From positions 1 to 64,000 of IMG/VR virus record IMGVR_UViG_3300046715_000123: a stretch of DNA of 64,000 nt, one strand, 5' to 3'. This DNA is from a virus. Made by a program: the position numbers and the translations under genes. Positions 1-64,000 of the stretch are shown piece after piece. The notes beneath the pieces are model-generated. The model saw only the letters and a program-made list of their open reading frames with translations. It was not told where the DNA came from and searched no databases. Numbering within the stretch: position 1 is the first letter of the stretch; every line of letters begins with the position of its first letter.

Positions 1-199
1 CGTGCCGCGCCTCGAACGAGCCGGCCGGGGTGTACGCGGACCTCTGTGTAGCGCGCCTGGTGGTGGCGTTGCGGATGTAGTCGATCGCACCCTCGGCGCT
101 CTGCGACGAGTTGTACTCGCCGACCGGCTGCCACTGGCCGGGCTTGGCGTGGCACAGGGCGGCAATAGCGAAGTGATTGACACGGCCGTGGCGGATCAT
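1..199 (-). CDS. small phage protein, cut by left window edge
   Basis: This is the first 66 codons of a leftward gene that continues outside the window. Its ATG overlaps the stop of the antirepressor-like gene by four bases (196-199), so the two are probably translationally coupled. The visible product begins MIRHGRVNHFAIAALCH and has a Trp/Pro patch (QWQPVGEY) near residue 23. I do not recognise the family. It belongs to the leftward early operon that starts at the XRE gene ending at 1707. Confidence 0.6.
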   Translation of the reverse strand, partial: MIRHGRVNHFAIAALCHAKPGQWQPVGEYNSSQSAEGAIDYIRNATTRRATQRSAYTPAGSFEARH

Positions 200-1059
200 G
201 CGGCACCGCCGAGTTGGATGCGGTCCTGCACGGCGTAGTGGCGGGAGATCTCGGCCCAGGCCGTGTCGAAGAGGTCGATGTCCCGGTGCGTGTACACGGC
301 GACATCGCGGTGCACCCCGTGGATCGGGCGCTTGATCTTCTGCGGGTCCTTGCCGCCGTACCGAGCCCGGTACAGAGCGGCCACCGTCTTGCCGAGCCGT
401 GTCCGCGCCGACGGCACATCGGCCGCGGCTATCCGGCCGTCGAGGTACTCGTCGCACGTGATCGTGATGTCCGCCGGGTCCAACTCCGGTTCCTCGCCCA
501 GCATCCGGGCCGCGACGTGCCGGCTCAGGCTGCGGGCGTAGGAGGTGTTGCCGTCGATCCGGGCCAGTACCTCGATCGCCCGAAGCTGCGCCTCAGCCTC
601 GGCGGCCTTCTCGATCGCCGTCGCCTTCTGCTCCGGCGTCGCGATCTCCTCGACGTCCAGGAGGTACATGCGGACCTGCTTGGCGACGATCGACTCGGCG
701 AGCAGCTGGCCGACGTTGAGGATCGTCCGACGGTTGAAGACCGAGAGGCTTCGGACCTTGCTGGCCCCGTTTGCGGAGGACAGGTTGTCCCTCACAAACT
801 CGCGGAGCTCGTCGCCGCGGAGCACCTGCAGGCCGTTCTCGGTGAGCTCGTCTCGGTGGCGCTGGACGACTTTCTTGATGACGTCGTCGTGCACCTCGTA
901 GTACGAGGCGACACCGTCAGCGGTGGCGTGGATGCCATCCGGGAGCAGCGCCAGAGCCTTGACCTTGTCGAGCACGTCGACCCGGCCGGCGGTCTGCGCC
1001 CGCATCGTGCGGGACTCCGTGAGTACCAACTCACTGGGTTGATCTGGGACCATGGTCAT
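196..1059 (-). CDS. antirepressor/regulatory-like protein (287 aa)
   Basis: The ATG at 1059 is chosen over upstream codons because GGAG lies 8 bases before it; a second ATG follows two codons later. The N-terminal half contains a segment around VASYYEVHDDVIKKVVQRH followed by SVFNRRTILNVGQLL. This layout is seen in a Streptomyces family often loosely labelled Rha-like, antirepressor or 'restriction endonuclease' and found in integrated elements. The C-terminal half is charged and ends in a His/Asp-rich stretch. Its place behind the XRE and winged-helix genes, opposite the repressor, suggests a role in the lysis-lysogeny switch. That role is inferred, not shown by a catalytic motif. Confidence 0.7.
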   Translation of the reverse strand: MTMVPDQPSELVLTESRTMRAQTAGRVDVLDKVKALALLPDGIHATADGVASYYEVHDDVIKKVVQRHRDELTENGLQVLRGDELREFVRDNLSSANGASKVRSLSVFNRRTILNVGQLLAESIVAKQVRMYLLDVEEIATPEQKATAIEKAAEAEAQLRAIEVLARIDGNTSYARSLSRHVAARMLGEEPELDPADITITCDEYLDGRIAAADVPSARTRLGKTVAALYRARYGGKDPQKIKRPIHGVHRDVAVYTHRDIDLFDTAWAEISRHYAVQDRIQLGGAA

Positions 1060-1119
1060 CAGGTCCACTCCGGTTTCTCTCAGGGAACGATGGGTGGATC
1101 GCGCGGCGTGTGCCGCGGT

Positions 1120-1157
1120 GGCCCCGGCTGCCGGTGTGCGAACCGGCGGTTGGGGCC
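1120..1157 (-). terminator. intercistronic hairpin between early genes
   Basis: GGCCCC (1120-1125) pairs with GGGGCC (1152-1157), and GCCGGT (1130-1135) pairs with ACCGGC (1142-1147), leaving a 6-base loop. There is no T-run. It lies in the 107-base gap between the winged-helix gene and the antirepressor-like gene, so it may be an attenuator or an RNA-processing site. Confidence 0.45.
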
Positions 1158-1166
1158 TCATGCCGA

Positions 1167-1454
1167 CTAGGCGGCGGCGCGGGCCGGCTTGCGGCGGGGG
1201 CGACCGGCACGCGTGGGGGCGTTGCGGTGCATCGCGGCGATCTCGGCGAGGTCCGAGTCGGAGAACATCAGGACCCGGCTCATGCGGTGGTGGGGGAAGC
1301 CGCCGTGGTTGACGCCGTCGCGGAGCCAGCGCTGGCCGCGGAGGTCGTCTTCGCCTTCGGTGGCGAGTCCGAGCCTCACGGTGGCCTGCTTGACGTTGTA
1401 GAAGCCCTCGAGCTTGAGCGGCGTCTTGGTGGGGGGAGCTTTTCGGGTGGACAT
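1167..1454 (-). CDS. winged-helix/excisionase-like DNA-binding protein (95 aa)
   Basis: The start at 1454 has AGAGG five bases upstream and lies one base after the stop of the XRE gene. A longer reading frame upstream is ignored because it overlaps that gene. The segment FYNVKQATVRLGLATEG followed by WLRDGVNHGGFPHHRM resembles the short MerR/excisionase type of DNA-binding fold. The C-terminus is a basic Arg/Lys/Ala tail likely to contact DNA. It could be the recombination directionality factor for the integrase at 2756, or another switch regulator; the sequence does not decide. Confidence 0.6.
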   Translation of the reverse strand: MSTRKAPPTKTPLKLEGFYNVKQATVRLGLATEGEDDLRGQRWLRDGVNHGGFPHHRMSRVLMFSDSDLAEIAAMHRNAPTRAGRPRRKPARAAA

Positions 1455-1455
1455 G

Positions 1456-1707
1456 TCACCTCTTCTCGGGTGGATTCTCTGGGGGTGCGAGGAGCTGGGT
1501 GGAGTCGGCCAGTAGGCCGCAGGCTTCACGGAGCCGCTGGTAGGGACCTGGTCTCATGCGGGTGCGGTATCCGTTTTCGAGGTGGTTGAGGTAGCGCCGG
1601 CTTATGAGCGCTTTTCGAGCCATCTCGGCTGTGCTCAGCCCTGCCTGCTTGCGGAGCTTGCGGATTTCCGCCCCTTTCACCTGGTAGGTGGGAGGGGTTG
1701 CTTCCAT
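1456..1707 (-). CDS. XRE-family HTH regulator, Cro-like (83 aa)
   Basis: A single helix-turn-helix domain fills most of the protein: KGAEIRKLRKQAGLSTAEM and then ISRRYLNHLENGYRTR are the typical XRE helices. It is the first gene of the leftward early operon and diverges from the larger XRE-type repressor at 1906. Two copies of a 15-base repeat lie just upstream of its start (1712-1726 and 1755-1769), as expected for a promoter controlled by the opposing repressor or by this protein. The back-to-back layout suggests a Cro counterpart to the repressor. Confidence 0.85.
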   Translation of the reverse strand: MEATPPTYQVKGAEIRKLRKQAGLSTAEMARKALISRRYLNHLENGYRTRMRPGPYQRLREACGLLADSTQLLAPPENPPEKR

Positions 1708-1711
1708 GCGT

Positions 1712-1887
1712 AGAACCTAGCGGAAGTTGGCGGCTACGTCTAGCTGATGTTCGCAGAAGCTAGCGGAAGATCGCTACCCGACGGTAGGCGTTTCGAACGC
1801 ATGTCGCGGCGCAGGCGTGATCACTGTGCGCCTTTGCGCCACTACGTTCCGGACTCCTTTGGCCCGGTCCTAGCGGGTCCTAGCGGG
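1712..1887. promoter_or_regulatory. operator array with CTAGCGG cores between divergent XRE genes
   Basis: AGAACCTAGCGGAAG (1712-1726) recurs as AGAAGCTAGCGGAAG (1755-1769), with a weaker CTAGC core between them at 1740-1744. Two further CCTAGCGGG copies stand in tandem at 1869-1877 and 1879-1887, just before the rightward repressor gene. A separate inverted repeat, CTACC-CGAC-GGTAG, lies at 1774-1787. Such an array between a repressor and a Cro-like gene is what a lysogeny switch operator looks like. The promoters themselves are not obvious by eye. Confidence 0.7.
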
Positions 1888-1905
1888 TCCTGCGAAGATG
1901 TCGAC

Positions 1906-2322
1906 ATGACGACCCCCGACCTCGATCGCCTGGCGACGCTCGTACAGAAGCGACGCACCGAGCTACGACTCGGTATCGAGCCTGCCGCCAAGCTCGGCGG
2001 CATCTCCAAAGACACGTGGAAACGAGTCGAGGCGGGCCAGAAAGTCTGGGACCGCTCCTACGCCGGAATCGACGACGCCCTCCAATGGGCCACCGGCAGC
2101 TGCCTGCGCATCCTGGCCGGCGACGACCCCATCGTCAGCGAACCCATCCCCGACACCACAGACGTGAATGTGTCCGACGTCCCCAAGTCGGAACTCGCCC
2201 GGCTCGTTGGCGATGCCGTCCAGAGCGCAGCCATCGCCACGAAGGGGTCACTGACGGGCGACGAGATCGCGAAGCTGAACGAGCGCGTACTCCGAGAGCT
2301 CCACGAACGAGGCGTGATCTAG
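1906..2322 (+). CDS. XRE-type repressor, candidate prophage immunity repressor (138 aa)
   Basis: The ATG at 1906 is chosen because it follows the tandem CTAGCGG repeats, and the longer upstream frame has no support. The N-terminal part (LVQKRRTELRLGIEPAAKLGG, then KDTWKRVEAGQ) is a helix-turn-helix with the usual XRE spacing. The C-terminal 60 residues are acidic and helical (LARLVGDAVQSAAI, DEIAKLNERVLRELHERG), probably for dimerisation. No SOS-type peptidase Ser-Lys pair is visible, so induction would not be by LexA-like autocleavage. It is transcribed towards the integrase and opposite the Cro-like gene. Confidence 0.8.
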   Translation: MTTPDLDRLATLVQKRRTELRLGIEPAAKLGGISKDTWKRVEAGQKVWDRSYAGIDDALQWATGSCLRILAGDDPIVSEPIPDTTDVNVSDVPKSELARLVGDAVQSAAIATKGSLTGDEIAKLNERVLRELHERGVI

Positions 2323-2485
2323 GCGAAATTCAGCCGATCGGCGTACAACCTTTCCGCTTCACAGCTGTGTTCATACATTTCGTTGCATCACTTTGGTCCC
2401 CCGTGGTCCCAACAGACACGGAACGTGGCAGAGTCGTTACTACGCCTTGGGGGTTCCCCGTCCGCACCCAGAAGGGGGACCAGGT

Positions 2486-2680
2486 ATGCGGAGCACTCTG
2501 TCCATAGTCGATGTCGGCCCGAAGTTCGCAGGATGGGCCGGCCCAGCCAATGGGAGAATGATCTGTGTAGCGCCTCCCGAGATCCGCACGAGCGAGGAAG
2601 CGCAGCGCTCGATGCGCGAGATCGTGAAGCGTGTAGGAGGAGACTGTGAGGGATGCCGGGGCTGTTGGCTCGGCACCTGA
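2486..2680 (+). CDS. small protein of unknown function ahead of integrase (64 aa)
   Basis: An ATG at 2486 is preceded by AGGGGG with 8-base spacing. The product is MRSTLSIVDVGPKFAGWAG... and ends in a Cys-rich tail (CEGCRGCW), compatible with a half zinc site. It fills most of the 433-base gap between repressor and integrase and reads the same way, so it may be co-transcribed. I do not recognise a family. A small DNA-binding accessory such as an Xis is possible. Confidence 0.5.
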   Translation: MRSTLSIVDVGPKFAGWAGPANGRMICVAPPEIRTSEEAQRSMREIVKRVGGDCEGCRGCWLGT

Positions 2681-2755
2681 GCACGACGGTTGCGGGGTCC
2701 TGGCGGTAGGGGTACCTGCCGGACCGCCGCGCCCAGCAACACCCAAGGGGGTCCC

Positions 2756-4093
2756 ATGCCTTACGTGGAGGCGCGCGGCAACAGCATCCGCGTGAAGTGG
2801 TGGGGCGGCGAATACCGCCTCGACGCCGACGGCAAGCCGACGCGGAAGAAGAAGTACGAGAGCGCCTCAGGCCCAGAGCCGGGAGTCCCGTTCGAGGACG
2901 AAAACGAGGCGTACAACTACGGCCTCGACCGCGAGCACGAGGTCCGCCACGGCACCCACATCCCCCGCGCCAACGCCAAGACGCTGATGGAGGACTACTG
3001 CTGGCTGTGGCTGGAAGCCCAGGACCTCAGGGACACGTCCATCAGCCGGTACAAGTCCAGGCTGCGAGCCCGGATCATTCCCTACTGGGGAGAGCGGCCC
3101 GTCGGCGACATCACGACGTGGGAGTACGACGCCTGGAAGAAGAGCCTGCAGAAGGCGGCGGCAGCCGGCGAGATTGGCCACCACTACGTCGACCAGTTGC
3201 TCAGCCTGTTCAACCTGCTGATGACGGACGCCGTCGTCAAGTACAAGCTGCGCAACGAATCGCCCATCATCGTGCAGCGGCGCCGGGGGAAGTACCGCAA
3301 GAAGAAGCGTGAGATCAAGCGGCCGATGGAGATGGCCGTCCTCCACAAGCTGGCGACCAACGCGTACCACGTCTGGGGGTTCACCGGCTGGACCTACATG
3401 TGGACGCTCGGCTTCACCGGCATGCGCCCGCCCGGGGAAATGTGGGGTCTGCGCCGCGAGTTCACCTCGCCGACGTGGCCGGCCAGCGATCCGGACCAGG
3501 AGCAGCGGGAGGCGATGTTGGACCGCTACGGGCCGGACACGATGCCCGCCCTGCGGATCCAGTATCAGTCGCAGTACGAGGGCGGCGTGCGGTCTCAGGT
3601 CGGGCCGAAGTACGACTCGTACCGGACGCTCGTCGTGCCGCCGTTCCTGCACGAGATGCACGCTGCTCTGCTCGCCTCGCATGATTCGCCGTGGGTGTTC
3701 CCGGCCCTGGGGGGCGGCCAGATGGGGACCCAGTGGGGCAAGACCTACTGGCCGTACATTCGCGGAGGGTCCCCGCAGAGGTCGGCGCGCAAGGACTACA
3801 TGCGTCGCGAGATCCAGCCGGTCAAGGAGATGACGGGCAAGCGGATCTACCTGCTGCGGCACGGGCACCGCGAGTGGCTCGAGGAGGACGGGCATTCGCG
3901 GATCGCGATGGAGACCCGGATGGGGCACGAGGTGGCCGGTGTCGAGGGCCTCTACGCGAACCTGACGCCCTCTATGGAGCGGCGGATCGCTGACACGCTG
4001 GAGGAGCGGTGGGAGGCGTTCTGGGGGATGGGGGTGTGGTGGGCTCCGCCGTTTCCCATTAGTCTCCCAGAAGGGTCACCTGGCGAGGGATAG
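2756..4093 (+). CDS. int: tyrosine recombinase / phage integrase (445 aa)
   Basis: The ATG at 2756 follows AAGGGGG. Residues about 75-165 form the core-binding SAM-like domain (LMEDYCWLWLEAQDL...LLSLFNLLMTDAVV). The catalytic domain shows the box I arginine in GFTGMRPPGE (Arg224), a candidate lysine at 285, YLLRHGHREW (Arg368, His369), MGHE (His391) and the nucleophile in VEGLYANL (Tyr400). The first His of the usual HxxR motif is Tyr365 here. It should catalyse site-specific integration and excision between attP and a host attB. The candidate attP region lies directly downstream. Confidence 0.93.
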   Translation: MPYVEARGNSIRVKWWGGEYRLDADGKPTRKKKYESASGPEPGVPFEDENEAYNYGLDREHEVRHGTHIPRANAKTLMEDYCWLWLEAQDLRDTSISRYKSRLRARIIPYWGERPVGDITTWEYDAWKKSLQKAAAAGEIGHHYVDQLLSLFNLLMTDAVVKYKLRNESPIIVQRRRGKYRKKKREIKRPMEMAVLHKLATNAYHVWGFTGWTYMWTLGFTGMRPPGEMWGLRREFTSPTWPASDPDQEQREAMLDRYGPDTMPALRIQYQSQYEGGVRSQVGPKYDSYRTLVVPPFLHEMHAALLASHDSPWVFPALGGGQMGTQWGKTYWPYIRGGSPQRSARKDYMRREIQPVKEMTGKRIYLLRHGHREWLEEDGHSRIAMETRMGHEVAGVEGLYANLTPSMERRIADTLEERWEAFWGMGVWWAPPFPISLPEGSPGEG

Positions 4094-4331
4094 TCGCAGG
4101 TGAATGCGGGAATGAGGGGCGGTGCATCGGCATGGTGACCATGCTGCTGACGCTCTGACGGACGTGTCGTCTACCTGCAGTCCAGCGCTTTCACCTGCGG
4201 GCGGGCAATTCCCAGGTAGCGGAAGTGTGCGGAAGTTGGCCGAAGCGCGCAGTCGCTCCCCATGATCGTCTCCCATCTGTCTCCCATCCGCTTGGTCATC
4301 TGAACGCCACTGCGGTATGGATGCGTAGTAG
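4094..4331. other. candidate attP region downstream of integrase
   Basis: This stretch has no convincing ORF. It contains inverted copies of CGCAGGTGAA (4095-4104) and TTTCACCTGCG (4189-4199), a second inverted pair CTACCTG (4171-4177) and CAGGTAG (4213-4219), and three GTCTCCCA copies (one just inside the integrase 3' end near 4062, two near 4266-4280). Paired short repeats beside int are typical of integrase arm-type binding sites. No tRNA 3' end is recognisable, so the core crossover site cannot be placed. Confidence 0.35.
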
Positions 4332-4388
4332 AAGGGCTGGGGCCGGAGTCACCTTGGGGGCAGCCGATGGACTCCGGCCCCGGCCCTT
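4332..4388. terminator. strong stem-loop after integrase
   Basis: A 19-base stem with one G-T pair (4332-4350 with 4370-4388) encloses a 19-base loop. Stems this long and GC-rich usually end transcription in actinobacteria even without a T-run. It lies 240 bases after the integrase stop; from about 4390 to the XRE gene at 4758 I see no further gene. Confidence 0.65.
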
Positions 4389-4757
4389 CGTTCAACGCGT
4401 GCCCGGTACACCGATTATGGCCTGCCGGGGCCTTGCGTGCGGGAGTCCAGCACTGAAGCCGAGTGCCCGCGATGGTCCACCGGTCGGCCGTCGAAGGGGG
4501 TACTGCACGGCCGGGCGGTGAACCAATCGATGCCGCGGCGTTCAGGTGTCCGCGGCACCGAATCTTGTATGGGAACAACTGTTCGAGACGACGACTCTAC
4601 TCGCAGTCACCAGGCATATGCCAGTGCGCTGTCGCGTGTGACGCCTTCGTCTTCTCTACGGCGGGGGTGGGTCCGTCCGTCGCAGAACTTTCCATGATCG
4701 GAAGATGCCGCAAAACTGCTGCTGACATATGATCATGGTCGCTAAGAGGTTGGTCCC

Positions 4758-4988
4758 GTGCCAGCCGACCAGCCCCAGTGGGTTCTCGACGCCCGCCGAG
4801 CCGTCGGTGACCGCATCCGCGTGCGGAGACTGTGGCTCAACATGACCCAGGAATCGCTCGCCTTCACGAGCTGCCTGGACCGGTCGACGATCCAACGCAT
4901 GGAAGCCGGCCAGGAGATGAAACTCAGCCACCTGCTGCTCGTCGCCGAGGCGTTGCGTGTGCATGTGACCGACCTCCTTCACGGATGA
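4758..4988 (+). CDS. XRE-family HTH protein (76 aa)
   Basis: The GTG start at 4758 has AGAGG eight bases upstream. The whole protein is one XRE domain: VGDRIRVRRLWLNMTQESLA, then LDRSTIQRMEAGQEMKLSHLLLVAEAL, with the recognition helix in DRSTIQRME. It reads away from the integrase. It could control the nearby leftward Cys-rich genes or the GntR gene, but no operator match was found. Confidence 0.8.
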   Translation: MPADQPQWVLDARRAVGDRIRVRRLWLNMTQESLAFTSCLDRSTIQRMEAGQEMKLSHLLLVAEALRVHVTDLLHG

Positions 4989-4999
4989 CCGCAGGCGCC

Positions 5000-5013
5000 C
5001 GTGAGCGCTCACG
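5000..5013. promoter_or_regulatory. 14-base perfect palindrome CGTGAGCGCTCACG
   Basis: A perfect palindrome lies 11 bases after the XRE gene. The rest of the gap (4989-5256) holds no gene that I can support. It could be a protein-binding site, but no promoter elements are clear beside it. TGAGCGC/GCGCTCA is also frequent in the DUF2637 gene at 42263-43288. Confidence 0.35.
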
Positions 5014-5256
5014 CTTTGACTACAAGTCAGTGAACATGCGACTCAACTACCCCGACAAGGTTCACGACTCAACCGTCTACACATCATCCACACAATCGTC
5101 GCGTTGACAAATAGCTCAGCGCGACGCATTGACCAGGGGTTTCCTGAGAGGCAAGGCGGACGCCAGGTAAGTACCGCCGCTTCCGGAATGCCGCCTCGGC
5201 AATTTGTCAGACTCCAGCTGGTTGCCTCAGGCCACCGCGCATCCTCTGACTGCGGT

Positions 5257-5433
5257 TCAGTCCCGTTCCACGACCGGTGCGTGCACCTTGCGGCACACGC
5301 ATGCGCATCGTGTCAGCGGGCTCGCCGGCCCTGGCCCCGCCTTGAGGTCGATGTTGCCGTCGCAGTAGCCGCATTCGCCGAGGCTGCACGGCGGGCATAC
5401 GTCGTCGCGGCGGTCGGCTGGCGGGCTGGTCAT
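5257..5433 (-). CDS. small Cys-rich protein (58 aa)
   Basis: The ATG at 5433 follows GAGG with 6-base spacing and overlaps the stop of the upstream gene by four bases. The product has CPPCSLGECGYCDGN followed by CACVCRK, six or more cysteines that could bind one or two zinc ions. Such small zinc-ribbon proteins are common in Streptomyces phages. Function is unknown. Confidence 0.65.
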   Translation of the reverse strand: MTSPPADRRDDVCPPCSLGECGYCDGNIDLKAGPGPASPLTRCACVCRKVHAPVVERD

Positions 5434-5612
5434 AGGACGCCTCGGAGGCCGTGCGTGGTTTGGGCGGGGCAGACGTAGACGCCGCCGATGCCGACACCGG
5501 TTGGGGAGATTTTCTCGCCGATGCGGAGCGGCTGGTGGTCGTGGCTGCCGCAGGGGCAGCGGGGTTCGTCTGGGGGTGCACTCTCGGGCGCCCGATCCGT
5601 AGGCTCGGTCAC
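5430..5612 (-). CDS. small protein with CPCGSHDH motif (60 aa)
   Basis: A GTG start at 5612 follows GGAG with 7-base spacing. The product begins VTEPTDRAPES and contains PRCPCGSHDHQPLRIGEK, a possible metal-binding patch, then a Gly/Val-rich end. It is coupled to the next Cys-rich gene by an ATGA overlap. Its promoter must lie in 5613-5769, shared with the divergent GntR gene. Confidence 0.6.
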   Translation of the reverse strand: MTEPTDRAPESAPPDEPRCPCGSHDHQPLRIGEKISPTGVGIGGVYVCPAQTTHGLRGVL

Positions 5613-5744
5613 GTCGACGCTCCACTCCGTCGGCCACGCCCCCGGACCGTGCCATCGGTCGCGGGGGTTTTCTCTGTGCTGGTGACGATACCCCGGCAGG
5701 CTAGGGGGTATAGGTCGGCTGGGTCGACTCGTCTCGCGCGTCCG

Positions 5745-5760
5745 GCTAGGTCCACCTAGC
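5745..5760. promoter_or_regulatory. 16-base palindromic operator upstream of GntR gene
   Basis: GCTAGGT-CC-ACCTAGC is a perfect inverted repeat ending ten bases before the ATG of the GntR-type regulator. A related CCTAGGTGG sits just inside the gene. GntR regulators usually bind such palindromes and repress themselves, so this is a likely autoregulatory operator that also faces the leftward gene at 5612. Confidence 0.7.
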
Positions 5761-5769
5761 TTCGGGATC

Positions 5770-6015
5770 ATGAAGTGGGAGCCGGAGGTGCCTAGGTGGC
5801 GGCAGGTGTACGCGGTCCTGTCCGAGCGGATCATCGACGGCACCTACGCGCCTGGGGGCAGGCTTCCGTCAGCGATGGCGATCTGCGGCGAGTTCGGGAT
5901 CAGTCAGGTGACCGCGAAGCGTGTTCTGACGGAGCTACGGAGGGCGGGGCTGGCGGAGATGCAGGTTGGCATCGGGACGTTCGTCACCGAGCTACCGCAG
6001 TCACCCACTTCGTAG
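5770..6015 (+). CDS. GntR-family HTH regulator, KorSA-like (81 aa)
   Basis: The product is essentially only the GntR winged-helix domain: WRQVYAVLSERIIDGTYAPGGRLPS, then GEFGISQVTAKRVLTELRRAGL and GIGTFV. The large effector-binding domain of ordinary GntR proteins is absent. GntR-family Kor proteins (for example KorSA of pSAM2) control transfer and replication genes of Streptomyces mobile elements, which fits the conjugation-type genes at 37.8-45.2 kb. No good RBS precedes the ATG, so the mRNA may be nearly leaderless. Confidence 0.85.
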   Translation: MKWEPEVPRWRQVYAVLSERIIDGTYAPGGRLPSAMAICGEFGISQVTAKRVLTELRRAGLAEMQVGIGTFVTELPQSPTS

Positions 6016-6048
6016 CCCGCTGACAGACCCCGCGGCTAGGCTTTGACC

Positions 6049-6228
6049 ATGCCCCCCACTCCCCCGCCTGACGGTGTGCTGCGCACGGCTGCGGCCGTGA
6101 ACGCGGACATCCGTGCGCTGTGGCCGCACCCTCAGGTGCCGCTCACAGACGGGCAGCGGGCCGAGTACGGGCGGCTGATCGCGGAGTGGGCGGCGGCGGT
6201 CCGGGCCGAGGTCGTTGAGGCGGCGTGA
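6049..6228 (+). CDS. small hypothetical protein (59 aa)
   Basis: The ATG at 6049 is used; a TTG two codons earlier is possible. The product has a Pro-rich start (MPPTPPPDGVLR) and one amphipathic helix (DGQRAEYGRLIAEWAAAVRAEVVEA). It follows the GntR gene by 33 bases and is closed by a strong terminator, so the two probably form one unit. Function unknown. Confidence 0.6.
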   Translation: MPPTPPPDGVLRTAAAVNADIRALWPHPQVPLTDGQRAEYGRLIAEWAAAVRAEVVEAA

Positions 6229-6233
6229 CAGCG

Positions 6234-6268
6234 CGACGCCCCGCCTGAGGAAAGCAGGCGGGGCGTCG
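6234..6268. terminator. bidirectional terminator
   Basis: A perfect 14-base stem (6234-6247 with 6255-6268) with a 7-base loop lies between convergent genes, ending the GntR unit from the left and the leftward unit from the right. Confidence 0.85.
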
Positions 6269-6279
6269 TTCCTTCGTGC

Positions 6280-6498
6280 TCAGTGCTCGGCAGCCGAACT
6301 GACGGACGGGACGGGGCCGTATCGCAGCCGCAAGGCTTCCAGGGTGACGTCCAGGGCGCTGGCCATGGCGGTGCGCACGCCGCGGACGCTGCTCGCCGCC
6401 AACTCGGCGGCCAGGGCCTCCTCCTCTCGCTGGAGGCGCATGCGGTCCTGGTGTAGTTCCTTGAGGCGGGCCAGCTTCTCCGCGATCGTCTCGTCCAT
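6280..6498 (-). CDS. small coiled-coil protein (72 aa)
   Basis: The start ATG shares its last base with the stop of the upstream gene (TGATG). Residues 1-35 (IAEKLARLKELHQDRMRLQREEEALAAELAA) form a charged heptad coiled coil, and the C-terminal part is Ala/Leu-rich. It probably forms oligomers. No enzyme motif and no recognised family. Confidence 0.6.
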   Translation of the reverse strand: MDETIAEKLARLKELHQDRMRLQREEEALAAELAASSVRGVRTAMASALDVTLEALRLRYGPVPSVSSAAEH

Positions 6499-6980
6499 CA
6501 GGCATTCACCATCGCGGGCGGGGCGAAGTCCTCATGCCGGGAACCGCCCGCGCTGAAGACGTACAGGAAGATCGCGGCACCGTTGTGGTAAGTGAGGGTG
6601 GCGCCGTAGCGGATGGCGCCCGGGGTGTCACGGTCCTGGTAGCAGGCAACGCTGCTGGTCTCGTCGGCAGCGACGGACACGGCCAGGGCGGCTAGATACT
6701 TCTCCACCGCCGCCACGTCGAGCTTGTTGCCGCTGGCGGGGTCGGGGATGTCGAGGGCCGGGTGCGGCTTGCCAGTGACCGGCGGCGCGGGCTGGTCGTG
6801 GCGTTCTCCGTCGGCGAGCCGGCCCACGATCTGAACGTTGACGGGCACGCCGGCGCGGGTGGTGGCGATGACGCCGTGCGGAGAGCGGTCGAAGCCGGCC
6901 TCGCTGTAGGTGCGGGCGGTGAGGCGGCCGTCGCGGTTGATGGCGTCGGCCAGGAGGCGCTCGAAGCGGTCGGGGCGCAT
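6498..6980 (-). CDS. hypothetical protein (160 aa)
   Basis: The ATG at 6980 has AAAGG five bases upstream. The product starts MRPDRFERLLADAINRDGRL and contains IATTRAGVPVNVQIVG, then YGATLTYHNGAAIFLYVFSAGG. A mixed alpha/beta fold seems likely, but no family is recognised. It is the middle gene of a short leftward unit driven from the promoter at 7243-7271, with a hairpin between it and the zinc-ribbon gene. Confidence 0.6.
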   Translation of the reverse strand: MRPDRFERLLADAINRDGRLTARTYSEAGFDRSPHGVIATTRAGVPVNVQIVGRLADGERHDQPAPPVTGKPHPALDIPDPASGNKLDVAAVEKYLAALAVSVAADETSSVACYQDRDTPGAIRYGATLTYHNGAAIFLYVFSAGGSRHEDFAPPAMVNA

Positions 6981-7017
6981 GGGGGCCTTTCTGGGGTGGG
7001 CGGGTAGCGTGGGGCTG

Positions 7018-7052
7018 GTGGCCCCCACCCAATTCACCTGGGTGGGGGCCAC
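7018..7052 (-). terminator. stem-loop between small leftward genes
   Basis: A perfect 14-base stem (7018-7031 with 7039-7052) and a 7-base loop follow the stop of the 44-codon zinc-ribbon gene by four bases. It may attenuate expression of the two genes below. Confidence 0.7.
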
Positions 7053-7056
7053 GCCG

Positions 7057-7191
7057 TTAGATGCGGACCGTGCTCTTGCCGCTGCCGGAGCACTTGGCTC
7101 GGCTTCCGGCCGCCTGGTGCGGCGGGCAGTCCTTGCCCACCGGGGCGCCCACCAGGGCTCCGCAGACACGGCATGCGCTCTTCGGCGCCAT
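7057..7191 (-). CDS. 44-residue zinc-ribbon-like protein
   Basis: A short gene with ATG at 7191 preceded by GAGGG at 5-base spacing. The product MAPKSACRVCGALVG... carries CRVC and later CPPH and KCSG, an arrangement able to hold one zinc ion, and ends in a basic tail. It is the first gene after a well-formed promoter with direct repeats. It may be a small DNA- or RNA-binding protein; no family name can be given. Confidence 0.6.
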   Translation of the reverse strand: MAPKSACRVCGALVGAPVGKDCPPHQAAGSRAKCSGSGKSTVRI

Positions 7192-7242
7192 ACCAACCCT
7201 CTTTTCTCTTGTCGGGCGGGCAGGGCGCCCGCCGTCAAGACC

Positions 7243-7271
7243 AGTATACCAAGCCGGTTGGGGTACACCAA
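7243..7271 (-). promoter_or_regulatory. sigma-70-type promoter for leftward genes
   Basis: Read on the minus strand, TTGGTG (7271-7266) and TATACT (7248-7243) are separated by 17 bases. This is a good match to a vegetative HrdB-type promoter. The first gene downstream starts at 7191, about 45 bases from the expected start point. Confidence 0.65.
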
Positions 7272-7280
7272 GCAGGTTGG
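7245..7280. repeat. 17-base direct repeat overlapping promoter
   Basis: TATACCAAGCCGGTTGG (7245-7261) and TACACCAAGCAGGTTGG (7264-7280) differ at two positions and start 19 bases apart, close to two helical turns. One copy covers the -10 hexamer and the other the -35 hexamer, so they are probably operators for a repressor acting on this promoter. Confidence 0.65.
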
Positions 7281-7329
7281 CTAATTGAGGGGTGGCTGTC
7301 GTGTCGCCGTCCGAAGCCTGACAAGAGAG

Positions 7330-7364
7330 CGCCCCGCGCCCGGTGCATCAGCCGGGGCGGGGCG
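7330..7364 (-). terminator. GC-rich stem-loop
   Basis: CGCCCCGCGCCCGG (7330-7343) pairs with CCGGGGCGGGGCG (7352-7364) with one bulge. It closes the leftward unit that ends with the gene at 7403. Confidence 0.6.
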
Positions 7365-7402
7365 AGCGCGTGCAGCCAGCAGCGCGGATAGATGATCCGA
7401 TT

Positions 7403-7627
7403 CTACGGGGCGTCGCCGACATCACCGGGCTCGGGCCACGTCGCCAACGCGGTGCCGGTCTCCTCGTCGACGAGGGTGACCCGGGCGCCCGGCAGGCCGC
7501 TGTACTCGCCGACCCACGCGGCGAACTTGCGGCGGGCTGTCACCTCGGACGACCACCAGCCGTACATCACCGGTCGGCCGTCGGCGGTCAGGGTGAGGTG
7601 GAAGCGGTCGGCGTTCACATAGCTCAC
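7403..7627 (-). CDS. small hypothetical protein (74 aa)
   Basis: The GTG start at 7627 lies one base from the stop of the upstream zinc-finger gene. The product MSYVNADRFHLTLTADGRPVMYGWW... looks like a small beta-rich fold with a Trp pair and an acidic end. It is of a type common among Streptomyces phage small genes, but no function can be assigned. Confidence 0.6.
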   Translation of the reverse strand: MSYVNADRFHLTLTADGRPVMYGWWSSEVTARRKFAAWVGEYSGLPGARVTLVDEETGTALATWPEPGDVGDAP

Positions 7628-7628
7628 G

Positions 7629-7883
7629 CTACGACCTGGCCGCCCGGAAACCGGCGATCATGCAGTCGCGGCACGAGTCCCGCCACCGCAACCCCAAGCC
7701 GGGCACGGACAGCACCTGCGTCGCAACCGCCGGCTCCCCGCATGACGAACACGGGCGGCGCATCCACGACAACGGGTGCACACGCGCCTGCCAGCCCGAC
7801 AGGCGCGGCGGCACATCCGGGGCCGGCTCCAGAGCGGCCGGGTCGATGCCGAGGGCGTCGAGGATCCGCGTGTCGTCTCGCAT
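7629..7883 (-). CDS. small zinc-finger protein (84 aa)
   Basis: The ATG at 7883 has GAGGAGG with 5-base spacing, an excellent RBS. The C-terminal half holds RRPCSSCGEPAV and DSCRDCMIAGF, a four-cysteine zinc ribbon. The N-terminus starts MRDDTRILDALGID. Probably a nucleic-acid-binding accessory protein co-transcribed with the gene at 7403. Confidence 0.65.
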   Translation of the reverse strand: MRDDTRILDALGIDPAALEPAPDVPPRLSGWQARVHPLSWMRRPCSSCGEPAVATQVLSVPGLGLRWRDSCRDCMIAGFRAARS

Positions 7884-7905
7884 CGCTGCCTCCTCGGATG
7901 ACAGA

Positions 7906-7936
7906 GCCCGCCGCGACGGGGGACTGCGCGGCGGGC
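7906..7936 (-). terminator. terminator of second recombinase operon
   Basis: GCCCGCCGCG (7906-7915) pairs perfectly with CGCGGCGGGC (7927-7936) across an 11-base loop, 27 bases after the recombinase stop. Confidence 0.75.
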
Positions 7937-7963
7937 CTACAAGCAGTCTGGCACGGGGCGGGG

Positions 7964-8962
7964 CTACAGGCCGATCCCTCTCATCGGGTTGTCGCGCCAT
8001 TTGTCGACGGGCCGGATGTACTCCAGCACTTGGGGGCTGGTCTTGGACCAGCGGCCGTGGTCGGCGATGAAGCTGACGGGCTGGCCTGCCTTCGCTGCTT
8101 CGGTGGGGCCGCCGGCTCGGATGCCGTGGGCGGTGAACGCATCAGCGTTCGGCAGTCCGGCCGCTTTGGCAAGGTGCTTGACGCGTTCGTTGATGGACCA
8201 GCCGGACATGCCGCCGGGCTGCAGCTGGCCCCAGCGGTTGATGCGGCGCAGCAGGGGCCCGTCGGTGATGCCGTGCTCGGCGAGGGAGGCCAGCCAGGCG
8301 CGGGCTACGCGGATGGGGTCGGTGTCGGGGTGCACGCCGTGCGGGATGTTCACCTCGGCGCCGTCGGCACCTTGGTCGGTCTTGGACTTGCGGATGAGGA
8401 CGGTGATGCCGTCGTCGGTGAACGTCAGGTCGGAGATGTGGAGGGCGGAGAGTTCGGAGCGGCGGGCCATCATGGCGAATCCGATGACGAGGAGAACGCG
8501 GTCGCGTTGTCCTGTGGGCGTCGTCGGGTCGGTGGCGTCGATCATCTTGCGCAGCGGGTCGAGGGTGACGGGGGCGGACTGCCGCTTGCGCTTCCCGACT
8601 TCGGCGCGGTCCCGCTTGTGGGTCTTGAGGATCCGCAGGGCTGCCCTGGTGTCGGGCTGCCCGTCGTGGCCTGCTTCCCGGTGGGCAACGCGGATGGTGG
8701 CGATGGCCTGCTCGATGGTGGACGGTGCCTTGTCTTGGTCGCAGAGGTGGCTGACGTAGTCGGCGAGGGTCTGCGCGCTGGCGGGCAGAGTGTCGCGTCC
8801 GCGTTCCTCGCACCAGGCGATGAAGTCGCGGGCCTGCCTGCGGTAGGCGGTCTTGGTGTTGTCGGGGATGGACCGGTCGAGGCGGTCGAGGGCTGCCGGG
8901 GAGAGGGCCGTGTTTGGGTCGTGCGGGGCGACTTCGGCCGGGCGGGGTTCGAGGTCGGTCAC
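7964..8962 (-). CDS. second tyrosine recombinase, XerC/D-like (332 aa)
   Basis: A GTG start at 8962 overlaps the stop of the upstream gene (GTGA) and has GGAGG before it; the longer frame is discarded. Residues about 20-110 form an N-terminal SAM-like domain (NTKTAYRRQARDFIAWCEERG). The catalytic set is complete: Arg168 in MARRSEL, Lys194 in KSKTDQG, His279 and Arg282 in AHGIRAG, His302/Trp305 in DHGRW, and Tyr315 in VLEYIRP. It could resolve multimers, act as a second integrase, or be left over from another element. It is coupled to a small gene that may be its partner. Confidence 0.9.
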   Translation of the reverse strand: MTDLEPRPAEVAPHDPNTALSPAALDRLDRSIPDNTKTAYRRQARDFIAWCEERGRDTLPASAQTLADYVSHLCDQDKAPSTIEQAIATIRVAHREAGHDGQPDTRAALRILKTHKRDRAEVGKRKRQSAPVTLDPLRKMIDATDPTTPTGQRDRVLLVIGFAMMARRSELSALHISDLTFTDDGITVLIRKSKTDQGADGAEVNIPHGVHPDTDPIRVARAWLASLAEHGITDGPLLRRINRWGQLQPGGMSGWSINERVKHLAKAAGLPNADAFTAHGIRAGGPTEAAKAGQPVSFIADHGRWSKTSPQVLEYIRPVDKWRDNPMRGIGL

Positions 8963-9210
8963 GATGCCTCCGGGCCGATCAGATCGACGATTCGCCCTAC
9001 GATCCGCGCCTTCTGTCCGGGCAAGTCCAGCTCGTCCATGCGGAGCCGCTGCAACTCCGCCAGCTCGTGCGCGTAGCCGTTCATCAGCCCGTTGGCCTGC
9101 TCTTCGCTCGCCCCGCCAGCCAGCAGTGTCCGCCGAAGCGCGAGCGATGCGGCAGTGGAGGCGGCAGGGGTGGCGTCCGGCTGGCGGGGAGCTCCCTCTG
9201 CGGCACTCAT
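8959..9210 (-). CDS. small protein coupled to recombinase (83 aa)
   Basis: The ATG at 9210 has GGGGAGG upstream. After a Pro/Ala-rich start, the product has a helical segment SLALRRTLLAGGASEEQANGL and a C-terminal helix with LQRLRMDELDL. It overlaps both neighbours by four bases, so it is made together with the recombinase. Its role is unknown. Confidence 0.65.
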   Translation of the reverse strand: MSAAEGAPRQPDATPAASTAASLALRRTLLAGGASEEQANGLMNGYAHELAELQRLRMDELDLPGQKARIVGRIVDLIGPEAS

Positions 9211-9422
9211 CGTTCGCCTCCCCAGAGACTCGTGCACAGCGCGGCATCGTGCGGGCCGCTAATGATGAGGCATCCGCGCTCGTGCCGACCAGTGCGCACC
9301 GTAAACGGGTGCCACGGTGCGCCAGGGGCGGCTGGACGCTCGGTGTGGTAATCCTTCGGCCGCCCACATACGCAGCGGATCTCTTTGAGTGTCAGGTCGT
9401 CAGGCATAGCTGATTCTACCAT
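9207..9422 (-). CDS. small protein with Cys/His motif (71 aa)
   Basis: The ATG at 9422 is preferred over 9407 because GGAGGG lies six bases upstream. The product has EIRCVCGRPKDYHTERP and later GCLIISGPHDAALC, possibly a metal site. Its RBS sits inside a strong hairpin (9425-9458), suggesting translational control. First gene of the recombinase operon. Confidence 0.6.
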   Translation of the reverse strand: MVESAMPDDLTLKEIRCVCGRPKDYHTERPAAPGAPWHPFTVRTGRHERGCLIISGPHDAALCTSLWGGER

Positions 9423-9424
9423 TT

Positions 9425-9458
9425 CTGACCCTCCATAAGTCAGGTTATGGAGGGTTAG
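9425..9458 (-). promoter_or_regulatory. hairpin sequestering the RBS of the 71-residue gene
   Basis: CCCTCCATAA (9429-9438) pairs with TTATGGAGGG (9445-9454) around a 6-base loop, and the pairing extends outward with one mismatch to 14 bases. On the minus-strand mRNA one arm contains the GGAGGG RBS of the gene starting at 9422. It could be an RNA switch, or simply an operator palindrome. Confidence 0.5.
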
Positions 9459-9482
9459 AGTGTTCTCGCAGGAACGACAGAA

Positions 9483-9522
9483 CGCCCCCGCTCCCCTGCC
9501 GGTTGGCAGAGAAGCGGGGGCG
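9483..9522 (-). terminator. stem-loop after 56-residue gene
   Basis: CGCCCCCGCT (9483-9492) pairs with AGCGGGGGCG (9513-9522), with a smaller nested stem inside. It follows the stop at 9530 directly. Confidence 0.7.
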
Positions 9523-9529
9523 CGGTGGT

Positions 9530-9700
9530 TCACGCGGGTTCGTCGTAGGGCAGCGGCGGGTCGTACACCGGCTCCTGGAATGGGGCGATGGACGGCGCCG
9601 GGATCGGCTGCGGGTCGAGGCGGCCCATCTGCTCGAGCGAGCGGGCGTCGGCCGCGGAGTCGTCACGGCGCGGCATGCGCGCGGCAGGGGGTTGAGGCAT
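9530..9700 (-). CDS. 56-residue proline-rich protein
   Basis: The ATG at 9700 has AGGAG with 6-base spacing, and the frame has high-GC third positions. The product starts MPQPPAARMPRRDD and ends with VYDPPLPYDEPA, likely disordered. It has its own terminator and faces the divergent HNH gene. Function unknown. Confidence 0.6.
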   Translation of the reverse strand: MPQPPAARMPRRDDSAADARSLEQMGRLDPQPIPAPSIAPFQEPVYDPPLPYDEPA

Positions 9701-9798
9701 ATGGAACTCCTAATTCACGTCGCCCAAATCACAGATCAATAAGGCGAGTTGAGTACCTGGCGGGCCGTTAAGTCCTTGCGGTCCAGATAAAATGAAGC

Positions 9799-10248
9799 AT
9801 GGGAAACCTCACCGCCTCAGAGAGGCAGCGATTCATGTCGCGCGTGCGCCGTGAAAACGACTGCCTCGTATGGACCGCACCCCTCGACAAAGACGGCTAC
9901 GGGTCCTTCTACCTCCGCCGCAGGAACCGCCGCGCACATCGCGTCGCCTGGTACGACATGCACGGCGAGATACCCGACGGCATGGTCATCAACCACATCT
10001 GTCGCAACCGGGCGTGCGTCAACACCCAGCACCTTCAGGTGGTCACCATCAGGGAGAACGTCCTCAAGGACTCCACCACCATCTCGGCGATCAACGCCCG
10101 CAAGACGCACTGCAGAAAAGGGCACCCCTTCGACCGCGTGTACAAGAGCTCGAAGGGCGGGAAACAGCGTAGCTGCAGCATCTGCGATGCGGCGAAGCAC
10201 CGGCGACTGCAAGCGAAATGGCGCGCCGAAGACAAACTGAAGGTCTAA
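9799..10248 (+). CDS. HNH endonuclease, free-standing (149 aa)
   Basis: RVRRENDCLVWTAPLDKDGYGSF and RAHRVAWYDMHGEIPDGMVINH lead into NHICRNRACVNTQHLQVVT, the HNH nuclease core (His, Asn, His). A second Cys/His cluster follows (HCRKGHPF, RSCSICDAAKHRR) and probably binds zinc and DNA. It is the only plus-strand gene between 6.3 and 23 kb, and its last four bases overlap the convergent collagen-like gene. This fits a mobile, homing-type endonuclease gene inserted between functional modules. Confidence 0.88.
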   Translation: MGNLTASERQRFMSRVRRENDCLVWTAPLDKDGYGSFYLRRRNRRAHRVAWYDMHGEIPDGMVINHICRNRACVNTQHLQVVTIRENVLKDSTTISAINARKTHCRKGHPFDRVYKSSKGGKQRSCSICDAAKHRRLQAKWRAEDKLKV

Positions 10249-10883
10249 GAGACCCGTCGCCTATTCGGCTCGACGCCCATACCGAGCAGCCCGCCAACAC
10301 CGCCGTTTCCGTCGCCGGGGTTCTGCTCGTTGGACGTACAGGAGTACCGCGGATTCGACTCATCGAAATCCGACACGGGACTGCACGTGTACTCGACGCC
10401 GCTGTACGTGAACGTCCAGCCGGCGGGCGGCTTCCCGTCCGTCCCGTCGGCTCCGTCCCGGCCATCCCTGCCGGGCGCTCCGGAAGGACCAGGCACGGTG
10501 GAGTCAGCTCCTGGCGGCCCCGCGGGACCGGGAACCGTCGAGTCGGAGCCCGACCGGCCCGGCTGACCCGGCTGACCCGGTTCACCCGACGCTCCTGGTG
10601 ACGGCGTGATGGTGGGCGCCGGTTTTCCGGGGTCGCCCTTGTCGCCCTTCGGTCCGACGACGCTCTTGCCCGGCTCGCCGCGACTGCCGGGCGGTCCGGC
10701 GATCGGCTTCGCGCCCAGCTGCTGCACCTGGCGGGCGAGCGCATCGCGGGCCTGGTTCGCTGTGTGCAGGTCGGAGGACAGGCTCTGCAAAGTGATGACG
10801 ATCCACACGACGCCGGCCAGCCCCACGGTGACGGCCACGAGGAACAGGATGTCGCTGCTTCGGCGGCTGGTAACGCGACTCAC
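10245..10883 (-). CDS. membrane-anchored collagen-like protein (212 aa)
   Basis: Residues 12-33 (ILFLVAVTVGLAGVVWIVITL) form an N-terminal transmembrane helix, followed by a short coiled coil and then Gly-X-Y triplets from about residue 62 to 148 (GPPGSRGEPGKS, GPKGDKGDPGKP, GAPGRDGRDGADG). The C-terminal globular part has two cysteines and the segment TFTYSGVEYTCSP. It is the last gene of the late operon, next to holin and endolysin genes. It may be a lysis accessory, a virion fibre, or a surface protein of the lysogen. Confidence 0.8.
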   Translation of the reverse strand: MSRVTSRRSSDILFLVAVTVGLAGVVWIVITLQSLSSDLHTANQARDALARQVQQLGAKPIAGPPGSRGEPGKSVVGPKGDKGDPGKPAPTITPSPGASGEPGQPGQPGRSGSDSTVPGPAGPPGADSTVPGPSGAPGRDGRDGADGTDGKPPAGWTFTYSGVEYTCSPVSDFDESNPRYSCTSNEQNPGDGNGGVGGLLGMGVEPNRRRVS

Positions 10884-11173
10884 ACCTTCACCCCCTGCGA
10901 CGCCAGGTAGATCATGACGGCGAGCATGATGGCCGGTGCGATGAGTGCGGTGAAGATGAGGCGCCGGTCGGCTGCGTGGCGGTCGGCTTCCTTCTCTCGA
11001 TCGTCCTCGATCTCTTGGATGTCTCGTTGCATGGTTTCCATGGCGCGGTCGCGGGCGGTCTCTCGTGCGTCGTATACGTCCCGGCGCACGAGTTGGTCGA
11101 GGCGCAGGGAGAGGTCGGCGCGCACGTCGGTGATGAGCCGCCAGAGCTCAGAGTTCGACGGCTCATCGGCCAC
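10880..11173 (-). CDS. holin-like membrane protein with coiled coil (97 aa)
   Basis: Residues 1-70 are a charged helix (LSLRLDQLVRRDVYDARETARDRAMETMQRD) and residues about 72-92 form one membrane span (IFTALIAPAIMLAVMIYL). This layout is common among actinophage proteins beside the endolysin, where it may act as a holin or antiholin. It overlaps the collagen-like gene by four bases. Confidence 0.7.
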   Translation of the reverse strand: MADEPSNSELWRLITDVRADLSLRLDQLVRRDVYDARETARDRAMETMQRDIQEIEDDREKEADRHAADRRLIFTALIAPAIMLAVMIYLASQGVKV

Positions 11174-11186
11174 GGTGGTGCTCCGA

Positions 11187-11387
11187 TCAGTCCTGTGCGT
11201 TGCTCACGGTGCTGCTGGCCTGCCGGTTGGGGACGGCCCAGGTCACGCCGTAGGCGCCGAGGACGGCGAGGGCGATGGTGATGCCCTCGGCGGCCGTCAC
11301 GTGACCGTCCTGCACCGCCGTGACGGCAGCCGCGGCACCGGCGGCGAGCCCGCCGGCGATGGCCTTCAGCGTCTTCGAGATCTTCAT
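11187..11387 (-). CDS. holin (66 aa)
   Basis: A small hydrophobic protein with two probable membrane segments (LKAIAGGLAAGAAAAVTAV and GITIALAVLGAYGVTWAV) and a short polar tail. Its position three bases after the amidase gene in the late operon and its size fit the actinophage holins that open the inner membrane for the endolysin. Confidence 0.75.
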   Translation of the reverse strand: MKISKTLKAIAGGLAAGAAAAVTAVQDGHVTAAEGITIALAVLGAYGVTWAVPNRQASSTVSNAQD

Positions 11388-11390
11388 GGG

Positions 11391-12218
11391 TCAGGCTCCC
11401 TTGGTCTGCAGAGCGGCGAGCAGGGCGTCGAGCTTCGCTTCGGTCCTGCGCGCGACGGTCTCGAGGTTGCGCACGGACGTCTCGAGCGAGATGAACTTGT
11501 TCGTCTCGGCGGTCGCCGGGTTGGGGTTGTCGATGACCCCGTCGATGGTGAGGACCGTGGTGGCGATCTTCCGGGCGTCGGCGTCGCTGATGGTGGCCAC
11601 GCTGCTCGTCTCCTTCACGGGGGTTGTGGTGGTGGGGGTCTGCGCGGCCTGAAGCAGGCGGGCGATGGGGAAGTTGCCGGGGTCGCCGTGGTCGTTCTCC
11701 GGGACGTGCTGATGCCCGCAGAGCCCGCTGAAGCCCTCCCACTCCGAGGCGGTCATCCGCTGGCCGCCCGCGCTGCCGTAGCTCGACGGGTAGGCGAGCC
11801 ACTTCCGGGCCGTGGACTTCAGCGGGATCGGGTACGTCGCCGCCAGCCACGTGACGAGCTTCGCCAGCCCGGCGAGTTGGGCGTCCGTCGCCGTCGGCCA
11901 GAAGACGCCGGGGCCGCCCTTCGCGCAGGTGCCGACCAGTTCGATCTGGACGACGTTCAGCGTGTTCGTCTCCACCCCACCCGGCTTGTTGACGAGGGCG
12001 CGGGCGGACATGTTCGCGGGGAAGTGCTGCCGGACGCGGCCGTCCGGTTGCACGGTGAACGTCGGCGCCTGGCTGCCGCCGCCATAGGACGGCCAGGACG
12101 AACCCTCAGTGGTGTGCAGCACGATGACGTTCGGGTGGGGCATCGTGTCGCCCTGGTAGGCGGACGCGAACCACTGGCTCTTCGTGTCGGCGCCCGGATA
12201 GATGTGCGGTGTGGCCAT
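11391..12218 (-). CDS. endolysin, N-acetylmuramoyl-L-alanine amidase (275 aa)
   Basis: The ATG at 12218 follows GGAG with 5-base spacing. Residues about 25-195 form an Amidase_2 domain: His35 in VIVLHTTEGSSW, a conserved VVQIELVGTC strand, and the second metal-ligand region LCGHQHVPENDHGDPGNF (His169/His171 and Asp179). A Thr/Pro linker (about 194-203) leads to a C-terminal helix (SLETSVRNLETVARRTEAKLDALLA), probably for wall targeting or oligomerisation. There is no signal peptide, so export depends on the holin. It should cut the bond between muramic acid and L-alanine. Confidence 0.92.
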   Translation of the reverse strand: MATPHIYPGADTKSQWFASAYQGDTMPHPNVIVLHTTEGSSWPSYGGGSQAPTFTVQPDGRVRQHFPANMSARALVNKPGGVETNTLNVVQIELVGTCAKGGPGVFWPTATDAQLAGLAKLVTWLAATYPIPLKSTARKWLAYPSSYGSAGGQRMTASEWEGFSGLCGHQHVPENDHGDPGNFPIARLLQAAQTPTTTTPVKETSSVATISDADARKIATTVLTIDGVIDNPNPATAETNKFISLETSVRNLETVARRTEAKLDALLAALQTKGA

Positions 12219-12279
12219 GCGTGCTCCAGACATGACGAAACCCCGGGCCAGGACGGCGCGGGGCTGAGGAAAGATGAGG

Positions 12280-12924
12280 TCAGGGTGCGGGTTCGACGAT
12301 GATCGCACCGGAGGTGGTGTCGGCGGTTGAGGCCGATCCGGAGGAGATGTTCCACTGCGGGACGATCGTGATCGTCTCTCCCGGCGTCAGCCCGGTGAGC
12401 AGGGTCCGCTTCGAGCCGACGACTCGTTTGGCCTGCGCGGACAGGCCGGTGCGCTGGAGATCCTGGAACGCGTAGCCGAGATTTCCGCTGGCCCGCCACG
12501 CAGCCCAGATCGTGCTGGTGTCCGTGTTCAGGTTCGCGATCGACGCGCTCACGGTGATGTAGGCGCGGCCCGACGGCGGGACGACGAACTGGGGCCGCGG
12601 CCAGGCAGCCGACGAGTAGTCGACGGTGACCTGGATCTGGTTGTACGGGGCGTCCGACACCTGGAACGTCTGCACTGGGATCGGAGGCCAGGCGAGCCAC
12701 GCGCCGTTGTGGCGGATCTCCAGGCGGCCCTCAGCTGTCAGCCACGTCATCATGCCCTCAACGGGCGTAGCGATAGCCGCGTTGCGGGCCGTGGTCGATG
12801 CGAACCGGAGGATGCTTCGGGGGATGACGCCGTCGGCGAGGGCTTTGATCGCGGCCGGGATCGATGGGGCGTCGGTCAGCTGCCACAGGCTGATGTTCTG
12901 GCCGTAGCCGTCGGGAGTCGGCAT
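12280..12924 (-). CDS. minor tail / baseplate protein (214 aa)
   Basis: The ATG at 12924 has AAGGAA upstream. The N-terminus (MPTPDGYGQNISLWQLTDAPSI) and the segment LEIRHNGAWLAWPP are typical of actinophage tail-tip proteins with a short tail-attachment helix followed by a beta-rich domain. The C-terminal part (YITVSASIANLNTDTS) looks like a beta sandwich. It sits between the endolysin and the tail-tip genes and is probably part of the distal tail fibre. Confidence 0.7.
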   Translation of the reverse strand: MPTPDGYGQNISLWQLTDAPSIPAAIKALADGVIPRSILRFASTTARNAAIATPVEGMMTWLTAEGRLEIRHNGAWLAWPPIPVQTFQVSDAPYNQIQVTVDYSSAAWPRPQFVVPPSGRAYITVSASIANLNTDTSTIWAAWRASGNLGYAFQDLQRTGLSAQAKRVVGSKRTLLTGLTPGETITIVPQWNISSGSASTADTTSGAIIVEPAP

Positions 12925-12934
12925 GCGTGGTTCC

Positions 12935-13210
12935 TTAGCTGGTGGCGAGCGGGCCGATGGCGAGCCAGTTGCCGCTGCTCGATTGACTGATGACGATGAC
13001 GTCGCCCACCGCGGGGGCCGTGTAGGACTTGAGGCGGCGGATGGCGGGGATGCCGTCGGCGTCGACGGTTCCGCCCGCGTTGACAGTGGTGACGACGGCG
13101 AGCCGCCAGTCCGCACCGTGCACGGACGGCGCCTGCTCCCCGGCCCGTTTCGCCTGCTGTTTGAGAGCCCAGGCGAGGTCCCGGTGGACGGCATGCGCGC
13201 TCTTACTCAC
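12935..13210 (-). CDS. small tail-tip protein (91 aa)
   Basis: A GTG start at 13210 with AAGGAGG overlaps the stop of the DUF5047-like gene. After a helix (SKSAHAVHRDLAWALKQQAKRAG), the product has a small beta-barrel-like segment (RLAVVTTVNAGGTVDADGIPAIRRL...VGDVIVISQSSSGNWLAIGPL). That pattern is repeatedly seen in actinophage genes after the tail-tip protein. It may be an OB-type domain at the tail tip. Confidence 0.7.
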   Translation of the reverse strand: MSKSAHAVHRDLAWALKQQAKRAGEQAPSVHGADWRLAVVTTVNAGGTVDADGIPAIRRLKSYTAPAVGDVIVISQSSSGNWLAIGPLATS

Positions 13211-14298
13211 GCGTCCTCCTTGGCGCTGATCGTGCTGATCGGGAAGTCGCCGCCGATATCCAGGGGCACACTGAAGCTGGCGACCTGGTGGAGTTCGCGG
13301 GTGCCGTCCTCGTGGCGCAGCCGCACCACGTCCCCCGGCTCCAGTGCAGGGTTCGGCAGCGACGAGATGTCGCCGGAAGCGTTGGGGGCTTTCGCCTGCG
13401 CGAGTTTCAGCGTGGCCGCCTGCTGGCACGCTGGCGTCGTCGTCAGTGTCGACGAGCTGTAAAACGTGGGCCGACGCCCATACGGCCCGCCCCAGTACGT
13501 CGGGCTGTTGGGGTCGTTGTCGGTGGCCAGGTAGCGCACCGGCGGCACGTTGTCGGACGTGTTCTCGCCGCTGGCCAGCACGCCATTGTTGACGCCAGCG
13601 CTGGACATGGCGCGGTTGGCGGAGATGTAGACGCCGCCATCGACTGCCTCGATGTCCCATACCGGTGTCGCCGTCGACAGGTCGGGCAGGACGCTGATGA
13701 CGAACACCCCGTCGGCGTTCGGGTACACCTCGGCACCGGCGGCGGCGGCGATCTCCTGGCAGCCGGCCCACGGATCCGCCTCGATGTCGAACGTCCGCTT
13801 GCCGATGGCCTGGTCGGTGATGGCGCTGGTGACGGCTGCGCCCGGAATGGAGCGCTGGATGAGCGCGGTGACCGCGGAGACGACAGTTCCGGACGCGGTG
13901 TAGGGGGCGGTGAACTTGTCGTCGGCGATGATCGCCGCCAGGTCTTTGCCCTGCAGATTGACGGGGCCTTCGTTGACGTCGCCGTCGACGGAGTCCAGGC
14001 GGAACACGCCGAGGGGTACCAACTCGCTGCTGCCGTCGCCGTAGTCGACGCCGCGGGAGATCCGCAGCTGCGCCCCATAGGTTGCCAACTGGTCGGCCGG
14101 GGTGCGCGGGATCAGGCTGGGGTCGGCGACGGTGACAGTGCAGGTGCGGCGGATCGCCTGGCCGCGGTCGACCGTGACCGAGCCGCCCGTGTGCGGCACA
14201 TCGACGACCCGGCCGTCGGTGAGGAACAACTGCACCTGCGTGACCGGGGTGTGGCTGTCGGCGAGGCGCTTCAGGAACCGGTCAGAGACGGGGTACAT
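13207..14298 (-). CDS. DUF5047-type minor tail protein (363 aa)
   Basis: It starts MYPVSDRFLKRLADSHTPVTQVQLF, the usual opening of the DUF5047 family in Streptomyces phages. It continues through DGRVVDVPHTGGSVTVDRGQ and later GKDLAAIIADDKFT, features of gp27-like tail-hub proteins built from beta-barrel domains. The gene overlaps the next gene by four bases and follows the large minor tail protein with a 2-base gap. It most likely forms the tail hub or baseplate. Confidence 0.82.
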   Translation of the reverse strand: MYPVSDRFLKRLADSHTPVTQVQLFLTDGRVVDVPHTGGSVTVDRGQAIRRTCTVTVADPSLIPRTPADQLATYGAQLRISRGVDYGDGSSELVPLGVFRLDSVDGDVNEGPVNLQGKDLAAIIADDKFTAPYTASGTVVSAVTALIQRSIPGAAVTSAITDQAIGKRTFDIEADPWAGCQEIAAAAGAEVYPNADGVFVISVLPDLSTATPVWDIEAVDGGVYISANRAMSSAGVNNGVLASGENTSDNVPPVRYLATDNDPNSPTYWGGPYGRRPTFYSSSTLTTTPACQQAATLKLAQAKAPNASGDISSLPNPALEPGDVVRLRHEDGTRELHQVASFSVPLDIGGDFPISTISAKEDA

Positions 14299-14300
14299 GG

Positions 14301-16535
14301 TCACCCCGTCCGGCGGTCGAGCAGTAGATCCTCGCAGGTGGCATACACGGGAAGCAGGTCGGCGCAGGTCGCGAACTCGGTCACCACGTCCTGCCACGTC
14401 CTGCCTGCGGCCCCGTTGACGCCTGCGGTCATCGGCATGTCCGACTCGGTCAGCGGCAGCGTCCACGCCCGCCACGGTTCCATGGCCGTACCGCCCACCC
14501 TGCCCTCGGTGATCTGGGCGACGGTGACGTACATGTCGTCGACGCCCATGCCAGGTGCGGCCTGCCACAGCAGTGTGTTGCCGGAGTCGAGGAGCAGGTG
14601 CAGGGCCCGGCGTTCTTCGTCGGAGCGGGTCCAGATCTGCAGGTCGCCCTCGAGGCCCTGGCGCACCCCCGACAGGACCACCTTGTTGCGGCGCCCGCGG
14701 ACCACGAACGAGCTCTGTTCGACGGGCCGCTGCCAGTCCGGGGCCTTCGCCACCACCACCCGCAGGTTGCGCTGCGGGTTCGACGGGTCCTTCAGCCAGC
14801 ACTCGTTGGCGTCGGCCAGGGTGAGCGTGACCGCGTCCGAGGAGCGGGTAGACGCGATCCCGCCGGACGAGTTGTAGATCTCGACCTGGTAGGCGATCGG
14901 CACGTTGAGCGGCGCCTCATGATCCTCGACGACCAGCAGATCGGAGGTGACCGCCTGATGGTCGATGAGGCCTGCCGACCCGCGCACGAGCATGCGGGCA
15001 CCGTCCTGCCCGATCCGGTACACCGACAACGTGAACCCGCCGGTCGGCAACTCCCGCAACGTCAAGGTGACATAGCCGTCGTCGGAGTGGACCTCGATCG
15101 CGGTCAGCGGCAGAACCTGCCACAACGCCACCTGGTCGATGTGCAGCACGCTGGTCGCCGCCGACGCCGCCAGCACAAATTCGACCGCGGCCTGCGTAGC
15201 CCCTGCGGGGGCTATCGCGTCCGCCGGCAGGGCATACCAGGCGCCGCCGCCTGGAAGGATATATTCGTGCCCGGCCGAGGTGCCGAGGTCGGTGTTCGTA
15301 GCGTCGTACCAGCGGATGAAGACGTTGCCGGTCGCCCATGTTCCGGCTGCGACGTGGGCGATGGGCTGTGCCCGGAAGTTCTGCCCCTCGATGACACCGG
15401 GGAACTTCGGTGAGCGGATTGTGCTGGTGGTCGCCGTCGACGACGTCACCGCGAGCGCGTAGGCGCCTTCGAAGAAGCTGGCACCCCATGGTGTGGTGCG
15501 GGCCAGTGTCGCCACGCCGGCGGTCGTCGTCCAGCCTCCCGTTCCCATCTCGAAGCCTGCCGCGTCGTAGGTGAGGATCGACCCGGCCGCGAACTTCGGC
15601 GCCACCGTGACGACAACCGTCTCCAGTCGCAGTACCTGCCCAGCACTCGCCCCGTCCAGGCCGGCCGCCACGCTGCACGTGGCGGCATTCGCCGGGGCTA
15701 CGGCGGATGCCCACTGCCGGTACATGCCCGTCCCCGGCGGCGCCAGCATCGACCTCGCGGCCGATATCTGGTTGCCGTTGCTGTCGTAGAACCGCAGCTC
15801 AATCCACGCCGACGCCGACAGGACCGGGGGTTGCAGGTAGGCGTAGGCGATGTAGTCGACCCCCGGGGTGACCGTCGGCCGGTCCACCGCCAGCACGCTC
15901 GCGTTACCTGCGGCGACCGCCGTCATCGCCAGCGTGTGCCCGCCCGCCAGGTAGTTGTTGACGTCCCAGTTCAGCACCGGCACCTGCCGGGACACCGTCG
16001 CGTTCACGACCGGTACCCAGCCGGAAGCGTCGACCTCAGACGATTCCGTGTTGAACGGCAGCAGGTTGCCCTGAGTGCGGATCGGCAGGCCGAGGTAGAC
16101 GTTCTCCCAGAAGTGGGAGACGTTCGCGCCGGTCTCCGTCGACGAGAGCAGCACCCGTGCCTGTGCTGCGATCGGCGGCGCCTGACCGGCCACGCTCACC
16201 CGGTGCCAGCCCGACGACGACCCAGACGTGGTGACCGACCAGGTCGTGTTGAGTTCAACCCCCAGGTTCGTCAGCCACTGGATGCCGATCCGCTCCGGCA
16301 CCGGCCCAGCCGTGTCCGAGAACGCGTAGTAGGTGGCGCCAGGGGTGATGGGGTAGGAGGAGACGGTGCGGGCCTGCATCTCGCCCGCAGCCACCGACCG
16401 CACCGACAGGCATCCGTTGCCGTTCCGGCCACCCGTGCCCTGCGTGATCGTGCAGTTCACCTTCGACGTCCAGCCCGACGTGTTCGGGTCGATGGACTCC
16501 GTCGTTGAGCTGAGGAGATTCCCGGGAATCGACAA
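14301..16535 (-). CDS. large minor tail protein with beta-sandwich modules (744 aa)
   Basis: A TTG start at 16535 has GAGGGGG six bases upstream and no ATG competes. The protein has repeated modules of about 150 residues, each opening with a phrase such as GNLLSSTTESIDPNTSGW or GNLLPFNTESSEVDASGW and containing short motifs like ITPGATYYAF and VTPGVDYIAY. These resemble carbohydrate-binding-type jelly rolls. The C-terminal third (residues about 500-744) is a distal-tail-like domain. It probably contributes to host-wall recognition at the tail tip. Confidence 0.78.
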   Translation of the reverse strand: MSIPGNLLSSTTESIDPNTSGWTSKVNCTITQGTGGRNGNGCLSVRSVAAGEMQARTVSSYPITPGATYYAFSDTAGPVPERIGIQWLTNLGVELNTTWSVTTSGSSSGWHRVSVAGQAPPIAAQARVLLSSTETGANVSHFWENVYLGLPIRTQGNLLPFNTESSEVDASGWVPVVNATVSRQVPVLNWDVNNYLAGGHTLAMTAVAAGNASVLAVDRPTVTPGVDYIAYAYLQPPVLSASAWIELRFYDSNGNQISAARSMLAPPGTGMYRQWASAVAPANAATCSVAAGLDGASAGQVLRLETVVVTVAPKFAAGSILTYDAAGFEMGTGGWTTTAGVATLARTTPWGASFFEGAYALAVTSSTATTSTIRSPKFPGVIEGQNFRAQPIAHVAAGTWATGNVFIRWYDATNTDLGTSAGHEYILPGGGAWYALPADAIAPAGATQAAVEFVLAASAATSVLHIDQVALWQVLPLTAIEVHSDDGYVTLTLRELPTGGFTLSVYRIGQDGARMLVRGSAGLIDHQAVTSDLLVVEDHEAPLNVPIAYQVEIYNSSGGIASTRSSDAVTLTLADANECWLKDPSNPQRNLRVVVAKAPDWQRPVEQSSFVVRGRRNKVVLSGVRQGLEGDLQIWTRSDEERRALHLLLDSGNTLLWQAAPGMGVDDMYVTVAQITEGRVGGTAMEPWRAWTLPLTESDMPMTAGVNGAAGRTWQDVVTEFATCADLLPVYATCEDLLLDRRTG

Positions 16536-16546
16536 GACAACCCCCT

Positions 16547-19500
16547 CTAGCCCGCGTTGAGTACGGAGATCAGTTCCTGCTGGCCTGCCTGCATGACCGC
16601 CGTCGCCTCGCCCCGCACCCGACCCAGGAACTCCCCGGAGTCGAGCCGCAGGTCACCCTCGAAGGACATCGGCCCCGACTGCCCGCGCCCGGCCAGTGTG
16701 GTGAGCGCGTTGGCCTGCGAGGTGGTGAACACCGGCTCCGGCCGCCCGGTGCCGTTGTAGGCGAGGTTGAGGCCGGGCTGCAGGTAGCCACCCGAGTCGT
16801 ACTTGCCGGGTTCGAACCCGTACCAGGAGCGGAACAGCTTGTCGTTGTAGCCGCGGGCCCGGCTTCCGACGATGACGCCGTCCCCGCCACGGGACTCGAC
16901 TTTCGTCTTGCCCAACGTGCCAGCGGTGTGGCCGACACCGGCGTTCGTGATGCCGATGCGGAACGGCGAGTTGCCGTGGTAGACCCAGCCAGGCGGGGCG
17001 GTCTTCCCGGAGAAGGCCCCGGTCGCCCAGCGCCGGTGCGGCTTCTGGCCCCGGATCACCGACTCGATCGCGGACATGAAACCGGAGCAGTCCCAGCTGG
17101 GGTTGCCGTTGCCGCCCCACTGGTAGGGCTTGCCGTTCTGGGTCTTGGCCCACTTCAGTGCGGCCTGGATCTTCGGGCCGCCAATGCCGCCGGCGCCCTT
17201 CTTGTCGGCGTCCTTTGAGTAGCCGAACAGGGCGTCGAGGATCTTTGTGGGGATGTGTCGGACCAGGCTCCCGAAGCCTGTGTCCATGCCGGGGAAGTTC
17301 TTCAGGATCGGGTCGACGACGTACTTCACACCCGCACGGGCCGAGGCCTCGAGGGTGTCTGTCAGCCAACTGGCGGACTTCTTGATGCCGTTCCACGCGG
17401 CGGAGCCGACACCGGCCAGCTTGTTCGCCGCACCCCCGATCCACCCGAAGATGCCGCCGTCCTTGTACCGCAGCGTGTGATCGGTCGGTGTCATCGGGTT
17501 CCCGCCGAAGACGGGAGCGAGCGCGGCCTTGACGCCGTTCGCGCCACGGGAGCGGGCGAGCGCGTTCATCGAGCCCACGAACCCGGAGCCGACCGCGCGG
17601 GTGAACTCGGGCCGCATGATGGCCTCGCCGCCCGACAGCTCGAGGGCTCCACCCGTGGGCGAGATGAACTTGTGGACGTCCCGGCCCGGGGTGTAGCCGG
17701 GCATGATGCCGCCGGACGCGAACGTGAACTTGGACAGCTTCGGTGCACCGAACGCGCCAGCAACCTTGTTCCAGACGCCGACGATGCCGTTGTTGTAGAC
17801 GGTATCGACGATGAACTGGACCGGCTTCCTCGCAACGTTCTTGATCTTGTCCCACTGGGTTTTGATCGCCCCGACCGCGTCGGAGAACACTCCGCCCAAG
17901 CCCTTGATGATGCGCTTCCAGCCGTCAAAGATCGGCTTGATGCCCACCCGGTACACGGTCCCGATCGCAGAACTGATCTTGTCCCAGGCCGGTTTGATCG
18001 CCTTCTCGTACAGCCACTTCGCCCAGCCGCCGACCGTCTTCAAGCCCTCCCAGAAGAACCGGAATATCGGCTTGAGGACGTTGTTCCACATGAATTTGGC
18101 GCCCAGTACGACGCCGTCCCAGGCCGGTTTGATCGCGTTCTTCCACAGCCAGGCTGCCAGGGAGCCGATCTTCTGGAACGCAGGCTTGAACGCATTCGTC
18201 CACAGCCACATCGCGAACTTGCCGAGCAGCTTCACCGCGACGATGATCGGCAGGATCACCGCGACGACGATCGCCGTCAACAGGATCCGGGCGGCCAGCG
18301 AGATCGCATCCCATGCGGGCTTGATCGCGTTGTTCCACAGCCACAAAGCCCACCGGCCGACCGTCTGCAGGGCTTGCCAGATGAACGTGAACACGGGCTT
18401 GAGAACGTTGTTCCAGACGAACAGGGCAGCCGTCTTGATGCCGTCCCATGCCGCCTGCACCGCGGTCCGGAACCAGCCGAACTTGTTGTACGCGTAGATG
18501 ACCAGCGCGATAAGAGCGAGGATCGCCAGGCCGATTAGTACATACGGGTTTGCTGCCGCAGCCGCGTTAAACGCCCACTGCGCGATCGTCCACAGCTTCG
18601 TTGCCACGATGATGCCGTAGATGAGCAGGATGAACCACGGCGCCTTGTCCGCGATGATCCCGATCGCCTCAGCCAACCCGCCCAGCAGCTTCAGCAGCGG
18701 GCCCGACAGCGGTGACAGTGCCTCGCCGACGTTCAGCAACCCACGGCCGATCTTGCCGAGGGTGTCCGCGAGGAGCGGCCCCTTGTCGGAGGCGTAGCTC
18801 AGGAACCGCTCGAACTCCGGCGACCCCTTCAGGTTGGCGCCCCAGTTCGCGAACCGTTTCGTGATCCGCTGCAGCCGGGAGCTGATGCCGTCCATGTGCG
18901 GCAGGAAGGCGTCGATGATGCCCGCCATCCCCTTCAGAACGTTACCGAAGGAGATCCCCAGCCCGGTGATCGCAGGCTTCACCGATCCCTGCAGATCCTT
19001 CTTGAAGCCCTGCCAGAACGGGGTCTTCACCGACGCCGACGCGCGGTCCTGCAACCCCTTGATGGCATCCGCGGCACCCTTCACGAACGGGGTGAGCGTC
19101 GGCAGCGTGTTTCGAAGCGACACCAGCGCCCGCGTGAAGATGGGCATCACCGCGGGCTGCAACGACTTCGCCCACGCCGAGAACGCTGTCCGCAGGTTGA
19201 GGAACGCGTTGAACGTGTCCCGCGCACTGGGGGTCAGTTTCGCCAGTTCCGCCTGGTACTTGGCCTGCGCGACCGCAGCCTGATCCATGCCGCTGGCCGC
19301 CGACAACGACGCCGACTCGATCTGCCGCTGAGCGCTGGCCACCGAGTCCGCAGCGTTCTGCTGCGCCACCGCCACATTCGCGGTCGCCTCACTGACCCGC
19401 TGCTGAGCCTCAGCAACCTGCCGGGCTGTCTCAACCTGCGTGCGAGCTGCCTCAGCCTGCGCATCCTTCACGGCCTGCTGCTGGGTGGCGACGTTCTGCT

Positions 19501-20881
19501 GCGCCTGCATGAGCCGGTCCTGGGCACTCTTGTACGTGTCGGTGCCCTTGACGCCCGCCTTGTTCGCGGCGGTCGTCTCCGACTTCAGGCGCTTCGTCTC
19601 GGTGGTCTGCTCCTTGAGCCGCTGCACGGCCTGGTCGTAGGCCAGCAAGGCTTTCTGCTTGTCCAGCTCGGTCGCGTTCGCGTTCCGCAGGACGGCGTTC
19701 CGCTGAGCGGTCGCCTCCTTCAGTTGGATCTCCGCATCCCGCTGCGACAAGACCGAGTCGGCGAGCTGGTTGTTGAGATCCTCAAGCTCCTGCGCGGCCT
19801 GCTGACGTGCGGCGGTCAGATCCTCCTGGGCCTTCTTCGCCGACACCTGAGCGGCTGCAAGAGACTTCTCCGCGTCCTGCACCTGCCGGGCCGCCTGCTG
19901 GTTCCGCTGGGCTGCCTGCACGATCGCGTCCGCCGCGGCCTGCTTCGCCTGCTTCACCTGCTGCTGAGCCTGAGCGATCTGCCGGGCGCCGTTACGCTCC
20001 GCCGTCGCCAAAGCCTGCTGGGCACCGGCCATCTGCAGTGCTTTCGACGCACCCTGCGACGACGCCTGACTGCCCTTGATCGTCTCCGTCGTGGCCGCCT
20101 GCTGCGCAGCCTTCTGCGCCTGCAGCACAGTGCCGATCTGCTTGAACGCCGGAATCGCCACCAGCGCAATCCCGCCGATACCCGCACCCGCGGCCGTAGC
20201 AGCAGCAGCAATCGCCCCGAGTCCAGCCGCGACGACGGGCAGCACCGGCAGGATTGCCGGCCCGAACGTGAGCGCCGTCGCGACCAGCAGCTGCATGCCA
20301 GAGACCGACTTGGACGTGTCGATGTCCACTTTCTTGCCGTCGACGGCGTCAACCTCGGCCCGCAACGCAGCCAACTGCGCCAACGCTGCGGCCGTGTCAG
20401 CTCGGACCTGGACGTTCGGGTGCTCGGCACCCAGACGACGCAGACGCGCCTCAATGTCCGTGATCTCCGCCAGCGCGACCCCGGCGTCAACGTCGATACC
20501 GATCCGCTTGTTCGACAGGGTTTCCAGACGAGCCCGCAGACGGGCCATGTCCGCGTCGAAGCCCGTCGACGACAGACGAACGTCAGCACGCGGCAGCGAC
20601 TTGAACGCGGCCTCCAGGCGGGCCTTCAACGAGCGGGAGAACGCGCCCGCCGTCTCATCGCCCTGCCGCGCCGCGGCCGGCCGTGCCGCCCGGCCGCCCG
20701 CGTTGATGCCGTCACGGATCGCCGGGGTGATGTGCGTGACGATCTGGCGGCCGATGATTCGCCCGACCTCGTCACCGATCTGCCCCGCGGGTGGTACGAG
20801 CGCCTGCTGGAGACGCCCGTAGATGCCCCGCGTGTTGGGTACGACGTCGACCTCGACGGAACCGATGCTGATCGCGGCCAA
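16547..20881 (-). CDS. tape measure protein with NlpC/P60-like C-terminal domain (1444 aa)
   Basis: A TTG at 20881 is the probable start (GGGGGTGACTCC before it). The N-terminus begins MAAISIGSVEVDVVPNTRG. A long Gln/Ala-rich coiled coil covers about 260-530, then hydrophobic segments (FILLIYGIIVATKLW, VLIGLAILALIALVIYAY) and several Trp-rich repeats of the type WNNVLKPIF. Near the C-terminus PYQWGGNGNPSWDCSGF carries a candidate catalytic Cys1265 and GHTAGTL a His1318, as in NlpC/P60 cysteine peptidases. It sets tail length and may open the cell wall during DNA entry. It is the longest gene in the window. Confidence 0.93.
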   Translation of the reverse strand: MAAISIGSVEVDVVPNTRGIYGRLQQALVPPAGQIGDEVGRIIGRQIVTHITPAIRDGINAGGRAARPAAARQGDETAGAFSRSLKARLEAAFKSLPRADVRLSSTGFDADMARLRARLETLSNKRIGIDVDAGVALAEITDIEARLRRLGAEHPNVQVRADTAAALAQLAALRAEVDAVDGKKVDIDTSKSVSGMQLLVATALTFGPAILPVLPVVAAGLGAIAAAATAAGAGIGGIALVAIPAFKQIGTVLQAQKAAQQAATTETIKGSQASSQGASKALQMAGAQQALATAERNGARQIAQAQQQVKQAKQAAADAIVQAAQRNQQAARQVQDAEKSLAAAQVSAKKAQEDLTAARQQAAQELEDLNNQLADSVLSQRDAEIQLKEATAQRNAVLRNANATELDKQKALLAYDQAVQRLKEQTTETKRLKSETTAANKAGVKGTDTYKSAQDRLMQAQQNVATQQQAVKDAQAEAARTQVETARQVAEAQQRVSEATANVAVAQQNAADSVASAQRQIESASLSAASGMDQAAVAQAKYQAELAKLTPSARDTFNAFLNLRTAFSAWAKSLQPAVMPIFTRALVSLRNTLPTLTPFVKGAADAIKGLQDRASASVKTPFWQGFKKDLQGSVKPAITGLGISFGNVLKGMAGIIDAFLPHMDGISSRLQRITKRFANWGANLKGSPEFERFLSYASDKGPLLADTLGKIGRGLLNVGEALSPLSGPLLKLLGGLAEAIGIIADKAPWFILLIYGIIVATKLWTIAQWAFNAAAAANPYVLIGLAILALIALVIYAYNKFGWFRTAVQAAWDGIKTAALFVWNNVLKPVFTFIWQALQTVGRWALWLWNNAIKPAWDAISLAARILLTAIVVAVILPIIVAVKLLGKFAMWLWTNAFKPAFQKIGSLAAWLWKNAIKPAWDGVVLGAKFMWNNVLKPIFRFFWEGLKTVGGWAKWLYEKAIKPAWDKISSAIGTVYRVGIKPIFDGWKRIIKGLGGVFSDAVGAIKTQWDKIKNVARKPVQFIVDTVYNNGIVGVWNKVAGAFGAPKLSKFTFASGGIMPGYTPGRDVHKFISPTGGALELSGGEAIMRPEFTRAVGSGFVGSMNALARSRGANGVKAALAPVFGGNPMTPTDHTLRYKDGGIFGWIGGAANKLAGVGSAAWNGIKKSASWLTDTLEASARAGVKYVVDPILKNFPGMDTGFGSLVRHIPTKILDALFGYSKDADKKGAGGIGGPKIQAALKWAKTQNGKPYQWGGNGNPSWDCSGFMSAIESVIRGQKPHRRWATGAFSGKTAPPGWVYHGNSPFRIGITNAGVGHTAGTLGKTKVESRGGDGVIVGSRARGYNDKLFRSWYGFEPGKYDSGGYLQPGLNLAYNGTGRPEPVFTTSQANALTTLAGRGQSGPMSFEGDLRLDSGEFLGRVRGEATAVMQAGQQELISVLNAG

Positions 20882-20902
20882 GGAGTCACCCCCTCCGTGG
20901 CG

Positions 20903-21268
20903 CTACGCGGCACCACCGTTGATCAGTTGGAAGAGCGTCTGTGCGCCTTCGTCGGTGAGCTTCGGCTTCGGCCGTACAGGCTTTGCGCCAGGGCGGCGAG
21001 TCGGCTCTGGAACGTCCGGCCGCTTGGCTTTCTTGTCGGTGTTGGCGCAGATCAGCACGTACTCGACACGACGGATCGCATCGAGTACGGATGCCAGGAG
21101 CTGCTCCTCCTGCGACCAACGCCCCTGTTCGGGCTCGCCCTGCTCCGCCTGCTCCGCCAGTTCGTCTTCCGGCATGGCGTTGCGGAGCGCCGTCCATGTG
21201 GCGGATTCGGGTGGTAGGTGCTGAATCAACACCCGCAGCCGCCGCCACGTCATGGTGCCCCGGTGCAC
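20903..21268 (-). CDS. tail assembly chaperone, T-type extension (made by -1 frameshift)
   Basis: As an independent ORF it could start at GTG 21268. However, its frame is open up to 21370, and that upstream stretch also reads as family-like protein (VVEAHAEVAEADLLRYYHG then VDLLDVHRGTMTWRRLRVL). It is therefore best read as the second half of a frameshift product that begins at 21705 and shifts near 21358-21364. The G/GT pair of chaperones binds the tape measure during tail assembly. The two genes sit directly before the tape measure gene, as in most long-tailed phages. Confidence 0.85.
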   Translation of the reverse strand: MHRGTMTWRRLRVLIQHLPPESATWTALRNAMPEDELAEQAEQGEPEQGRWSQEEQLLASVLDAIRRVEYVLICANTDKKAKRPDVPEPTRRPGAKPVRPKPKLTDEGAQTLFQLINGGAA

Positions 21269-21312
21269 GTCCAGCAGGTCGACCCCGTGGTAGTAGCGCA
21301 GCAGGTCAGCTT

Positions 21313-21705
21313 CTACCGCCTCCGCGTGCGCCTCGACGACGGAGCGGGTCCATTGGATTTCCCCAGGCTCTCACCGCTGCGAGTAGCTGCGTCCTGGGTG
21401 AACTCGAGGAACTCCACGATCGTGGGGTCGAGTTCGAGGTACAGCTCGTAGTCGTCAGGGTGGAAGATCTTCTGCGCGAACCCGTCGAGGTCGCCCTGGT
21501 TGAGCATGCGCTGCCACGACGATCGCCACGCCGACGGCGGAATGATCTGCACTTCCTCGTCGCACAGCGTCGCGGTCATGTAGTGGCCCTCCGCCTCAGC
21601 CTCCTGTGCTTCGGCCTCGGTGACCTCCTCGGGCTCCTCGACGCGGGCGCGTGACTGTGCACGCGGAGCGGACTTGCGGGCGGTGGTACGTGGATTGGTA
21701 GCCAC
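21313..21705 (-). CDS. tail assembly chaperone, G-type (130 aa)
   Basis: A GTG start at 21705 follows AAGGAGG. The N-terminus is basic and then acidic (VEEPEEVTEAEAQEAEAEGH). The core LCDEEVQIIPPSAWRSSWQRM...HPDDYELYLELDPTIVEFLEF is typical of actinophage gpG-like chaperones. The last 20 residues, read past the slippery site, are Arg/Ser-rich. The sequence GGGGAAA near the 3' end allows a -1 shift into the overlapping T frame. Confidence 0.85.
   Translation of the reverse strand: MATNPRTTARKSAPRAQSRARVEEPEEVTEAEAQEAEAEGHYMTATLCDEEVQIIPPSAWRSSWQRMLNQGDLDGFAQKIFHPDDYELYLELDPTIVEFLEFTQDAATRSGESLGKSNGPAPSSRRTRRR
21358..21364 (-). other. programmed -1 ribosomal frameshift site GGGGAAA
   Basis: Read on the minus strand, the zero-frame codons CTG-GGG-AAA-TCC can shift back one base to continue with ATC-CAA-TGG in the T frame. 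The T frame first opens at 21370 and the G frame ends at 21313, so the slip must happen in this short overlap. This is the conserved place and type of the gpG/gpGT frameshift in long-tailed phages. Confidence 0.8.
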
Positions 21706-21747
21706 GGCGCGGGCCTCCTTAGATCAACGGCGCGGGCAGAAAGGAAA

Positions 21748-21795
21748 GGTGGACGGGCCGGGCCCGCGCCGGCTGGCTATCTCGGCCCGTCCACC
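21748..21795 (-). terminator. stem-loop after major tail gene
   Basis: A perfect 13-base stem (21748-21760 with 21783-21795) lies three bases after the major tail protein stop. It may lower transcription into the chaperone genes, which are needed in smaller amounts. Confidence 0.75.
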
Positions 21796-21798
21796 AGC

Positions 21799-22389
21799 TC
21801 AGGAACCCGTCGAGGTCGGCGTCGCCGGGATCTTGTCGGTGTGGTACACGGTGTTGCCCGCGCCGTCCGGGTACGCGGTCACGGTGATCTCGTAGCCGCT
21901 CATCTCGTCCTGCTTGAACGTGACGTCGGAGCGGTCGGAGACCTCGCCGCTGGGGACGTAGAAGCCTCGGGCGTTCTCGCCGTCGAGGACGACGAACCAC
22001 CAGGAGCGGCGGTCCGGCGTCGGCGACGCGGTCTCAGCGAACGAGGTGAGACCGCTGGTGCTGTCCGGGGAGAGGTCCCCGGCGGGAATCCGGTACATGA
22101 CGGACTGCACGGCGACGCGGGCGGTCTCCCACAGCGTCACCTTGAACGTGCGGATGCTCTTCGTAATCTGCGTGCGGAACGGCGAGGTCAGGCCCCAGGG
22201 GGTGAACTCCTGGGAGTCCTCGTCGAAGCCGTACACGAGACCGTCGTCGGAGATGGCGCCAAGCGGCTCCCACGGGGAGATGGGCTGGACGAGCGGGGAG
22301 GTGGGCGCGGTCGCGCCGAGGTCCGCCACCCAGCCGCCGCCGTTGGCGCCGATGATGGTGAGGTCCGCCGCGCGGGTGATGTTGACCAT
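21799..22389 (-). CDS. major tail protein (196 aa)
   Basis: The ATG at 22389 is used (GGAG nine bases before). The sequence NITRAADLTIIGANGGGWVADLG, then DSQEFTPWGLTSPFRTQITKS and ITVTAYPDGAGNTVYH, fits the tail-tube subunit of Streptomyces siphophages: beta-rich, with no enzyme motif. It is flanked by hairpins on both sides, which would let it be expressed at a different level from its neighbours. It assembles into the tail tube around the tape measure. Confidence 0.85.
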   Translation of the reverse strand: MVNITRAADLTIIGANGGGWVADLGATAPTSPLVQPISPWEPLGAISDDGLVYGFDEDSQEFTPWGLTSPFRTQITKSIRTFKVTLWETARVAVQSVMYRIPAGDLSPDSTSGLTSFAETASPTPDRRSWWFVVLDGENARGFYVPSGEVSDRSDVTFKQDEMSGYEITVTAYPDGAGNTVYHTDKIPATPTSTGS

Positions 22390-22414
22390 GGAAAGGGTCT
22401 CCAGACATGCGAGA

Positions 22415-22434
22415 ACCCCGCACGGCGGCGGGGT
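22415..22434 (-). terminator. short stem-loop before major tail gene
   Basis: ACCCCGC (22415-22421) pairs with GCGGGGT (22428-22434). It lies in the gap between the tail-completion gene and the major tail gene and could be a weak terminator or an RNA stabiliser. Confidence 0.5.
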
Positions 22435-22465
22435 GGGGTGGAGGGTCCGGCGCGGGCCCAGCCGG

Positions 22466-22864
22466 TCAGGAGACCGGGTGACAGTAGATCTCGTAGGTCG
22501 CCCCGACACGGCGGAGCGCGGTGTTCTCGTAGGGGCGGACAGCCGGCCGGGAGATGGTGCCTGTCCGACCGAACACGGCATGCTCGGTGACGCTGCCGCG
22601 CAGTTGTGTGAGGACCCATCCGCGGATGCTTGCCGCGAGTGCGATCGCATCGGCTCGGGTGGAGTGGTAGACGTCGATGTCGACGAACGGCCGGTCAAGC
22701 CGGAACCCGTCGTCTCCGCCGCCCGCCACCTGCACTTGCACGGTGGGCAACTCGTTGGCCAGGTTGTTGTCGAGCTCGTCGCGGACCACGACGTCCTCGC
22801 CGAGGGCGGCTCTGAGGGCGACCATGACGGCCAGTTCGACGTCTACAGACCCGACGTCAGCCAT
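22466..22864 (-). CDS. tail terminator / tail completion protein (132 aa)
   Basis: The ATG at 22864 overlaps the end of the HK97-gp10-like gene. The sequence VDVELAVMVALRAALGEDVVVRDEL and PTVQVQVAGGGDD..RPFVDIDVYHSTRADA fits the tail-terminator fold (short helix, then beta strands) of this position in the gene order. It should cap the tail tube at its head-proximal end. Confidence 0.75.
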   Translation of the reverse strand: MADVGSVDVELAVMVALRAALGEDVVVRDELDNNLANELPTVQVQVAGGGDDGFRLDRPFVDIDVYHSTRADAIALAASIRGWVLTQLRGSVTEHAVFGRTGTISRPAVRPYENTALRRVGATYEIYCHPVS

Positions 22865-23189
22865 GGGCGCCGCCCGCCTGAGCCGCCCGCAGAAGCACGT
22901 GATGCGCAGGCACCCGCTCGGTGCCGTACTCCACCCAGCGCGCGTAGTAGGCCTCGTTGCGGACCGTGGCGACAGCGCGGTCGCGGCGTCGGCCGCCCCG
23001 CAGCGTGCTGTCCACCTTCCAGCTCTCCTTGTAATGGCCCGGGTGCGGGTCACCGGCACCGCCGACCGGCGACAGGGCCACCGCAGCGGCCCGGATCGCG
23101 TCGGCGCGGCGCACAAGGTCCGCCCGAACCATCTCTGACCGAAGCAGTTGGCCCACGCCTCTCCGGTTCATCTTGAAGCGTGCTGCCAT
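22857..23189 (-). CDS. HK97 gp10-like head-tail connector protein (110 aa)
   Basis: The protein contains RADLVRRADAIRAAAVALSPV and WVEYGTERVPAHHVLLRAAQ, the closing motif of the HK97-gp10/tail-completion family. It lies between head-closure and tail-terminator genes in the standard order. A plus-strand gene begins only 33 bases beyond its start. Confidence 0.82.
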   Translation of the reverse strand: MAARFKMNRRGVGQLLRSEMVRADLVRRADAIRAAAVALSPVGGAGDPHPGHYKESWKVDSTLRGGRRRDRAVATVRNEAYYARWVEYGTERVPAHHVLLRAAQAGGAHG

Positions 23190-23222
23190 ACCCTCAACTC
23201 CTCACACACCAGAGGGGTCAAC

Positions 23223-23543
23223 GTGGAAGTCAAAGGCGTGCTCGGCAGCATCAGCTTCGACGGCGAATGGATCACCATCACGAAGACGCCCGTAGGGCAA
23301 CGCCCGGCGCCCGTGCGGATACGCGCGGCGGACATCACGGGCACCCGCTTCAAGTCGGCTTCCCGGCTCTTCCACGGCTACGTGCAGTTCGTGCTGCCTG
23401 GCAGCGAAGCCGCGGGCGAGAAGTCCGGCCTGATGAGCGGTGGTCGGCCGCCGTACAGCGACCCGAACAGTCTGTCGATCCCGCGCAAGAGCAACGACGC
23501 CGCCGAGAAGCTGGTCGCAGCCGTCGAGCAGGCCCGCGGCTAA
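23223..23543 (+). CDS. DUF4429-like PH-domain protein, plus-strand insert (106 aa)
   Basis: The GTG at 23223 has AGAGGGG six bases upstream. The product (VEVKGVLGSISFDGEWITI, then RIRAADITGTRFKSASRLFHGYVQFVLPG, ending DPNSLSIPRKSNDAAEKL) matches the pattern of the small bacterial PH-like DUF4429 proteins common in Streptomyces. It is the only rightward gene inside the structural module and overlaps its convergent neighbour by four bases. This makes it a likely moron: a separately expressed gene useful to the lysogen. Confidence 0.75.
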   Translation: MEVKGVLGSISFDGEWITITKTPVGQRPAPVRIRAADITGTRFKSASRLFHGYVQFVLPGSEAAGEKSGLMSGGRPPYSDPNSLSIPRKSNDAAEKLVAAVEQARG

Positions 23544-23902
23544 CCGGTCACCCGGTCCGCAGCGAACTGCACCGGGCCGTGGGTTCCGGTGAATGGGGAG
23601 CGACCCCAGTCGCCGGGCTCGCCTGTGATCTCACAGACGACGCCACGGATCCGGGCCTTGTCCGTGGTGCGCAGCTTCGTCCCCGCTGGGGCGTAGACGG
23701 TCCAGCCGACGATGACGGTGTCACGGCCCTGCTGCTCCGCCCCGCCCACCGGGGGTGTCTCGGCCCGCGGGGTGACCACGCACCCGTGCACGTCGAACGA
23801 CTCGTCCGGGCCGGGCAGCGGCTGCCCGCGAGGGTCTCGGCCGGGCGAGGCTCCGGTGCGCAGGATCCGCACCGTCTCCCCGAACGGATACGGGGCAGGC
23901 AT
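23540..23902 (-). CDS. head-tail stopper/adaptor protein (120 aa)
   Basis: MPAPYPFGETVRILRTG followed by VHGCVVTPRAETPP and a beta-rich body (VIVGWTVYAPAGTKL) matches the small head-closure proteins of actinophages. It is in the expected position between the gp6-like adaptor and the gp10-like protein. It probably seals the portal after packaging. Confidence 0.75.
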   Translation of the reverse strand: MPAPYPFGETVRILRTGASPGRDPRGQPLPGPDESFDVHGCVVTPRAETPPVGGAEQQGRDTVIVGWTVYAPAGTKLRTTDKARIRGVVCEITGEPGDWGRSPFTGTHGPVQFAADRVTG

Positions 23903-24319
23903 CTACACCCACCCCCAGCCCGGCTCGTACTCCAGCCCGGGCCCGTAGGTGTCGTCGATCGGATACGTCGGCGACACATCCGCCGTCGCCGGAGTCGGAT
24001 CCACGGTGAACGCGCCACCGCGCCCGGCAAGAGACTTGAGGGCGCTCTTGTCGGCCTTCGTCAGATATAGGCCGCCAGAACCCTGAGGGCGCTGCACCGA
24101 CATCGGGCCGATCGTCTCGTAGGACACCTGCTGCGGGTTGACATAGGCCCGGCCTGCAACGGACAGCACGACAGCGTCCGCACCTTCCGGTAGCGGCTTG
24201 ACGACCGTCTGGCACAGCGAGACGGCCTTGCCGATGAGGAGGTCGGCGCGGGCGCCGTTGATCTCGTCAAGGCCGAGGAAGAGCCCCAGCTCCTCGGCAG
24301 TCGGAGCGGTGAACGCCAC
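23903..24319 (-). CDS. head-tail adaptor, gp6-like (138 aa)
   Basis: A GTG start at 24319 has AGGAGGT upstream. The N-terminal helices (TAEELGLFLGLDEINGARADLLIGKAVSLCQ) and central strands (DAVVLSVAGRAYVNPQQVS) fit the Phage_connect_1/gp6 adaptor class that docks on the portal ring. The C-terminal Pro/Tyr/Trp-rich tail ends EYEPGWGWV. Confidence 0.78.
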   Translation of the reverse strand: MAFTAPTAEELGLFLGLDEINGARADLLIGKAVSLCQTVVKPLPEGADAVVLSVAGRAYVNPQQVSYETIGPMSVQRPQGSGGLYLTKADKSALKSLAGRGGAFTVDPTPATADVSPTYPIDDTYGPGLEYEPGWGWV

Positions 24320-24328
24320 TGTGACCTC

Positions 24329-25363
24329 CTATCGGGCCAGGCCTTCCACGGCATCGCACCAGGTGGCGAGCTCTACGGTCGGATCGAGCTCCGCAGACCG
24401 GGCCTTGGCCCGTTTCGAGGCCAGCCGGTACTCGGCAGTCGTCGTCAGCTTCCGCAGGACCGCCTCGTGGCCGTCGAGGTCGTTCCGGTCGACGAAGATG
24501 CCGGCCTCCCCCAGCGACTCGCACAACCCTGGAGTGGGGTGGGCGATGACCGGGATTCCGCTGGCGAGCGCCTCGGCGCCGGCCCGGCCCCACGACTCGT
24601 AGGACGACGGCATCAGCAGCACCTTCGTGCGGCCGTACACCTTCTCCCGCATGTCCTGGCCGTCCAGGTGTTCGACGACCTCGACGTTCGGCAGGTCCGG
24701 AAGAACCTGCTCCCCGTAGGCGCCGCGCACCGCGAGGAACTGCTGGTCCGGCATCCTGAGGGCCAGTGCCTCCAGCATGTTTCCGCCCTTCTCCGGGCAG
24801 CAGTTGATGAGCGTGACCGCCTTGCCGGGCTTCGTCGCGTAGTCCGCAGCGAACACCGGAGGCCGCACCACCAGCTCGGCGGCCGGCCGGACAGACTTCG
24901 GGTACTCGGCGAAGAAGAGCTCAGCCTCCGCCTGCATCCACTGGCTGTTGTAGACCGCGAGCGCTGTGCCCCCGGCGGCCATATCTCGGAACGTTGGCCG
25001 ATGCGTGTTGTGGCAGATGACTGCCATCGGCTTGCTGTAGCCGCGGGCCAGGGCCGACGTCGACGGCACGCACTCCAGATGCGACACCAGAACGTCGGCC
25101 TTACGGACCGCGGTGGGGAAGTCGAGGCGGGACTCCAGCGGAACGACCTTGATGCCGCGGTAGTCGTAAGGCTCGTTGGTCTTGCCGTACCGGGACAGCC
25201 ATACCTGCACGTCGTGCCCGCGTTCCACCAACGGCCGCAGCATGGAGACGAGCATGTGCTCGGCACCGGCGTTGTGCTGCGGAGGCATGAGGTGCACGCG
25301 GACCACGATCGACAGTGGCTTGGCTGTCCCGCCCGGCGCGGAAGCCGGGACAGCCCCCGCCAT
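24329..25363 (-). CDS. GT4-family glycosyltransferase (344 aa)
   Basis: The start ATG overlaps the capsid stop (TGATG). The N-terminal half is a Rossmann-like acceptor domain (SIVVRVHLMPPQHNAGAEHM with LVERGHDVQVW). The C-terminal donor domain shows VYGRTKVLLMPSSYESWGRAGAEALASG and IPVIAHPTPGLCESLGEAGIFVDRND, the E-x7-E type site of GT4 enzymes. Placed between the major capsid and connector genes, it probably glycosylates a virion protein, though host wall polymers are possible. A GT inside the head cluster is uncommon but known in actinophages. Confidence 0.9.
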   Translation of the reverse strand: MAGAVPASAPGGTAKPLSIVVRVHLMPPQHNAGAEHMLVSMLRPLVERGHDVQVWLSRYGKTNEPYDYRGIKVVPLESRLDFPTAVRKADVLVSHLECVPSTSALARGYSKPMAVICHNTHRPTFRDMAAGGTALAVYNSQWMQAEAELFFAEYPKSVRPAAELVVRPPVFAADYATKPGKAVTLINCCPEKGGNMLEALALRMPDQQFLAVRGAYGEQVLPDLPNVEVVEHLDGQDMREKVYGRTKVLLMPSSYESWGRAGAEALASGIPVIAHPTPGLCESLGEAGIFVDRNDLDGHEAVLRKLTTTAEYRLASKRAKARSAELDPTVELATWCDAVEGLAR

Positions 25364-26319
25364 CAGGTACCGCTCGGGGTGCCGGTGAACTTCACGAACG
25401 CCTCGGCGTCGCCGAGGACGAACCCGTAGTACGCCTCCGCGAGGAGGAGCACCAGGTTCTCCTGGAACGCGGAGTGAACGCCGCCGTCCTCGTCGATGTA
25501 GGTCGCCTCGCGGGAGATCTTCACCGAGATTTCCATGCCGACGCCGTAGGCGGTCTGGGACCAGTCGCCGCCAACCGCCCGTAGCCCGGAGTCGACCGTG
25601 CCGGACTGGCGACGCAGCTTCCCGGAGACAGATCGCGAGTAGGCGATCGGCTCGCCGACCAGCGTGCCCGCCAGAGCCGCACCAGTACCCGGCTGGGTCG
25701 TGTCGACCAGGATCGGCCGGCCCGTGGTGTCCGTGGCGCCGAGGAGCTTGGTCTTCAGGCGGTGGTCGGCGACGGTGCCGGTGTAGTCCCAGTCGTCATC
25801 GACGATGTCGCCCATGCCCTTGACGAAGTCGCCCCAGATGCCGCCGTTGGCCTGTGTGGTCGTGCCGAGCGACACGGCCTTGGTGGTCTGGGTCAGGTAG
25901 TCCGTGAAGGGGCCGGTGGCGCCCTTCATGGTCTTGCCGTGGATGGTCGCCCGGTCGAAGGCGCGGGAAAACGCGGTCGGCAGATCACTCTGCAGCTGCG
26001 TCCACAGGCCGGCAGCGTTGGACTGCACGACCTCCATCGCGACCGGAATGAGGACGGCGATCTTCTTGCCGGTCATCATCTTGATGCCCATGCCGCCCGT
26101 GCTCAGCGGCTTACGGCCGGCCTGCTCGACCCAGTCCGCCGTGGGCACGTCCAGCGGGACGGGCACGGCGGTGTTCGCGGACATCGACAGCGGCACCCGG
26201 CGAGCCAGCGACATGACCGCGGACTGCTCGACGGACTTCTCGAAGACGGGACCGGTCAGGGTCGGGGGAAGGAACGTCGCATTGACGTCGCTCAGCTTGA
26301 TGGGATTCGTGTGAGCCAT
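25363..26319 (-). CDS. major capsid protein, HK97 fold (318 aa)
   Basis: The ATG at 26319 has GAGAGGAAG upstream. MAHTNPIKLSDVNATFLPPTLTG, then FEKSVEQSAVMSLARRVPLSM (N-arm and E-loop region) and the P-domain helix LPTAFSRAFDRATIHG are typical of HK97-type capsid proteins. It is preceded by the scaffold gene, as expected. It should form the icosahedral head. Confidence 0.92.
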   Translation of the reverse strand: MAHTNPIKLSDVNATFLPPTLTGPVFEKSVEQSAVMSLARRVPLSMSANTAVPVPLDVPTADWVEQAGRKPLSTGGMGIKMMTGKKIAVLIPVAMEVVQSNAAGLWTQLQSDLPTAFSRAFDRATIHGKTMKGATGPFTDYLTQTTKAVSLGTTTQANGGIWGDFVKGMGDIVDDDWDYTGTVADHRLKTKLLGATDTTGRPILVDTTQPGTGAALAGTLVGEPIAYSRSVSGKLRRQSGTVDSGLRAVGGDWSQTAYGVGMEISVKISREATYIDEDGGVHSAFQENLVLLLAEAYYGFVLGDAEAFVKFTGTPSGT

Positions 26320-26332
26320 GGAGGGCTTCCTC

Positions 26333-26920
26333 TCAGCGGCCCTTCAGGGCCTGGTCCATGAGTCCGGCGAAGATCTCGCCGGGGTCGGAGGTTGATCTGT
26401 TGCCATTGCCCGAGGAGCCCTGCGTGCGGTCCGGAGCCGGACGCCGCGGGGAGTTGTCGTCCGGGCGAGCCCAGTGCGGCTTGCGCTTGAGCAGGTCGTC
26501 GAGATCCCGCTTGATGGCGTCGGTGTCGATGACGCCGTCCTCATCGACGTAGGCGGTGAGGACCAGGGCGCCGGCGGCGTCCTCCGGGTCCGCGAAGTCC
26601 TTCGACGCCAGCGCCTCGACCTTCGACGAGACCGCCGCCCGCACGGCCTTCGCGGCACGTTCCTGCGCGGCTGTGAGCTGGTCGTTGAGGCGTTCCTGCT
26701 CGGACTTCTGCGCGTCCTCAAGCTCCTGCGCCTTCTTGGCGAGGGGCTCCAGCTCCTTCAGGCGCTTTCGGAGGTTCTCGTTCTCCGAGTTCTTCTTACT
26801 GAGCGCCTTCTTGGCTCGTGCAGCGTCGAACGGCTCCTCTTCGGTGCCCTCCGCCTCCGGGGCGGTCTCGGGCTCCTGCGGCTCCGTCTCGACCTGCTCG
26901 GTCTCCTCGTTCTCGGGCAT
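26333..26920 (-). CDS. scaffolding protein (195 aa)
   Basis: The ATG at 26920 starts a Glu-rich N-terminus (MPENEETEQVETEPQEPE), followed by a long coiled coil (ARAKKALSKKNSENENLRKRLKELEPLAKKAQ, described in two blocks around residues 45-105) and a short C-terminal basic patch. Its position directly upstream of the capsid gene and its composition are those of actinophage scaffold proteins. It directs procapsid assembly and leaves before packaging. Confidence 0.88.
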   Translation of the reverse strand: MPENEETEQVETEPQEPETAPEAEGTEEEPFDAARAKKALSKKNSENENLRKRLKELEPLAKKAQELEDAQKSEQERLNDQLTAAQERAAKAVRAAVSSKVEALASKDFADPEDAAGALVLTAYVDEDGVIDTDAIKRDLDDLLKRKPHWARPDDNSPRRPAPDRTQGSSGNGNRSTSDPGEIFAGLMDQALKGR

Positions 26921-26976
26921 GGTGAAGTGGCCCTCCAGGGGCAGAAATGGCCGCCTCCAGGGCAGCCAGGGTTTGG

Positions 26977-27756
26977 TCAGTTCGAGCCCGGCAGCGGATT
27001 GCTGTCGTGCTCGGCGAGCGCCCGCCTGAACAAGCGAAGCTGATCGCCAGAGTGGCCCTGCGCGAACTCGCGGTAGATGCGCTCCCACTCACGTGCATGC
27101 GAAGACAGCTCGAACCGCTGCCCCTTGAACACCGGGATCACGCCGCAATGACAGCCGTCGTGCGCCCGGAAATCCGCCGTGTCCTGCTTGTACACCGCCC
27201 CGCGGGCCGCGAGCAGCTTGCAGAATGCGCACGCCCCCCGCGCCGCTGAGCGCGCCCACGCGGTGGCCTGCTTGTCCTGCCGCACCGCCTCCTGGACAGT
27301 GCCACGGCCCGTGTCGGTGACCAATTTCTGCGCCACCTGCTCGGCCTTCGTCTCCGCCTGCGCCAGCCGCACTTCCAGCGCCTGGCGCTGCGCTTCCGTC
27401 GTCGCCGGATCCTCCGGATCCCGCGGCCACAAGTCCTTCGTCGCCCACCGCAACGACGCCTCCGTCTGCTCCGACGGGGGCGGATCCGTGACCGGCACCG
27501 TGAACACGCCGGTCACGCCAGCCGCCTCGCGCTGCGCGTCGTAGAAGTCCGCCGCCAAGGATGCCGACGTGCGCGCGTACTGGTCGACGACCGCGTTCAT
27601 CGCCGCCAGCCAATCCGGCACCGACTCCCGCAACCGCTGCGGCAGGATCAACCGGCGAAGACCGCGCACATCCCGCACCAGCAGCCGCGTGAGGCCAATC
27701 TGCGCGGCCCGATACCGGCTGGCGGCATCGCCGCTATCCGAGACCGTTGCCGCCAC
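26977..27756 (-). CDS. MuF-like minor capsid / capsid maturation protein (259 aa)
   Basis: A GTG start at 27756 overlaps the portal 3' end by 23 bases. Helical N-terminal part, then GACAFCKLLAARGAVYKQD and DFRAHDGCHCGVIPVFKG, the Cys/His cluster of the MuF domain found after portal genes. It is a minor head protein probably ejected with or attached to the DNA. Confidence 0.85.
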   Translation of the reverse strand: MAATVSDSGDAASRYRAAQIGLTRLLVRDVRGLRRLILPQRLRESVPDWLAAMNAVVDQYARTSASLAADFYDAQREAAGVTGVFTVPVTDPPPSEQTEASLRWATKDLWPRDPEDPATTEAQRQALEVRLAQAETKAEQVAQKLVTDTGRGTVQEAVRQDKQATAWARSAARGACAFCKLLAARGAVYKQDTADFRAHDGCHCGVIPVFKGQRFELSSHAREWERIYREFAQGHSGDQLRLFRRALAEHDSNPLPGSN

Positions 27757-29167
27757 CGGTCACCTCCGCCGCAGCGGGAAGCTGGCCATTCTGGTCGCCG
27801 AGTGCGGCAAGACGCTGCATGAGCTGGCCACTCGCGGCCTGCCCCGCGCTGCGCCGCCTCTCGGCCGCCACCCGGCGCCGCTGGTCCTCGGTGAGCCCGG
27901 CCATCTCCAGTACGACATCGCCATCAGCCGGCAGGATCCCGGCGGAGACCATCTTCACAGCGGCGTCCGTCTGGGCTGCGATCGTCGGCGTCGCCGGATT
28001 CCGCCACACCGCCTCGATGCGGCGGGACTTGTCCGGCGGCTCCCCGTCCCGCACCCACAGCGCGAGACGCATAGCGTCCCGGTGCGTAGCGCTGAACCGG
28101 CGGATCCGCCGCTCGGCCTTCTTCACCAGCATCCCCTCGGAGCTACGGATCGCGTCCGCGCTCGCCGGGTTGTCGCTGGTGTAGCCGAGCATGTGCGGCG
28201 GCAGCCCAAGCTGCGTCGCCATGATCCGCGCATACAGGTCGATGATCTTTGTCTGTCCGGACGGGTCGTGAGCCGTGAACGCGCCCACGGTCGGCACGTT
28301 GCCGTCCTCGTCCCGCTCCAGAGCAAGAACGCGGCCGATGTACGTGTCCCACGCCGACTTGGCATTGCCCTCCGCGTCCTGGAACGCCGACTCGGACGCG
28401 CCGAGAATGTAGCGCTGCGGTGCACCGAAGAACTCCGCCGCCACCTCGATACCCATCAGCCGGCGACAAGCCGCATCCGTGATCGACATGACCTCGGGCG
28501 TGATCTCCGACTTCCCGATCCGGTCCGCCGTTCGCTGCCGGTTCGCCATCCGCAGGACCGGCACCATGCCCAGATTGTGCTGGTCCCGGGCAAAGACCTC
28601 CCAGCCGCCATCCACCTCGGCGGCGAGGATCGTCTGATCCGGCAGGTACAGCGTCGCGATCCGCACGCCGTCCTCCACCGACTCCCGTAGGGCCGCCGTC
28701 GCCATCCGAAGCCGCGCATCCCAGAACATCGTCATATCCAGCGGCGACTCAAACGTGATCAGCGGCGGATCGCCCGCCTCGCCCGACCCGACCGCCACGT
28801 ACTCGCGGCCATAGGTGAGGGCGTCCAGATGCGCCAAGCTCGCCTCGTCGAACAGATCGTTGGACTCGGCGATCTCCTCAAGGTCCGACGCGTCCGACCC
28901 GTCAGCCCAACGGAACGCCTCCAAGTCGAGACGCTGCTCCAGAGCCTCCACACCGATCCTCGGCCAGCCAATCACCGTGTGGAGCGTCTTCAACTGCGGC
29001 GGGATGCTAATTCCGAGATCTCGGATCAGCTGCTCGCCGTCGAAGTAGCTGTCGAGCAGCTCCAACTTGAAGCGGTGACTCAGCAGATCCGAGCGCAGCC
29101 CCGTCAGCAGCTGCTGCTCGTCATCCGACAGCGACAGCAGCGGCAGCTCAGGAATCGTGGCAGTCAT
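27734..29167 (-). CDS. portal protein (477 aa)
   Basis: The ATG at 29167 overlaps the terminase stop by four bases. LDSYFDGEQLIRDLGISIPPQLKTL and GWPRIGVEALEQRLDLEAF at the N-terminus, and IDLYARIMATQLGLPPHMLGY near residue 340, are typical of SPP1-gp6/HK97-type actinophage portals. It forms the ring through which DNA enters the head. Confidence 0.92.
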   Translation of the reverse strand: MTATIPELPLLSLSDDEQQLLTGLRSDLLSHRFKLELLDSYFDGEQLIRDLGISIPPQLKTLHTVIGWPRIGVEALEQRLDLEAFRWADGSDASDLEEIAESNDLFDEASLAHLDALTYGREYVAVGSGEAGDPPLITFESPLDMTMFWDARLRMATAALRESVEDGVRIATLYLPDQTILAAEVDGGWEVFARDQHNLGMVPVLRMANRQRTADRIGKSEITPEVMSITDAACRRLMGIEVAAEFFGAPQRYILGASESAFQDAEGNAKSAWDTYIGRVLALERDEDGNVPTVGAFTAHDPSGQTKIIDLYARIMATQLGLPPHMLGYTSDNPASADAIRSSEGMLVKKAERRIRRFSATHRDAMRLALWVRDGEPPDKSRRIEAVWRNPATPTIAAQTDAAVKMVSAGILPADGDVVLEMAGLTEDQRRRVAAERRRSAGQAASGQLMQRLAALGDQNGQLPAAAEVTGGGNGLG

Positions 29168-30894
29168 CGAAGCACCACCACCCGTCCCTTGCCGCGCGCC
29201 GTCGAGCGCTTCACCCACGCCGGAGAGTTCATGACCATGCGCCGCAGCATCCGCGCCCCGATCGCACACACAGCGAGGTCGACCTTTCGGGCCGACTCCC
29301 GATGTTCCTTACCGATCGTGTAGCCCCACGCATTCGTGCGGCGCCTCGCGTTCGCCACATGCCGGCGCAACTCCTTGCCCCCGTCGTGCGTGAGCTGCCG
29401 CTCCAGCACATCCCGGTAGAAGCGATCCACAGCCTCCGTGAACGCCTGCTGACGCCGCCGGTCACGCATGTCCCACATCACCGCGTGCTGGCTGTGACCC
29501 GAGACGACAGCCTTCAGCTTCAGGCGCTTCCCGTACCGCTGCCCCCACGCGTCGATGAACCCGTCCCAGTACCGCTCACCATCCGCGTCGTCCTGGCCGG
29601 CGCCCGGGTCCGCGAAGAACGCCAGCGGCTTGAACCGGGCGAACGTCTGCTCCACCACGCCGTCGACCTCCTCGCGCGGCACCCGCCACGGACGGCCATC
29701 AGGCCAGCCCGCAGGCCGCTGCCACACACCCAGCGTCTCCAGATGCCCGTCCGACAGGCGGCACGCCACCAGGCCCGTAGCATCGTCCGACTTGGAGCCG
29801 TCGAAGAATAGGACGATCTCGTCGCCGTCGACCAGGTCGATGCCCTCGTGCGGGCACGCATCCCACTCATACGGAGCGAGGAACGCGTCCTCTGCCGCGA
29901 CGATCTGGTTGAACCAGAACCGGCGGCTACGGCTCGGCGGGTTACGAACGTCGAGGATCGACGCCTTCAACCGCTCGATGTCCAGCCACGTCGAATCCCC
30001 GCGGACCGCCCGCAGCGTCGGCTCGATCCACTCCTCGGACAGCTTCGCCTCGGCCGGAGCCTCCAGGCTGTCGTAGAACAAGCCCACGTCAGCCACGCGT
30101 CCCGACTCCGCCGACTCGAAGGCCTCGCGGGTTCGCTCCGCCACCGAGTCCTCGCCGGGCTCGTAGGCGTTCGTGTTCGCCAACGTCCGCGACTGGCCGT
30201 CGGCGCTCTTGGTCGCGTTGCGCTCGATGACCGCGGCCATCTCGTGACCCTGGTTCGACTCCAACCAGTGGTGCGTCTCCCCCAGGTTCACGGCCGTCGG
30301 ACGGCCGCCCTCGAGCGCACGCGGCGAACTCGTGACTGCTTCCATCCGGGCACGGCCCTTGTCGGCATAGATGATCTCCTTGCCGAGGTCGATCCGGTAC
30401 TCCTCGATCGCCCGCTTCGACAAGATGCTCGGGAACAGCGTCATCGTGTTCCGCGTCTGATCCTGCGACACCGCCGCGATCTGCACCCACGCCGCCGGAT
30501 GCTGCACCCCGAGCGGCTGACCGGCCGGGACGCCCCACTCGTTGCCCTCATCCGCGACCCCACCGAACCGGCACGGACCGACGAACTCGAACGCCGACCA
30601 GGTAGCGATAAGCGGGTCCTTGCCCCAGCCCTTCAGCCGCTGGATCACGCCGTCACGCCACAAGAACCGGTTCGTCGCCGGATCCATCGCGTACCACCAC
30701 AGCGTCAGACGCGCCTGCTCTGCCGTGTACCGCCAGGGCGCCCCCGCGTAGTGCTGCAGATAGGTCGCTGACCAGGCCAGCGCATGCCAGCCAAGCGTGT
30801 AGTCCGGCAAGACGAACCGCCCGTCCGGGCCGCGCTTCCACGTCGGGCCGATCGTGAACGGCGTGACGACCTCGGGGACTTCCCCCTCAGCCAC
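29164..30894 (-). CDS. terL: terminase large subunit (576 aa)
   Basis: A GTG start at 30894 overlaps the small-subunit gene. The ATPase part shows a Walker A-like loop RLKGWGKDPLIAT and a Walker B region AVNLGETHHW. The nuclease part shows FFDGSKSDDATG and FFADPGAGQDDAD, acidic metal-binding clusters of the RNase H-like fold. It cuts and packages phage DNA into procapsids through the portal. Confidence 0.94.
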   Translation of the reverse strand: MAEGEVPEVVTPFTIGPTWKRGPDGRFVLPDYTLGWHALAWSATYLQHYAGAPWRYTAEQARLTLWWYAMDPATNRFLWRDGVIQRLKGWGKDPLIATWSAFEFVGPCRFGGVADEGNEWGVPAGQPLGVQHPAAWVQIAAVSQDQTRNTMTLFPSILSKRAIEEYRIDLGKEIIYADKGRARMEAVTSSPRALEGGRPTAVNLGETHHWLESNQGHEMAAVIERNATKSADGQSRTLANTNAYEPGEDSVAERTREAFESAESGRVADVGLFYDSLEAPAEAKLSEEWIEPTLRAVRGDSTWLDIERLKASILDVRNPPSRSRRFWFNQIVAAEDAFLAPYEWDACPHEGIDLVDGDEIVLFFDGSKSDDATGLVACRLSDGHLETLGVWQRPAGWPDGRPWRVPREEVDGVVEQTFARFKPLAFFADPGAGQDDADGERYWDGFIDAWGQRYGKRLKLKAVVSGHSQHAVMWDMRDRRRQQAFTEAVDRFYRDVLERQLTHDGGKELRRHVANARRRTNAWGYTIGKEHRESARKVDLAVCAIGARMLRRMVMNSPAWVKRSTARGKGRVVVLR

Positions 30895-31324
30895 CGATGC
30901 GGGACTGGTAGTCGGCGATCGCCGTCACAGACGCCGGCGTCTGCTTCACGGCCGGCTTCCGCTCCAGCTCCATGCGGGCCCGGCGCCGGTCGCCCTCCGT
31001 CGTCAGCAGGGACGACATCGCAGAGTTCAGGGCAGCGACGTACTGGCCGTTCGGCGCCCGGTCCGTCGACAGGCCACGCGACATCAACTCCGCCACGTAC
31101 CGGGCAACCGCCCAGTCCGACGGCTCATAGAACGCGGCCTGGCCAGACTCACGCAGAGACACGTACCAGTCCGCGGCAATCGGATGCCACAGCGCATCCG
31201 GCTCCGGCAGATCCGGCAGCTCATCCGGCGCCCCCGCAGGGGCCTGGATCAGGTCCGGGCCGTCGTCCTTGTTGGTGCGACGGCGCTCCTCGCTGCGCTT
31301 CGGTATGGGTCCACGAGTGCCCAT
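30887..31324 (-). CDS. terS: terminase small subunit (145 aa)
   Basis: The ATG at 31324 has GGAGG six bases upstream. MGTRGPIPKRSEERRR and the helical body (WYVSLRESGQAAFYEPSDWAVARYVAEL) are the usual form of Streptomyces phage P27-type small terminases. It recognises the packaging site, which may lie in the 420-base gap just upstream. Confidence 0.85.
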   Translation of the reverse strand: MGTRGPIPKRSEERRRTNKDDGPDLIQAPAGAPDELPDLPEPDALWHPIAADWYVSLRESGQAAFYEPSDWAVARYVAELMSRGLSTDRAPNGQYVAALNSAMSSLLTTEGDRRRARMELERKPAVKQTPASVTAIADYQSRIGG

Positions 31325-31745
31325 GACGACCTCCAGGGTCAGAGCGCACCACCAGGGCACGCGGGGCAGATGCAATGCGCCGGCCAGAGGCGCCACCAGG
31401 GCGAGAACCGGCACGGCGCGAACGGGCAGGCCAGGGCCTAGGAAACCCGTACAGAAAGCCAGGTGCTATACGGCCCCGATCCGGAAGATCTGGGGGGTGG
31501 GGGGTACGCCCCCTATGTCCGGTTTGAGCGATCGGGGTTGACTCGGAGGGCAAGTCCCATTGAGTGCTGAATGTCCGCTTTGGCCTTCATGTAGGCCTGT
31601 GCCACACACGACCGTTTCGTCAGCACTTATGCACTTCGAGTGTTGTGCTGCGTTATCGGCGCTTGCGTGTGCGGAACGACCTCAGCCTGCACCGCCTACA
31701 CCACACCGAGCCTGGCTGCCACGTGCCCTGCCCCGCGCGCCTGCC
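31325..31745. other. 421-base gap upstream of small terminase, possible packaging site
   Basis: No convincing gene lies here. The gap holds a G-run and a small hairpin GGGGG-TACG-CCCCC (31500-31513), with a less GC-rich stretch to its right (31515-31680). Phage cos or pac sites are often in or beside the small terminase gene, so this is the best candidate location, without proof. Confidence 0.3.
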
Positions 31746-31994
31746 CTACCGGCCGCTCCTCCTACCTGGGTTGAGCCTGCTGCCCGTACCCACTCCCGTG
31801 TTGCGTATGTGGAGGAGCTGGCAGTAGCCCTTGGCCCTAGCTCCCATGTACGTGTGGAGCTGCTTGGTGCAGCGGGTCCAGTCGCCTGGTGTTCCCCATC
31901 GGATCTTGGCTGCGCCTTCGCCGGTCGACCAGTAGCGCCTGAGAGTCTCGGCATTGCCCCGCTTACTGCGGGCTCCTCGTCCTCGTGCTGCCAC
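31746..31994 (-). CDS. small conserved phage protein upstream of terminase (82 aa)
   Basis: The GTG at 31994 is preferred because GGAAGG lies nine bases before it; an earlier GTG is too close to that site. The core KRGNAETLRRYWSTGEGAAKI and RWGTPGDWTRCTKQLHTYM is a pattern I recognise from many Streptomyces phages and prophages, always short and near the terminase. It is probably a virion-related or head-associated small protein; its function is not established. Confidence 0.75.
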   Translation of the reverse strand: MAARGRGARSKRGNAETLRRYWSTGEGAAKIRWGTPGDWTRCTKQLHTYMGARAKGYCQLLHIRNTGVGTGSRLNPGRRSGR

Positions 31995-32031
31995 CGTGAT
32001 CACCCTTCCTGCGGCGCGGGCTGCGGTACGT

Positions 32032-32322
32032 CTACCCCTTGAGCCCTGGGTGCTGCTCGGGTGGCCGCTTGTGTCCGTCCGCCGGCCGTGGCGCGGCGTT
32101 CCCTTCCTGGCTGGACTTCAGTCCGTGGCAGGTGGCGCACACGCCTTGGAGCCGGTCTTCTGCGTGGTCGTCGGTCTTTGCCTGGACGTGGTCGCAGTGC
32201 GTGGAAGGACGCACCCCGCAAATTTTGCAGATGGGGTCGCGGGCCAGGATACGCGCCCTGATCTTCGCCCAGCCAGACGGGAGCCGGGCCTTACGATCAG
32301 ACCCCTGCCACCGGCCGCTCAC
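32032..32322 (-). CDS. HNH endonuclease next to terminase (96 aa)
   Basis: A GTG at 32322 overlaps the methyltransferase stop (GTGA). SGWAKIRARILARDPICKICG, then THCDHVQAKTDDHAED and LQGVCATCHGLKSSQ show the two CxxC zinc pairs and the HNH core (Cys-Asp-His...His). HNH proteins adjacent to terminase take part in cutting at packaging in several cos phages, for example HK97 gp74, which suggests the same role here. Confidence 0.9.
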   Translation of the reverse strand: MSGRWQGSDRKARLPSGWAKIRARILARDPICKICGVRPSTHCDHVQAKTDDHAEDRLQGVCATCHGLKSSQEGNAAPRPADGHKRPPEQHPGLKG

Positions 32323-32876
32323 GCGCGCCGGCTCCACCACCACACGCCGAGCGTGTTGCCGCGCATCGACTCGGTCCGGCCGCCGAGTTGGGCGAGCACG
32401 GTATCCATGTCGTCGGCGTCCCAGTGGTGGACGTGCGCCTCGTTCGGGTTGCCGTCGACCTCGCCCTGCGGCGCTTCGACGATCGGCAGGGACACGAGGA
32501 TGTTCTGGGCGCCTTCGGCGTCTTCGGGTCCGTCGACGATGCGCTGTAGCAGGGCGACGGCGTCGTCGCGTTCCATGTGTTCGAGGACGTCCCCGGCGAT
32601 GACGAGGTCGCGGTGGAAGAGGTGCCCTTCGGACTGGCGGGCGTCTTCGATGTGAATCTCGTCGTACATGCCGCGAGTCTTCGTCGACTTCAGCTTGTAC
32701 TTGGTGATGTACGGCTTGTGAATCTCGATGGCTGTCCACCACACGCCCTCGTGGGCGGGCCGGAACAGCTTGGCGTAGGTGCCTTCACCGGGCCCGATGT
32801 CGCACACGGTGTTGGGCTTGAGGGTGGTGAAGCGGGCGAGGGACCAGTCCTTGCCCTCGGCATCGCTGGTGGGCAT
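32319..32876 (-). CDS. class I SAM-dependent methyltransferase (185 aa)
   Basis: Motif I is VCDIGPGEGTYA (residues about 24-35), and IAGDVLEHMERDDAV fits motif IV/V of small-molecule and sugar methyltransferases rather than of DNA methylases, since there is no DPPY or PC motif. It is four bases from the HNH gene and ten bases from the tail spike gene. It may modify a sugar or a virion protein, possibly together with the glycosyltransferase at 24329. The substrate is not evident. Confidence 0.85.
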   Translation of the reverse strand: MPTSDAEGKDWSLARFTTLKPNTVCDIGPGEGTYAKLFRPAHEGVWWTAIEIHKPYITKYKLKSTKTRGMYDEIHIEDARQSEGHLFHRDLVIAGDVLEHMERDDAVALLQRIVDGPEDAEGAQNILVSLPIVEAPQGEVDGNPNEAHVHHWDADDMDTVLAQLGGRTESMRGNTLGVWWWSRRA

Positions 32877-32886
32877 GAGCTGCTCC

Positions 32887-34770
32887 TTATGCCGGTTCGA
32901 CGATCATCCAGGCGACGGTGGACGCGTCTCCGGTAACGGTGGACTTGATGACGAACGACGTTCCTGGAATGCGAGAGGCAACGACGGGCGCCCCGTAGGT
33001 GGCCGACGCTGCCTGCGTCGTAAGCATGATCCGCGAGTTCGCGGTGACGGCCGTGGTCGACACGGTCACGTTCGTCGTGCCGTTGAGCGTCGCAGTGCCC
33101 ATCTTCGCGTTGGCGCCTTCGGCGACCATGAGGCCGCGGCCAGCGGTGGCGATGCGCATGTCCGCGGTGGTCAGGTCCAGGCGGTTGGCCGCCCCGCGGG
33201 CCAGGGTCACATCGGCAGCGGTCGAACCGCCCGGGCCCCACGTATGCGAACCGGATGCGGCTACGGCGTACCGGTTGACGGAATCGCCGCTAGCCCTGCC
33301 GCTGATAATGCCGTCGCTCGAGTTGGTGCGCTGGCTAGCGAACGTGGCAACGGACCCGGAAGACCCGGCGTTGACCTGGTTGCCGGAGCCGATCGCGATG
33401 TTGCCGCCTGCTGCGAGCGCGCCGCCCGTCGTCAAGGTGCCGCTCGTGGTCAGGTTCCCGGTGATGGTGTTGTTGACCTGGCTGGTGTTGTTGATGTAGC
33501 CGGTCACCACCGAGGTCGGTAGAAGAACGTTGGAGTTCTCTCGGATCACTCCGGGAGACGTGACCTGGATCGCCCAGGTCGGGTTGTTGACGAACGTGGT
33601 GCCGCCGAAGATGCAGCCGACGATCGACACGTTCCCGTTGTCCACCCGGATGTGCGGGTAGGTGGCGTTGGCCGCCTGCGAGTTGCCGTGGAGCATGCAG
33701 CCGCGGATGGTGACGTCGCCGTTGAGGACGACGATGCCGGACTGCTGGTGGCGGTCGATGCCGGTTGCGGTGATGGCCACCATGGATGCCTGGTCGACGA
33801 CGACGCCGTGTTGGCCGGAGGACCAGATGTCGCAGTCGGTGATGTGCTGGACGTTGGCGCCGACACCGATGTACATGCCGAAGTTGCCGGACAGGCCGAT
33901 CAAGACCGTGTCGAATCCGCAGTCCGGCCCGTTGACGGTGATCCCGGCGTTCGCCGCCCGCATGATCCACGTGCGGTTGACCTTGACGGCCTGCCGTCCG
34001 GAGCCGATGAAAAGTCCGTCGTGCGGGGCGTTGTCGAAGTAGCAGTCGTAGAGATGCCAGGAGGTGTCCTGGGCGCTGGCGGCGTCCAGGTGGATGATGT
34101 CGCCGCTGGTGTTGCCCGCCTTGTTCCCGTTGAACGCCAGGTCGTGGATCTGGACGTTGTTGATGCCGTCGGCCGCGTGGATCAGGTGGCCGTTCACGCC
34201 GCTCTTCAGCTTCAGCGTGCTGGACCGGGTGGCGGGTACGGGATAGGCGTAGGCCGAACGCATGGCGCCGATCAGCACCATGCCCAGCCTGGCCTCCAGC
34301 GTCCCCACCAGATAGGTACCGGGCGGGAAGTAGACCGGACCACCCGCGTCAATGGCAGCCTGAACGGCCGCGGTGTCGTCGGTGACGCCGTCGCCCTTGG
34401 CGCCGTAGCCCTTCTTGACGTTGACCCAGTCGAGGGGGATCCGACTGTCGGCGTAGGCGCGGTCGCCGTGCGGGTCGACTGCTGCCGCATGCGCGGCCAC
34501 CTTGCCGGTGGCGTCTGCTGCTGCCGCCGCCCGGTCACCATGGGGGTCGGTGGCCGCAACGTGATCGGCGACTGCCCCGGCTGCGGCGGCTTCGGCTGCC
34601 GGTGCGGCGAGCGCGGGCACGTCTGCGGCTTCGACGAGCCCGGTGACGCTGCCAGTGTGGCCGTTGACGGAGGACACGAGGCCGGCGGTGACGTCGATGA
34701 CACGGGCCTGCTGGCCGCCGGTGACCTGGATTTCGTCGACGGACTGCTCGCCAGTGACCTGGATTTTCAA
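32887..34770 (-). CDS. tail spike, pectate-lyase superfamily fold (627 aa)
   Basis: A TTG at 34770 overlaps the upstream stop (TTGA) and has GGAGGTGACC before it. The N-terminal 110 residues carry DPHGDRA repeats in an Ala-rich helix. [24 protein letters not shown] near residue 120 is the signature start of pectate-lyase-type beta-helix spikes. The beta-helix continues to about 450 (short repeats such as [18 protein letters not shown]), and the rest is a trimerisation-type tail. It probably binds or degrades host surface polysaccharide. The acid residues of a lyase site cannot be assigned by eye. Confidence 0.88.
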
Positions 34771-35900
34771 CGGGTCACCTCCAACGACACGACCGCTTTG
34801 CCCTTCAAGAGCCGCACGACAGTGGCACCCTGCACGACTTCGAGGTCCCACACGCCGTTGCGGGTGAGGGTCTCAGTCTGCGCGGCGGGGATGGCCAACT
34901 GGATAGAGCCCCCGGTGATCGTCAGGTAGTCGGTGAGGTCGAGCATCAGGTCACCGGAGTCGGCGGGCGCGGACCGGATCTGCGCGCGCACCGACCAGCC
35001 TGTCCACGTGAACGCCGGGTCGTCGGCGACCGTGTACGTCTGCACGAACGTGGAGCCTTGCTCGATGTACAGGTCCCAGTCACCGGCAGACAAAGCAGCC
35101 ACCTCCGGGATCTCGGTACCGGCCGCATCCGCGGTGAGCGTCGCCGTCGCGGTCAGGTCGGCTTCCGTGTGCGCGGACAGCAGGAGCGCCGCGCCAAGGC
35201 TTGCGTCGGCGGTCAGGACGGCAGCCGAGGCGACTGAGACGATGGCGCTCGCCGTGAGCGACCCGTCCACGGTGAGCGTCGCCGATGCGGTCGTCACGCC
35301 GCCGTCGGACAGGGTGTTGAACAGGTCGTAGGCGACTTCGTCTGCGGTTCCTGCGTCACGGTGCGCGGAGAGGTCGAGTGAGCAGTTGTCGACCGAGCCG
35401 GTAACCCAGGCGGGCGTTGCGAGTGTCCGCCGGTTGGTCCACGTTGTCCCGTCGGGGCTGGTGTCCCAGTAGACGTTGGTGCCGTCTTCGCGTAGGCGCA
35501 GGAACTTGTGAGTGGTCGACGAGTAGGTGATGTCGACGGATCCAGCGTCGAAGTACCCGGTGTCGTTCTTGCACCGCAGGAGCCCGGTGACGGTGTTGAT
35601 GACGAAGCCGATGCGGTAACCCTCTTGTGGGCCGCCCGCGTCGCCGATGCCGGGCGCGTTGACGAACACGGAGGCGTAGGCCTCGGTCGCGGTCGACGCG
35701 GCCGGGACGGTGGTGACGGCGACGAAGAACGACGCACCCGCCATGGTCCAGCTGTAGGCGGTCTGGAAGCCGGCGAACCCGGTAGTGCAGGGGACGTGGG
35801 CTTTGCCGCCGGACTGGCTCGCGCCGCCGTAGGAGTTGCCCCAGTTCGGGCCTATCGAGCCCGCATTGAAGTTATCGATCAACGTCGACAGGGACGGCAC
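34767..35900 (-). CDS. tail-associated protein with N-terminal lectin-like domain (377 aa)
   Basis: A GTG at 35900 has GGAGGT before it. Residues 1-190 ([20 protein letters not shown], then [22 protein letters not shown]) look like a concanavalin-type jelly roll. An Ala/Thr repeat ([22 protein letters not shown]) follows, then a C-terminal domain ([19 protein letters not shown]). That last domain is a common BppU-like N-terminal module in other phages. It forms the receptor-binding complex with the spike and the gene at 35913. Confidence 0.75.
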
Positions 35901-35912
35901 GCCGACCTCCCA

Positions 35913-36302
35913 TCAACTGATCGACAATGCCAAAGACCCGGCAGTGAGTCGCAGTTCATCGCCCGCGGCGACGGTGCGGGATGCGGCGAGCGCCCCGTAC
36001 CAGAGGCGGACGGGCGCCCCGGCATTGTCGTAGACCTCGACGCCGACGACGGTCGCGGCTGGCATGCCGGAAAACACGAGGTCGGCCGAGTTGCTGGTGG
36101 CGCCGTTGACGGCAGCGGCCATGGTGAGGTTCTGCCGGGCGTATGACCCACCGGCGACCTCGGTGCCTGCTGTGGTGTCGGTTCCGTTCGCGGTCACCAG
36201 CGCGACCTTGAGCGGCGCGGTGGGCCGGGTGGGTGCGGTGAGCGCGGGGTTCAGCCAGTCCATGGCCAGGTTCTCGCCCGTGTTGGTCAATGCGTCGGCC
36301 AC
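35913..36302 (-). CDS. small tail-fibre-type protein (129 aa)
   Basis: A GTG at 36302 has AAGGAGG. The product (ALTNTGENLAMDWLNPALTAP, PLKVALVTANGTDTTAGTEV, then RLWYGALAASRTVAAGDELRLTAGSLAL) is a recognisable small actinophage tail protein with a beta-sandwich pattern. It is often found next to the receptor-binding genes. It may be an adaptor or cement protein of the fibre. Confidence 0.75.
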   Translation of the reverse strand: MADALTNTGENLAMDWLNPALTAPTRPTAPLKVALVTANGTDTTAGTEVAGGSYARQNLTMAAAVNGATSNSADLVFSGMPAATVVGVEVYDNAGAPVRLWYGALAASRTVAAGDELRLTAGSLALSIS

Positions 36303-36342
36303 GCGGCCTCCTTACGGGTAGGCGCCGCGTGGCGCGAGGTGA

Positions 36343-36382
36343 GCCCCGCCGTCCGTGACGGGGGCGTTGCGGACGGCGGGGC
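36343..36382 (-). terminator. stem-loop after winged-helix gene
   Basis: A perfect 13-base stem (36343-36355 with 36370-36382) follows the stop at 36410. It separates the regulatory gene from the tail-fibre operon. Confidence 0.8.
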
Positions 36383-36409
36383 GTCGGGGTGACCGCCGTG
36401 GACCCCGAG

Positions 36410-36619
36410 CTATGCGGCGCGGTGTGCGCGTTCGCGTGTGGCGGCTTCGGCGCGGAGGACGTCGATGGCGCGGTAGCGGGGCCAGCCTTGCCTGTTGACG
36501 GGCTTGATCTTGCCGCGCTTCTTCCACTGGTAGATCACGTCGCGTCCGACGCCTGCGGCTTCTGCTGCTTCGGCGACGGTCCAGGTCTTTCGGGTGAGGT
36601 CCCCGTCGAGTTCGACCAC
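36410..36619 (-). CDS. MerR/excisionase-type helix-turn-helix protein (69 aa)
   Basis: A GTG at 36619 has AAGGAGG with ideal spacing. KTWTVAEAAEAAGVGRDVIYQWKKRGK and GWPRYRAIDVLRAEA form a compact winged helix that uses most of the protein. Small proteins of this type act as excisionases or as late regulators. Its place just upstream of the spike/terminase operon favours a regulator of late genes, but this is inferred. Confidence 0.8.
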   Translation of the reverse strand: MVELDGDLTRKTWTVAEAAEAAGVGRDVIYQWKKRGKIKPVNRQGWPRYRAIDVLRAEAATRERAHRAA

Positions 36620-36639
36620 GGCGGCCTCCTTGCATGCCG

Positions 36640-36670
36640 AAGGCCCCGCGCCGTGGGGCTGCGGGGCCTT
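36640..36670 (-). terminator. stem-loop
   Basis: AAGGCCCCGC (36640-36649) pairs with GCGGGGCCTT (36661-36670). It ends transcription of the 245-residue zinc protein gene before the winged-helix gene. Confidence 0.8.
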
Positions 36671-36720
36671 GTGTGGGCATAGTGGTCCGTGCAGAAATCT
36701 GACACAAACTGCGATCACGG

Positions 36721-37458
36721 TCAAGCTGCTTGACCAAGTGTGATCGCTTCCGTCATCTCCTTCACGCGCCGGTCGTACTCTTCGCGGCTCAGCAGAAGCT
36801 CGCATTCGGGGTTGCGGCAGGAGATAAAGGTCTCCCCGTTGCAGTGGGCGAGCGTCTTCAGATGGCAGCGCGGGCAGGGTGCGGCCATCTGGACGCGCGG
36901 GTTGTTGCGGCTGGTGAAGAACTGGGCTGACCGGTGCCAACTGGCGACCTGTCCTGCCGGGTTGGCGTTGTCGCGGTCGTGAGGCTCCTGGGCTGCCGGG
37001 TGGTGCTGCATGGCCCATTCCCAGTGCGCGCCGAGCAGGGCAACGGTGGCGGTGATGCGGCGGCCTTCACGGGCGGGCTGGGTGCTGCCAGTAGCCCGGA
37101 CGCGGGCTATCTCGCGTAGATCTCGGATGTCGTTGGCGAGTTCTTCCATCTCGCCGAGGATGCGGTCGAGGAGGAGTCGGGATGCCTGGCCGGGCCAGAC
37201 GGGGGCGCCGACGCGACCTATGGTGCCGGCGAGCTTCGCTGGTGTGCCGTAGAGCGCTTCGAGGTGGACGGCGGCGAGGAGTTCGGGGAGTTCGGCAAGT
37301 TGCTCGCGCCCGCGGCCGACGCAGCTGTAGCACTGGACGGGCTGCCCCCAGGCGGGGGTGATGTGGTGTTCGGTGCCGTCGGCTTCGAGTGCGGTTTCGG
37401 CGCGGCGCCAGGCGTTGTTGCACGGGCCTGGGCAGGGTGCGGGTATGTGGTCGTGCAC
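36721..37458 (-). CDS. zinc-finger protein of early/regulatory type (245 aa)
   Basis: A GTG at 37458 has GGAG six bases before. Three Cys clusters are visible: CPGPCNNAWR near the start, CYSCVGRG around residue 70, and CPRCHLKTLAHCNGETFISCRNPECE at 200-225, the last being a good zinc ribbon. The middle is helical (LLLDRILGEMEELANDIRDLREIA). Similar proteins precede the late genes in Streptomyces phages. DNA binding is likely; the precise role is unknown. Confidence 0.7.
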   Translation of the reverse strand: MHDHIPAPCPGPCNNAWRRAETALEADGTEHHITPAWGQPVQCYSCVGRGREQLAELPELLAAVHLEALYGTPAKLAGTIGRVGAPVWPGQASRLLLDRILGEMEELANDIRDLREIARVRATGSTQPAREGRRITATVALLGAHWEWAMQHHPAAQEPHDRDNANPAGQVASWHRSAQFFTSRNNPRVQMAAPCPRCHLKTLAHCNGETFISCRNPECELLLSREEYDRRVKEMTEAITLGQAA

Positions 37459-37603
37459 GGTGGCTCCTCGGCGGCGGGTACGGGAAGCATGGTGACGCTG
37501 AGTCAAGTGTGCACCAGAGGGTTGACACGCCGGCGGATGGCCTGCTGAGGGCAACTCGGCACTTCCCGCCCCACTCCCCCACCGCCCGCGTCACACTGCC
37601 CCT

Positions 37604-37825
37604 ATGGCGCTTCGTTTCGCGGTGCAGGCAGACACGGAGCAGGAGTGCGCGGCCGGCCTGCGCCTGCTGGAGTCGCTGGGCCTGCAGACGGCGATGCTGC
37701 CGAAGCTGCTCACCGATGACCGGTGGATGGCCCGCGCCGTACCAGGCAAGACGAAGGCCCCGCCCGGAAGATCCGGTGCGGGGCCTGACGGGACGTCGGC
37801 CGTCATCCCCCCTGGACGTCGGTAA
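37604..37825 (+). CDS. possible small leaderless protein (73 aa)
   Basis: A plus-strand ORF starts MALRFAVQADTEQECAAGLRLL and contains LTDDRWMARAVP, which read like real protein. There is no RBS. The frame runs through a hairpin (37755-37786) and overlaps the convergent gene at 37803, so the true C-terminus is uncertain. The gap 37459-37603 contains TTGACA at 37514 but no convincing -10. Confidence 0.4.
   Translation: MALRFAVQADTEQECAAGLRLLESLGLQTAMLPKLLTDDRWMARAVPGKTKAPPGRSGAGPDGTSAVIPPGRR
37755..37786 (-). terminator. terminator of transfer-type operon
   Basis: AGGCCCCGC (37755-37763) pairs with GCGGGGCCT (37778-37786), with CCGG/CCGG nested inside. It lies 17 bases after the stop of the membrane-anchored protein at 37803. 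Confidence 0.75.
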
Positions 37826-38342
37826 TCTCCACGGACACCTTCGTGCCCGACGACGCGGTGCTGATCATCGACTCGGAGTAGTTGAGGCTCGTCCGGTCCG
37901 TCAGCTCGGCCGTCTCGATTACCGGCCCGGATTCGTCGCCCCGGATCTCGTAGGTGATCTCGTACACGGCGTCCGGGTCGATGCTCTCGGTGTCGCCGAG
38001 GTAGGTCAGGTCCGGTTCGACTGTCACGTTGCAGCCCGCCGATCCGAAGCACTGACGGCTGGTGGTGCGCAGCTTGATCTCAAAGCTGTAAGCGTCGATC
38101 TCGTCGAACGCCGGCTCCGGGTCCGGCACTGCTGTGGTCGCTTCGTTCTCGGCCGGGGCGCTCGAGGTCGTAGCGGCCGGCTTGCTGTCGTCGCCTCCGG
38201 CCTGCACGACGACGATTCCGGTGGCAATGACCGCGGCGATGATGGCGGCAGCAGACCCGATGATGATCGCATTGGCGCGTGACTTCTTCGGGTCGGGCGC
38301 GGGCGGCGGTACGTCGGGCATGGGTGGGATGAGGTCGGCCAT
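37803..38342 (-). CDS. exported membrane-anchored protein (179 aa)
   Basis: Residues 1-22 are cytoplasmic and Pro-rich, 23-48 form one transmembrane helix (ANAIIIGSAAAIIAAVIATGIVVV), then an acidic linker and an external domain with two cysteines (SRQCFGSAGCNVTVEP). The stop-start gap to the upstream MmpS-like gene is one base, so they are expressed together. The topology suits a surface protein of the donor or lysogen, for example entry exclusion. No family is recognised. Confidence 0.7.
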   Translation of the reverse strand: MADLIPPMPDVPPPAPDPKKSRANAIIIGSAAAIIAAVIATGIVVVQAGGDDSKPAATTSSAPAENEATTAVPDPEPAFDEIDAYSFEIKLRTTSRQCFGSAGCNVTVEPDLTYLGDTESIDPDAVYEITYEIRGDESGPVIETAELTDRTSLNYSESMISTASSGTKVSVEITDVQGG

Positions 38343-38343
38343 G

Positions 38344-38982
38344 TCAGTTCCATCCCCCGAAGAGTCCGGAGCTGAGCTGCGCGTCGCAGATGTTGTACCC
38401 GCCGGACGCGTGGCCCTTCTTCGTCTTTCCGTCGACGGTGACGGAGCAGTTGATTTCTCCGGAGCCCTGCAACTGGGCGGTCACCGTGTAGTACATGGCG
38501 TCGTCGTTCAGGGGCAGGGTGGCCTCGAACTTGCCGTTGGAGAACTTGCCGTCGCGGTTGTCCGAGTCGGAGCCGTAGGTGATGTCGAGGGGTCCGAGTG
38601 CGCCAGCGGGGGCGGTGCCCCACACCTTGAAGGTGACGACCTTCGGCTTCGGCTTCGGCTTCGGCTTGGCGGCCGGCTTGTCGTCGGCCTTCTTCTTGCC
38701 GTTGTTGGTGGCGCTGCCCGTGGGCTTGTCGCTGGTTTCGGGTGCGGTGACGTTGACGTCGCTGGATCCGCCGGCCTGGTCGTCGTTGCTGCTGCCGCTT
38801 CCGGCGATGGCGCCGCCGATGGCGATGACGACTATCAGGGCGAGGACGCCGAGGCAGCCGAGGCCAACGATCTTTCCGGTGCTGGGCTTCTTCGGCGGCT
38901 GCGGCTGGAACGGCGGCTGGCCGTAGGGCTGCTGGGGTCCGCCCCATCCGGGCTGGGGCTGCTGCGGGTACTGGTTGCTCAT
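38344..38982 (-). CDS. MmpS-like membrane-anchored protein (212 aa)
   Basis: The ATG at 38982 is preceded by AGGGGGG. A Pro/Gln/Gly-rich cytoplasmic tail (about 1-33) is followed by a transmembrane helix (IVGLGCLGVLALIVVIAIGGAI), a linker with (Lys-Pro)n near residue 115, and an external domain. In that domain GPLDITYGSDS...AQLQGSGEINCSVTVDGK and GGYNICDA resemble the MmpS fold. In other actinobacteria MmpS proteins assist transport; here a cell-surface or exclusion role is a guess from its place among transfer genes. Confidence 0.7.
   Translation of the reverse strand: MSNQYPQQPQPGWGGPQQPYGQPPFQPQPPKKPSTGKIVGLGCLGVLALIVVIAIGGAIAGSGSSNDDQAGGSSDVNVTAPETSDKPTGSATNNGKKKADDKPAAKPKPKPKPKVVTFKVWGTAPAGALGPLDITYGSDSDNRDGKFSNGKFEATLPLNDDAMYYTVTAQLQGSGEINCSVTVDGKTKKGHASGGYNICDAQLSSGLFGGWN
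38642..38668. repeat. TTCGGC tandem repeat coding for Lys-Pro
   Basis: Four copies of the hexamer TTCGGC plus a partial one encode the (KP)n linker of the MmpS-like protein. It could vary in length by slippage. Confidence 0.7.
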
Positions 38983-39073
38983 GATCCCCCCTGGGGTTCG
39001 TGCTGTACGAGTAAAGGACTGGTGAAGGAACCGTGCGGTTGCACGTTTCGTGAGGTGATTTCGGCCGCGAAGA

Positions 39074-39097
39074 GCCCCGGCCGGCGGAGGCCGGGGC
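39074..39097 (-). terminator. stem-loop
   Basis: GCCCCGGCC (39074-39082) pairs with GGCCGGGGC (39089-39097) with a 6-base loop, 31 bases after the stop at 39128. It separates the two-TM protein from the MmpS-like gene. Confidence 0.8.
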
Positions 39098-39127
39098 CAC
39101 GGCGTGCGACGAGTCAGACGGCTCCTC

Positions 39128-39604
39128 CTACTGCTGGTTGATGTTCTTGGCCCACACGCTGCGGGTGTTGGTGTGGGTCTCCCGGTGGTCCTGGTAGACG
39201 GGGCCGGTGTAGTGGTGGTGGATCTCCGGCTCCGGCTTGGCGCGCTTCGCGAGGCGGGCGAGGGCGAGCACGAGGGCGGTCGGCGCGCCGAACACGAGAC
39301 CGCACACGACCGGGTCGGCGTACTGCGACGCGTACATGAGGACGGCCGCACTGAGGCTGACCATGGAGACGGCGCCTCCCCCGGCCAGCATGAGCACGCT
39401 CGCATCGGTCGCGCCCTGACTCATCGGCGGCCGGCCCGGCTGGGCTATGGGCGGGGCGCTGCCGATGACGGCCTTGGGACTCGTGTCGTGCCGCCGGGCC
39501 TTGTCGATGGCATTGTCGACGGCGGCCTGAATGACCGCGTCGGTGAGCGAGTTGGCCTGCCCAGCCTGGGGGGCGGTGGGCGTCGGCTCGGGCAGAACGG
39601 TCAT
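39128..39604 (-). CDS. two-span membrane protein of Spd type (158 aa)
   Basis: Two hydrophobic segments (SVLMLAGGGAVSMVSLSAAVLMY and PVVCGLVFGAPTALVLALA) are followed by a conserved-looking tail EIHHHYTGPVYQDHRE...VWAKNINQ. That tail is a pattern I associate with small proteins in transfer regions of Streptomyces plasmids and integrative elements. It is probably involved in spread of the element through the mycelium. The family assignment is by pattern only. Confidence 0.6.
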   Translation of the reverse strand: MTVLPEPTPTAPQAGQANSLTDAVIQAAVDNAIDKARRHDTSPKAVIGSAPPIAQPGRPPMSQGATDASVLMLAGGGAVSMVSLSAAVLMYASQYADPVVCGLVFGAPTALVLALARLAKRAKPEPEIHHHYTGPVYQDHRETHTNTRSVWAKNINQQ

Positions 39605-39625
39605 GGCGGATGGTTCTCCTTCGGG

Positions 39626-39967
39626 TCAGCGGTACTTGCGGGCGGCGGAGTCGGCGCGACGGACCTTCGCCTTGGCGTCGTTGCGGGCACGGCGGGCGGC
39701 AGCCTTCTCCGGGCCCTTCGCCATGCGCAGCGCGTGCTCGGCCTTGGCGAGTTCGTTCTCTGCGCTCTCGAGCGCGCCGAGCGCGATGCCGGCACTGCGG
39801 GCGTACCGCTCCTCAGCCTTCTGGTCGAGGCGGTCGATACGGTTCTCGATACGGGCGTCGACAGCATGCTCACTGCCGCGCTGCGCGGCCTGACGGCCGC
39901 CCTTGACGATGAGCCGGGCACGCTCGAAACGCTCACCGGCCGTGTACTGACGCGGGTAGTCGGACAT
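39626..39967 (-). CDS. coiled-coil protein of transfer operon (113 aa)
   Basis: The ATG at 39967 has AAGGAG with good spacing. A basic N-terminus (YTAGERFERARLIVKGGRQAAQRG) is followed by an Ala/Glu/Arg coiled coil over residues 35-110. It is placed between the translocase and the two-span protein. It may be a structural partner of the transfer machinery. Confidence 0.6.
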   Translation of the reverse strand: MSDYPRQYTAGERFERARLIVKGGRQAAQRGSEHAVDARIENRIDRLDQKAEERYARSAGIALGALESAENELAKAEHALRMAKGPEKAAARRARNDAKAKVRRADSAARKYR

Positions 39968-40014
39968 GCGGTTCTCCTTGTCTGGGTGGGGTTCCACGGG
40001 CGGGTGCTGCACCC

Positions 40015-40159
40015 CCTCTACCGGCGCTACTTCGCAGGTCAGGGGCCTCTACCGGGGGTGCTACCGGGGTAAAGGGGCCCCGCTACTTTCGGGCCCCCGG
40101 TAGAGGGGTGTTGATGTTGGTCGGGTAGCGGGGTCGGTAGAGCCGGGGGGCTCTACCGG
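40015..40159. repeat. CTCTACCGG repeat cluster, candidate clt/translocase recognition site
   Basis: Copies of C(C/T)CTACCGG or its complement occur at 40015-40024, 40046-40055, 40060-40067 (GCTACCGG), 40097-40106 (reverse), 40122-40129 (weak, reverse), 40135-40143 (reverse) and 40150-40159. The cluster begins one base after the translocase stop and fills the gap to the next gene. In Streptomyces plasmids such as pSVH1 the clt locus, with short repeats bound by TraB, lies just downstream of traB, so the position matches. The motif itself differs from the published one. Confidence 0.65.
40135..40158 (-). terminator. hairpin formed by two inverted CTACCG copies
   Basis: CGGTAGAGCC (40135-40144) pairs with GGCTCTACCG (40149-40158) across a GGGG loop, immediately after the translocase stop. 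It may end the mRNA, serve as a binding site, or both. Confidence 0.65.
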
Positions 40160-42259
40160 TCATGCCGCGGCGAGGTCGTTGAGGAGCTCGACGGGCACGG
40201 CGTCCTCGATGTCGCGACGCTGGTAGCCAGCCCGGTTCTCGCCGTTGATCTTCACTTGCTTGCTGGAGCGGCGGACGCCGGCCTTTTCCAGTTCGGCGGC
40301 GAGTTTCTCGGCGTCCCAGTCGCCGTAGGTGTCCTCGTCGATGCGGACGAGCGCGGCGAGCAGGTCGGTGGTGAACATGCGCACCGAGTGGCGCATCGCT
40401 TCGAGGACGTCGGAGATGACCTCGGGCACGGTGTACCCCTGCTCGGCTGCCGATGAGGTGACGTCGCCGAGCGCGTCGCCGGACAGCTGACCTGCGGCTT
40501 TCCGCAGGTCACGGCCCTTTGAGCAGATCTGCACGAACGCCGGCCCGTCGAGGTAGTCGGCCTTGACGGTGACGAACGAGGCCGGGCCGGTGACCAGGAC
40601 ACCGACACCCATGTGATCCTCGGACAGCACCGAGGCGTCGGCGCCCTGCGAGGCCTTGCCCTTGCCCAGCACCATGTCTGAGCTGGTCTGGTCGACGACC
40701 TGCGTCGAGTACCTGATGGTGATGATCTCGCGGAGCTTCGTCGGGACGCTGTCGGCGTCGGGGCGCTGGCTGGCGAAGTTGGAGATGAACCCGGCCGCCG
40801 GGCCGCGGCGGGCGATGCGGCACAGGTCGTTGATGACCTGATCCTTTTCGTCCTTCTCCATCGCCGTCAGGTACTCCTGCAGCTCGTCGATGGTGACGAA
40901 GATGAACGGCAGCTTGTACTTGACCTGCAGTTCCTTCGTCAGCTTGCCCTGCGGGCACAGCGAGGTGGGCAGGCTGCGGAAGAGGGCGAAGCGGCGTTCC
41001 ATCTCCGCGAGGAGCTCCTTGAGCATGGCCTTCAGGGCGTCAATGGCGTCATCCTCGGCGCCCATGACCATGCGGTGGGCGACCGCCCGCATCGGCATCC
41101 AGTCGGCGCCGCCCTTGCCGTCGGCGACGTAGTGCCGCACCCACGGGTCGAGGATTCCCGCAGCTGAGAGCAGCCGCTGGCTGAACGTCTTGCCGCGGCG
41201 GGGCAGTCCGCCGAAGAACATCGACTGCCAGATGATGGGCAGGGTGATCCGGTTCCCGCGGGCCTCGTGACCGAACGGGATCGGGTCCCACACGTCGAAC
41301 TTTTCGGCTTTGACCAGCGGCGATACCACCGGCTCGGCCAGGTACGGGTCGTCGTCGGCAACCCACATGGAGACGCGGCCGGCGTGTCCGCCCTTGGCGG
41401 CGCGGACGCGGGACATGATGACCTGGATCTCGTCGACGCCGAGCTCGGCGGCGATCGAGGTGCGCTTGGCGAGGACGTCGGCTGCGGTCTTGCCGCCGCC
41501 GCGGGGCAGGTCGAACAGCACTGACCAGCCGTTTCCGTCACGGAGGGGCCCCATGATGCAGTTGACCTTGGGCCCTTCGTCGTCGCCCTTGCCCTGCTTG
41601 AGGAGACCGACTGCGCGCAGGGAGTCGTTGAGCTGCTGCGCGTCCATGGCGATCCGCAGGGGCGGCGTGCCGTGGTCGAGGATCTGCGCCTCGTCGGACC
41701 AGCCGATCGCGGTCAGGCCTGCGCAGACCATGCAGCCGACGGCGAGTTGGAGGCCGAGGCTGGCGAAGGAGAGGGCGACCGCGCCGGCACCGAAGAACAG
41801 GGCTGCGGTTCCCCAGCGCCACCTGCGGGCTTCGGTGCGGGCCCGGTGGGCGATCTGGTAGCGAAGGGCGAGGTCGACGTCCTCGGGCTTGGCCTTGGAC
41901 TGGGCGCGCAGTGCTTTGACGGTCCGGGTGTGGTCCTGAGCTGCGAGAACGGGCCACAGCTTGCGGCTGCCGCGGAACGCGCCGCGCGTCGAATACCCGG
42001 CGATCTTGACGGCGTACTTGGGGCTGCGGATGCCGTGGTAGCGGGCGTGCCACCAGCCGACCTTCCACAGGGCGGCGTGATTGGCCTTGACGGACGCCCA
42101 GTTGCGAGCCCACGCGGGCAGGACGGGGGTATCGGGGACGGTGAGCCAGTCGGCGAGCGCGTTGTCGGCCCGGTCGACGGCCTCGACGACTTCCTCGGCC
42201 GCTGCGATGACGGCCTCGTCGTTCTTGGTGATGCTGATCGGTTCGGTCGTGGTGGTCAT
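40160..42259 (-). CDS. FtsK/SpoIIIE-TraB-type DNA translocase (699 aa)
   Basis: The ATG at 42259 has GGGGAG upstream. Residues about 140-185 form two membrane helices (WGTAALFFGAGAVALSFASL, QLAVGCMVCAGLTAIGW). The motor domain shows a Walker A FFGGLPRRGKTFSQ near residue 352 and a Walker B PFIFVTIDELQEYL. The C-terminal 70 residues (YGDWDAEKLAAELEKAGVRRSS...AGYQRRDIED) look like a winged helix that could read DNA repeats. Actinomycete plasmids transfer double-stranded DNA with one such protein. In a phage it could alternatively aid DNA segregation or injection. Confidence 0.88.
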   Translation of the reverse strand: MTTTTEPISITKNDEAVIAAAEEVVEAVDRADNALADWLTVPDTPVLPAWARNWASVKANHAALWKVGWWHARYHGIRSPKYAVKIAGYSTRGAFRGSRKLWPVLAAQDHTRTVKALRAQSKAKPEDVDLALRYQIAHRARTEARRWRWGTAALFFGAGAVALSFASLGLQLAVGCMVCAGLTAIGWSDEAQILDHGTPPLRIAMDAQQLNDSLRAVGLLKQGKGDDEGPKVNCIMGPLRDGNGWSVLFDLPRGGGKTAADVLAKRTSIAAELGVDEIQVIMSRVRAAKGGHAGRVSMWVADDDPYLAEPVVSPLVKAEKFDVWDPIPFGHEARGNRITLPIIWQSMFFGGLPRRGKTFSQRLLSAAGILDPWVRHYVADGKGGADWMPMRAVAHRMVMGAEDDAIDALKAMLKELLAEMERRFALFRSLPTSLCPQGKLTKELQVKYKLPFIFVTIDELQEYLTAMEKDEKDQVINDLCRIARRGPAAGFISNFASQRPDADSVPTKLREIITIRYSTQVVDQTSSDMVLGKGKASQGADASVLSEDHMGVGVLVTGPASFVTVKADYLDGPAFVQICSKGRDLRKAAGQLSGDALGDVTSSAAEQGYTVPEVISDVLEAMRHSVRMFTTDLLAALVRIDEDTYGDWDAEKLAAELEKAGVRRSSKQVKINGENRAGYQRRDIEDAVPVELLNDLAAA

Positions 42260-42262
42260 GGG

Positions 42263-43288
42263 TCAGCTCCCCGGGAGTGCGCGGACGTTGTCGGAGCCGA
42301 GTCCGGCGAGCTTGGGCTCGTCTTTCTCGATGGCGTCTCGGACGCGCTGGCAGGTGGCGCGGGAGACGGTCTTTTCGGCGAGCCGTGCGGCGACGAGCGC
42401 GTCACGGATCTCGGTCCATTCGGGTCGCTGGCCGAGCTCGTCGTAGAGGGCGCGGACGCGCTCACGGCGGCGGTCGGTTACGGAGGTGGGCGCGCTCTTC
42501 TTCGGCTTCGTCTGAGCGCGCTCACGGCGCTCACGAACGGGCTTGGCGGGGCGCTCAGGTGCGCGCTCATTCGGGCGCTCAGTGGCGGGCTCCTGAGCGC
42601 GCTCACCGGCGCTCGCTGTGAGCGCCTTCCGCTCCTCCTGCGGGCGCTCACTGACGCGCTCAACTTCGACGCTCACGGGCGCCTCGCGACGCTCATCACG
42701 TCGCCGCCCCCGGCGCTCCTTGGCGGCTTTCGGTGGGGCGGTCATGAGGTGGACGCGCCACAGGATGAGGGAGGCGACGGAGGCGACCATGGCGATCAGC
42801 CACCACGTCGGCTTGGCGGTCGGGGTGAGCCCGAACAGGCGGGCGTCGGCAAGGTGGTAGGCGACGTTCGCCGTGATCGTCAGGGTGATCGCCTGCACGA
42901 TGTCGCGGTGCCGCCGGAAGGCCTGGATGACGTACACGTCGATGACGAACGGCAGCAGCCAGGCCACTGTGGCGTCGAAGCCGACCATGCGGGCGAGCGC
43001 GTACTCGCCGGACGCGGTGAGGCCGACGGTGCCGGCGATGATGGCGCGGGCCGCCCACGTGTCGAGGTTGTCGTCGCGCTGCTGCCGCACCTCCGCCTCG
43101 GCACGGGCCGCGGTACGGATGCGGTCAGCCTCCGATCGGGCGTCGGCGACGATCCGCTCCGCCTTGACGCCAGACTCGGCGTGCATTTTGTTGGCCTGGG
43201 CGAGGAGGGCTTCGGCTTCGGCGCGCGCCGCGACCGTCCGCTCGTCGCGGATCGGGAGCGGCTGGAAGGCACCCGGGTCGATGCTCAC
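42263..43288 (-). CDS. DUF2637 membrane protein, SpdB-like (341 aa)
   Basis: A GTG at 43288 overlaps the upstream stop (GTGA) and has GGAGG. The N-terminus is a coiled coil (AEALLAQANKMHAESGVKAERIVADARSEAD, around 25-60). Four membrane spans (about 90-205) make up the DUF2637 domain. A long Glu-Arg-rich region (SERPQEERK, ERPNERAPERPA, RERRERAQ) follows, and a winged-helix-like C-terminus (VRALYDELGQRPEWTEIRDAL). DUF2637 proteins are the SpdB family of Streptomyces conjugative elements and are often next to the translocase, as here. Confidence 0.85.
   Translation of the reverse strand: MSIDPGAFQPLPIRDERTVAARAEAEALLAQANKMHAESGVKAERIVADARSEADRIRTAARAEAEVRQQRDDNLDTWAARAIIAGTVGLTASGEYALARMVGFDATVAWLLPFVIDVYVIQAFRRHRDIVQAITLTITANVAYHLADARLFGLTPTAKPTWWLIAMVASVASLILWRVHLMTAPPKAAKERRGRRRDERREAPVSVEVERVSERPQEERKALTASAGERAQEPATERPNERAPERPAKPVRERRERAQTKPKKSAPTSVTDRRRERVRALYDELGQRPEWTEIRDALVAARLAEKTVSRATCQRVRDAIEKDEPKLAGLGSDNVRALPGS
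42455..42700. repeat. GCGCTCA/TGAGCGC repeats inside the SpdB-like gene
   Basis: More than ten copies of GCGCTC(A) or its complement occur in about 245 bases, including two TGAGCGCGCTCA palindromes (42513-42524 and 42595-42606). They encode the Glu-Arg-rich region, so protein-level repetition explains at least part of the pattern. Confidence 0.6.
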
Positions 43289-43494
43289 GCGATCCTCCGG
43301 TTGCGGTACAGGTGCACGCCGAGCCAGGCGGCAAGCAGGAGTTGGACGGCGGTCTGGGCGAGGAGCACGGCAGCACCGTGCAGGACGAGCCCGAACACGG
43401 CCCACAGCAGCGAGCCGAGCGCGTCGGCGACCGACGGGCAGACGCCGACGAGGATGAGGAAGCCTGCGATGAGCAGGCCGAGGAGCACACGCAT
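43285..43494 (-). CDS. small two-span membrane protein, Spd-like (69 aa)
   Basis: MRVLLGLLIAGFLILVGVCPSV and LLWAVFGLVLHGAAVLLAQTAVQLLLAAWLGVHLY give two or three membrane segments and leave almost no soluble part. It overlaps the SpdB-like gene by four bases, as SpdC/SpdD-type proteins do in other elements. Probably an inner-membrane component of the spreading apparatus. Confidence 0.7.
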   Translation of the reverse strand: MRVLLGLLIAGFLILVGVCPSVADALGSLLWAVFGLVLHGAAVLLAQTAVQLLLAAWLGVHLYRNRRIA

Positions 43495-43551
43495 CGCGGG
43501 CTCTCCCTTCGATGGGGCGGTCAGTGGGTTGGTGCTGCGCCGGTTCTCCTT

Positions 43552-43575
43552 GGCGCCCGGTGGGGGACGGGCGCC
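43552..43575 (-). terminator. stem-loop
   Basis: GGCGCCCG (43552-43559) pairs with CGGGCGCC (43568-43575) across an 8-base loop, in the gap after the 76-residue gene. It may balance expression of the transfer genes below. Confidence 0.65.
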
Positions 43576-43606
43576 GCGGGCAGCCGGTCAGCGGCGCCCG
43601 GCTTGG

Positions 43607-43837
43607 TCAGCGGACGCGTCGGATGGTGGACGTGACTCGTCCGCCTTTCAGGTGCGGCAAGCGGCTGATGATCGCGCCGATGACTTCCTTCTCGATCTCC
43701 TTGGCCGTGAAGTTGCGGCTTCGGGTGGAGACCACGTCCTTGTACTCGGCGAACTCCCCCCTCTTTTCGATGCGGACGTGCGCATGCCAGGTGCTGCCCA
43801 TGGCGCTGTTGTTGGTCTTGCGGCTGAACAGGCCCAT
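43607..43837 (-). CDS. small transfer-region protein (76 aa)
   Basis: The ATG at 43837 has AGAGGAG upstream. The product (MGLFSRKTNNSAMGSTWHAHV, RIEKRGEFAEYKDVVSTRSR, FTAKEIEKEVIGAIISRLPHL) looks like a small alpha/beta protein with a basic surface. Similar short ORFs lie upstream of spd genes in Streptomyces elements. Function unknown. Confidence 0.6.
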   Translation of the reverse strand: MGLFSRKTNNSAMGSTWHAHVRIEKRGEFAEYKDVVSTRSRNFTAKEIEKEVIGAIISRLPHLKGGRVTSTIRRVR

Positions 43838-43884
43838 GTCGTCGGGCTCCTCTCGGGTTGTGGGTTGGGTTGGTGCGTCTGGTG

Positions 43885-43931
43885 GCCGTGACGGCGAGTC
43901 CGCGGGGGTGTGGATTCCTCGCCGCCACGGC
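43885..43931 (-). terminator. imperfect stem-loop
   Basis: GCCGTG (43885-43890) pairs with CACGGC (43926-43931), and CGGCGAG (43892-43898) pairs with CTCGCCG (43918-43924), with one mismatch between them. It lies in the gap between two small transfer-region genes. Confidence 0.6.
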
Positions 43932-43942
43932 GGCTCTTGGGG

Positions 43943-44137
43943 CTAAGCGACGTCGTCGAGGACGGGCGGCTCGCCGGGGTTGCGCAGGTCGTACTCGGCG
44001 GCGAGGCGCTTGATGCGCCGCATGGCGATCTCGTCGCCCGAGTCGAGAGCGATCTCGTAGCTGGTCTGCAGGTCGAGACGGGCACGCTGCGCGGCCTCGT
44101 AGACGTCCAGAGCGTCGGCAATCAGGTACAGCGGCAT
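43943..44137 (-). CDS. small helical protein (64 aa)
   Basis: The product MPLYLIADALDVYEAAQRARLDLQ...AMRRIKRLAAEYDLRNPGE is almost entirely helical and acidic. It has an ordinary RBS (GAGGAA, 10 bases) and lies between two hairpins. No family is recognised; it is part of the operon leading into the transfer genes. Confidence 0.55.
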   Translation of the reverse strand: MPLYLIADALDVYEAAQRARLDLQTSYEIALDSGDEIAMRRIKRLAAEYDLRNPGEPPVLDDVA

Positions 44138-44178
44138 GGAAGTGGTTCCTCACTGGTCAGGTGGGACGGGTTGGGGGT

Positions 44179-44222
44179 GGCCGCGGGGCGTGACGGGGGG
44201 GTTGTCGGATCGCCCCGCGGCC
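44179..44222 (-). terminator. strong stem-loop
   Basis: GGCCGCGGGGCG (44179-44190) pairs perfectly with CGCCCCGCGGCC (44211-44222) over a 20-base loop, just after the 25-codon ORF. Confidence 0.75.
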
Positions 44223-44233
44223 GGTCTAGGGGG

Positions 44234-44311
44234 TTACTTCGGGCGGGACTCGGACCGCTTGTTGACGGTGGCGAGCTTCCGATGCAGGGCGTCACGCTCG
44301 GCATCAGTCAC
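44234..44311 (-). CDS. possible 25-residue peptide
   Basis: A GTG at 44311 overlaps the stop of the upstream gene (GTGA), the same coupling used elsewhere in this genome. The product MTDAERDALHRKLATVNKRS... is a single charged helix. It is too short to judge by codon use alone. Confidence 0.4.
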   Translation of the reverse strand: MTDAERDALHRKLATVNKRSESRPK

Positions 44312-44556
44312 GACTGCTCACCCCACGCCCGGTAGCCGGTGGGCGGGTGCTCGGCGAGCCGCTCCCGCAGGTAGTCGGTGTCCCACTCGATGCCGGGCGG
44401 GCGTTCCTCCAGTGCGCCACGGAGAGCGATCTTCGCGTGCGTGACGCGCTCGAGCAGGATCCGGTCGTGGACCTCGCCGTCGCCGACCGTGGCCGGCGCC
44501 GGGATGTCGAGGGCTTCCAGGACGGCCTGCAGCAGCTCGCGCTCGGCCGTGGTCAC
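44308..44556 (-). CDS. small helical protein (82 aa)
   Basis: A GTG at 44556 overlaps the upstream stop. The product has TTAERELLQAVLEALDIPAPA and DRILLERVTHAKIALRGALEER, two amphipathic helices, then a Trp/Tyr-containing tail (YRAWGEQS). This pattern is common among small Streptomyces phage proteins. Function unknown. Confidence 0.6.
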   Translation of the reverse strand: MTTAERELLQAVLEALDIPAPATVGDGEVHDRILLERVTHAKIALRGALEERPPGIEWDTDYLRERLAEHPPTGYRAWGEQS

Positions 44557-44795
44557 GACGTGGCCTCGACGATCACGAGGAACGTGTCCGACGCGAGGTC
44601 CATGACGACGTGGGCGGGGATGCCCTCACGGCGACGGTCGGCCGCGTACTCCTCCGCCGGCCAGGAGCCGCGCGGGCCACCCGCCTGGAAGCGCTCCAGG
44701 ATCGTGCGCTGCGGGCGCGGGGCCGGCGGGGCGGTCCGGACGAAGGACGCGGCGGCGTGGGCGGCGGCGTCCAGAGCCTCGAGGGTCGTGCTCAC
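44553..44795 (-). CDS. small hypothetical protein (80 aa)
   Basis: A GTG at 44795 overlaps the upstream stop (GTGA). LEALDAAAHAAASFVRTAP is followed by a basic Pro-rich stretch and a C-terminal strand (AHVVMDLASDTFLVIVEATS). No motif. It is in a four-gene overlapping chain with 44792, 44308 and 44234. Confidence 0.6.
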   Translation of the reverse strand: MSTTLEALDAAAHAAASFVRTAPPAPRPQRTILERFQAGGPRGSWPAEEYAADRRREGIPAHVVMDLASDTFLVIVEATS

Positions 44796-45187
44796 CGTGT
44801 CACCGCCGCTTCCCGGATGACGCCCGCGTAGGTGGTGGCCTCCGCGATCATCCGATCGATGTGGCAGTCGACGTGGTCGCCGAGCTGGTCGGTGAGGATC
44901 CACTGCCCGGGCGTGTACGGGTCGACCTGGTCGGGGTCCGTCTCGGCGGGGGTGGGCAGGCGGAACGAGTCGACCGCGAACCGGAAATAGCCGTCGGGCT
45001 GCTCGGTGGCGACCGTCAGCACGGTGCCGGTACGGACCACCCGCAGGATGCGGGCGCCGGCCGGGGTGCCGATGGTGGCAAGCGCGCGGCGGGCGATGGA
45101 CTCCCGGAGCTGACTCATGCGAGCCGCCGACGAAACGGGGGCGGTCTCGGTGCGCACCAGCGCAGCCTTAAGATCTGTCGTAGCCAC
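44792..45187 (-). CDS. hypothetical protein, first gene of chain (131 aa)
   Basis: A GTG at 45187 has GAGGAG upstream. The product has an N-terminal helix (SSAARMSQLRESIARRALATIG), a beta segment (ARILRVVRTGTVLTVATEQ) and a Asp/Pro-rich middle (TPAETDPDQVDPYTPGQW). It is the first gene of the leftward transfer-type operon and faces the divergent RHH regulator; the promoter should lie in 45188-45383. Confidence 0.6.
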   Translation of the reverse strand: MATTDLKAALVRTETAPVSSAARMSQLRESIARRALATIGTPAGARILRVVRTGTVLTVATEQPDGYFRFAVDSFRLPTPAETDPDQVDPYTPGQWILTDQLGDHVDCHIDRMIAEATTYAGVIREAAVTR

Positions 45188-45318
45188 AGGGTCTCCTCGT
45201 TAGAACCTGGTGGTCAGGCCCTGGCCAGGGAGTGGAGTCCCTGAGCTGGGGCCGTCTTCGTTTGTGGGTGCTGGTGGAGCAGCACAGCTGTCCCATTCGG
45301 ACCGGTGGAGCGGCCCTG

Positions 45319-45371
45319 AGTGGCACTCCACTAAAGTAGCGCCATCCCTAGACCGTGGCAATCCACTGTGG
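45319..45371. promoter_or_regulatory. paired palindromes upstream of RHH gene
   Basis: AGTGG-CACT-CCACT (45319-45332) and CCAC-T-GTGG (45363-45371) lie in the divergent gap 13-65 bases before the RHH start. Further GTGGAGT-like copies occur at 45231-45238 and inside the gene. Ribbon-helix-helix proteins often bind such short repeats near their own promoter. Confidence 0.5.
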
Positions 45372-45383
45372 GATTCTTTCTTC

Positions 45384-45566
45384 ATGCCAGCCGGAATCCA
45401 CCTCAAGAGAGCCCGCACGTACCGCCCTGACCCGGAGCTGTACGAGCGCGCCCAAGATGCCGTGAAAGCGGTGGACTCCACCATGAACGACCACATCAAC
45501 GCGTTCCTGCGCTGGCTCGTGCGCGACACAGACGAGCTGCCGGAGCGGCCGGCCAAGCCGGAATGA
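45384..45566 (+). CDS. ribbon-helix-helix regulator (60 aa)
   Basis: The ATG at 45384 is used; upstream frame is noncoding. The core RTYRPDPELYERAQDAVKAVDSTM followed by NDHINAFLRWLVRDTDELP has the strand-helix-helix pattern of Arc/MetJ/CopG repressors. It diverges from the transfer-type operon and is followed by the NUDIX genes, so it is a likely operon-specific repressor (a Kor-type role). Confidence 0.75.
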   Translation: MPAGIHLKRARTYRPDPELYERAQDAVKAVDSTMNDHINAFLRWLVRDTDELPERPAKPE

Positions 45567-45593
45567 CCTCGGGCAGCGACCGGGGGAAACCTC

Positions 45594-45806
45594 ATGCCGT
45601 CCAGCCAACGCCTCGCGCGCGCACGGCAGAAGGACACTCCCCCGACACCGATCAGCCAGACGATCAGTAGCCAGACACCGCGGCGACACCAGGTCGCCGT
45701 CAGCACGCCAGACCCGAGCGCAACGAGCACGGGAGCCTCATTGTGGACGTCGTCGGCACATGGACCGGCCGATCAGCGTGCCTCCTCCAGGAGGCCATGC
45801 GGATGA
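45594..45806 (+). CDS. possible small protein between RHH and NUDIX genes (70 aa)
   Basis: An ATG at 45594 has GGGGGAAACC before it and its codons have mostly G/C third positions. The product is polar and lacks hydrophobic runs, and it overlaps the NUDIX gene by 64 bases. A competing 35-codon ORF (45563-45670) overlaps the RHH stop by ATGA. Only one, or neither, may be real. Confidence 0.3.
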   Translation: MPSSQRLARARQKDTPPTPISQTISSQTPRRHQVAVSTPDPSATSTGASLWTSSAHGPADQRASSRRPCG

Positions 45807-46381
45807 CGAACGAGGCGTTCGGTGAACGCCTCGGAATCTCCCCGCGCACCATCACCCGCTGGCACAGCGCCCCCGGGATGATCCACCGAACCGAGGTCCA
45901 GCAGATCCTCGACACGGCATACGAACAGGCGGGTGAGACGGTGCAGCGACGGTTCGCACTCCTGCTGCGCCCACCCGCCCCTCGCATGGAGGCGCAGGCC
46001 CTCAGGGTGGCGATAGCGGTCGTGGTGCGGGGCGATGACGTCCTGCTGGTGTGCCGGCGCGGGGATGGCGAGATCCGCTGGCAGTTCCCGGCCGGCATGG
46101 TCAAGCCGGGCTCCGACCCGTCGACGGTCGCCGTTCAGGAAACCCACGGGGAAACCGGGGTGCACTGCACGATCCGCGAGCAGTTGGGCGAGCGCGTCCA
46201 CCCGGTGACCGGTGTCGTCGCCTCGTACTACCTGGCCGATCACCTCGCCGGGGAGGCCGCGAACTTGGATCCGCTGGAGAACGTCGACGTCACCTGGGCG
46301 CCGCGCACTGCCCTCACCCGCTTCATCCCGCACGACCAGATCTACCCGCCCATCCTGAACGCCTTGGAGGCTGCCGCATGA
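45743..46381 (+). CDS. HTH-NUDIX fusion protein, Pif-like (212 aa)
   Basis: A GTG at 45743 has GGGAG eight bases before. Residues 18-45 (AMRMTNEAFGERLGISPRTITRWHSAPG) are an XRE-type helix-turn-helix, and residues 88-210 are a NUDIX domain. The NUDIX box (118-140, GMVKPGSDPSTVAVQETHG) has lost several key residues: the first Glu is Ser, the Arg is Gln and one catalytic Glu is Gly, so hydrolysis is doubtful. pSAM2 Pif, which blocks incoming transfer, has a Nudix motif, and this gene likewise adjoins transfer genes. Confidence 0.8.
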   Translation: MDVVGTWTGRSACLLQEAMRMTNEAFGERLGISPRTITRWHSAPGMIHRTEVQQILDTAYEQAGETVQRRFALLLRPPAPRMEAQALRVAIAVVVRGDDVLLVCRRGDGEIRWQFPAGMVKPGSDPSTVAVQETHGETGVHCTIREQLGERVHPVTGVVASYYLADHLAGEAANLDPLENVDVTWAPRTALTRFIPHDQIYPPILNALEAAA

Positions 46382-46788
46382 CCGAGACGACCACCGAGAA
46401 GCCCGGCATCTCCGCCGCGATCATCGTGTCCGAAGGGCGGGTGCTGATGGTCCGCCGCGCCGTGTCCGAGGGCGAGCTGATGTGGCAGTTCCCCGCTGGC
46501 GCAATCGAGGCCGACGAGGGCGCCGAGGACGCGGCAGTCCGGGAGACGCTCGAGGAAACTGCGCTGACCGTGAAGGCGGTGCGCCTGCTCGGCGAGCGCA
46601 TCCACCCGAAGACCGGCCGGGCGATGTCGTACACGGCGTGCGAGGTCGTCGACGGCGAGGCCCGGGTCGCGGACGACGACGAGCTGGACGCGGTCGCCTG
46701 GGTGGCGCACGGCGAGCTCGCCGAGTACGTGCCCTACGGCCTGTTCGGTCCGGTCCAGGAGTACCTCGACGGCGTGCTCCCTCACTGA
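46378..46788 (+). CDS. NUDIX hydrolase (136 aa)
   Basis: The ATG overlaps the stop of the HTH-NUDIX gene (ATGA). The NUDIX box (residues 41-63, GAIEADEGAEDAAVRETLEE) keeps the Gly, first Glu, Arg-Glu and Glu-Glu positions; only the final Gly is replaced. It should therefore bind metal and cut a nucleoside-diphosphate-linked substrate, which cannot be named. Paired with the degenerate HTH-NUDIX protein it may form a mixed regulatory complex. Confidence 0.88.
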   Translation: MTETTTEKPGISAAIIVSEGRVLMVRRAVSEGELMWQFPAGAIEADEGAEDAAVRETLEETALTVKAVRLLGERIHPKTGRAMSYTACEVVDGEARVADDDELDAVAWVAHGELAEYVPYGLFGPVQEYLDGVLPH

Positions 46789-46796
46789 AATGCGAA

Positions 46797-46822
46797 CGGC
46801 CCGGTGCGCTAACACCGGGCCG
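46797..46822 (+). terminator. terminator of NUDIX operon
   Basis: CGGCCCGGTG (46797-46806) pairs with CACCGGGCCG (46813-46822) across a 6-base loop, nine bases after the NUDIX stop. Confidence 0.85.
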
Positions 46823-46884
46823 ATTCAACCAGCGAGCGCTAACTCGCTGATCTTCAACCGTCACTCGCCAGAGAGAAGGTCTCG

Positions 46885-47145
46885 ATGAACACCTTACTGC
46901 TGAAGCCCGTCCCCGCGCCTGCGTCATCCGTCACGCCGGACCCGCTCCTCGACACCCCACTCCCCCAACTGCTGGCCGCGCACGGCGTCGAGCTCGTCGA
47001 CTCCCAGATCGCGGACCGCACGTTCTTCGGCGCGTTCGTTGAGCGCCGTGACGGCTCCCGGATCCTGGCGATGCCGTCCGGCCGGCCTGCGTTCGAGCGG
47101 GACACGGTGGCGCGGATGCTGCTCGCCGACGGCCTCGGCCTGTAG
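46885..47145 (+). CDS. small hypothetical protein (86 aa)
   Basis: The ATG at 46885 has AGAAGG about 5-10 bases before. The product (PDPLLDTPLPQLLAAHGVELVDSQ, TFFGAFVERRDGSRILAMPSG) is a small alpha/beta protein with a conserved-looking ERRDGSRIL strand. It has its own terminator and is the last rightward gene of this block. Function unknown. Confidence 0.65.
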   Translation: MNTLLLKPVPAPASSVTPDPLLDTPLPQLLAAHGVELVDSQIADRTFFGAFVERRDGSRILAMPSGRPAFERDTVARMLLADGLGL

Positions 47146-47157
47146 CCGCACACGACG

Positions 47158-47191
47158 AAGGCCCCCACTCCCAATCGGGAGCGGGGGCCTT
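47158..47191. terminator. bidirectional terminator
   Basis: AAGGCCCCC (47158-47166) pairs with GGGGGCCTT (47183-47191), and CTCCC with GGGAG inside. It separates the rightward NUDIX block from the leftward early operon. Confidence 0.85.
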
Positions 47192-47256
47192 TCGCGTGCT
47201 CGTGGAGCGGCAAGACCACCCGTGGCGCCAGAGCGGGGAGCCGGCGGGCAGCGGGT

Positions 47257-47508
47257 TCAGTGTACGGGCGGGCTGGGCGGCGCTGACTCTGCCCGGTCTG
47301 CCGCCTCCAGGCGGACCGAGGAGGCGAGGTCGCGGACGGCGCTCGCCAGCTCGTACACGGCGTCTGCGGTCAGGTCGCGGGGGGCTTCGGCGTCCTGCTG
47401 GCGCACGTAGTTGTCGCCGCGCCAGGAGATGACGGCGCCGCCCTTGCTGGCGAAGATCTCGGGGCCGAGGACGGTCACGTCGCCGTCCTGGTAGGGGTAC
47501 CTGGGCAT
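47257..47508 (-). CDS. small hypothetical protein (83 aa)
   Basis: The ATG at 47508 follows AAGGAG with 8-base spacing. The product (MPRYPYQDGDVTVLGPEIFASKGG, then ISWRGDNYVRQQDAEAP) has an SH3-like beta pattern followed by a helix (DAVYELASAVRDLASSVR). Last gene of a long leftward early operon. Function unknown. Confidence 0.6.
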   Translation of the reverse strand: MPRYPYQDGDVTVLGPEIFASKGGAVISWRGDNYVRQQDAEAPRDLTADAVYELASAVRDLASSVRLEAADRAESAPPSPPVH

Positions 47509-47510
47509 GG

Positions 47511-47867
47511 TCACTGCTCCTTGGGCTGGTCGGTCCATCCGGGTGCGCCGTGGCGGTCGGTGCAGGGCTGGCAGTGGTGCTGCCCGGTGTGGCTGGTTGG
47601 GAGGGTGCACCAGCAGTCGCCCCACTGGGTGTTGGGGTCGTCGGCGCGGCGGGGTGGGTCAACGCCGCAGTAGTCATCGTCGTCGCCGGTTTGGGCCGGG
47701 GCCGGGCCGGATGGCGCGTCGAGGGCTTCGATCACTGCGTACAGCTCGCTGGTGCCGATCAGCGTCTGTCGGTGGAGTCGGGCGGCGTCGCGGATCCGGT
47801 CGAGCCGCTCGTGCAGGGCGTCGAGGTCGTCGCTGTTCATCTGATCCAACGTCTTGCGCACGGTCAC
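47511..47867 (-). CDS. zinc-binding phage protein (118 aa)
   Basis: A GTG at 47867 overlaps the upstream stop. N-terminal helices (LDQMNSDDLDALHERLDRIRD) are followed by a Cys/His region (CGVDPPRR, GDCWCTLPTSHTGQHHCQPC) suitable for zinc. It resembles a group of small zinc proteins present in many copies in actinophage early operons. Confidence 0.6.
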   Translation of the reverse strand: MTVRKTLDQMNSDDLDALHERLDRIRDAARLHRQTLIGTSELYAVIEALDAPSGPAPAQTGDDDDYCGVDPPRRADDPNTQWGDCWCTLPTSHTGQHHCQPCTDRHGAPGWTDQPKEQ

Positions 47868-48043
47868 GGCCGTCTCCCGTTCTTGATCCGCCCGCCCGCG
47901 TCGAGGTGGCCGTCGGCGGTGGCGAGCATGACGGCGGCGCGTTCCAGGACGTCGGCGGGTATCTCGCCCCGGTAGCAGCGGCGGAGAATGTCCGCGGTCC
48001 GGGCCGTGACCCGCACCAACGGCGGACGCGGAACGGCCGTCAC
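47864..48043 (-). CDS. small hypothetical protein (59 aa)
   Basis: A GTG at 48043 overlaps the upstream stop and the next start. The product (VRVTARTADILRRCYRGEIPADVLERAA) is helical. The whole gene is bridged by 4-base overlaps on both sides, which supports it being translated. Confidence 0.6.
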   Translation of the reverse strand: MTAVPRPPLVRVTARTADILRRCYRGEIPADVLERAAVMLATADGHLDAGGRIKNGRRP

Positions 48044-48567
48044 GACGTGGCCTCGTCGTCGGTCCACCGGTCACCGAACTGCGTGACGTGCATGTCGTGC
48101 GGGCCTTCGACGTAGCAGGCGATCCCCAGCCCGTTGCCCTTGGCGAGCAGGGCCGGACAGGCGGCAGGCTGCGGCTCGTCGTCGGCCGGGTCCCAAGTGG
48201 CCAGCGGATCACGGTCGGTGGTCGCCCACGTGAAGGTCGGGCAGGGGTGCGGGTAGCCGCATTCGTTGCAGTCGCCGTCGGTGAGGCCTCCGCCCGTGAC
48301 GTGCTTGCTGTGTGCTTCGGCGATGCGGGCCAGGCGGGCTGTCGGATCGTCGGCCAGCACTATGCGGGTGGCGCCGCCGTGCCCGTGCACGGCTTTGATC
48401 GAGGCGATGCCGCGCGGGTGCGGGGTGGTGGTGGGCCACTCGCCGAGCCAGTGGACCGCTGCTTCGCCGTCGCTGAAGATCGCCCCTTCGGCGACCTTGC
48501 CGGTGCCACTGACGCCCGAGACGTCGGTGTCGCGGACCAGTTCGAACAGGATGGGCTGGTCGGTCAT
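48040..48567 (-). CDS. hypothetical early phage protein with Cys motif (175 aa)
   Basis: The ATG at 48567 has GGAGG. The N-terminal part is beta-rich (ILFELVRDTDVSGVSGTGKVAEGAIF, AVHWLGEWPTTTPHPRGIAS). The middle has DGDCNECGYPHPCPTF, a compact zinc-like cluster, and the C-terminus ends with CYVEGPHDMHVTQFGDRW. No family recognised; typical of small early genes. Confidence 0.6.
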   Translation of the reverse strand: MTDQPILFELVRDTDVSGVSGTGKVAEGAIFSDGEAAVHWLGEWPTTTPHPRGIASIKAVHGHGGATRIVLADDPTARLARIAEAHSKHVTGGGLTDGDCNECGYPHPCPTFTWATTDRDPLATWDPADDEPQPAACPALLAKGNGLGIACYVEGPHDMHVTQFGDRWTDDEATS

Positions 48568-48649
48568 GGTGTTCCTCCAGGCGGGCGGCGGCCGGAACCA
48601 CCGCCCGGGGTCGGGGCGGGTCAGGCGGCGGGGTCGATGGCCTCAGCGA

Positions 48650-48943
48650 TCACGGGGTGGGCTCCTCTCGGTTGGCGCGGCGGATCTCAACGGCCGGACT
48701 GCGCGGCGGCGGTGGGTCGTTACGGTGCTGCCAGGCATGCCAGCCCTGGACGGGGTGGGCGATCAACCAGCCGATGTTCTCGGCGGACAGCACCAGCCAC
48801 ACGGCCCACCAGCGGGCGCTGTGACGGGCGGGCCGCTTACCGACGTTCTGCCAGGCGGCCCACTGGGAGGCGCGGTGGCCGAGGCGGGCCCGGCCGAGGG
48901 CGTACCCCACGGCCAGGAGTGCGGCGTACAGGAGCTCGCTCAC
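48650..48943 (-). CDS. small membrane-associated protein (97 aa)
   Basis: A GTG at 48943 overlaps the stop of the 374-residue gene. A short hydrophobic N-terminus (SELLYAALLAVGYALGRARLG) may insert in the membrane, followed by Trp-rich helices (WAVWLVLSAENIGWLIAHPVQGWHAW). It may be a membrane peptide of the lysogen or an early lytic factor; not recognised. Confidence 0.6.
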   Translation of the reverse strand: MSELLYAALLAVGYALGRARLGHRASQWAAWQNVGKRPARHSARWWAVWLVLSAENIGWLIAHPVQGWHAWQHRNDPPPPRSPAVEIRRANREEPTP

Positions 48944-50064
48944 GGTCGGTCTCCGTCCTGCGGCGCCCCGCCAGCGGGCAGCCCGGCGGCGGGCTCGACG
49001 GTGTACGAGGTGGTCTCCCGGACGATGCGGCGTTGCACGGGTTGACCGTCGGCCCATGCCGGTGCGTTCTGGCTGGCTGCCTGGTAGCGGTCCACGGCGA
49101 GGGAGCGGGCGCCGAAGCCGCGGCTGTCGCCGGTCCACGTGTCGCCGTCGAGGATCTCCACACGCCAGCAGTGGAACGGCTCGTGGGCCTCCTCGTCGGT
49201 GTGGGGTGCGGCGGCCTGCACCACAGCGTCCGGCATGTAGCTGGCGACGACCGCACCGAGCGTCTGGGAGGCGATGGCAAGCACGCTGCCGCCGCAGAAG
49301 TCGCACGACGCACCGCCCGGCAGCTCGGCGAGCGTGAGGGGCTGCCATCCGGTCTCCTGCCGTGCGCAGGTGACGCAGTACAGGGTTCGGGTGCCGGGCG
49401 AGCGGTACGCCACGACACGGTCCGCGGCCTGCGTGTCGGCTGGTGTCTCGTCGGCCAGACGACGCAGCTCGTCACCCCACTCGCGGACCTGCTTGGCGGC
49501 GGAGCGTCGGTAGATGCGGGTCAGCCCCTCCTTGTCGCCGGTCTCGGCGTCCTTGGCGAGCCGGTCGGCGACCTCGGCGTACACGTCTGCCCGGTCGACG
49601 GTCGCGGGCAGCACCGCCAGCACCGCATCGGCGCGACTCTGGTAGCCCCGGTAGGCGGGGCTCTTCGTCTTGTCGAAACCCTCGGCCCACGTCCAGCCGT
49701 CGGCGGCGGCGAGGATGTCGGCGATCCGCTCCCGCAGCGCGGCCTGGCCGGTGGCAGGCGCCGCGACGGCAGACGAGACGGGCTCCCACCCCGTCTGGAA
49801 CGCTTCGTCCGACGTGGCCGTGAAACAGTCCGCGAACTTCAGCACCCAGTCCCCGGGCTTGAGGCCCACCCAGTGGCTGGCGTCGCTGAGCAGTTGCGCG
49901 TCCTGGTCCGGGTCCTCAGCGCGGTCCTCCGGGTCGATCGTGTCGAAGTCGGGCCCGCAGAACGCGCGCAACTGGTCGGCGTTGCTGCCGGTCCATTGGA
50001 CGGCTTCGATCTCGGTGGTGCGGTGGCGGTAGAGAGCGGCCTGCGGGTCGGTGGTGTCGGTCAT
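48940..50064 (-). CDS. hypothetical early protein (374 aa)
   Basis: The ATG at 50064 has AAGGAG. It begins with a beta-grasp-like segment (LYRHRTTEIEAVQWTGSNADQL, GLKPGDWVLKFADCF), as in many phage proteins of the 'PGDxxV' kind. A helical middle follows, a CxxC zinc ribbon (LYCVTCARQETGWQPL, GGASCDFCGGSVL) and a C-terminal segment (FHCWRVEILDGDTWTG). The composite layout suggests fused small modules. No enzyme motif. Confidence 0.6.
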   Translation of the reverse strand: MTDTTDPQAALYRHRTTEIEAVQWTGSNADQLRAFCGPDFDTIDPEDRAEDPDQDAQLLSDASHWVGLKPGDWVLKFADCFTATSDEAFQTGWEPVSSAVAAPATGQAALRERIADILAAADGWTWAEGFDKTKSPAYRGYQSRADAVLAVLPATVDRADVYAEVADRLAKDAETGDKEGLTRIYRRSAAKQVREWGDELRRLADETPADTQAADRVVAYRSPGTRTLYCVTCARQETGWQPLTLAELPGGASCDFCGGSVLAIASQTLGAVVASYMPDAVVQAAAPHTDEEAHEPFHCWRVEILDGDTWTGDSRGFGARSLAVDRYQAASQNAPAWADGQPVQRRIVRETTSYTVEPAAGLPAGGAPQDGDRP

Positions 50065-50100
50065 GCTGCTGCTCCTTGATCGTGCGAGAGGATGGGCGGG

Positions 50101-50135
50101 CCGGTCGCCGCCTGCTTCCGACAGGCGGCGGCCGG
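50101..50135 (-). terminator. stem-loop in early operon
   Basis: A 14-base stem with one G-T pair (50101-50114 with 50122-50135) and a 7-base loop sits between the genes at 50148 and 48940. It may reduce readthrough into the promoter-distal early genes. Confidence 0.75.
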
Positions 50136-50147
50136 TGTTGGGTGTGG

Positions 50148-50516
50148 TCACTGGCTCCAGCCGAGGAGCCGGAACTCGGCCCCCCGATCCTCCAGCTCGC
50201 GCTTCGAGTCGCAGACCTCGGCCGCCCAGACCAGGCGGAGGATCGCGTCACCGTGCGACGACGGGACGGTCTGGTACTCGCCGTAGATGAAGCCCTCTTC
50301 GCCAAGCCAGATCGCGTTGTGCTTGTCCGTCGGCCGGTCGGCCATCGGGGCGATCCCGGCCTCGACGGCGGCACGCAGCCACTCTTCGGCCTCGCCGAGC
50401 AGCACCTTCTGGCTCTGCTGGCTCAGCTGGTTCCAGCTGGGGTTGAGGCCGCTGCCAGACTCATGGGCGATGTCCTGGCGGCGCTGGGCGAGTTGACGGG
50501 CGCGGGGGTCGGTCAT
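50148..50516 (-). CDS. hypothetical early protein (122 aa)
   Basis: The ATG at 50516 has AGGAGGAA. The product is helical (WNQLSQQSQKVLLGEAEEWLRAAVEAG) with a central ADRPTDKHNAIWLGEEGFI segment. Pattern seen in small actinophage early genes; function unknown. Confidence 0.6.
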   Translation of the reverse strand: MTDPRARQLAQRRQDIAHESGSGLNPSWNQLSQQSQKVLLGEAEEWLRAAVEAGIAPMADRPTDKHNAIWLGEEGFIYGEYQTVPSSHGDAILRLVWAAEVCDSKRELEDRGAEFRLLGWSQ

Positions 50517-50600
50517 CGGGTTCCTCCTGGGTTGTCGCCCCGACCGGCTGGTGTGGGGCGGGTTGTCGGGGTCGGGCGGCCATCAACGGGCGGGGGTCGG

Positions 50601-51107
50601 TCACACGCCGGGAGCGGCGCGCAGACGCTGGTTCTCGGCTTCGGCCTGCTTCAGCCAGCCCTGGTACGCCTCGCGGTCCTTGACGACGCGGAGGATCCCC
50701 TCGCCGTAGGCCTGAGCGCGGAAGCGGGCGGACTGCCAGGCGGCCCGGTAGCGGTCGCGTTCGGCGCGCGCGGCTCGGATGTCGGCCCCCATGGCGGTGA
50801 TGACCTGGGTGGCACGGTCGGCGATGGTGTCCGCGTCGGCCTGGTCGGCGAGTTCGGTGGTGAGGCGGCGGTACGCGTCGAGCAGCGCGTCGATGTCCTC
50901 GCGGGCGTGCCGCACGAACGCGGCGTCCGCTTCGGCCTGCTCGCCGGCCCCGAACTCCAGGTCGCCGACGCCCATCAGTTGGCCGTGGGTGGTGTTGGCG
51001 TGGAACGCGGGCCCGTAGGCCGGGTACGGCTCCCACGGCCCGGGGGTGGCGGCGTTGGTGCGGGCTTCGATGTCGTCGAGTTGCTGGGGGGTGAGCGGCA
51101 GGGTCAT
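50601..51107 (-). CDS. Ead/Ea22-like early protein (168 aa)
   Basis: The ATG at 51107 has GAGGAG. LTPQQLDDIEARTNAATPGPW followed by ADAAFVRHAREDIDALLDAYRRL is the pattern of Ead/Ea22-type early phage proteins. The rest is a long helix (AARAERDRYRAAWQSARFRAQA, AYQGWLKQAEAENQRLRAAP). These proteins are early and non-essential in other phages. Confidence 0.7.
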   Translation of the reverse strand: MTLPLTPQQLDDIEARTNAATPGPWEPYPAYGPAFHANTTHGQLMGVGDLEFGAGEQAEADAAFVRHAREDIDALLDAYRRLTTELADQADADTIADRATQVITAMGADIRAARAERDRYRAAWQSARFRAQAYGEGILRVVKDREAYQGWLKQAEAENQRLRAAPGV

Positions 51108-51159
51108 CGGGTCTCCTCGGTGGGTGGTTGCGGGCGGGTTGGTTTGGGGTGGCAGCGGG

Positions 51160-51564
51160 TCAGGCCGCGGGTCGTGTGCGGGCCTGAGACGGCCCAGGAG
51201 CGATCCGGGGCTCCTGGGCCCCGTCCGACGGCTGCGGGACGCTCCTGGGGGCGCTGGGCGGCTCCCGTGGCGCCTCCGGGTCTGCACCTGCCAGCTCACC
51301 CACGCGGGCTTCGAGCCGCTGCACCTCCTCGTCGGCCGCCTCCCGATGCCGCTGCAAGGCGCGCGTCGTATCCCCCAGCGACCGCCGCGTCTTCTCCGCC
51401 TTACGGCGCTCAGCCCGCACATAGTCGGCAAGCACCACCGCCTCCGGAATCGTGAGAACACCACGGAGAGCACGCCCGAGCAGGACGTCGATGACGGCCT
51501 GACGGGTAGCGCGCTCATGCTGGCTCGGCTTCGGAGCACGAACCGAGGGCCTCTGACGCGGCAT
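51160..51564 (-). CDS. coiled-coil early protein (134 aa)
   Basis: The ATG at 51564 shares one base with the upstream stop (TGATG). A basic N-terminus (RAPKPSQHERATRQAVIDVLLG) is followed by a helix (VVLADYVRAERRKAEKTRRSLG), a coiled coil and a disordered Pro-rich tail. Possibly DNA- or partner-binding; not recognised. Confidence 0.6.
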   Translation of the reverse strand: MPRQRPSVRAPKPSQHERATRQAVIDVLLGRALRGVLTIPEAVVLADYVRAERRKAEKTRRSLGDTTRALQRHREAADEEVQRLEARVGELAGADPEAPREPPSAPRSVPQPSDGAQEPRIAPGPSQARTRPAA

Positions 51565-51881
51565 CACGCGGCCTGCCTGAATCCCTCGGACCGCCACCGG
51601 TACACGCTGCGCGGGGTGACGCCGACGATGCGGGCGATCTCCCCGGCCGGGGTGCCGCGTTCGGACAACCCGCGGGCGACCATGACGCGCTCCAACCGGG
51701 TCAGACCGTCAACCGGGCGGGCGTCACGGACGATCAACTCGACGTCGTACTCGTCGGCAACCGTCCACTCGGTGTAGTCCGGGTTGCCGTGGCGGGCGAT
51801 GCGGATCCGGTGCTTGTGGCAGATCCGCCGGCCGGTGCGGGCGTAGTTGGTGCAGCCGTCGATGTCACAGGTGCGGGTCAT
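51564..51881 (-). CDS. HTH protein with N-terminal zinc motif (105 aa)
   Basis: The N-terminus CDIDGCTNYARTGRRICHKHR has two cysteine pairs with a His, fitting a zinc site. Residues 62-100 (LERVMVARGLSERGTPAGEIARIVG, TPRSVYRWRSEG) form a helix-turn-helix of the homeodomain-like kind. Probably a DNA-binding regulator in the early operon. Confidence 0.7.
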   Translation of the reverse strand: MTRTCDIDGCTNYARTGRRICHKHRIRIARHGNPDYTEWTVADEYDVELIVRDARPVDGLTRLERVMVARGLSERGTPAGEIARIVGVTPRSVYRWRSEGFRQAA

Positions 51882-52312
51882 GCGGCACGCTCCGCGGGCG
51901 CCTTGTGGACGCTGAACCCGCCGTCGGGGTGCCGGATGATCCAGTCGCCGAAAAGGGCGACGACGTGGCCGGGCTTGGCGCCGATGCGCAGGCCGATCGT
52001 GACCACGTGCCCGTCGTCGTCGGTCTCGGTGAACTGCTTGGTGAAGACGCCGAGCCTGTCCAGCTCGTGGTCAACGCGGGCCAGGTTGCGAGGCGTGAGC
52101 TGCCACGTCTTGCAGCCGACTGCCTCCAGCTCGACGACGGGGCGGCAGTTGTCGCATTCGCCGCGGACGTCGGTGAGGTTGCCGTGCTCGTCCACGTCGC
52201 GGTCGTCGACGTCGCCGACGTACTCGCCGCAGCCGTTGCAGCAGCGCTTCATGGTGATCGTGCGGGAGGTGGCGGAGTGGATCCGGTCGGGGGTGTTGGT
52301 GCGAGCGTTCAT
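51878..52312 (-). CDS. hypothetical protein with zinc ribbon (144 aa)
   Basis: The ATG at 52312 has GAGGAG. CCNGCGEYVGDVDDRDVDEHG then GECDNCRPVVELEAVGC show a CxxC...CxxC zinc ribbon. The C-terminal part (VVALFGDWIIRHPDGGFSV) is beta-rich. Linked to both neighbours by ATGA-type overlaps. Confidence 0.6.
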   Translation of the reverse strand: MNARTNTPDRIHSATSRTITMKRCCNGCGEYVGDVDDRDVDEHGNLTDVRGECDNCRPVVELEAVGCKTWQLTPRNLARVDHELDRLGVFTKQFTETDDDGHVVTIGLRIGAKPGHVVALFGDWIIRHPDGGFSVHKAPAERAA

Positions 52313-52614
52313 GCGGCTGTCTCCTCGGCTTCCTGGTAGCGGCGGGCGTGGACGGTGGTGCGGGCGCGGCCTTCGTCGTGGCACGGGATGGTCGGTTCGA
52401 CTTGGCATTCGGGGCAGCAGGCGGACAACTGCGCCCAGGCGGAGATCCGCTGCGGGTGCGGCTGCGGCAACTGCCGGCCGGTGGTGCGCAGGGCGCACGG
52501 CTTGTGCGCGGCCACCCCGCAGTGCGGGCAGGGGATCGCGCGGGCCGGGTGGTGCTTGGCGCGCATGAAATGCCGCAGCGACTCCGGCATGGGGGCACCA
52601 GCGTGAAGCGTCAT
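52309..52614 (-). CDS. zinc-ribbon early protein (101 aa)
   Basis: The ATG at 52614 has GGAGGAG. CPHCGVAAHKPCALRTTG and CCPECQVEPTIPCHDEG give two Cys pairs that can bind zinc twice. Compact Cys-rich proteins of this type are repeated in this operon. Its target is unknown. Confidence 0.6.
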   Translation of the reverse strand: MTLHAGAPMPESLRHFMRAKHHPARAIPCPHCGVAAHKPCALRTTGRQLPQPHPQRISAWAQLSACCPECQVEPTIPCHDEGRARTTVHARRYQEAEETAA

Positions 52615-52949
52615 CGGGACTCCTCCGCGCGCTCGGTGGCAGCGGCGATCCCGCTGCACTCCTGGCGGAGGCGTTCGCTCTCGACCTCGCGACGGGCTGC
52701 GATGCGGGAGTTGGTGGCGCAGATCTTCTCCATGACCGCGGCATCTTCGAGGAGCCGCGGGTCGTTGTCCTCGCGCTCCTTACGGGCGGACCAGCACGGG
52801 GCGCAGAGCAACGGCTGCTTGTCGATGGAGCACCAGGGGCAGGTGAAGGCTCCGGCTCCCAGGTGGAGGCCGCAGTCCGGCTCGTACAGGAACAGCGGGC
52901 GAGGCTGCTTGCAGTTGTCGCAGTTCGCTTCGATCGGCTTGTCTGTCAT
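52611..52949 (-). CDS. zinc-binding early protein (112 aa)
   Basis: The ATG at 52949 has AAGGAGAA. NCDNCKQPRPLFLYEPDCG, then FTCPWCSIDKQPLLCAPCW, form two or three zinc knuckles. The C-terminal half is a charged helix (DAAVMEKICATNSRIAARREV). Likely nucleic-acid binding. Confidence 0.6.
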   Translation of the reverse strand: MTDKPIEANCDNCKQPRPLFLYEPDCGLHLGAGAFTCPWCSIDKQPLLCAPCWSARKEREDNDPRLLEDAAVMEKICATNSRIAARREVESERLRQECSGIAAATERAEESR

Positions 52950-53248
52950 CGGTTCTCCTTGGGGCAGTTGCCGCAGTCGCAGGGCTGGTCGGGGAAGTGC
53001 TCGGTGTTGCGGTAGTGGCGGACCGCCGCATCCCAGACATGGGCGGGGATCTGGCGTTCCGGCGGCGGACCCGGCGGACTCGTACCGCGGGGCCAGGCGC
53101 CGGGCCGGTGACCGGGCGGCTTCGGGACCACGGGCTTCGGCTTGTCTTCGCGGCGAGAGCGGCCGGCCCGGATCTGATCGCGGAGGAACCTGCCGAGATC
53201 GCCCTGCTCCCGCATGTCGCGGACGTCGTCACGCTCAACCTCAGTCAC
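52946..53248 (-). CDS. hypothetical protein (100 aa)
   Basis: A GTG at 53248 overlaps the upstream stop. N-terminal helix (REQGDLGRFLRDQIRAGRSRRED), a Pro-rich linker, then HVWDAAVRHYRNTEHFPD and a C-terminal CDCGNCPKENR, a metal-binding-like tail. No function assigned. Confidence 0.6.
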   Translation of the reverse strand: MTEVERDDVRDMREQGDLGRFLRDQIRAGRSRREDKPKPVVPKPPGHRPGAWPRGTSPPGPPPERQIPAHVWDAAVRHYRNTEHFPDQPCDCGNCPKENR

Positions 53249-53895
53249 GACGTGATCTCGTCGTCGACGAGCACCGCGTCCGGGATGTCCGCCTCGGCCT
53301 CCATGCGGGTGAGACTGCGGGCGGAAGCCGCCTTGCGGCGCTCCATCTCCGCCTGCTCGGCAGCCGGATCCGTGTCGCCGGCTCGGGCCCCGTGGGGCGC
53401 CCGCTCGCTACCGCCGGGCGTCCGGCACGGCCGGCCTATCGCCGCGCCGCACTTCGGGCACTCCTTGCCGAGTGGGCCCGGCCGCTTCACCGCGGCCACC
53501 TCGCCCGGGACCGTGCGCCCGATCCCAGCCAGAAGCTCAGCGACAGGACGGCGCTTCATCTCGAGGCCATCCGCGGCGCGGGTGCGCAGGCCACGAAGCG
53601 CCGACAGGTATGCCTGAACGTCGTCCGGGTCCGCGTCCGGGATCTCCGCCGACAGGCCGGGGCCCTGGAAGTCCGCAGCCCGGTCGTCGCGCTGCTTACG
53701 AATCTCCGTGATGATCTCGGCCGGACTGACGAACGGCTGCTTACGAGCAACAGCGGCAGCAGCAGAACGGGCATCGGCGAGAGCGAAGTCCGCGAGGACG
53801 TCGTGCCAGGCGTCCGGGGTGTACTCGTCGAACTTCTGGCCAGGACACAGCGCCCGCACGTAACGGGCCAAAATCACAACTTCATCGGGGCTCAT
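53245..53895 (-). CDS. replication-associated protein, helicase-loader-like (216 aa)
   Basis: The ATG at 53895 has CAGGAGG. The N-terminal domain (VVILARYVRALCPGQKFDEYTPDAWHDVLADF, then DARSAAAAVARKQPFVSPAEI) is the small helical domain of phage replication-loader proteins. A second half has CPKCGAAIGRPCRTPGG, a zinc ribbon common to Streptomyces phage versions. It sits directly after the initiator-like gene in the same chain, the usual order for initiator plus loader. Confidence 0.7.
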   Translation of the reverse strand: MSPDEVVILARYVRALCPGQKFDEYTPDAWHDVLADFALADARSAAAAVARKQPFVSPAEIITEIRKQRDDRAADFQGPGLSAEIPDADPDDVQAYLSALRGLRTRAADGLEMKRRPVAELLAGIGRTVPGEVAAVKRPGPLGKECPKCGAAIGRPCRTPGGSERAPHGARAGDTDPAAEQAEMERRKAASARSLTRMEAEADIPDAVLVDDEITS

Positions 53896-54851
53896 TGACC
53901 CTCCTGATTCATTCGGGCTCGGGCTCGGACCATGGCGCGGTCGGCCCAGTCGTCGACTTCTTGCTGATTGCGGGAGGCAGGTCCGGTCTGTCCGACAGCG
54001 GCGGGCAGGTAGCTGACGCCGTCCTGCTGCTCGGGGGCCTCGAGGGTTCTCCAGCCCTGAACCCAGGCGGAGGTGCCTGCCGGTGGGCCTTTGAGGCGGG
54101 CGGAGCTGACGGCGTAGGCGACCATCGCCGGGACGCCGACTCGTTCGATGGCTTGGCGGGTGTACTCCCAGCCGGACTCGCGGAGGTCCCAGGCGACGCC
54201 CGAGAAGCCGGCGTTGGCGATGCCGCGCTTCAGTTCGGCGAGGGGATCCGGGAGTCCGCCCGATCGCTGCTCGCCGGCAGCACCAGTACTTCCGTAGGAA
54301 GTACTGGGGTAAGGAGTGGCACCGGCATGGATACCCGTGACGGAAGCGTCACGCCGTGACTCATGCTCGTGACCTGCGACGGAGTCGAACAACGTCGATT
54401 TTTCCGAAGCACTTTCACTTTTTTTCGAGGACGAATCGAAGGTAAAGTTGTTTTTTTCGTCGGCCTTTCGGTCGCCGTTTCCGTCCTCGCGGGCCCCCTC
54501 GCGGTGCTTCGCCTGGCGGTCGCGGGCCTTCTTCTTCTCCGCCTCGTGACGGGCACGGGAGGTGTTGCGGCCGTCGTCGAGGAAGTCGTGGAAGACGTAG
54601 TCGCCCGGGGCCGGGTCGGGACACGCGCTGGGGCAGTCGTGGCCGTGCTCGTGCCACAGGCCGGCCTTGACGAGCTTGGCCGCCTGGGGCTTGCTGCCGT
54701 ACAGCTCGGCGACTACGCCGGGCACGATGCCGTCGGTCAGGTGCTGGGCCGCGTAGGCGCCACAGCGCAGCCAAAGACCGAGCGCAGCGTTCCCAGCCTT
54801 GATCAGCTTCGGGTGGGAGTGCGCCTTGTCATCGATCCTGAACCAGGGCAT
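53892..54851 (-). CDS. phage replication initiator-like protein (319 aa)
   Basis: The ATG at 54851 (GGGGGAAG before it) gives MPWFRIDDKAHSHPKLIKAG, the typical opening of DnaD/O-type replication proteins. The N-terminal winged helix spans residues 1-75 (LGLWLRCGAYAAQHLTDGIVP, LYGSKPQAAKLVKAGLW), then a long charged, disordered linker (about 95-195), and a C-terminal helical domain (about 205-290). The linker holds two A7 runs on the coding strand, one forming a canonical slippery heptamer. It may recruit the loader at 53245 to the phage origin. Confidence 0.75.
   Translation of the reverse strand: MPWFRIDDKAHSHPKLIKAGNAALGLWLRCGAYAAQHLTDGIVPGVVAELYGSKPQAAKLVKAGLWHEHGHDCPSACPDPAPGDYVFHDFLDDGRNTSRARHEAEKKKARDRQAKHREGAREDGNGDRKADEKNNFTFDSSSKKSESASEKSTLFDSVAGHEHESRRDASVTGIHAGATPYPSTSYGSTGAAGEQRSGGLPDPLAELKRGIANAGFSGVAWDLRESGWEYTRQAIERVGVPAMVAYAVSSARLKGPPAGTSAWVQGWRTLEAPEQQDGVSYLPAAVGQTGPASRNQQEVDDWADRAMVRARARMNQEGQ
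54450..54456 (-). other. A_AAA_AAC slippery heptamer in replication gene
   Basis: Codons Glu132-Lys133-Asn134 are GAA-AAA-AAC, giving the canonical -1 heptamer in the correct frame. The -1 frame stays open to 54230 and would replace the C-terminal domain by about 75 other residues. A second A7 run encodes Lys143-Lys144 (about 54421). Use as a real shift site is unproven. Confidence 0.4.
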
Positions 54852-54882
54852 CAGCTTCCCCCTGGCTTCTCGTTGCAGTTCA

Positions 54883-56205
54883 TCAGGCAGCACCGCCCAG
54901 CGGCTGTGCAGCGATCTCCAGAGCTGAGAGGTGCCGCGGAAGGCAGACCGTGGGGTCCGTGCTCTGGTACGCGCCTGCCGCCGCAGCAGCCGCGAGGATG
55001 TCGTTGAGGTAGAAGTTGCCGTCCGCGGCTACGCGGTTGTAGTGGCCGAGGAACGCGCCGCGTTCGTCGGCGGTCGGCCACCGGTTGGCGCCCGCACGGA
55101 AGCTGCGCGTCCAGAGGTCGACGGTTCGCTGCCGGAAGGCGTCGGCCCCCGTGTGCTCGAGCTCGTCCGCTCGCAGGCCGTGGTGGAGCTCGGACGAGTG
55201 ATGGAAGCCGGCGAGGATTCCAGCGCGCCTGATGCGATCCAGCGATATGCCACCGTCTGCGAGGTCGTCGACCTGGTCCTGTACGACCCTGAAGAGGAAT
55301 GTGTCCGGCGGCTCGATATACGTGGTTGCACCGTCGAGATCGGTCCAGGCGTCGCACCACTCGATGACGACGTTGGCACGCTCCTGATCGGCAGCACCCG
55401 CCGTTGCATCCTGAATGGTCGAGAGGCCTGCGGATCCGCCGAAGACGGCGTCAACGATCAGCCGCTCAGGATTGATCCAGTCGCTGCTCGCCTCGAGCTC
55501 AATGAGGCTGCGCGTAAAGTCGGCGCGCTCTCGATCTGAGGGCGCCTCTTCCAGATCGGCTGTCCAGGCGTGCGCCCAGCAATCAACAGCGGCCTGTCCA
55601 AGCGTGCTCAGCCCCCCGCTGTTCTTCTTGCCCGATGGGGCGACGATCTCGCGCGCCCGCTCGTGAAGGTCCTTGACCATGCGCCATCCGATGCCGCAGG
55701 CGTACCGGAAGGTGTTGTCGACCTTGACCGTCGGGTTGGTCATGGCCTTCTCGACGATGTCGGGCCAGACCTCTTGCGGCAGGCCGGCTTCGTAGAAGGA
55801 GTCGAGGCTGCCCTTCCAGCCGTCGGGAAGGTCGACGCGCACGGTCTTCCATCCGTCTTCGCGGGTCCAACTACTCCAGGCCTTCCTGAAGTGCTCGCGG
55901 TATGCGAGCTTCGGCGCCTGCTCCTCGCGCTTCTCGTCGGCCGCCTGCGTCATCGCGGCGGCCCACCGGAGCGCGTCGTCACTGACGTCGGCGACGATCG
56001 TGGCGTCCGGGCTGGCGCTGCTCTTGCCGTTGTTGCAGGGTTCGCAGCTGGTGGCGAGGTTGCTCGGTTCGTCGCCGCCGCCGAGCGCGACGGGCGTGAC
56101 GTGGTCGACCCTCAACGGCACGTCCGGGGCGGACGCTCCGCAGTACCGGCAGGTGTAACTGTCCCGCCGGAGGATCTCGTACCGGAGGCGCTTGGAGACG
56201 GCCAT
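54883..56205 (-). CDS. large HNH-domain protein (440 aa)
   Basis: The ATG at 56205 is used. The HNH domain is at the N-terminus: RLRYEILRRDSYTCRYCGASA, RVDHVTPVALGGGDEPSNL, CEPCNNGKSSASPD, with both zinc Cys pairs. The remaining 350 residues are a helical domain that I do not recognise (including YEAGLPQEVWPDIVEKAM and LDRIRRAGILAGFHHS). Several residues near the end are Trp/Tyr-rich. It could be a mobile nuclease or an early host-takeover protein. Confidence 0.8.
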   Translation of the reverse strand: MAVSKRLRYEILRRDSYTCRYCGASAPDVPLRVDHVTPVALGGGDEPSNLATSCEPCNNGKSSASPDATIVADVSDDALRWAAAMTQAADEKREEQAPKLAYREHFRKAWSSWTREDGWKTVRVDLPDGWKGSLDSFYEAGLPQEVWPDIVEKAMTNPTVKVDNTFRYACGIGWRMVKDLHERAREIVAPSGKKNSGGLSTLGQAAVDCWAHAWTADLEEAPSDRERADFTRSLIELEASSDWINPERLIVDAVFGGSAGLSTIQDATAGAADQERANVVIEWCDAWTDLDGATTYIEPPDTFLFRVVQDQVDDLADGGISLDRIRRAGILAGFHHSSELHHGLRADELEHTGADAFRQRTVDLWTRSFRAGANRWPTADERGAFLGHYNRVAADGNFYLNDILAAAAAAGAYQSTDPTVCLPRHLSALEIAAQPLGGAA

Positions 56206-56314
56206 CAGGGCTTCTTTCGATTGATCTTGGACATGCGGAAGCTGGGGCGTCTGGCGGTGCCGGTTCGCACCTGCCATACTACTTTAAAGATTGGCCATAT
56301 TGGAAGGATTGGAA

Positions 56315-56668
56315 ATGACTTACACTCTTGCCATGGCTGCTGACCAGGGCATTCAGATCGCGGAAGACGGCGTCGCAGAGGTGTCGATGACCGAGGCGCG
56401 CGCCCAGCTGACCCGTCTGATCCGCGGCGTCCGCGAGGACGGCCGACCTGGGGCCTTCACGGACCGCGGTGAACGCAGGGCCTACGTCGTCACGCCTGCG
56501 ATGTACGACCGCGTCAAGGGCCCCAGCGAGAAGGAGCGGATGCTCGCCGAGCTGGTCGACAAGCTGGACGCGCTCTTCAGGGACCCGCAGTTCGCTGCCC
56601 GTGTCTCCGAGAAGGACCCCGAGCTCTACGAGATCCTCGACACCGGGTCGCTGCACCTGCTGCTCTGA
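56315..56668 (+). CDS. Phd/YefM-type antitoxin-like protein without visible toxin (117 aa)
   Basis: The ATG at 56315 has GGAAGG seven bases upstream. VSMTEARAQLTRLIRGVREDGRPG followed by DRGERRAYVVTPAMYDRV is the Phd/YefM fold, including the VxxTEARAxL motif. The C-terminal part (RMLAELVDKLDALFRDPQFAARV) would be the toxin-binding arm. No toxin ORF follows: a terminator and then the convergent methyltransferase come next. It stands in a less GC-rich pocket with its own promoter region facing the HNH gene. Confidence 0.82.
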   Translation: MTYTLAMAADQGIQIAEDGVAEVSMTEARAQLTRLIRGVREDGRPGAFTDRGERRAYVVTPAMYDRVKGPSEKERMLAELVDKLDALFRDPQFAARVSEKDPELYEILDTGSLHLLL

Positions 56669-56698
56669 CCTCATCTCGTCCTCCTCTCGTTGTCTTCC

Positions 56699-56723
56699 AA
56701 GCCCCGCCTGTACGGCGGGGCTT
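56699..56723. terminator. bidirectional terminator
   Basis: AAGCCCCGCC and GGCGGGGCTT (56699-56708 and 56714-56723) form a perfect stem with a 5-base loop between the antitoxin gene and the convergent methyltransferase gene. Confidence 0.85.
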
Positions 56724-56736
56724 CGTCGTGTGCGGG

Positions 56737-58206
56737 CTAGGCGGCCGGTCGGGCGCTGGCTGCGGGATCGCTGATGGCCCGCTGGTGCAGCAGGTGGAGT
56801 GCGGCGATGGCCTGTTGGGGGACGACGCCGTTGCCGAGGGCGCGGAGCATGGCCGGCCGGGTGAGGCCGGGGGTGTCGGTGACCCAGCCGTCGGGGAGGC
56901 CCATGAGCCATTCGGTGAAGACGGGGCTCAGTCGTTTCAGAGCATCAGTGGGCCAGGGGGCGGGGCGTCCGAGGACGCCTTCCCACCTGCGGATGGCTGG
57001 TCCGTAATCGCCCCAGTCAACGTGGGGTTGCCCCGGCCGTAGCTGGAGGATGTCCGCTCGCCGTCCGACCTGGTCGGCGTCGGCAGGAGCTTCGCCGGGC
57101 CGGCCGAGGTCGGGGTCGGTGCATCCGTGGCAGCCGGCGCAGAATCCTCCGGCGTCGTGGAAGGACTCGGGGCATCCGCAGGTAGGGCAGTCGGGTTCGA
57201 CAACCTCCGCACCGCGATCCCCAACGGCGTGCCCTGCCCGTTCCCGTTGATCCCCTTCGCAAGGTTCCGCTGCCGCCTGGCCTCCCAGGACTCCAGCGAC
57301 TCCCCGTCGTTCGGATTCGATGCCGTCGGGGTCGGCAGCAGGTTCACGACCACCTCGTTCAGCGGCCGGGAGTTCGTTCCGATGAGATTCGATTCGCCCG
57401 ACTTCCAGTCCCGAGCGGCCGGTGTCGGCAGCAGCGAGATCGCCGTCCGTAGGTCCGGACCGCCTGTCCCGTGCGCTCCGGCCCCGTTCGTGTCCGAGGT
57501 CCGCGGCGTCGGCAGGAGCTTCCGCGTCTCGTCCCTCAGACCCCAGCCCGCCGAGGAGCCACGATCCGTCCCCCCGTCCGACGCCACCGGTGTCGAGAGC
57601 AGCCGGCCAGGCGTAGATGAAGACGCGCTTGCGGGGGTGGGGAGCGCCGACCTCCGACGCTGCCACGCGGCACCATTCCGCATCGAGCCCGAGGGTGGCC
57701 AGGTCTCCGAGTACGGCTCCAAGAGCTCGAAGAAGCCGTCCTGCTCGGGCTTCTTCTTCCAGAGCCTCAGCGTCGAGTCCCAGTCCACGATCAGCTTCCG
57801 CCGAGAGGAGCCCTTCGACATTTTCGATCACCACCAGACGGGGTCGGAGTTCGTGGATGGCGCGGGCGTAGTGCACCCACAGGCCGGAGCGGGAGTCGGC
57901 CGTCAGACCGGCGCGCTTCCCGGCGGAGGAGACGTCCTGGCAGGGGAAGCCGCCGGTGAGGATGTCGACGGGCCCGTGCTCCTCGATGACGGACGGCCAG
58001 TCGACCTTGGTGATGTCGCCGAGGTTCGGGACGTCGGGCCAGTGGCGGGCGAGGATGCGGGCGGCGTACTGGTTCTTGTCTTCCTTGCCGTTCTTGTCGG
58101 GCGGCTCGTACTGCGAGTGCCAGACCACGTCGGCGTCGAAGACGTCCATGACGGCCAGGTCCAGGGCGCCCGTTCCTGTGAACAGGGATCCGATGCGGAG
58201 GCTCAC
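56737..58206 (-). CDS. dcm: DNA (cytosine-5) methyltransferase (489 aa)
   Basis: A GTG at 58206 overlaps the upstream stop. Motif I RIGSLFTGTGALDLAV, motif IV GGFPCQDVSSAGKRAG (catalytic Cys89), and motif VI VVIENVEGLL (residues 125-134) are clear. Motif VIII-like PHPRKRVF and the C-terminal motif MLRALGNGVVPQQA close the domain. A low-complexity stretch (about residues 230-360, rich in Arg, Gly, Glu, Asp with repeated ADTGRSG/ADPDGIE phrases) separates the two halves, as in several phage Dcm proteins. It would methylate phage DNA against host restriction. Confidence 0.93.
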   Translation of the reverse strand: MSLRIGSLFTGTGALDLAVMDVFDADVVWHSQYEPPDKNGKEDKNQYAARILARHWPDVPNLGDITKVDWPSVIEEHGPVDILTGGFPCQDVSSAGKRAGLTADSRSGLWVHYARAIHELRPRLVVIENVEGLLSAEADRGLGLDAEALEEEARAGRLLRALGAVLGDLATLGLDAEWCRVAASEVGAPHPRKRVFIYAWPAALDTGGVGRGDGSWLLGGLGSEGRDAEAPADAADLGHERGRSARDRRSGPTDGDLAAADTGRSGLEVGRIESHRNELPAAERGGREPAADPDGIESERRGVAGVLGGQAAAEPCEGDQRERAGHAVGDRGAEVVEPDCPTCGCPESFHDAGGFCAGCHGCTDPDLGRPGEAPADADQVGRRADILQLRPGQPHVDWGDYGPAIRRWEGVLGRPAPWPTDALKRLSPVFTEWLMGLPDGWVTDTPGLTRPAMLRALGNGVVPQQAIAALHLLHQRAISDPAASARPAA

Positions 58207-59060
58207 GCGGCCACCTGCTTCCGCTGCCGCTTCTGGCCGGTGCGCCAGTCCTGGACGATCTGCCGGACGGTGGAGATGGACATTTCGCCGTTGAGGCGGG
58301 CGAGGATCTGCTCGGGGGTGTCGCCGTGCCAGGCGAAGTGGATGATCTCTTCGCGGCGGAGTTCGGCACGTTCCCGGAATCCGAGTTCGGGGTCGGCGCT
58401 GTCCGGGTCGAACTTGGGGTCGTCGATGCCGCCGAAGTCCTCCCACCAGGTGGGGTCTTGCCAGCCTTCGGCTGCTGCCCGCCGCTCGTTCTTCCAGTTG
58501 TTGCCGCGGCTGTCCTTCAGTTGTTCGTAGGCGGCGGCGAGGGCGGTGGCGGCGAGGTTGTCGATGATGTTCCAGCGGGCTTCGGCGAGGAGGCTGATGC
58601 TGGCGACGCTGAGGCCGCTGAGGGTGCTGATGTCGGCGCGGCTGTGGCCGAGGCTGTAGAGGGCGCGGATGCGGCGGATGGAGCCGATGGCGGGGCGTTC
58701 GGCGTTGCCGTCGAAGCGGTGGGGTTGGACGGCGAGGATGCGCCGGGCCTTTTCGGTTTGGCAGTTCTTGTTGCGGCCGGTGGTGATGTAGCTGATGACG
58801 GCTTGGGCTACTCCGGCTTCGCGGGCGATCATTGTTTGGCTCATGCCGCTGGCGCGGAGCATCTGAACGTGGGGGAGGATTTCGGCGCAGGGGACGAGGT
58901 TGCGTTCGCCGCGCTGGCGGCGGATTTCGCGGTCGAGGTCGGCCCGGCGGTGGCCGCGTGTGCAGAGGGTGCAGCGGCAGGGCGGGCGGGTTCCGGTGCG
59001 GTTGCCTTTGTAGCGGGCGTCGGTGCCATGCGGCGGCAGCGGCTTGGTGGCGGTGGTCAC
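58203..59060 (-). CDS. HTH DNA-binding protein (285 aa)
   Basis: A GTG at 59060 has GGGGGAG. The N-terminal part is basic with CRCTLCTRGHRRADLDRE, a zinc-like CxC pair. Residues 60-95 (HVQMLRASGMSQTMIAREAGVAQAVIS) form a helix-turn-helix, and residues 127-160 (RRIRALYSLGHSRADISTLSGLSVAS) a second one. A last one lies in LARLNGEMSISTVRQIVQDW. It is coupled to the methyltransferase gene. It looks like a sigma-like or transposase-like regulator; its target is not known. Confidence 0.75.
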   Translation of the reverse strand: MTTATKPLPPHGTDARYKGNRTGTRPPCRCTLCTRGHRRADLDREIRRQRGERNLVPCAEILPHVQMLRASGMSQTMIAREAGVAQAVISYITTGRNKNCQTEKARRILAVQPHRFDGNAERPAIGSIRRIRALYSLGHSRADISTLSGLSVASISLLAEARWNIIDNLAATALAAAYEQLKDSRGNNWKNERRAAAEGWQDPTWWEDFGGIDDPKFDPDSADPELGFRERAELRREEIIHFAWHGDTPEQILARLNGEMSISTVRQIVQDWRTGQKRQRKQVAA

Positions 59061-59338
59061 AGCTCCCCCGTTCGGTGGTCGTTGATGGCGGCCCGGAGGC
59101 GTTGGAGTCCGGCGGGCCCGTAGTAGGCGAGTGCTGCGTCGAGGTACAGGTCGGTGTCGGTGCCGGGTTGTGTGTCGATGGCGGGCGGGTCGGTGTGGAG
59201 CAGGCGCCAGGCGGCCCGGCGGTCGCCGCGGCTGCGGTAGTCGCCGGCCTGGCGTGCGGCGCGGATGCTCCAGCGGATCGCCCACAGGCCGAAGGTGAGG
59301 CCGGCGAGGGCGATGGCGGCGTTGAGGATGTCGGTCAC
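59057..59338 (-). CDS. small membrane protein (93 aa)
   Basis: A GTG at 59338 overlaps both neighbours. One N-terminal hydrophobic helix (ILNAAIALAGLTFGLWAIRWSI) is followed by a helical soluble part (YLDAALAYYGPAGLQRLRAAIN). Signal-anchored topology, with the bulk cytoplasmic. Function unknown. Confidence 0.65.
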   Translation of the reverse strand: MTDILNAAIALAGLTFGLWAIRWSIRAARQAGDYRSRGDRRAAWRLLHTDPPAIDTQPGTDTDLYLDAALAYYGPAGLQRLRAAINDHRTGEL

Positions 59339-59448
59339 TGCCCCTCCCCCCGTCGGGCGGGCCGGTGGATGAGCGCGTACACGACGGCGGCGACACCGAC
59401 GGTGAGGCCAAGGGCGGCGAGGAACACGGCGGCGGAGGCGGAGATCAT
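59335..59448 (-). CDS. 37-residue membrane peptide
   Basis: The ATG at 59448 has GGGGAGGG before it and overlaps the stop of the upstream gene (ATGA), while its stop overlaps the next start. The product MISASAAVFLAALGLTVGVAAVVYALI is one membrane helix with a basic tail. Such miniature membrane proteins are common in early actinophage operons. Confidence 0.65.
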   Translation of the reverse strand: MISASAAVFLAALGLTVGVAAVVYALIHRPARRGEGQ

Positions 59449-59762
59449 GCGGCCCTCCCCTGCATGGCGGCGACAGTGCCGGTCCAGGCGTTGACGCACG
59501 AGCCGTCGGCGGTGCGGCCGAACCCGTCGTGCTGGATGAGTCCGTCACGGCGCAGCTGGCTTGTGAGGGCGCCCCAGTCGTGCGCGGGGTCAGGGGGGTT
59601 CGGGAGCTTGAACTCCTTCTTGATCTGCCAGGTAAGCCAGTGGCGGCGCCCGGATGCGGCGACGGCAACGAATGTGGGCCGCACCTTCTCCGACCAGGTT
59701 TCGAAGTCCTCGCGGGGCTCGGGCTCGGGCATGCCCTCGAGGGCGGCCTGTATCGCGGTCAT
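59445..59762 (-). CDS. winged-helix-like protein (105 aa)
   Basis: FETWSEKVRPTFVAVAASGRRHWLTWQI and LTSQLRRDGLIQHDGFGR form a pattern consistent with a small winged helix. It contains several Trp residues. It is placed between the exonuclease and the small membrane genes, so it may bind DNA. Confidence 0.6.
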   Translation of the reverse strand: MTAIQAALEGMPEPEPREDFETWSEKVRPTFVAVAASGRRHWLTWQIKKEFKLPNPPDPAHDWGALTSQLRRDGLIQHDGFGRTADGSCVNAWTGTVAAMQGRAA

Positions 59763-60739
59763 GACGCCGTCTCCTCGGGTGTGCCGTGCTGCTCGAGCTC
59801 GGCGTCGGTCATGAGGCCGTGCGGGATCAGGCCGGTGCGCAGGGCGTCGCGGACGTCGGCGGCTGCCTCGCGGTAGGTGGCGGCGCGCTCGATGCGTGCG
59901 CGCTCGAAGGGGCCCGGCTCGTCGACGAACAGGCCCTCACTCGGGTCGGGAGCAGGCCCGGCCATCTGCTCCCAGCGGGAGGCAAGGTCGTCGAGGAGGG
60001 CCCGTACCTTCCGCTCTTCCGTCAGCGGGATGAGCGGCCACTCCCCCTCGACCACCGCGTAGGGGTCCGTCTTCCGCAGGTGCTGCTGGAGTTCGCCGGC
60101 CTGGACTCGGGCCCACCAGATCTGCCACACGTGCAGCTGCTCGGGATGGACCTGAAGCTGCTGGTACTTCTCGCCGATGGCGACGGCCACCTGAACTGCG
60201 GCGAGCGCGTCGGCGTCCGCAGTGTGTGCGGCGGCCAGGGTGACGCCGTAGTGGACGGCGAGCGCCTCGAGCTTGCGGGAGCCACGGCGGAACTTGTCGG
60301 CCTGCTTGTCGAGGATGAACGGGTCGATGACCGGGCCGGGCGGGGTCTCGCCGCCGAGGCGCTCCCACAGGGTGCGCAGCCCGTAGCGGCGGAGTTCGCG
60401 GTCGAGGACGGTGAAGTCGTAACGGCCGTTCATGGCGACGACGGGGATGCCGGTGGACAGGGCCGAGGCGAGTACGTCGGCGATCTCGTCGGCGACCTGC
60501 GCGGCGGGCCGGCCGTTGGCGCAGGCCTGCTCCGTGGTGACGCCGTGGACGGCGGTGGCCTCGGCGGGAATCGGGATGCCAGGGTTGGCCAGCCACAGTC
60601 GGGCCCGGTCGGGCAGCGTGTCGATGCTGTCGCCGGGCTTGTAGTCGATGGCGGCGGCGGTGACGATGCGCGCGGTCTCGACGTTGATCCCGGTGGTCTC
60701 CAGGTCGAAGCCAAGCAGGGGTTCGGTGTGCCAGCTCAC
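59759..60739 (-). CDS. DnaQ-type 3'-5' exonuclease (326 aa)
   Basis: A GTG at 60739 overlaps the upstream stop. The DEDDh exonuclease motifs are present: FDLETTGIN (Asp12, Glu14), HGVTTEQ, NGRYDFTVL (Asp108) and AHTADADALA (His172, Asp177). The C-terminal 120 residues are helical (VRALLDDLASRWEQM, AATYREAAADVRDALRTG). With the RecT-like gene upstream it could supply the nuclease for a phage recombination system, or proofread replication. Confidence 0.9.
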   Translation of the reverse strand: MSWHTEPLLGFDLETTGINVETARIVTAAAIDYKPGDSIDTLPDRARLWLANPGIPIPAEATAVHGVTTEQACANGRPAAQVADEIADVLASALSTGIPVVAMNGRYDFTVLDRELRRYGLRTLWERLGGETPPGPVIDPFILDKQADKFRRGSRKLEALAVHYGVTLAAAHTADADALAAVQVAVAIGEKYQQLQVHPEQLHVWQIWWARVQAGELQQHLRKTDPYAVVEGEWPLIPLTEERKVRALLDDLASRWEQMAGPAPDPSEGLFVDEPGPFERARIERAATYREAAADVRDALRTGLIPHGLMTDAELEQHGTPEETAS

Positions 60740-61254
60740 GACGCCTCCCCGGCCTCGAGCTGCAGGAGGTTGAGGTGCGCCAGAGCGCCGTTGCGCCAGG
60801 CCTCGGCGATGGCTTCCTTGCCGCCCGTCGTGGGCCGCACGGAGTGGGTGAGCGACCGGGTGGCCCTCACTTCGACGCCGGGGACGTCGTGGAGTTCGCC
60901 GGTCTCGGTGTCGACGAAGCGGGCGACGCCGGCCGCGGTCATCTGGGCGAGGACCAGGTTGCGGTAGGCGGGCCGGACTTCGGTGACGAGGCGGGTGCTG
61001 ATCTCGCTGGGGGCGATGCTGCGGACGAAGGTGAGGAAGGCGTCGTCGTCGACGACGACTGCGGCAGGCTTGGCGTCGGAGCGGCTGATGGTGGCGACCT
61101 TCGTGCCGTCCGGCAGGGTCGCGGTGACCTTGGAGATGCCGTTGTCGACGAGCTGCTCCTGCATGGCGCTCTTCACCTCCTTGAGGCGGTCGTTGACGGT
61201 GTCGGAGAGGGCCTTGAGGGCGGCCTCTTCGAGGGCGAGCTGTGCGAGGTCCAT
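60736..61254 (-). CDS. recombination-associated protein of unknown function (172 aa)
   Basis: MDLAQLALEEAALKALSDTVNDRLKEVKSAM starts with a helix, then KVTATLPDGTKVATISRSDAKP gives strands, and FVRSIAPSEISTRLVTEVRPAYRN follows. It lies between the exonuclease and RecT-like genes in the order typical of Streptomyces phages. A DNA-end protection or SSB-like role is possible, not shown. Confidence 0.65.
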   Translation of the reverse strand: MDLAQLALEEAALKALSDTVNDRLKEVKSAMQEQLVDNGISKVTATLPDGTKVATISRSDAKPAAVVVDDDAFLTFVRSIAPSEISTRLVTEVRPAYRNLVLAQMTAAGVARFVDTETGELHDVPGVEVRATRSLTHSVRPTTGGKEAIAEAWRNGALAHLNLLQLEAGEAS

Positions 61255-61281
61255 GAGGGCTCCGTGGTTTGCTGGTGGGGA

Positions 61282-61310
61282 GGCCCGCGCCGCTTTCCCC
61301 GGCGCGGGCC
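61282..61310 (-). terminator. stem-loop after RecT-like gene
   Basis: A perfect 11-base stem (61282-61292 with 61300-61310) with a 7-base loop, 12 bases after the RecT-like stop. It may act as a partial terminator within the early operon. Confidence 0.75.
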
Positions 61311-61322
61311 GTCATGCGTGGT

Positions 61323-62402
61323 TCAGGCGGCGGGGCGGATCTGTGCTGCGAGGGTGCGGATGGCCTGCGGTGCGGCCTTCTCGATGGGCATCCCGAGGGC
61401 CATGGCGGCGCCGTTCTCGAAGTCCTCGAGGCGCGCGGCTTCGGCGGCTGAGCGGAGTTCGTCGACCGCGGCGGCGTGGTCGTCATCCGGGGAGTCGACG
61501 ATGGTCGCGTCGATCACCTCGTCGGCAGTGGACGGCTCGGCCGCCGCCTTCTCCTTGCCGACATCGGCGATCTGCGTGAGGTAGTCCGGCCTCGCACCCT
61601 CGCCCTTGGCGTCCTGCCAGATCTGCCGCACCGTGGCGGCATCCGGGGCGGCGAGCGCCTCGTGCAGGTAGTCCCGTCCGGCGGGCGTCAGCGATTCCGC
61701 GGGCACGTCCGCGGTCGCGGCGGCTACAGGCGCCGCCGGGGTCGTCCACTGGTCGGTCTGGCCGGGCTCGACGCGGCGCAGCTGCTGTACCTCGGCATCC
61801 AGGGGGATGCCGGCGTCGTCGACGCGGGCGCCGAGCTCCTCGGCTGTGTAGATGGCGCCGTGCAGCACCTCGGGGCAGGCGGAGCGGACGCATTCGGAGA
61901 TGGCGCGGGCCCGCAGCATGGCCCTGGGGTACTTCTCCCAGTTCTGCTTCTCGCCTTTCTGGCTCCGGGAGTAGGGGCGGTTGTTGCGGAGTTCGCAGAG
62001 CCCGGCGGTCACTGCGTCGTCGTAGGTCCACGTGATGGCGTTTTCGAAGTCGGGGTCGTCGGACCGCCAGATGCTGACGGTGCACTGGCCCGGCTCCTGC
62101 CGGATGCGGACCTTGTGTCCGGCCTCGCGGGTGCGGGACAGCATCAGGTCGGCGGACTGGGTGGGCTTGCCTTTGATGACGTGGATGGTGGTGATCGTGG
62201 TGACCACGTCGAGGCCGAGCGCCCGGCCGTACTCCATGGCCCACAGGACGGAGCTGGCGTTGTTGCGGTACTCCTGCGGGAGGAGCGAGGCGCCGGCGAG
62301 GGCCTCGGAGAAGCGCCAGGCTTCTAGAGGCGACATGTGGGCGAGGGACAGTGCGCCCCCCGGACGCTGCTGGGGTTCGGCTTTGACGAGTTCGGTGCTC
62401 AT
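61323..62402 (-). CDS. recT: RecT-like single-strand annealing protein (359 aa)
   Basis: The ATG at 62402 has AGGAGC. Residues 24-175 (AWRFSEALAGASLLPQEYRN, LGLDVVTTITTIHVIKGKPT, QSADLMLSRTREAGH, YPRAMLRARAISECVRSACP) are the RecT core as found in actinophages. The C-terminal third is acidic and disordered and ends in a short helix. It should anneal single strands in phage recombination, probably with the exonuclease at 59759. Confidence 0.9.
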   Translation of the reverse strand: MSTELVKAEPQQRPGGALSLAHMSPLEAWRFSEALAGASLLPQEYRNNASSVLWAMEYGRALGLDVVTTITTIHVIKGKPTQSADLMLSRTREAGHKVRIRQEPGQCTVSIWRSDDPDFENAITWTYDDAVTAGLCELRNNRPYSRSQKGEKQNWEKYPRAMLRARAISECVRSACPEVLHGAIYTAEELGARVDDAGIPLDAEVQQLRRVEPGQTDQWTTPAAPVAAATADVPAESLTPAGRDYLHEALAAPDAATVRQIWQDAKGEGARPDYLTQIADVGKEKAAAEPSTADEVIDATIVDSPDDDHAAAVDELRSAAEAARLEDFENGAAMALGMPIEKAAPQAIRTLAAQIRPAA

Positions 62403-62467
62403 TGGTGGTGCTCCTGTTCGCTTCTGAGCTGCGTGTTCTGCGCGAAATGGGTGTGCTGTTGGGTGGG

Positions 62468-62501
62468 CCGCAGCCCCGACGGGGGGGTGTCAGGGCTGCG
62501 G
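62468..62501 (-). terminator. stem-loop
   Basis: CCGCAGCCC (62468-62476) pairs with GGGCTGCGG (62493-62501), 33 bases after the coiled-coil gene stop. It separates that gene from RecT. Confidence 0.7.
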
Positions 62502-62533
62502 CCCTGGTGCCGTGGAGCGCTGGGGGTGGCGCT

Positions 62534-62956
62534 CTACACGGCAGCTCGAGTGACCTGGCCGGGGTCGGTGACCGCCCCGAGTCGTCCGGCCGCGGCGGCT
62601 TCCCGGAGCGGCATGACGCGGGTGACGACGGGGATCTCCTGCGTCTTCGCGGCGGCGGCCTCGGCGAACACGCGGACTTCCAGACGCCGTTCGAGGTCGG
62701 TGATCCGCCGCTCACGCAGCCGGATGATGTCCTCGGCCTGGCCGCGTTCCTTCTCGGCGATCTCGCGACGCTCCCGCTCCTGCCGCCAGGCGGAGTTGGT
62801 GGTGACGACGTCGTGCATGAGCTGGGCGAAGAAGTCGTCGGCGGCCATCTGGCGGGTGAAGAGCGTCCGGTTCTCCGCTTCCAGGTCGGCGACCTTGTCG
62901 ACGGCGCGTCGGGAGCCGGTGCCCTTGAGGCCGGGTATCAGGCTGGCGATGCTCAC
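62534..62956 (-). CDS. coiled-coil early protein (140 aa)
   Basis: A GTG at 62956 overlaps the upstream stop. A coiled coil covers residues 17-95 (VADLEAENRTLFTRQMAADDFFA, ERERREIAEKERGQAEDIIRL). The C-terminal part (PVVTRVMPLREAAAAGRLG) is basic and Ala-rich. No family recognised. Confidence 0.6.
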   Translation of the reverse strand: MSIASLIPGLKGTGSRRAVDKVADLEAENRTLFTRQMAADDFFAQLMHDVVTTNSAWRQERERREIAEKERGQAEDIIRLRERRITDLERRLEVRVFAEAAAAKTQEIPVVTRVMPLREAAAAGRLGAVTDPGQVTRAAV

Positions 62957-63180
62957 GACGCGTTCCCTTCGTTGACGGTGCTTTCAGGCCAAGCGGTCGT
63001 GAACTCTGTATTCACAGCGTCGAGGGCGAGGCGCACCGTGTGCCGGTCGTCCGGGCCGGTGGGGCGCTGGGCTCCGGCCAGGTCGGCGGCGGTGTCGATG
63101 TCGGCGTGGGTGACGGCGTCCGGGTCGAGGCCGTGGTCGGCGAGGACGCGGGCGGTGTCGTAGGCGTCGAGGGCAGTCAC
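62953..63180 (-). CDS. small helical protein (75 aa)
   Basis: A GTG at 63180 overlaps both neighbours. MTALDAYDTARVLADHGLDPDA, THADIDTAADLAGAQRPTG and HTVRLALDAVNTEF make a compact three-helix protein. Function unknown. Confidence 0.6.
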   Translation of the reverse strand: MTALDAYDTARVLADHGLDPDAVTHADIDTAADLAGAQRPTGPDDRHTVRLALDAVNTEFTTAWPESTVNEGNAS

Positions 63181-63302
63181 TGGTTCCCCCTGTGGGCGGA
63201 GATGCGTTCGCCGAAGACGGCGAGGAAGGCGAGTCCGGCGAGGGCGGTCCAGCCGGTGATGCTGATCTGGCAGGCGGCCAGCAGCGACGGGACCGGGATC
63301 AC
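63177..63302 (-). CDS. 41-residue membrane peptide
   Basis: A GTG at 63302 overlaps the stop of the upstream gene (GTGA), and its stop overlaps the next start. The product VIPVPSLLAACQISITG, then WTALAGLAFLAVFGERISAH, is one membrane span. Together with the 37-residue peptide at 59335 it shows how dense this operon is. Confidence 0.55.
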   Translation of the reverse strand: MIPVPSLLAACQISITGWTALAGLAFLAVFGERISAHRGNQ

Positions 63303-63646
63303 GGGGCCACCGCCCGGTTGATGCGGTCGGTGAGGGTGTTGCTGGCCGCGGTCCAGGTCTGGGGGTGGTCCCAGTTGGCGCTCGGGTAGGCGCCTTGCAG
63401 GAGGGCGGTGATCTGCCGGGAGCCGCCCTGCTGGAACTTGAGGATCTGCCCGTCGGCGGTGAGAGCGCGGGCGATGAAGTGGCGTTCCCCGGTGCCGCTG
63501 GTGTCGGTCCACAGCGGGGTGACCAGCACGGTGGCGGCGTCGGGCGCGATCCGGTGGATGCGGTGCGACAGTCGGGTCTGGTGCCGGCGGCGACGCGACG
63601 CTGACGCCTTACGGGGGCGAATCGGCAGAGCCTCGATGACAGCCAT
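63299..63646 (-). CDS. hypothetical protein (115 aa)
   Basis: The ATG at 63646 follows a strong GAGGGGGG at 7 bases; a GTG one codon earlier is possible. A very basic N-terminus (RPRKASASRRRRHQTRLSHR) is followed by strands and a Trp-containing end (NWDHPQTWTAASNTLT). It probably binds nucleic acid. Confidence 0.6.
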   Translation of the reverse strand: MAVIEALPIRPRKASASRRRRHQTRLSHRIHRIAPDAATVLVTPLWTDTSGTGERHFIARALTADGQILKFQQGGSRQITALLQGAYPSANWDHPQTWTAASNTLTDRINRAVAP

Positions 63647-63873
63647 CACGCGACCCCCCTCAGGCGGGCCCGGTCGGTTTCCATCGCGGTGAGGAGGTCT
63701 CCGAGTGCGGTGGTGAGGAGGCCGTGGGAGATGCCCATCTCGGTGAGGTCGTGGATGTTCAGGCCCTTGGCGGCGGTGAGCTGCTTGCGGGCTATGGCCT
63801 CAGCGGAGGCGACCGAGCCGGCGAACGGCGGCAGCTCGTACTCCTCGAACCACTGGATCGAAGTCGTGGTCAC
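63646..63873 (-). CDS. small hypothetical protein (75 aa)
   Basis: A GTG at 63873 overlaps the stop of the last, partial gene. MTTTSIQWFEEYELPPFAGSVA, then AEAIARKQLTAAKGLNIHDL and TTALGDLLTAMETDRARL, form an acidic helical protein. Function unknown. Confidence 0.6.
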   Translation of the reverse strand: MTTTSIQWFEEYELPPFAGSVASAEAIARKQLTAAKGLNIHDLTEMGISHGLLTTALGDLLTAMETDRARLRGVA

Positions 63874-64000
63874 GGCGTCTCCTTGCGGGCGTTGCGGTTG
63901 GCGGCTTGGAGGGCGGCGATGTGCTCGGCCCAGCCGGGGTAGTCCTTCTCGGTGGCGAGGAGTTCGGGGTGCTGCTCCAGCCGGATGTCGAGGTGACAGG
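63870..64000 (-). CDS. partial gene at right edge
   Basis: The last 42 codons of a leftward gene are visible, ending with HLDIRLEQHPELLATEKD and PGWAEHIAALQAANRNAR before the stop. The start lies outside the window. The pattern is a short helical protein coupled by GTGA to the next gene. Confidence 0.55.
   Translation of the reverse strand, partial: CHLDIRLEQHPELLATEKDYPGWAEHIAALQAANRNARKETP

Follow-up and report, generated by a model that had tools for sequence, protein, structure and literature searches.

The DNA analysed here (the window; 64,000 nt) comprises positions 1 to 64,000 of the viral record IMGVR_UViG_3300046715_000123, a 64.4-kb sequence whose two ends overlap by 174 bp at 99.4% identity, so that its map is circular, with a length of about 64,257 bp. 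The record is a circular temperate phage of Streptomyces-like bacteria, with head, tail, lysis and integrase genes. The full phage gene set claimed in a preliminary description is present, as portal, capsid, VG15, small and large terminase, amidase and integrase were all found. The same circle carries a block of genes centred on traB (Table 1).

Table 1. Features of the phage and of its traB block, in map order
Feature	Position	Strand	Family match	Remarks
Tyrosine integrase, phage type	2756..4093	+	PF14659	
GntR DNA-binding domain only, 81 aa	5770..6015	+	PF00392, 7.7e-16	
XerC-like second tyrosine recombinase	7964..8962	-	PF00589/PF02899	
Head module	25363..31324	-		Capsid, VG15, portal, large and small terminase
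Two-TM protein, transfer-associated	39128..39604	-	PHROG 19266	Homologs directly after traB in pZL12, pFP3 and pFP4
Basic 113-aa protein	39626..39967	-		Homologs adjoin traB in L008 and several AICE-like loci
clt-like locus, CGGTAGAG x5, both orientations	39968..40159	.		Directly after traB stop
traB, FtsK/SpoIIIE-type dsDNA translocase, 699 aa	40160..42259	-	PF01580, 1.2e-8	Reading frame intact
SpdB2/DUF2637-like membrane protein, 341 aa	42263..43288	-		Adjoins traB, upstream; two TM helices predicted
Small two-TM protein	43285..43494	-		Spd-like by position and topology
Five small genes	43607..45187	-	No known family	Upstream of the SpdB2-like gene
60-aa protein, ribbon-helix-helix-like by eye	45384..45566	+		Divergent from tra operon
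HTH + degenerate NUDIX protein	45743..46381	+	PF00293, 1.4e-12	
NUDIX hydrolase, near-intact Nudix box	46378..46788	+	PF00293, 1.1e-21	
86-aa protein	46885..47145	+		Conserved neighbour of the tra module (L008, L234, some AICE-like loci)

The FtsK/TraB-type translocase reported earlier proved to be an intact gene, whose product has a helical, transmembrane N-terminal region, a motor with Walker A (GGLPRRGKT, residues about 350-358) and Walker B (FVTIDE, about 454-459) motifs and a C-terminal winged-helix region – modelled by AF2 as helices and strands at 613-698 – that aligns with the C-terminus of pSVH1 TraB. Foldseek comparison of the AF2 model matches it to the FtsK motor and to the conjugation protein TcpA of pCW3. 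A DUF3631 match, considered as a possible replication initiator, is confined to the C-terminal 75 aa of TraB and was discarded as such. The 699-aa protein is matched by 58 plasmids, including pSVH1, whose TraB scores 164 bits in phmmer at about 32% identity; among 50,697 phage records there was no close relative. The main host FtsK ORFs gave no phmmer match at 1e-3, and the best other host FtsK-domain protein reached only 37 bits. Clustering away from TraB, which the preliminary description had named as fatal to a transfer role, is thus not what we find: plasmid TraBs match and host FtsK does not. Judged by these sequence comparisons, the translocase belongs to the TraB family and is allied to a functionally proven TraB, not to host FtsK.

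Directly behind traB lies a short gap, unannotated and overlooked in the preliminary description, which holds five of the six copies of the 8-mer CGGTAGAG in the window (mean 1.35 in shuffles of the whole window), the first two forming an inverted pair. No 8-mer is present four times in any other gap of at least 100 bp, and such repetition was seen behind none of 83 other genes. Of 69 close traB genes, 67 are followed by the conserved motif, and behind close traB genes GGTAG occurs on average 4.26 times per 330 bp, against 0.46 expected from the same loci. As a positive control, the search recovered the published TRS of pSVH1, GACCCGGA, just after the pSVH1 traB stop; the consensus of this TraB docking repeat is given in PMC5133688, and the two arrays occupy equivalent places, directly 3' of traB. 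Behind traB of pFP3, pFP4, pZL12 and pIJ101, the de novo 8-mer search saw no motif more than three times and thus no strong array, from which it follows that the method misses some clt loci. The gap in the phage appears to be a clt-like locus, made up of repeated short putative TraB recognition sequences.

The genes around traB fit the earlier account in part. For the predicted DUF2637 (SpdB-like) gene, position beside traB and topology agree, and the C-terminus of its product is 43-45% identical to plasmid DUF2637 proteins; the domain itself scores 17.2 bits, short of the 22.8 that Pfam requires (E 0.0051), the hhalign match to the SpdB2 profile is weak and direct BLASTP against pSVH1 SpdB2 gave no match, so the SpdB2 assignment is a weak one. 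Several further Spd-like membrane proteins had been proposed: the products of 43285-43494 and 39128-39604 do have two predicted TM helices, whereas those of 37803-38982 were ruled out as Spd proteins, one (38344-38982) looking MmpS-like (PF05423, sub-threshold) and the other (37803-38342) having no Pfam match. The sibling phages L234 and L235 likewise have a small gene for a two-TM protein upstream of their SpdB2-like gene, and the 39128-39604 product has homologs in 40 plasmids – 54% identical in pZL12, 51% in pFP3 and 50% in pFP4 – and also in sibling phages. Homologs of one of the five small genes (44308-44556) are found upstream of traB in AICE-like loci.

The supposed ribbon-helix-helix regulator has a 57% homolog upstream of traB in L010 and looks the part by eye, but has no Pfam match. 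The two NUDIX genes do carry PF00293 domains, the Nudix box of the first being degenerate, with no motif match; their reading as a Pif-type transfer-immunity factor fails, since among siblings the pair does not track TraB (6/15 with TraB vs 6/12 without), and the hydrolase at 46378-46788 is a gene of the phage clade, independent of TraB. The GntR/KorSA-like gene likewise keeps its DNA-binding domain and loses its bearing on transfer, being a lone domain about 23 kb from the tra module on the circle. No full-length Kor/GntR repressor adjoining the tra operon was found in this phage, whereas in sibling L234 a full-length GntR lies upstream of the tra genes; this is a difference in regulation, not in transfer mechanism. 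The absence of ParA (PF13614) and, among the scanned genes, of a plasmid-type replication initiator was confirmed: in place of the Rep and ParA that maintain pFP4 and pZL12 as episomes, there is a phage-type integrase.

A different TraB occupies the same locus in at least 16 sibling phages. This count leaves out G040, with a 58-aa C-terminal match only, and G029 (L170), which the raw count of 18 and the tree row L170 include. G029 had seemed to be a phage with a pSVH1-type TraB and TRS; reading 20 kb around ruled this out, as its TraB, 84% identical to that of pSVH1, belongs to an AICE-like element that has a xis-like gene and an integrase of its own and lies beside a prophage. Eight of the 16 siblings, all with other TraBs, have an 8-mer at least four times right behind traB (0.8% of random windows), with different motifs in different TraB subfamilies, and several have SpdB2-like neighbours. 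In many siblings TraB was not detected, so the module is dispensable to the phage. In phage G001 the module is 77-88% identical and TerL only 34%, and the TraB tree needs about ten switches between phage and non-phage, which implies that the module has been swapped with conjugative elements. That the near-complete gene set is the unusual part was too strong a statement, given these siblings and the comparable sets of pFP3, pFP4 and pZL12.

Kinship of TraB to that of pSVH1 and a clt-like array at the equivalent place point to a transfer-type module inside a complete phage, as first proposed. With a probability of roughly 0.6, we take the block to be a TraB/clt-type module for transfer of double-stranded DNA that a temperate phage has made part of its genome, binding, assembly and transfer being steps that we infer. 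TraB would dock, on the excised or replicating phage circle, at its own repeats just behind traB (CGGTAGAG, core GGTAG[A/C]GG), and would form a membrane ring together with the neighbouring Spd-like proteins. Intact phage DNA would then be pumped across hyphal contacts and septa, with neither relaxase nor virion, and besides travelling in particles the phage may spread by mating.

One TraB serves both transfer and spreading in the plasmids that have been studied, so a machine restricted to spreading would need a reason. It is nevertheless conceivable, if unlikely, that TraB and clt act within one mycelium, spreading replicating or prophage DNA through septa or re-seeding compartments that have lost it: the genes adjoining traB are Spd-like, and Spd proteins have been reported to assemble with TraB at septa, spreading itself requiring TraB (PMC5133688). 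That the module is cargo or a relic, taken from a conjugative element and now non-working or put to another use such as excluding other elements, we consider improbable; frequent TraB swaps between phages and other elements and the many siblings without detected TraB would suit it, but selection is suggested by the intact motor motifs and reading frame, by repeats kept beside different TraBs and by a locus that stays the same in 16 siblings. The array might finally be a transcription terminator or structured 3' RNA, the translocase having no need of clt and serving, for instance, dimer resolution together with the second recombinase. The gap does fold better than shuffles (z -3.4), and a possible terminator, a perfect hairpin made by the first two repeats, immediately follows the stop; yet the copies point both ways, the same motif is kept from locus to locus, the TraB sites of pSVH1 are equally placed and the motifs at this place differ between TraB subfamilies, which makes this reading very improbable.

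If the block is a transfer module, a wider picture can be drawn, tentatively and at somewhat less than even odds: a clade of integrating temperate Streptomyces phages would be doubly mobile, each with TraB and its cognate clt at a constant position, the circle conjugating and, when integrated, mobilising flanking chromosome, with docking repeats shared with AICEs allowing mutual mobilisation and module swapping. Virions and TraB transfer were shown to coexist in single elements by pFP4 and pZL12; integrating temperate phages would seem to do likewise, judging by the fixed locus, interchangeable TraB and matching docking repeats of this phage and its siblings. Many Streptomyces prophages would then be conjugative elements in hiding, and might transfer chromosomal genes too. 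The CGGTAGAG array is a concrete, testable sequence, and repeats behind traB may prove useful for AICEs as well; for pSAM2, no clt motif has been described (PMC9513070).

Among known systems, pSVH1 shares SpdB2 upstream of traB and a repeat array directly after its stop, but this small Rep plasmid lacks virion genes and has another repeat (GACCCGGA rather than CGGTAGAG) and a different C-terminal domain of TraB. Streptomyces AICEs (the S. decoyicus circle NZ_CP107886 and AICE-like chromosomal loci) have TraBs mostly 53-75% identical and the same GGTAG-type repeats behind traB; TerL, portal and capsid were not found within 10 kb of them, and the definition of an AICE (Int, Rep and Tra, no virion genes) does not cover the phage, with its full head module. 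Closest in kind are the Streptomyces plasmid-phages pFP4 (NC_017833) and pFP3 (NC_023067), reportedly described by Chen et al. in 2012, and pZL12 (NC_013420), reportedly described by Zhong et al. in 2010. Plasmid-phages reportedly conjugate and also produce infective particles (PMC4170104). Both pFP4 and pFP3 have head and tail genes plus DUF2637 and an FtsK/SpoIIIE TraB, and pFP4 is further alike in part of the tape measure (43%), the portal (27%) and the XerC-like recombinase (39%; 35% in pZL12). They differ in having their own ParA, a replication module (DnaB, or primase plus DUF927), a full-length GntR and a TraB with no kinship detectable by phmmer, whereas the phage has a phage-type integrase, RecT and no ParA. 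Phage genes and an FtsK/SpoIIIE-like gene (gp071) followed by a two-TM gene (54%), with GntR nearby, recur in pZL12, where transfer requires tra plus two adjacent genes (PMC3583192); unlike the phage, it is 90 kb long and has ParA/ParB and a different TraB, which tblastn with the phage TraB did not find. Virion genes joined to TraB on one circular DNA are therefore of a known kind, the plasmid-phage, of which this phage is an integrase-type, ParA-less variant.

The preliminary description made its transfer reading depend on whether the translocase encoded by traB (699 aa, with FtsK_SpoIIIE and C-terminal DUF3631 domain matches) falls with TraB or instead with chromosome-segregation or phage DNA-injection translocases; it groups with TraB. 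TraB of pSVH1 – a Streptomyces plasmid with a TraB–clt–SpdB2 system – scores 164 bits against it (phmmer), the best other host FtsK-domain protein 37 bits, and the main host FtsK ORFs gave no match at 1e-3. Structural matches to its AlphaFold2 model (mean pLDDT 77; motor mostly 75–96) include the dsDNA-bound FtsK motor (5e-15) as well as TcpA, a conjugation protein of pCW3 (3e-14), and the Walker A GxxxxGKT residues and Walker B DE are invariant across 33 relatives. By tblastn, the protein matches 58 plasmids, including pSVH1 TraB (31.7%) and a Streptomyces decoyicus circle (73%), and nothing in 50,697 phage records. This S. decoyicus ‘plasmid’ (NZ_CP107886) has the appearance of two tandem copies of one 14.6-kb circle, since identical protein accessions occur twice in it; the circle, which carries the close TraB, resembles an AICE, a type of conjugative element.

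Directly 3′ of traB, a 192-bp gap contains five of the six window copies of CGGTAGAG, for which the shuffled whole-window mean is 1.35 copies. No other window gap of at least 100 bp holds any 8-mer four times, nor do the 300 bp behind any of 83 other genes. The known pSVH1 TraB recognition sequence, GACCCGGA (PMC5133688), lies at 8158, 8180, 8212, 8233 and 8249 (reverse), directly after the traB stop at 8142, so the position of the window array matches that of the known site. In 69 close relatives – mutually related loci, and hence not 69 independent events – the 330 bp behind traB hold 4.26 copies of GGTAG on average, where these loci themselves would predict 0.46, and 67 have at least two copies. 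The averaged motif is GGTAG[A/C]GG. The motif is retained behind TraBs of just 53–59% identity from Nonomuraea, Parafrankia and Kibdelosporangium, and the array is absent behind four distant TraBs (36–39%). The first two copies form a perfect hairpin, and these two are possibly a terminator. For the array with its TraB, the sequence evidence strongly supports a cognate pair (probability about 0.85).

Coordinates of the features discussed (window positions unless stated)
Feature	Position	Strand	Remark
Overlapping termini	1–174; record 64258–64431		174 bp, 99.4% identity, one mismatch
GntR/KorSA-like gene	5770		
Glycosyltransferase gene	24329–25306		adjoins capsid gene in head module; near TerL in 63 of 80 TerL-related loci
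Stretch of ~1 kb without called gene	31325–32318		small terminase to methyltransferase-like gene; could give room for a cos site or small genes
Two single-TM proteins	37803–38982		one MmpS-like (Mycobact_memb, sub-threshold); homologs in few siblings
Gene related to plasmid-phage genes	39128–39604		
Gap with array	39968–40159		
traB	40160–42259	−	

The whole record (64,431 bp) is classed as linear in IMG/VR; since its termini overlap and fall within a leftward early operon, it is most likely a circular map of ~64,257 bp. It encodes small and large terminases, an SPP1-type portal, a VG15-type protein, an HK97-type capsid, an amidase, a tape measure protein akin to those of other Streptomyces phages, an integrase, a second XerC-like recombinase, RecT and an exonuclease; no ParA was found in it. 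No near-identical phage is on record, the nearest sequenced TerLs (47–50% identity) being those of isolated Streptomyces phages. TerL relatives are encoded on 115 IMG/VR contigs, of which 80, 67–92% identical, were kept.

A TraB-like protein was found in 18 of 42 TerL-related records, from which we excluded G040 (a short match) and G029, whose TraB belongs to a neighbouring AICE-like element. That element (in G029:1-20000; TraB and SpdB2 84–86% to pSVH1, TRS GACCCGGA, own integrase) directly adjoins a prophage whose TerL belongs to this clade, so that two elements are joined in one viral contig. The 16 remaining traB genes lie on the terminase strand, roughly 3–21 kb upstream of TerL (two of these distances require a circular contig). 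Because their TraBs are only 25–36% identical to that of the window and their TerLs 67–92%, the comparison indicates that the TraB module is swapped in place. Behind traB, an 8-mer occurs at least four times in 8 of the 16 (0.8% of random windows) and at least three times in 13 (8%). The motifs differ by TraB subfamily – CCCGGTCG, CCCCGTCC, CCCTGTGC, AGCCTGGA and GGGCGTGA – and, as close TraBs share a motif, amount to about five independent arrays.

DUF2637-like neighbours stand beside traB in several siblings; SpdB2-like genes accompany a full-length GntR in G033 (32% to pSVH1 SpdB2, 2e-12) and a NUDIX pair in G047 (29%, 4e-17). For the window’s own SpdB2/DUF2637 candidate, the grounds are its position, its two TM helices, a sub-threshold DUF2637 match and the similarity of its C-terminus to plasmid DUF2637 proteins; direct comparison with pSVH1 SpdB2 gave no match and profile comparison a weak one. 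Two small Streptomyces plasmids (NZ_CP108470, CP108844) carry SpdB2-like genes 69–72% identical to that of the window over the membrane part; one, with collagen-like and LamG genes, may be an unrecognised plasmid-phage. Other parts of the preliminary description fell away: the NUDIX pair, likened to the pSAM2 transfer-immunity factor Pif, is present in 6 of the 15 TraB-bearing siblings and in 6 of the 12 that lack TraB, and is thus a phage-clade rather than a transfer gene; the GntR/KorSA-like product is a DNA-binding domain only; and no test here identifies either single-TM protein as an Spd protein; they are possibly surface exclusion proteins.

The closest TraB (88%) comes from the 94.6-kb phage G001, which has head genes of its own and a TerL only 34% identical. 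Its traB, the repeats, the NUDIX pair (81–86%) and the SpdB2-like gene (77% over 183 aa) are conserved as a group. A TerL, portal or capsid relative lies within 10 kb in 17 of 24 close viral contigs, versus 4 of the chromosomal loci; the remaining chromosomal loci look like AICEs. In a tree of 85 TraBs, well-supported branches force at least 9–10 switches between phages and other elements, slightly fewer given that the G029 row is AICE-borne.

In the working we propose, the excised or replicating phage circle would be the substrate on which TraB binds the array; together with Spd-like partners, TraB would then form a membrane assembly that passes intact dsDNA through hyphal contacts or septa. 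We lean towards such intercellular transfer of phage DNA.

The main text of a survey of prophages in 2,406 actinobacterial genomes (PMC10023795) mentions neither conjugation nor FtsK or TraB. As a kind, the combination is already known, because the Streptomyces plasmid-phages pFP3, pFP4 and pZL12 join virion genes to a TraB-type translocase, GntR, and membrane proteins of the DUF2637 family or of other kinds. Plasmid-phages are reported to produce infective particles as well as to conjugate (PMC4170104). The gene directly after their traB is 50–54% identical to its window counterpart, and pZL12 transfer requires tra and two adjacent genes (PMC3583192). The integrating form without ParA and the docking array are new, as is the observation that swapped TraB/array pairs recur at a single locus of a phage clade.
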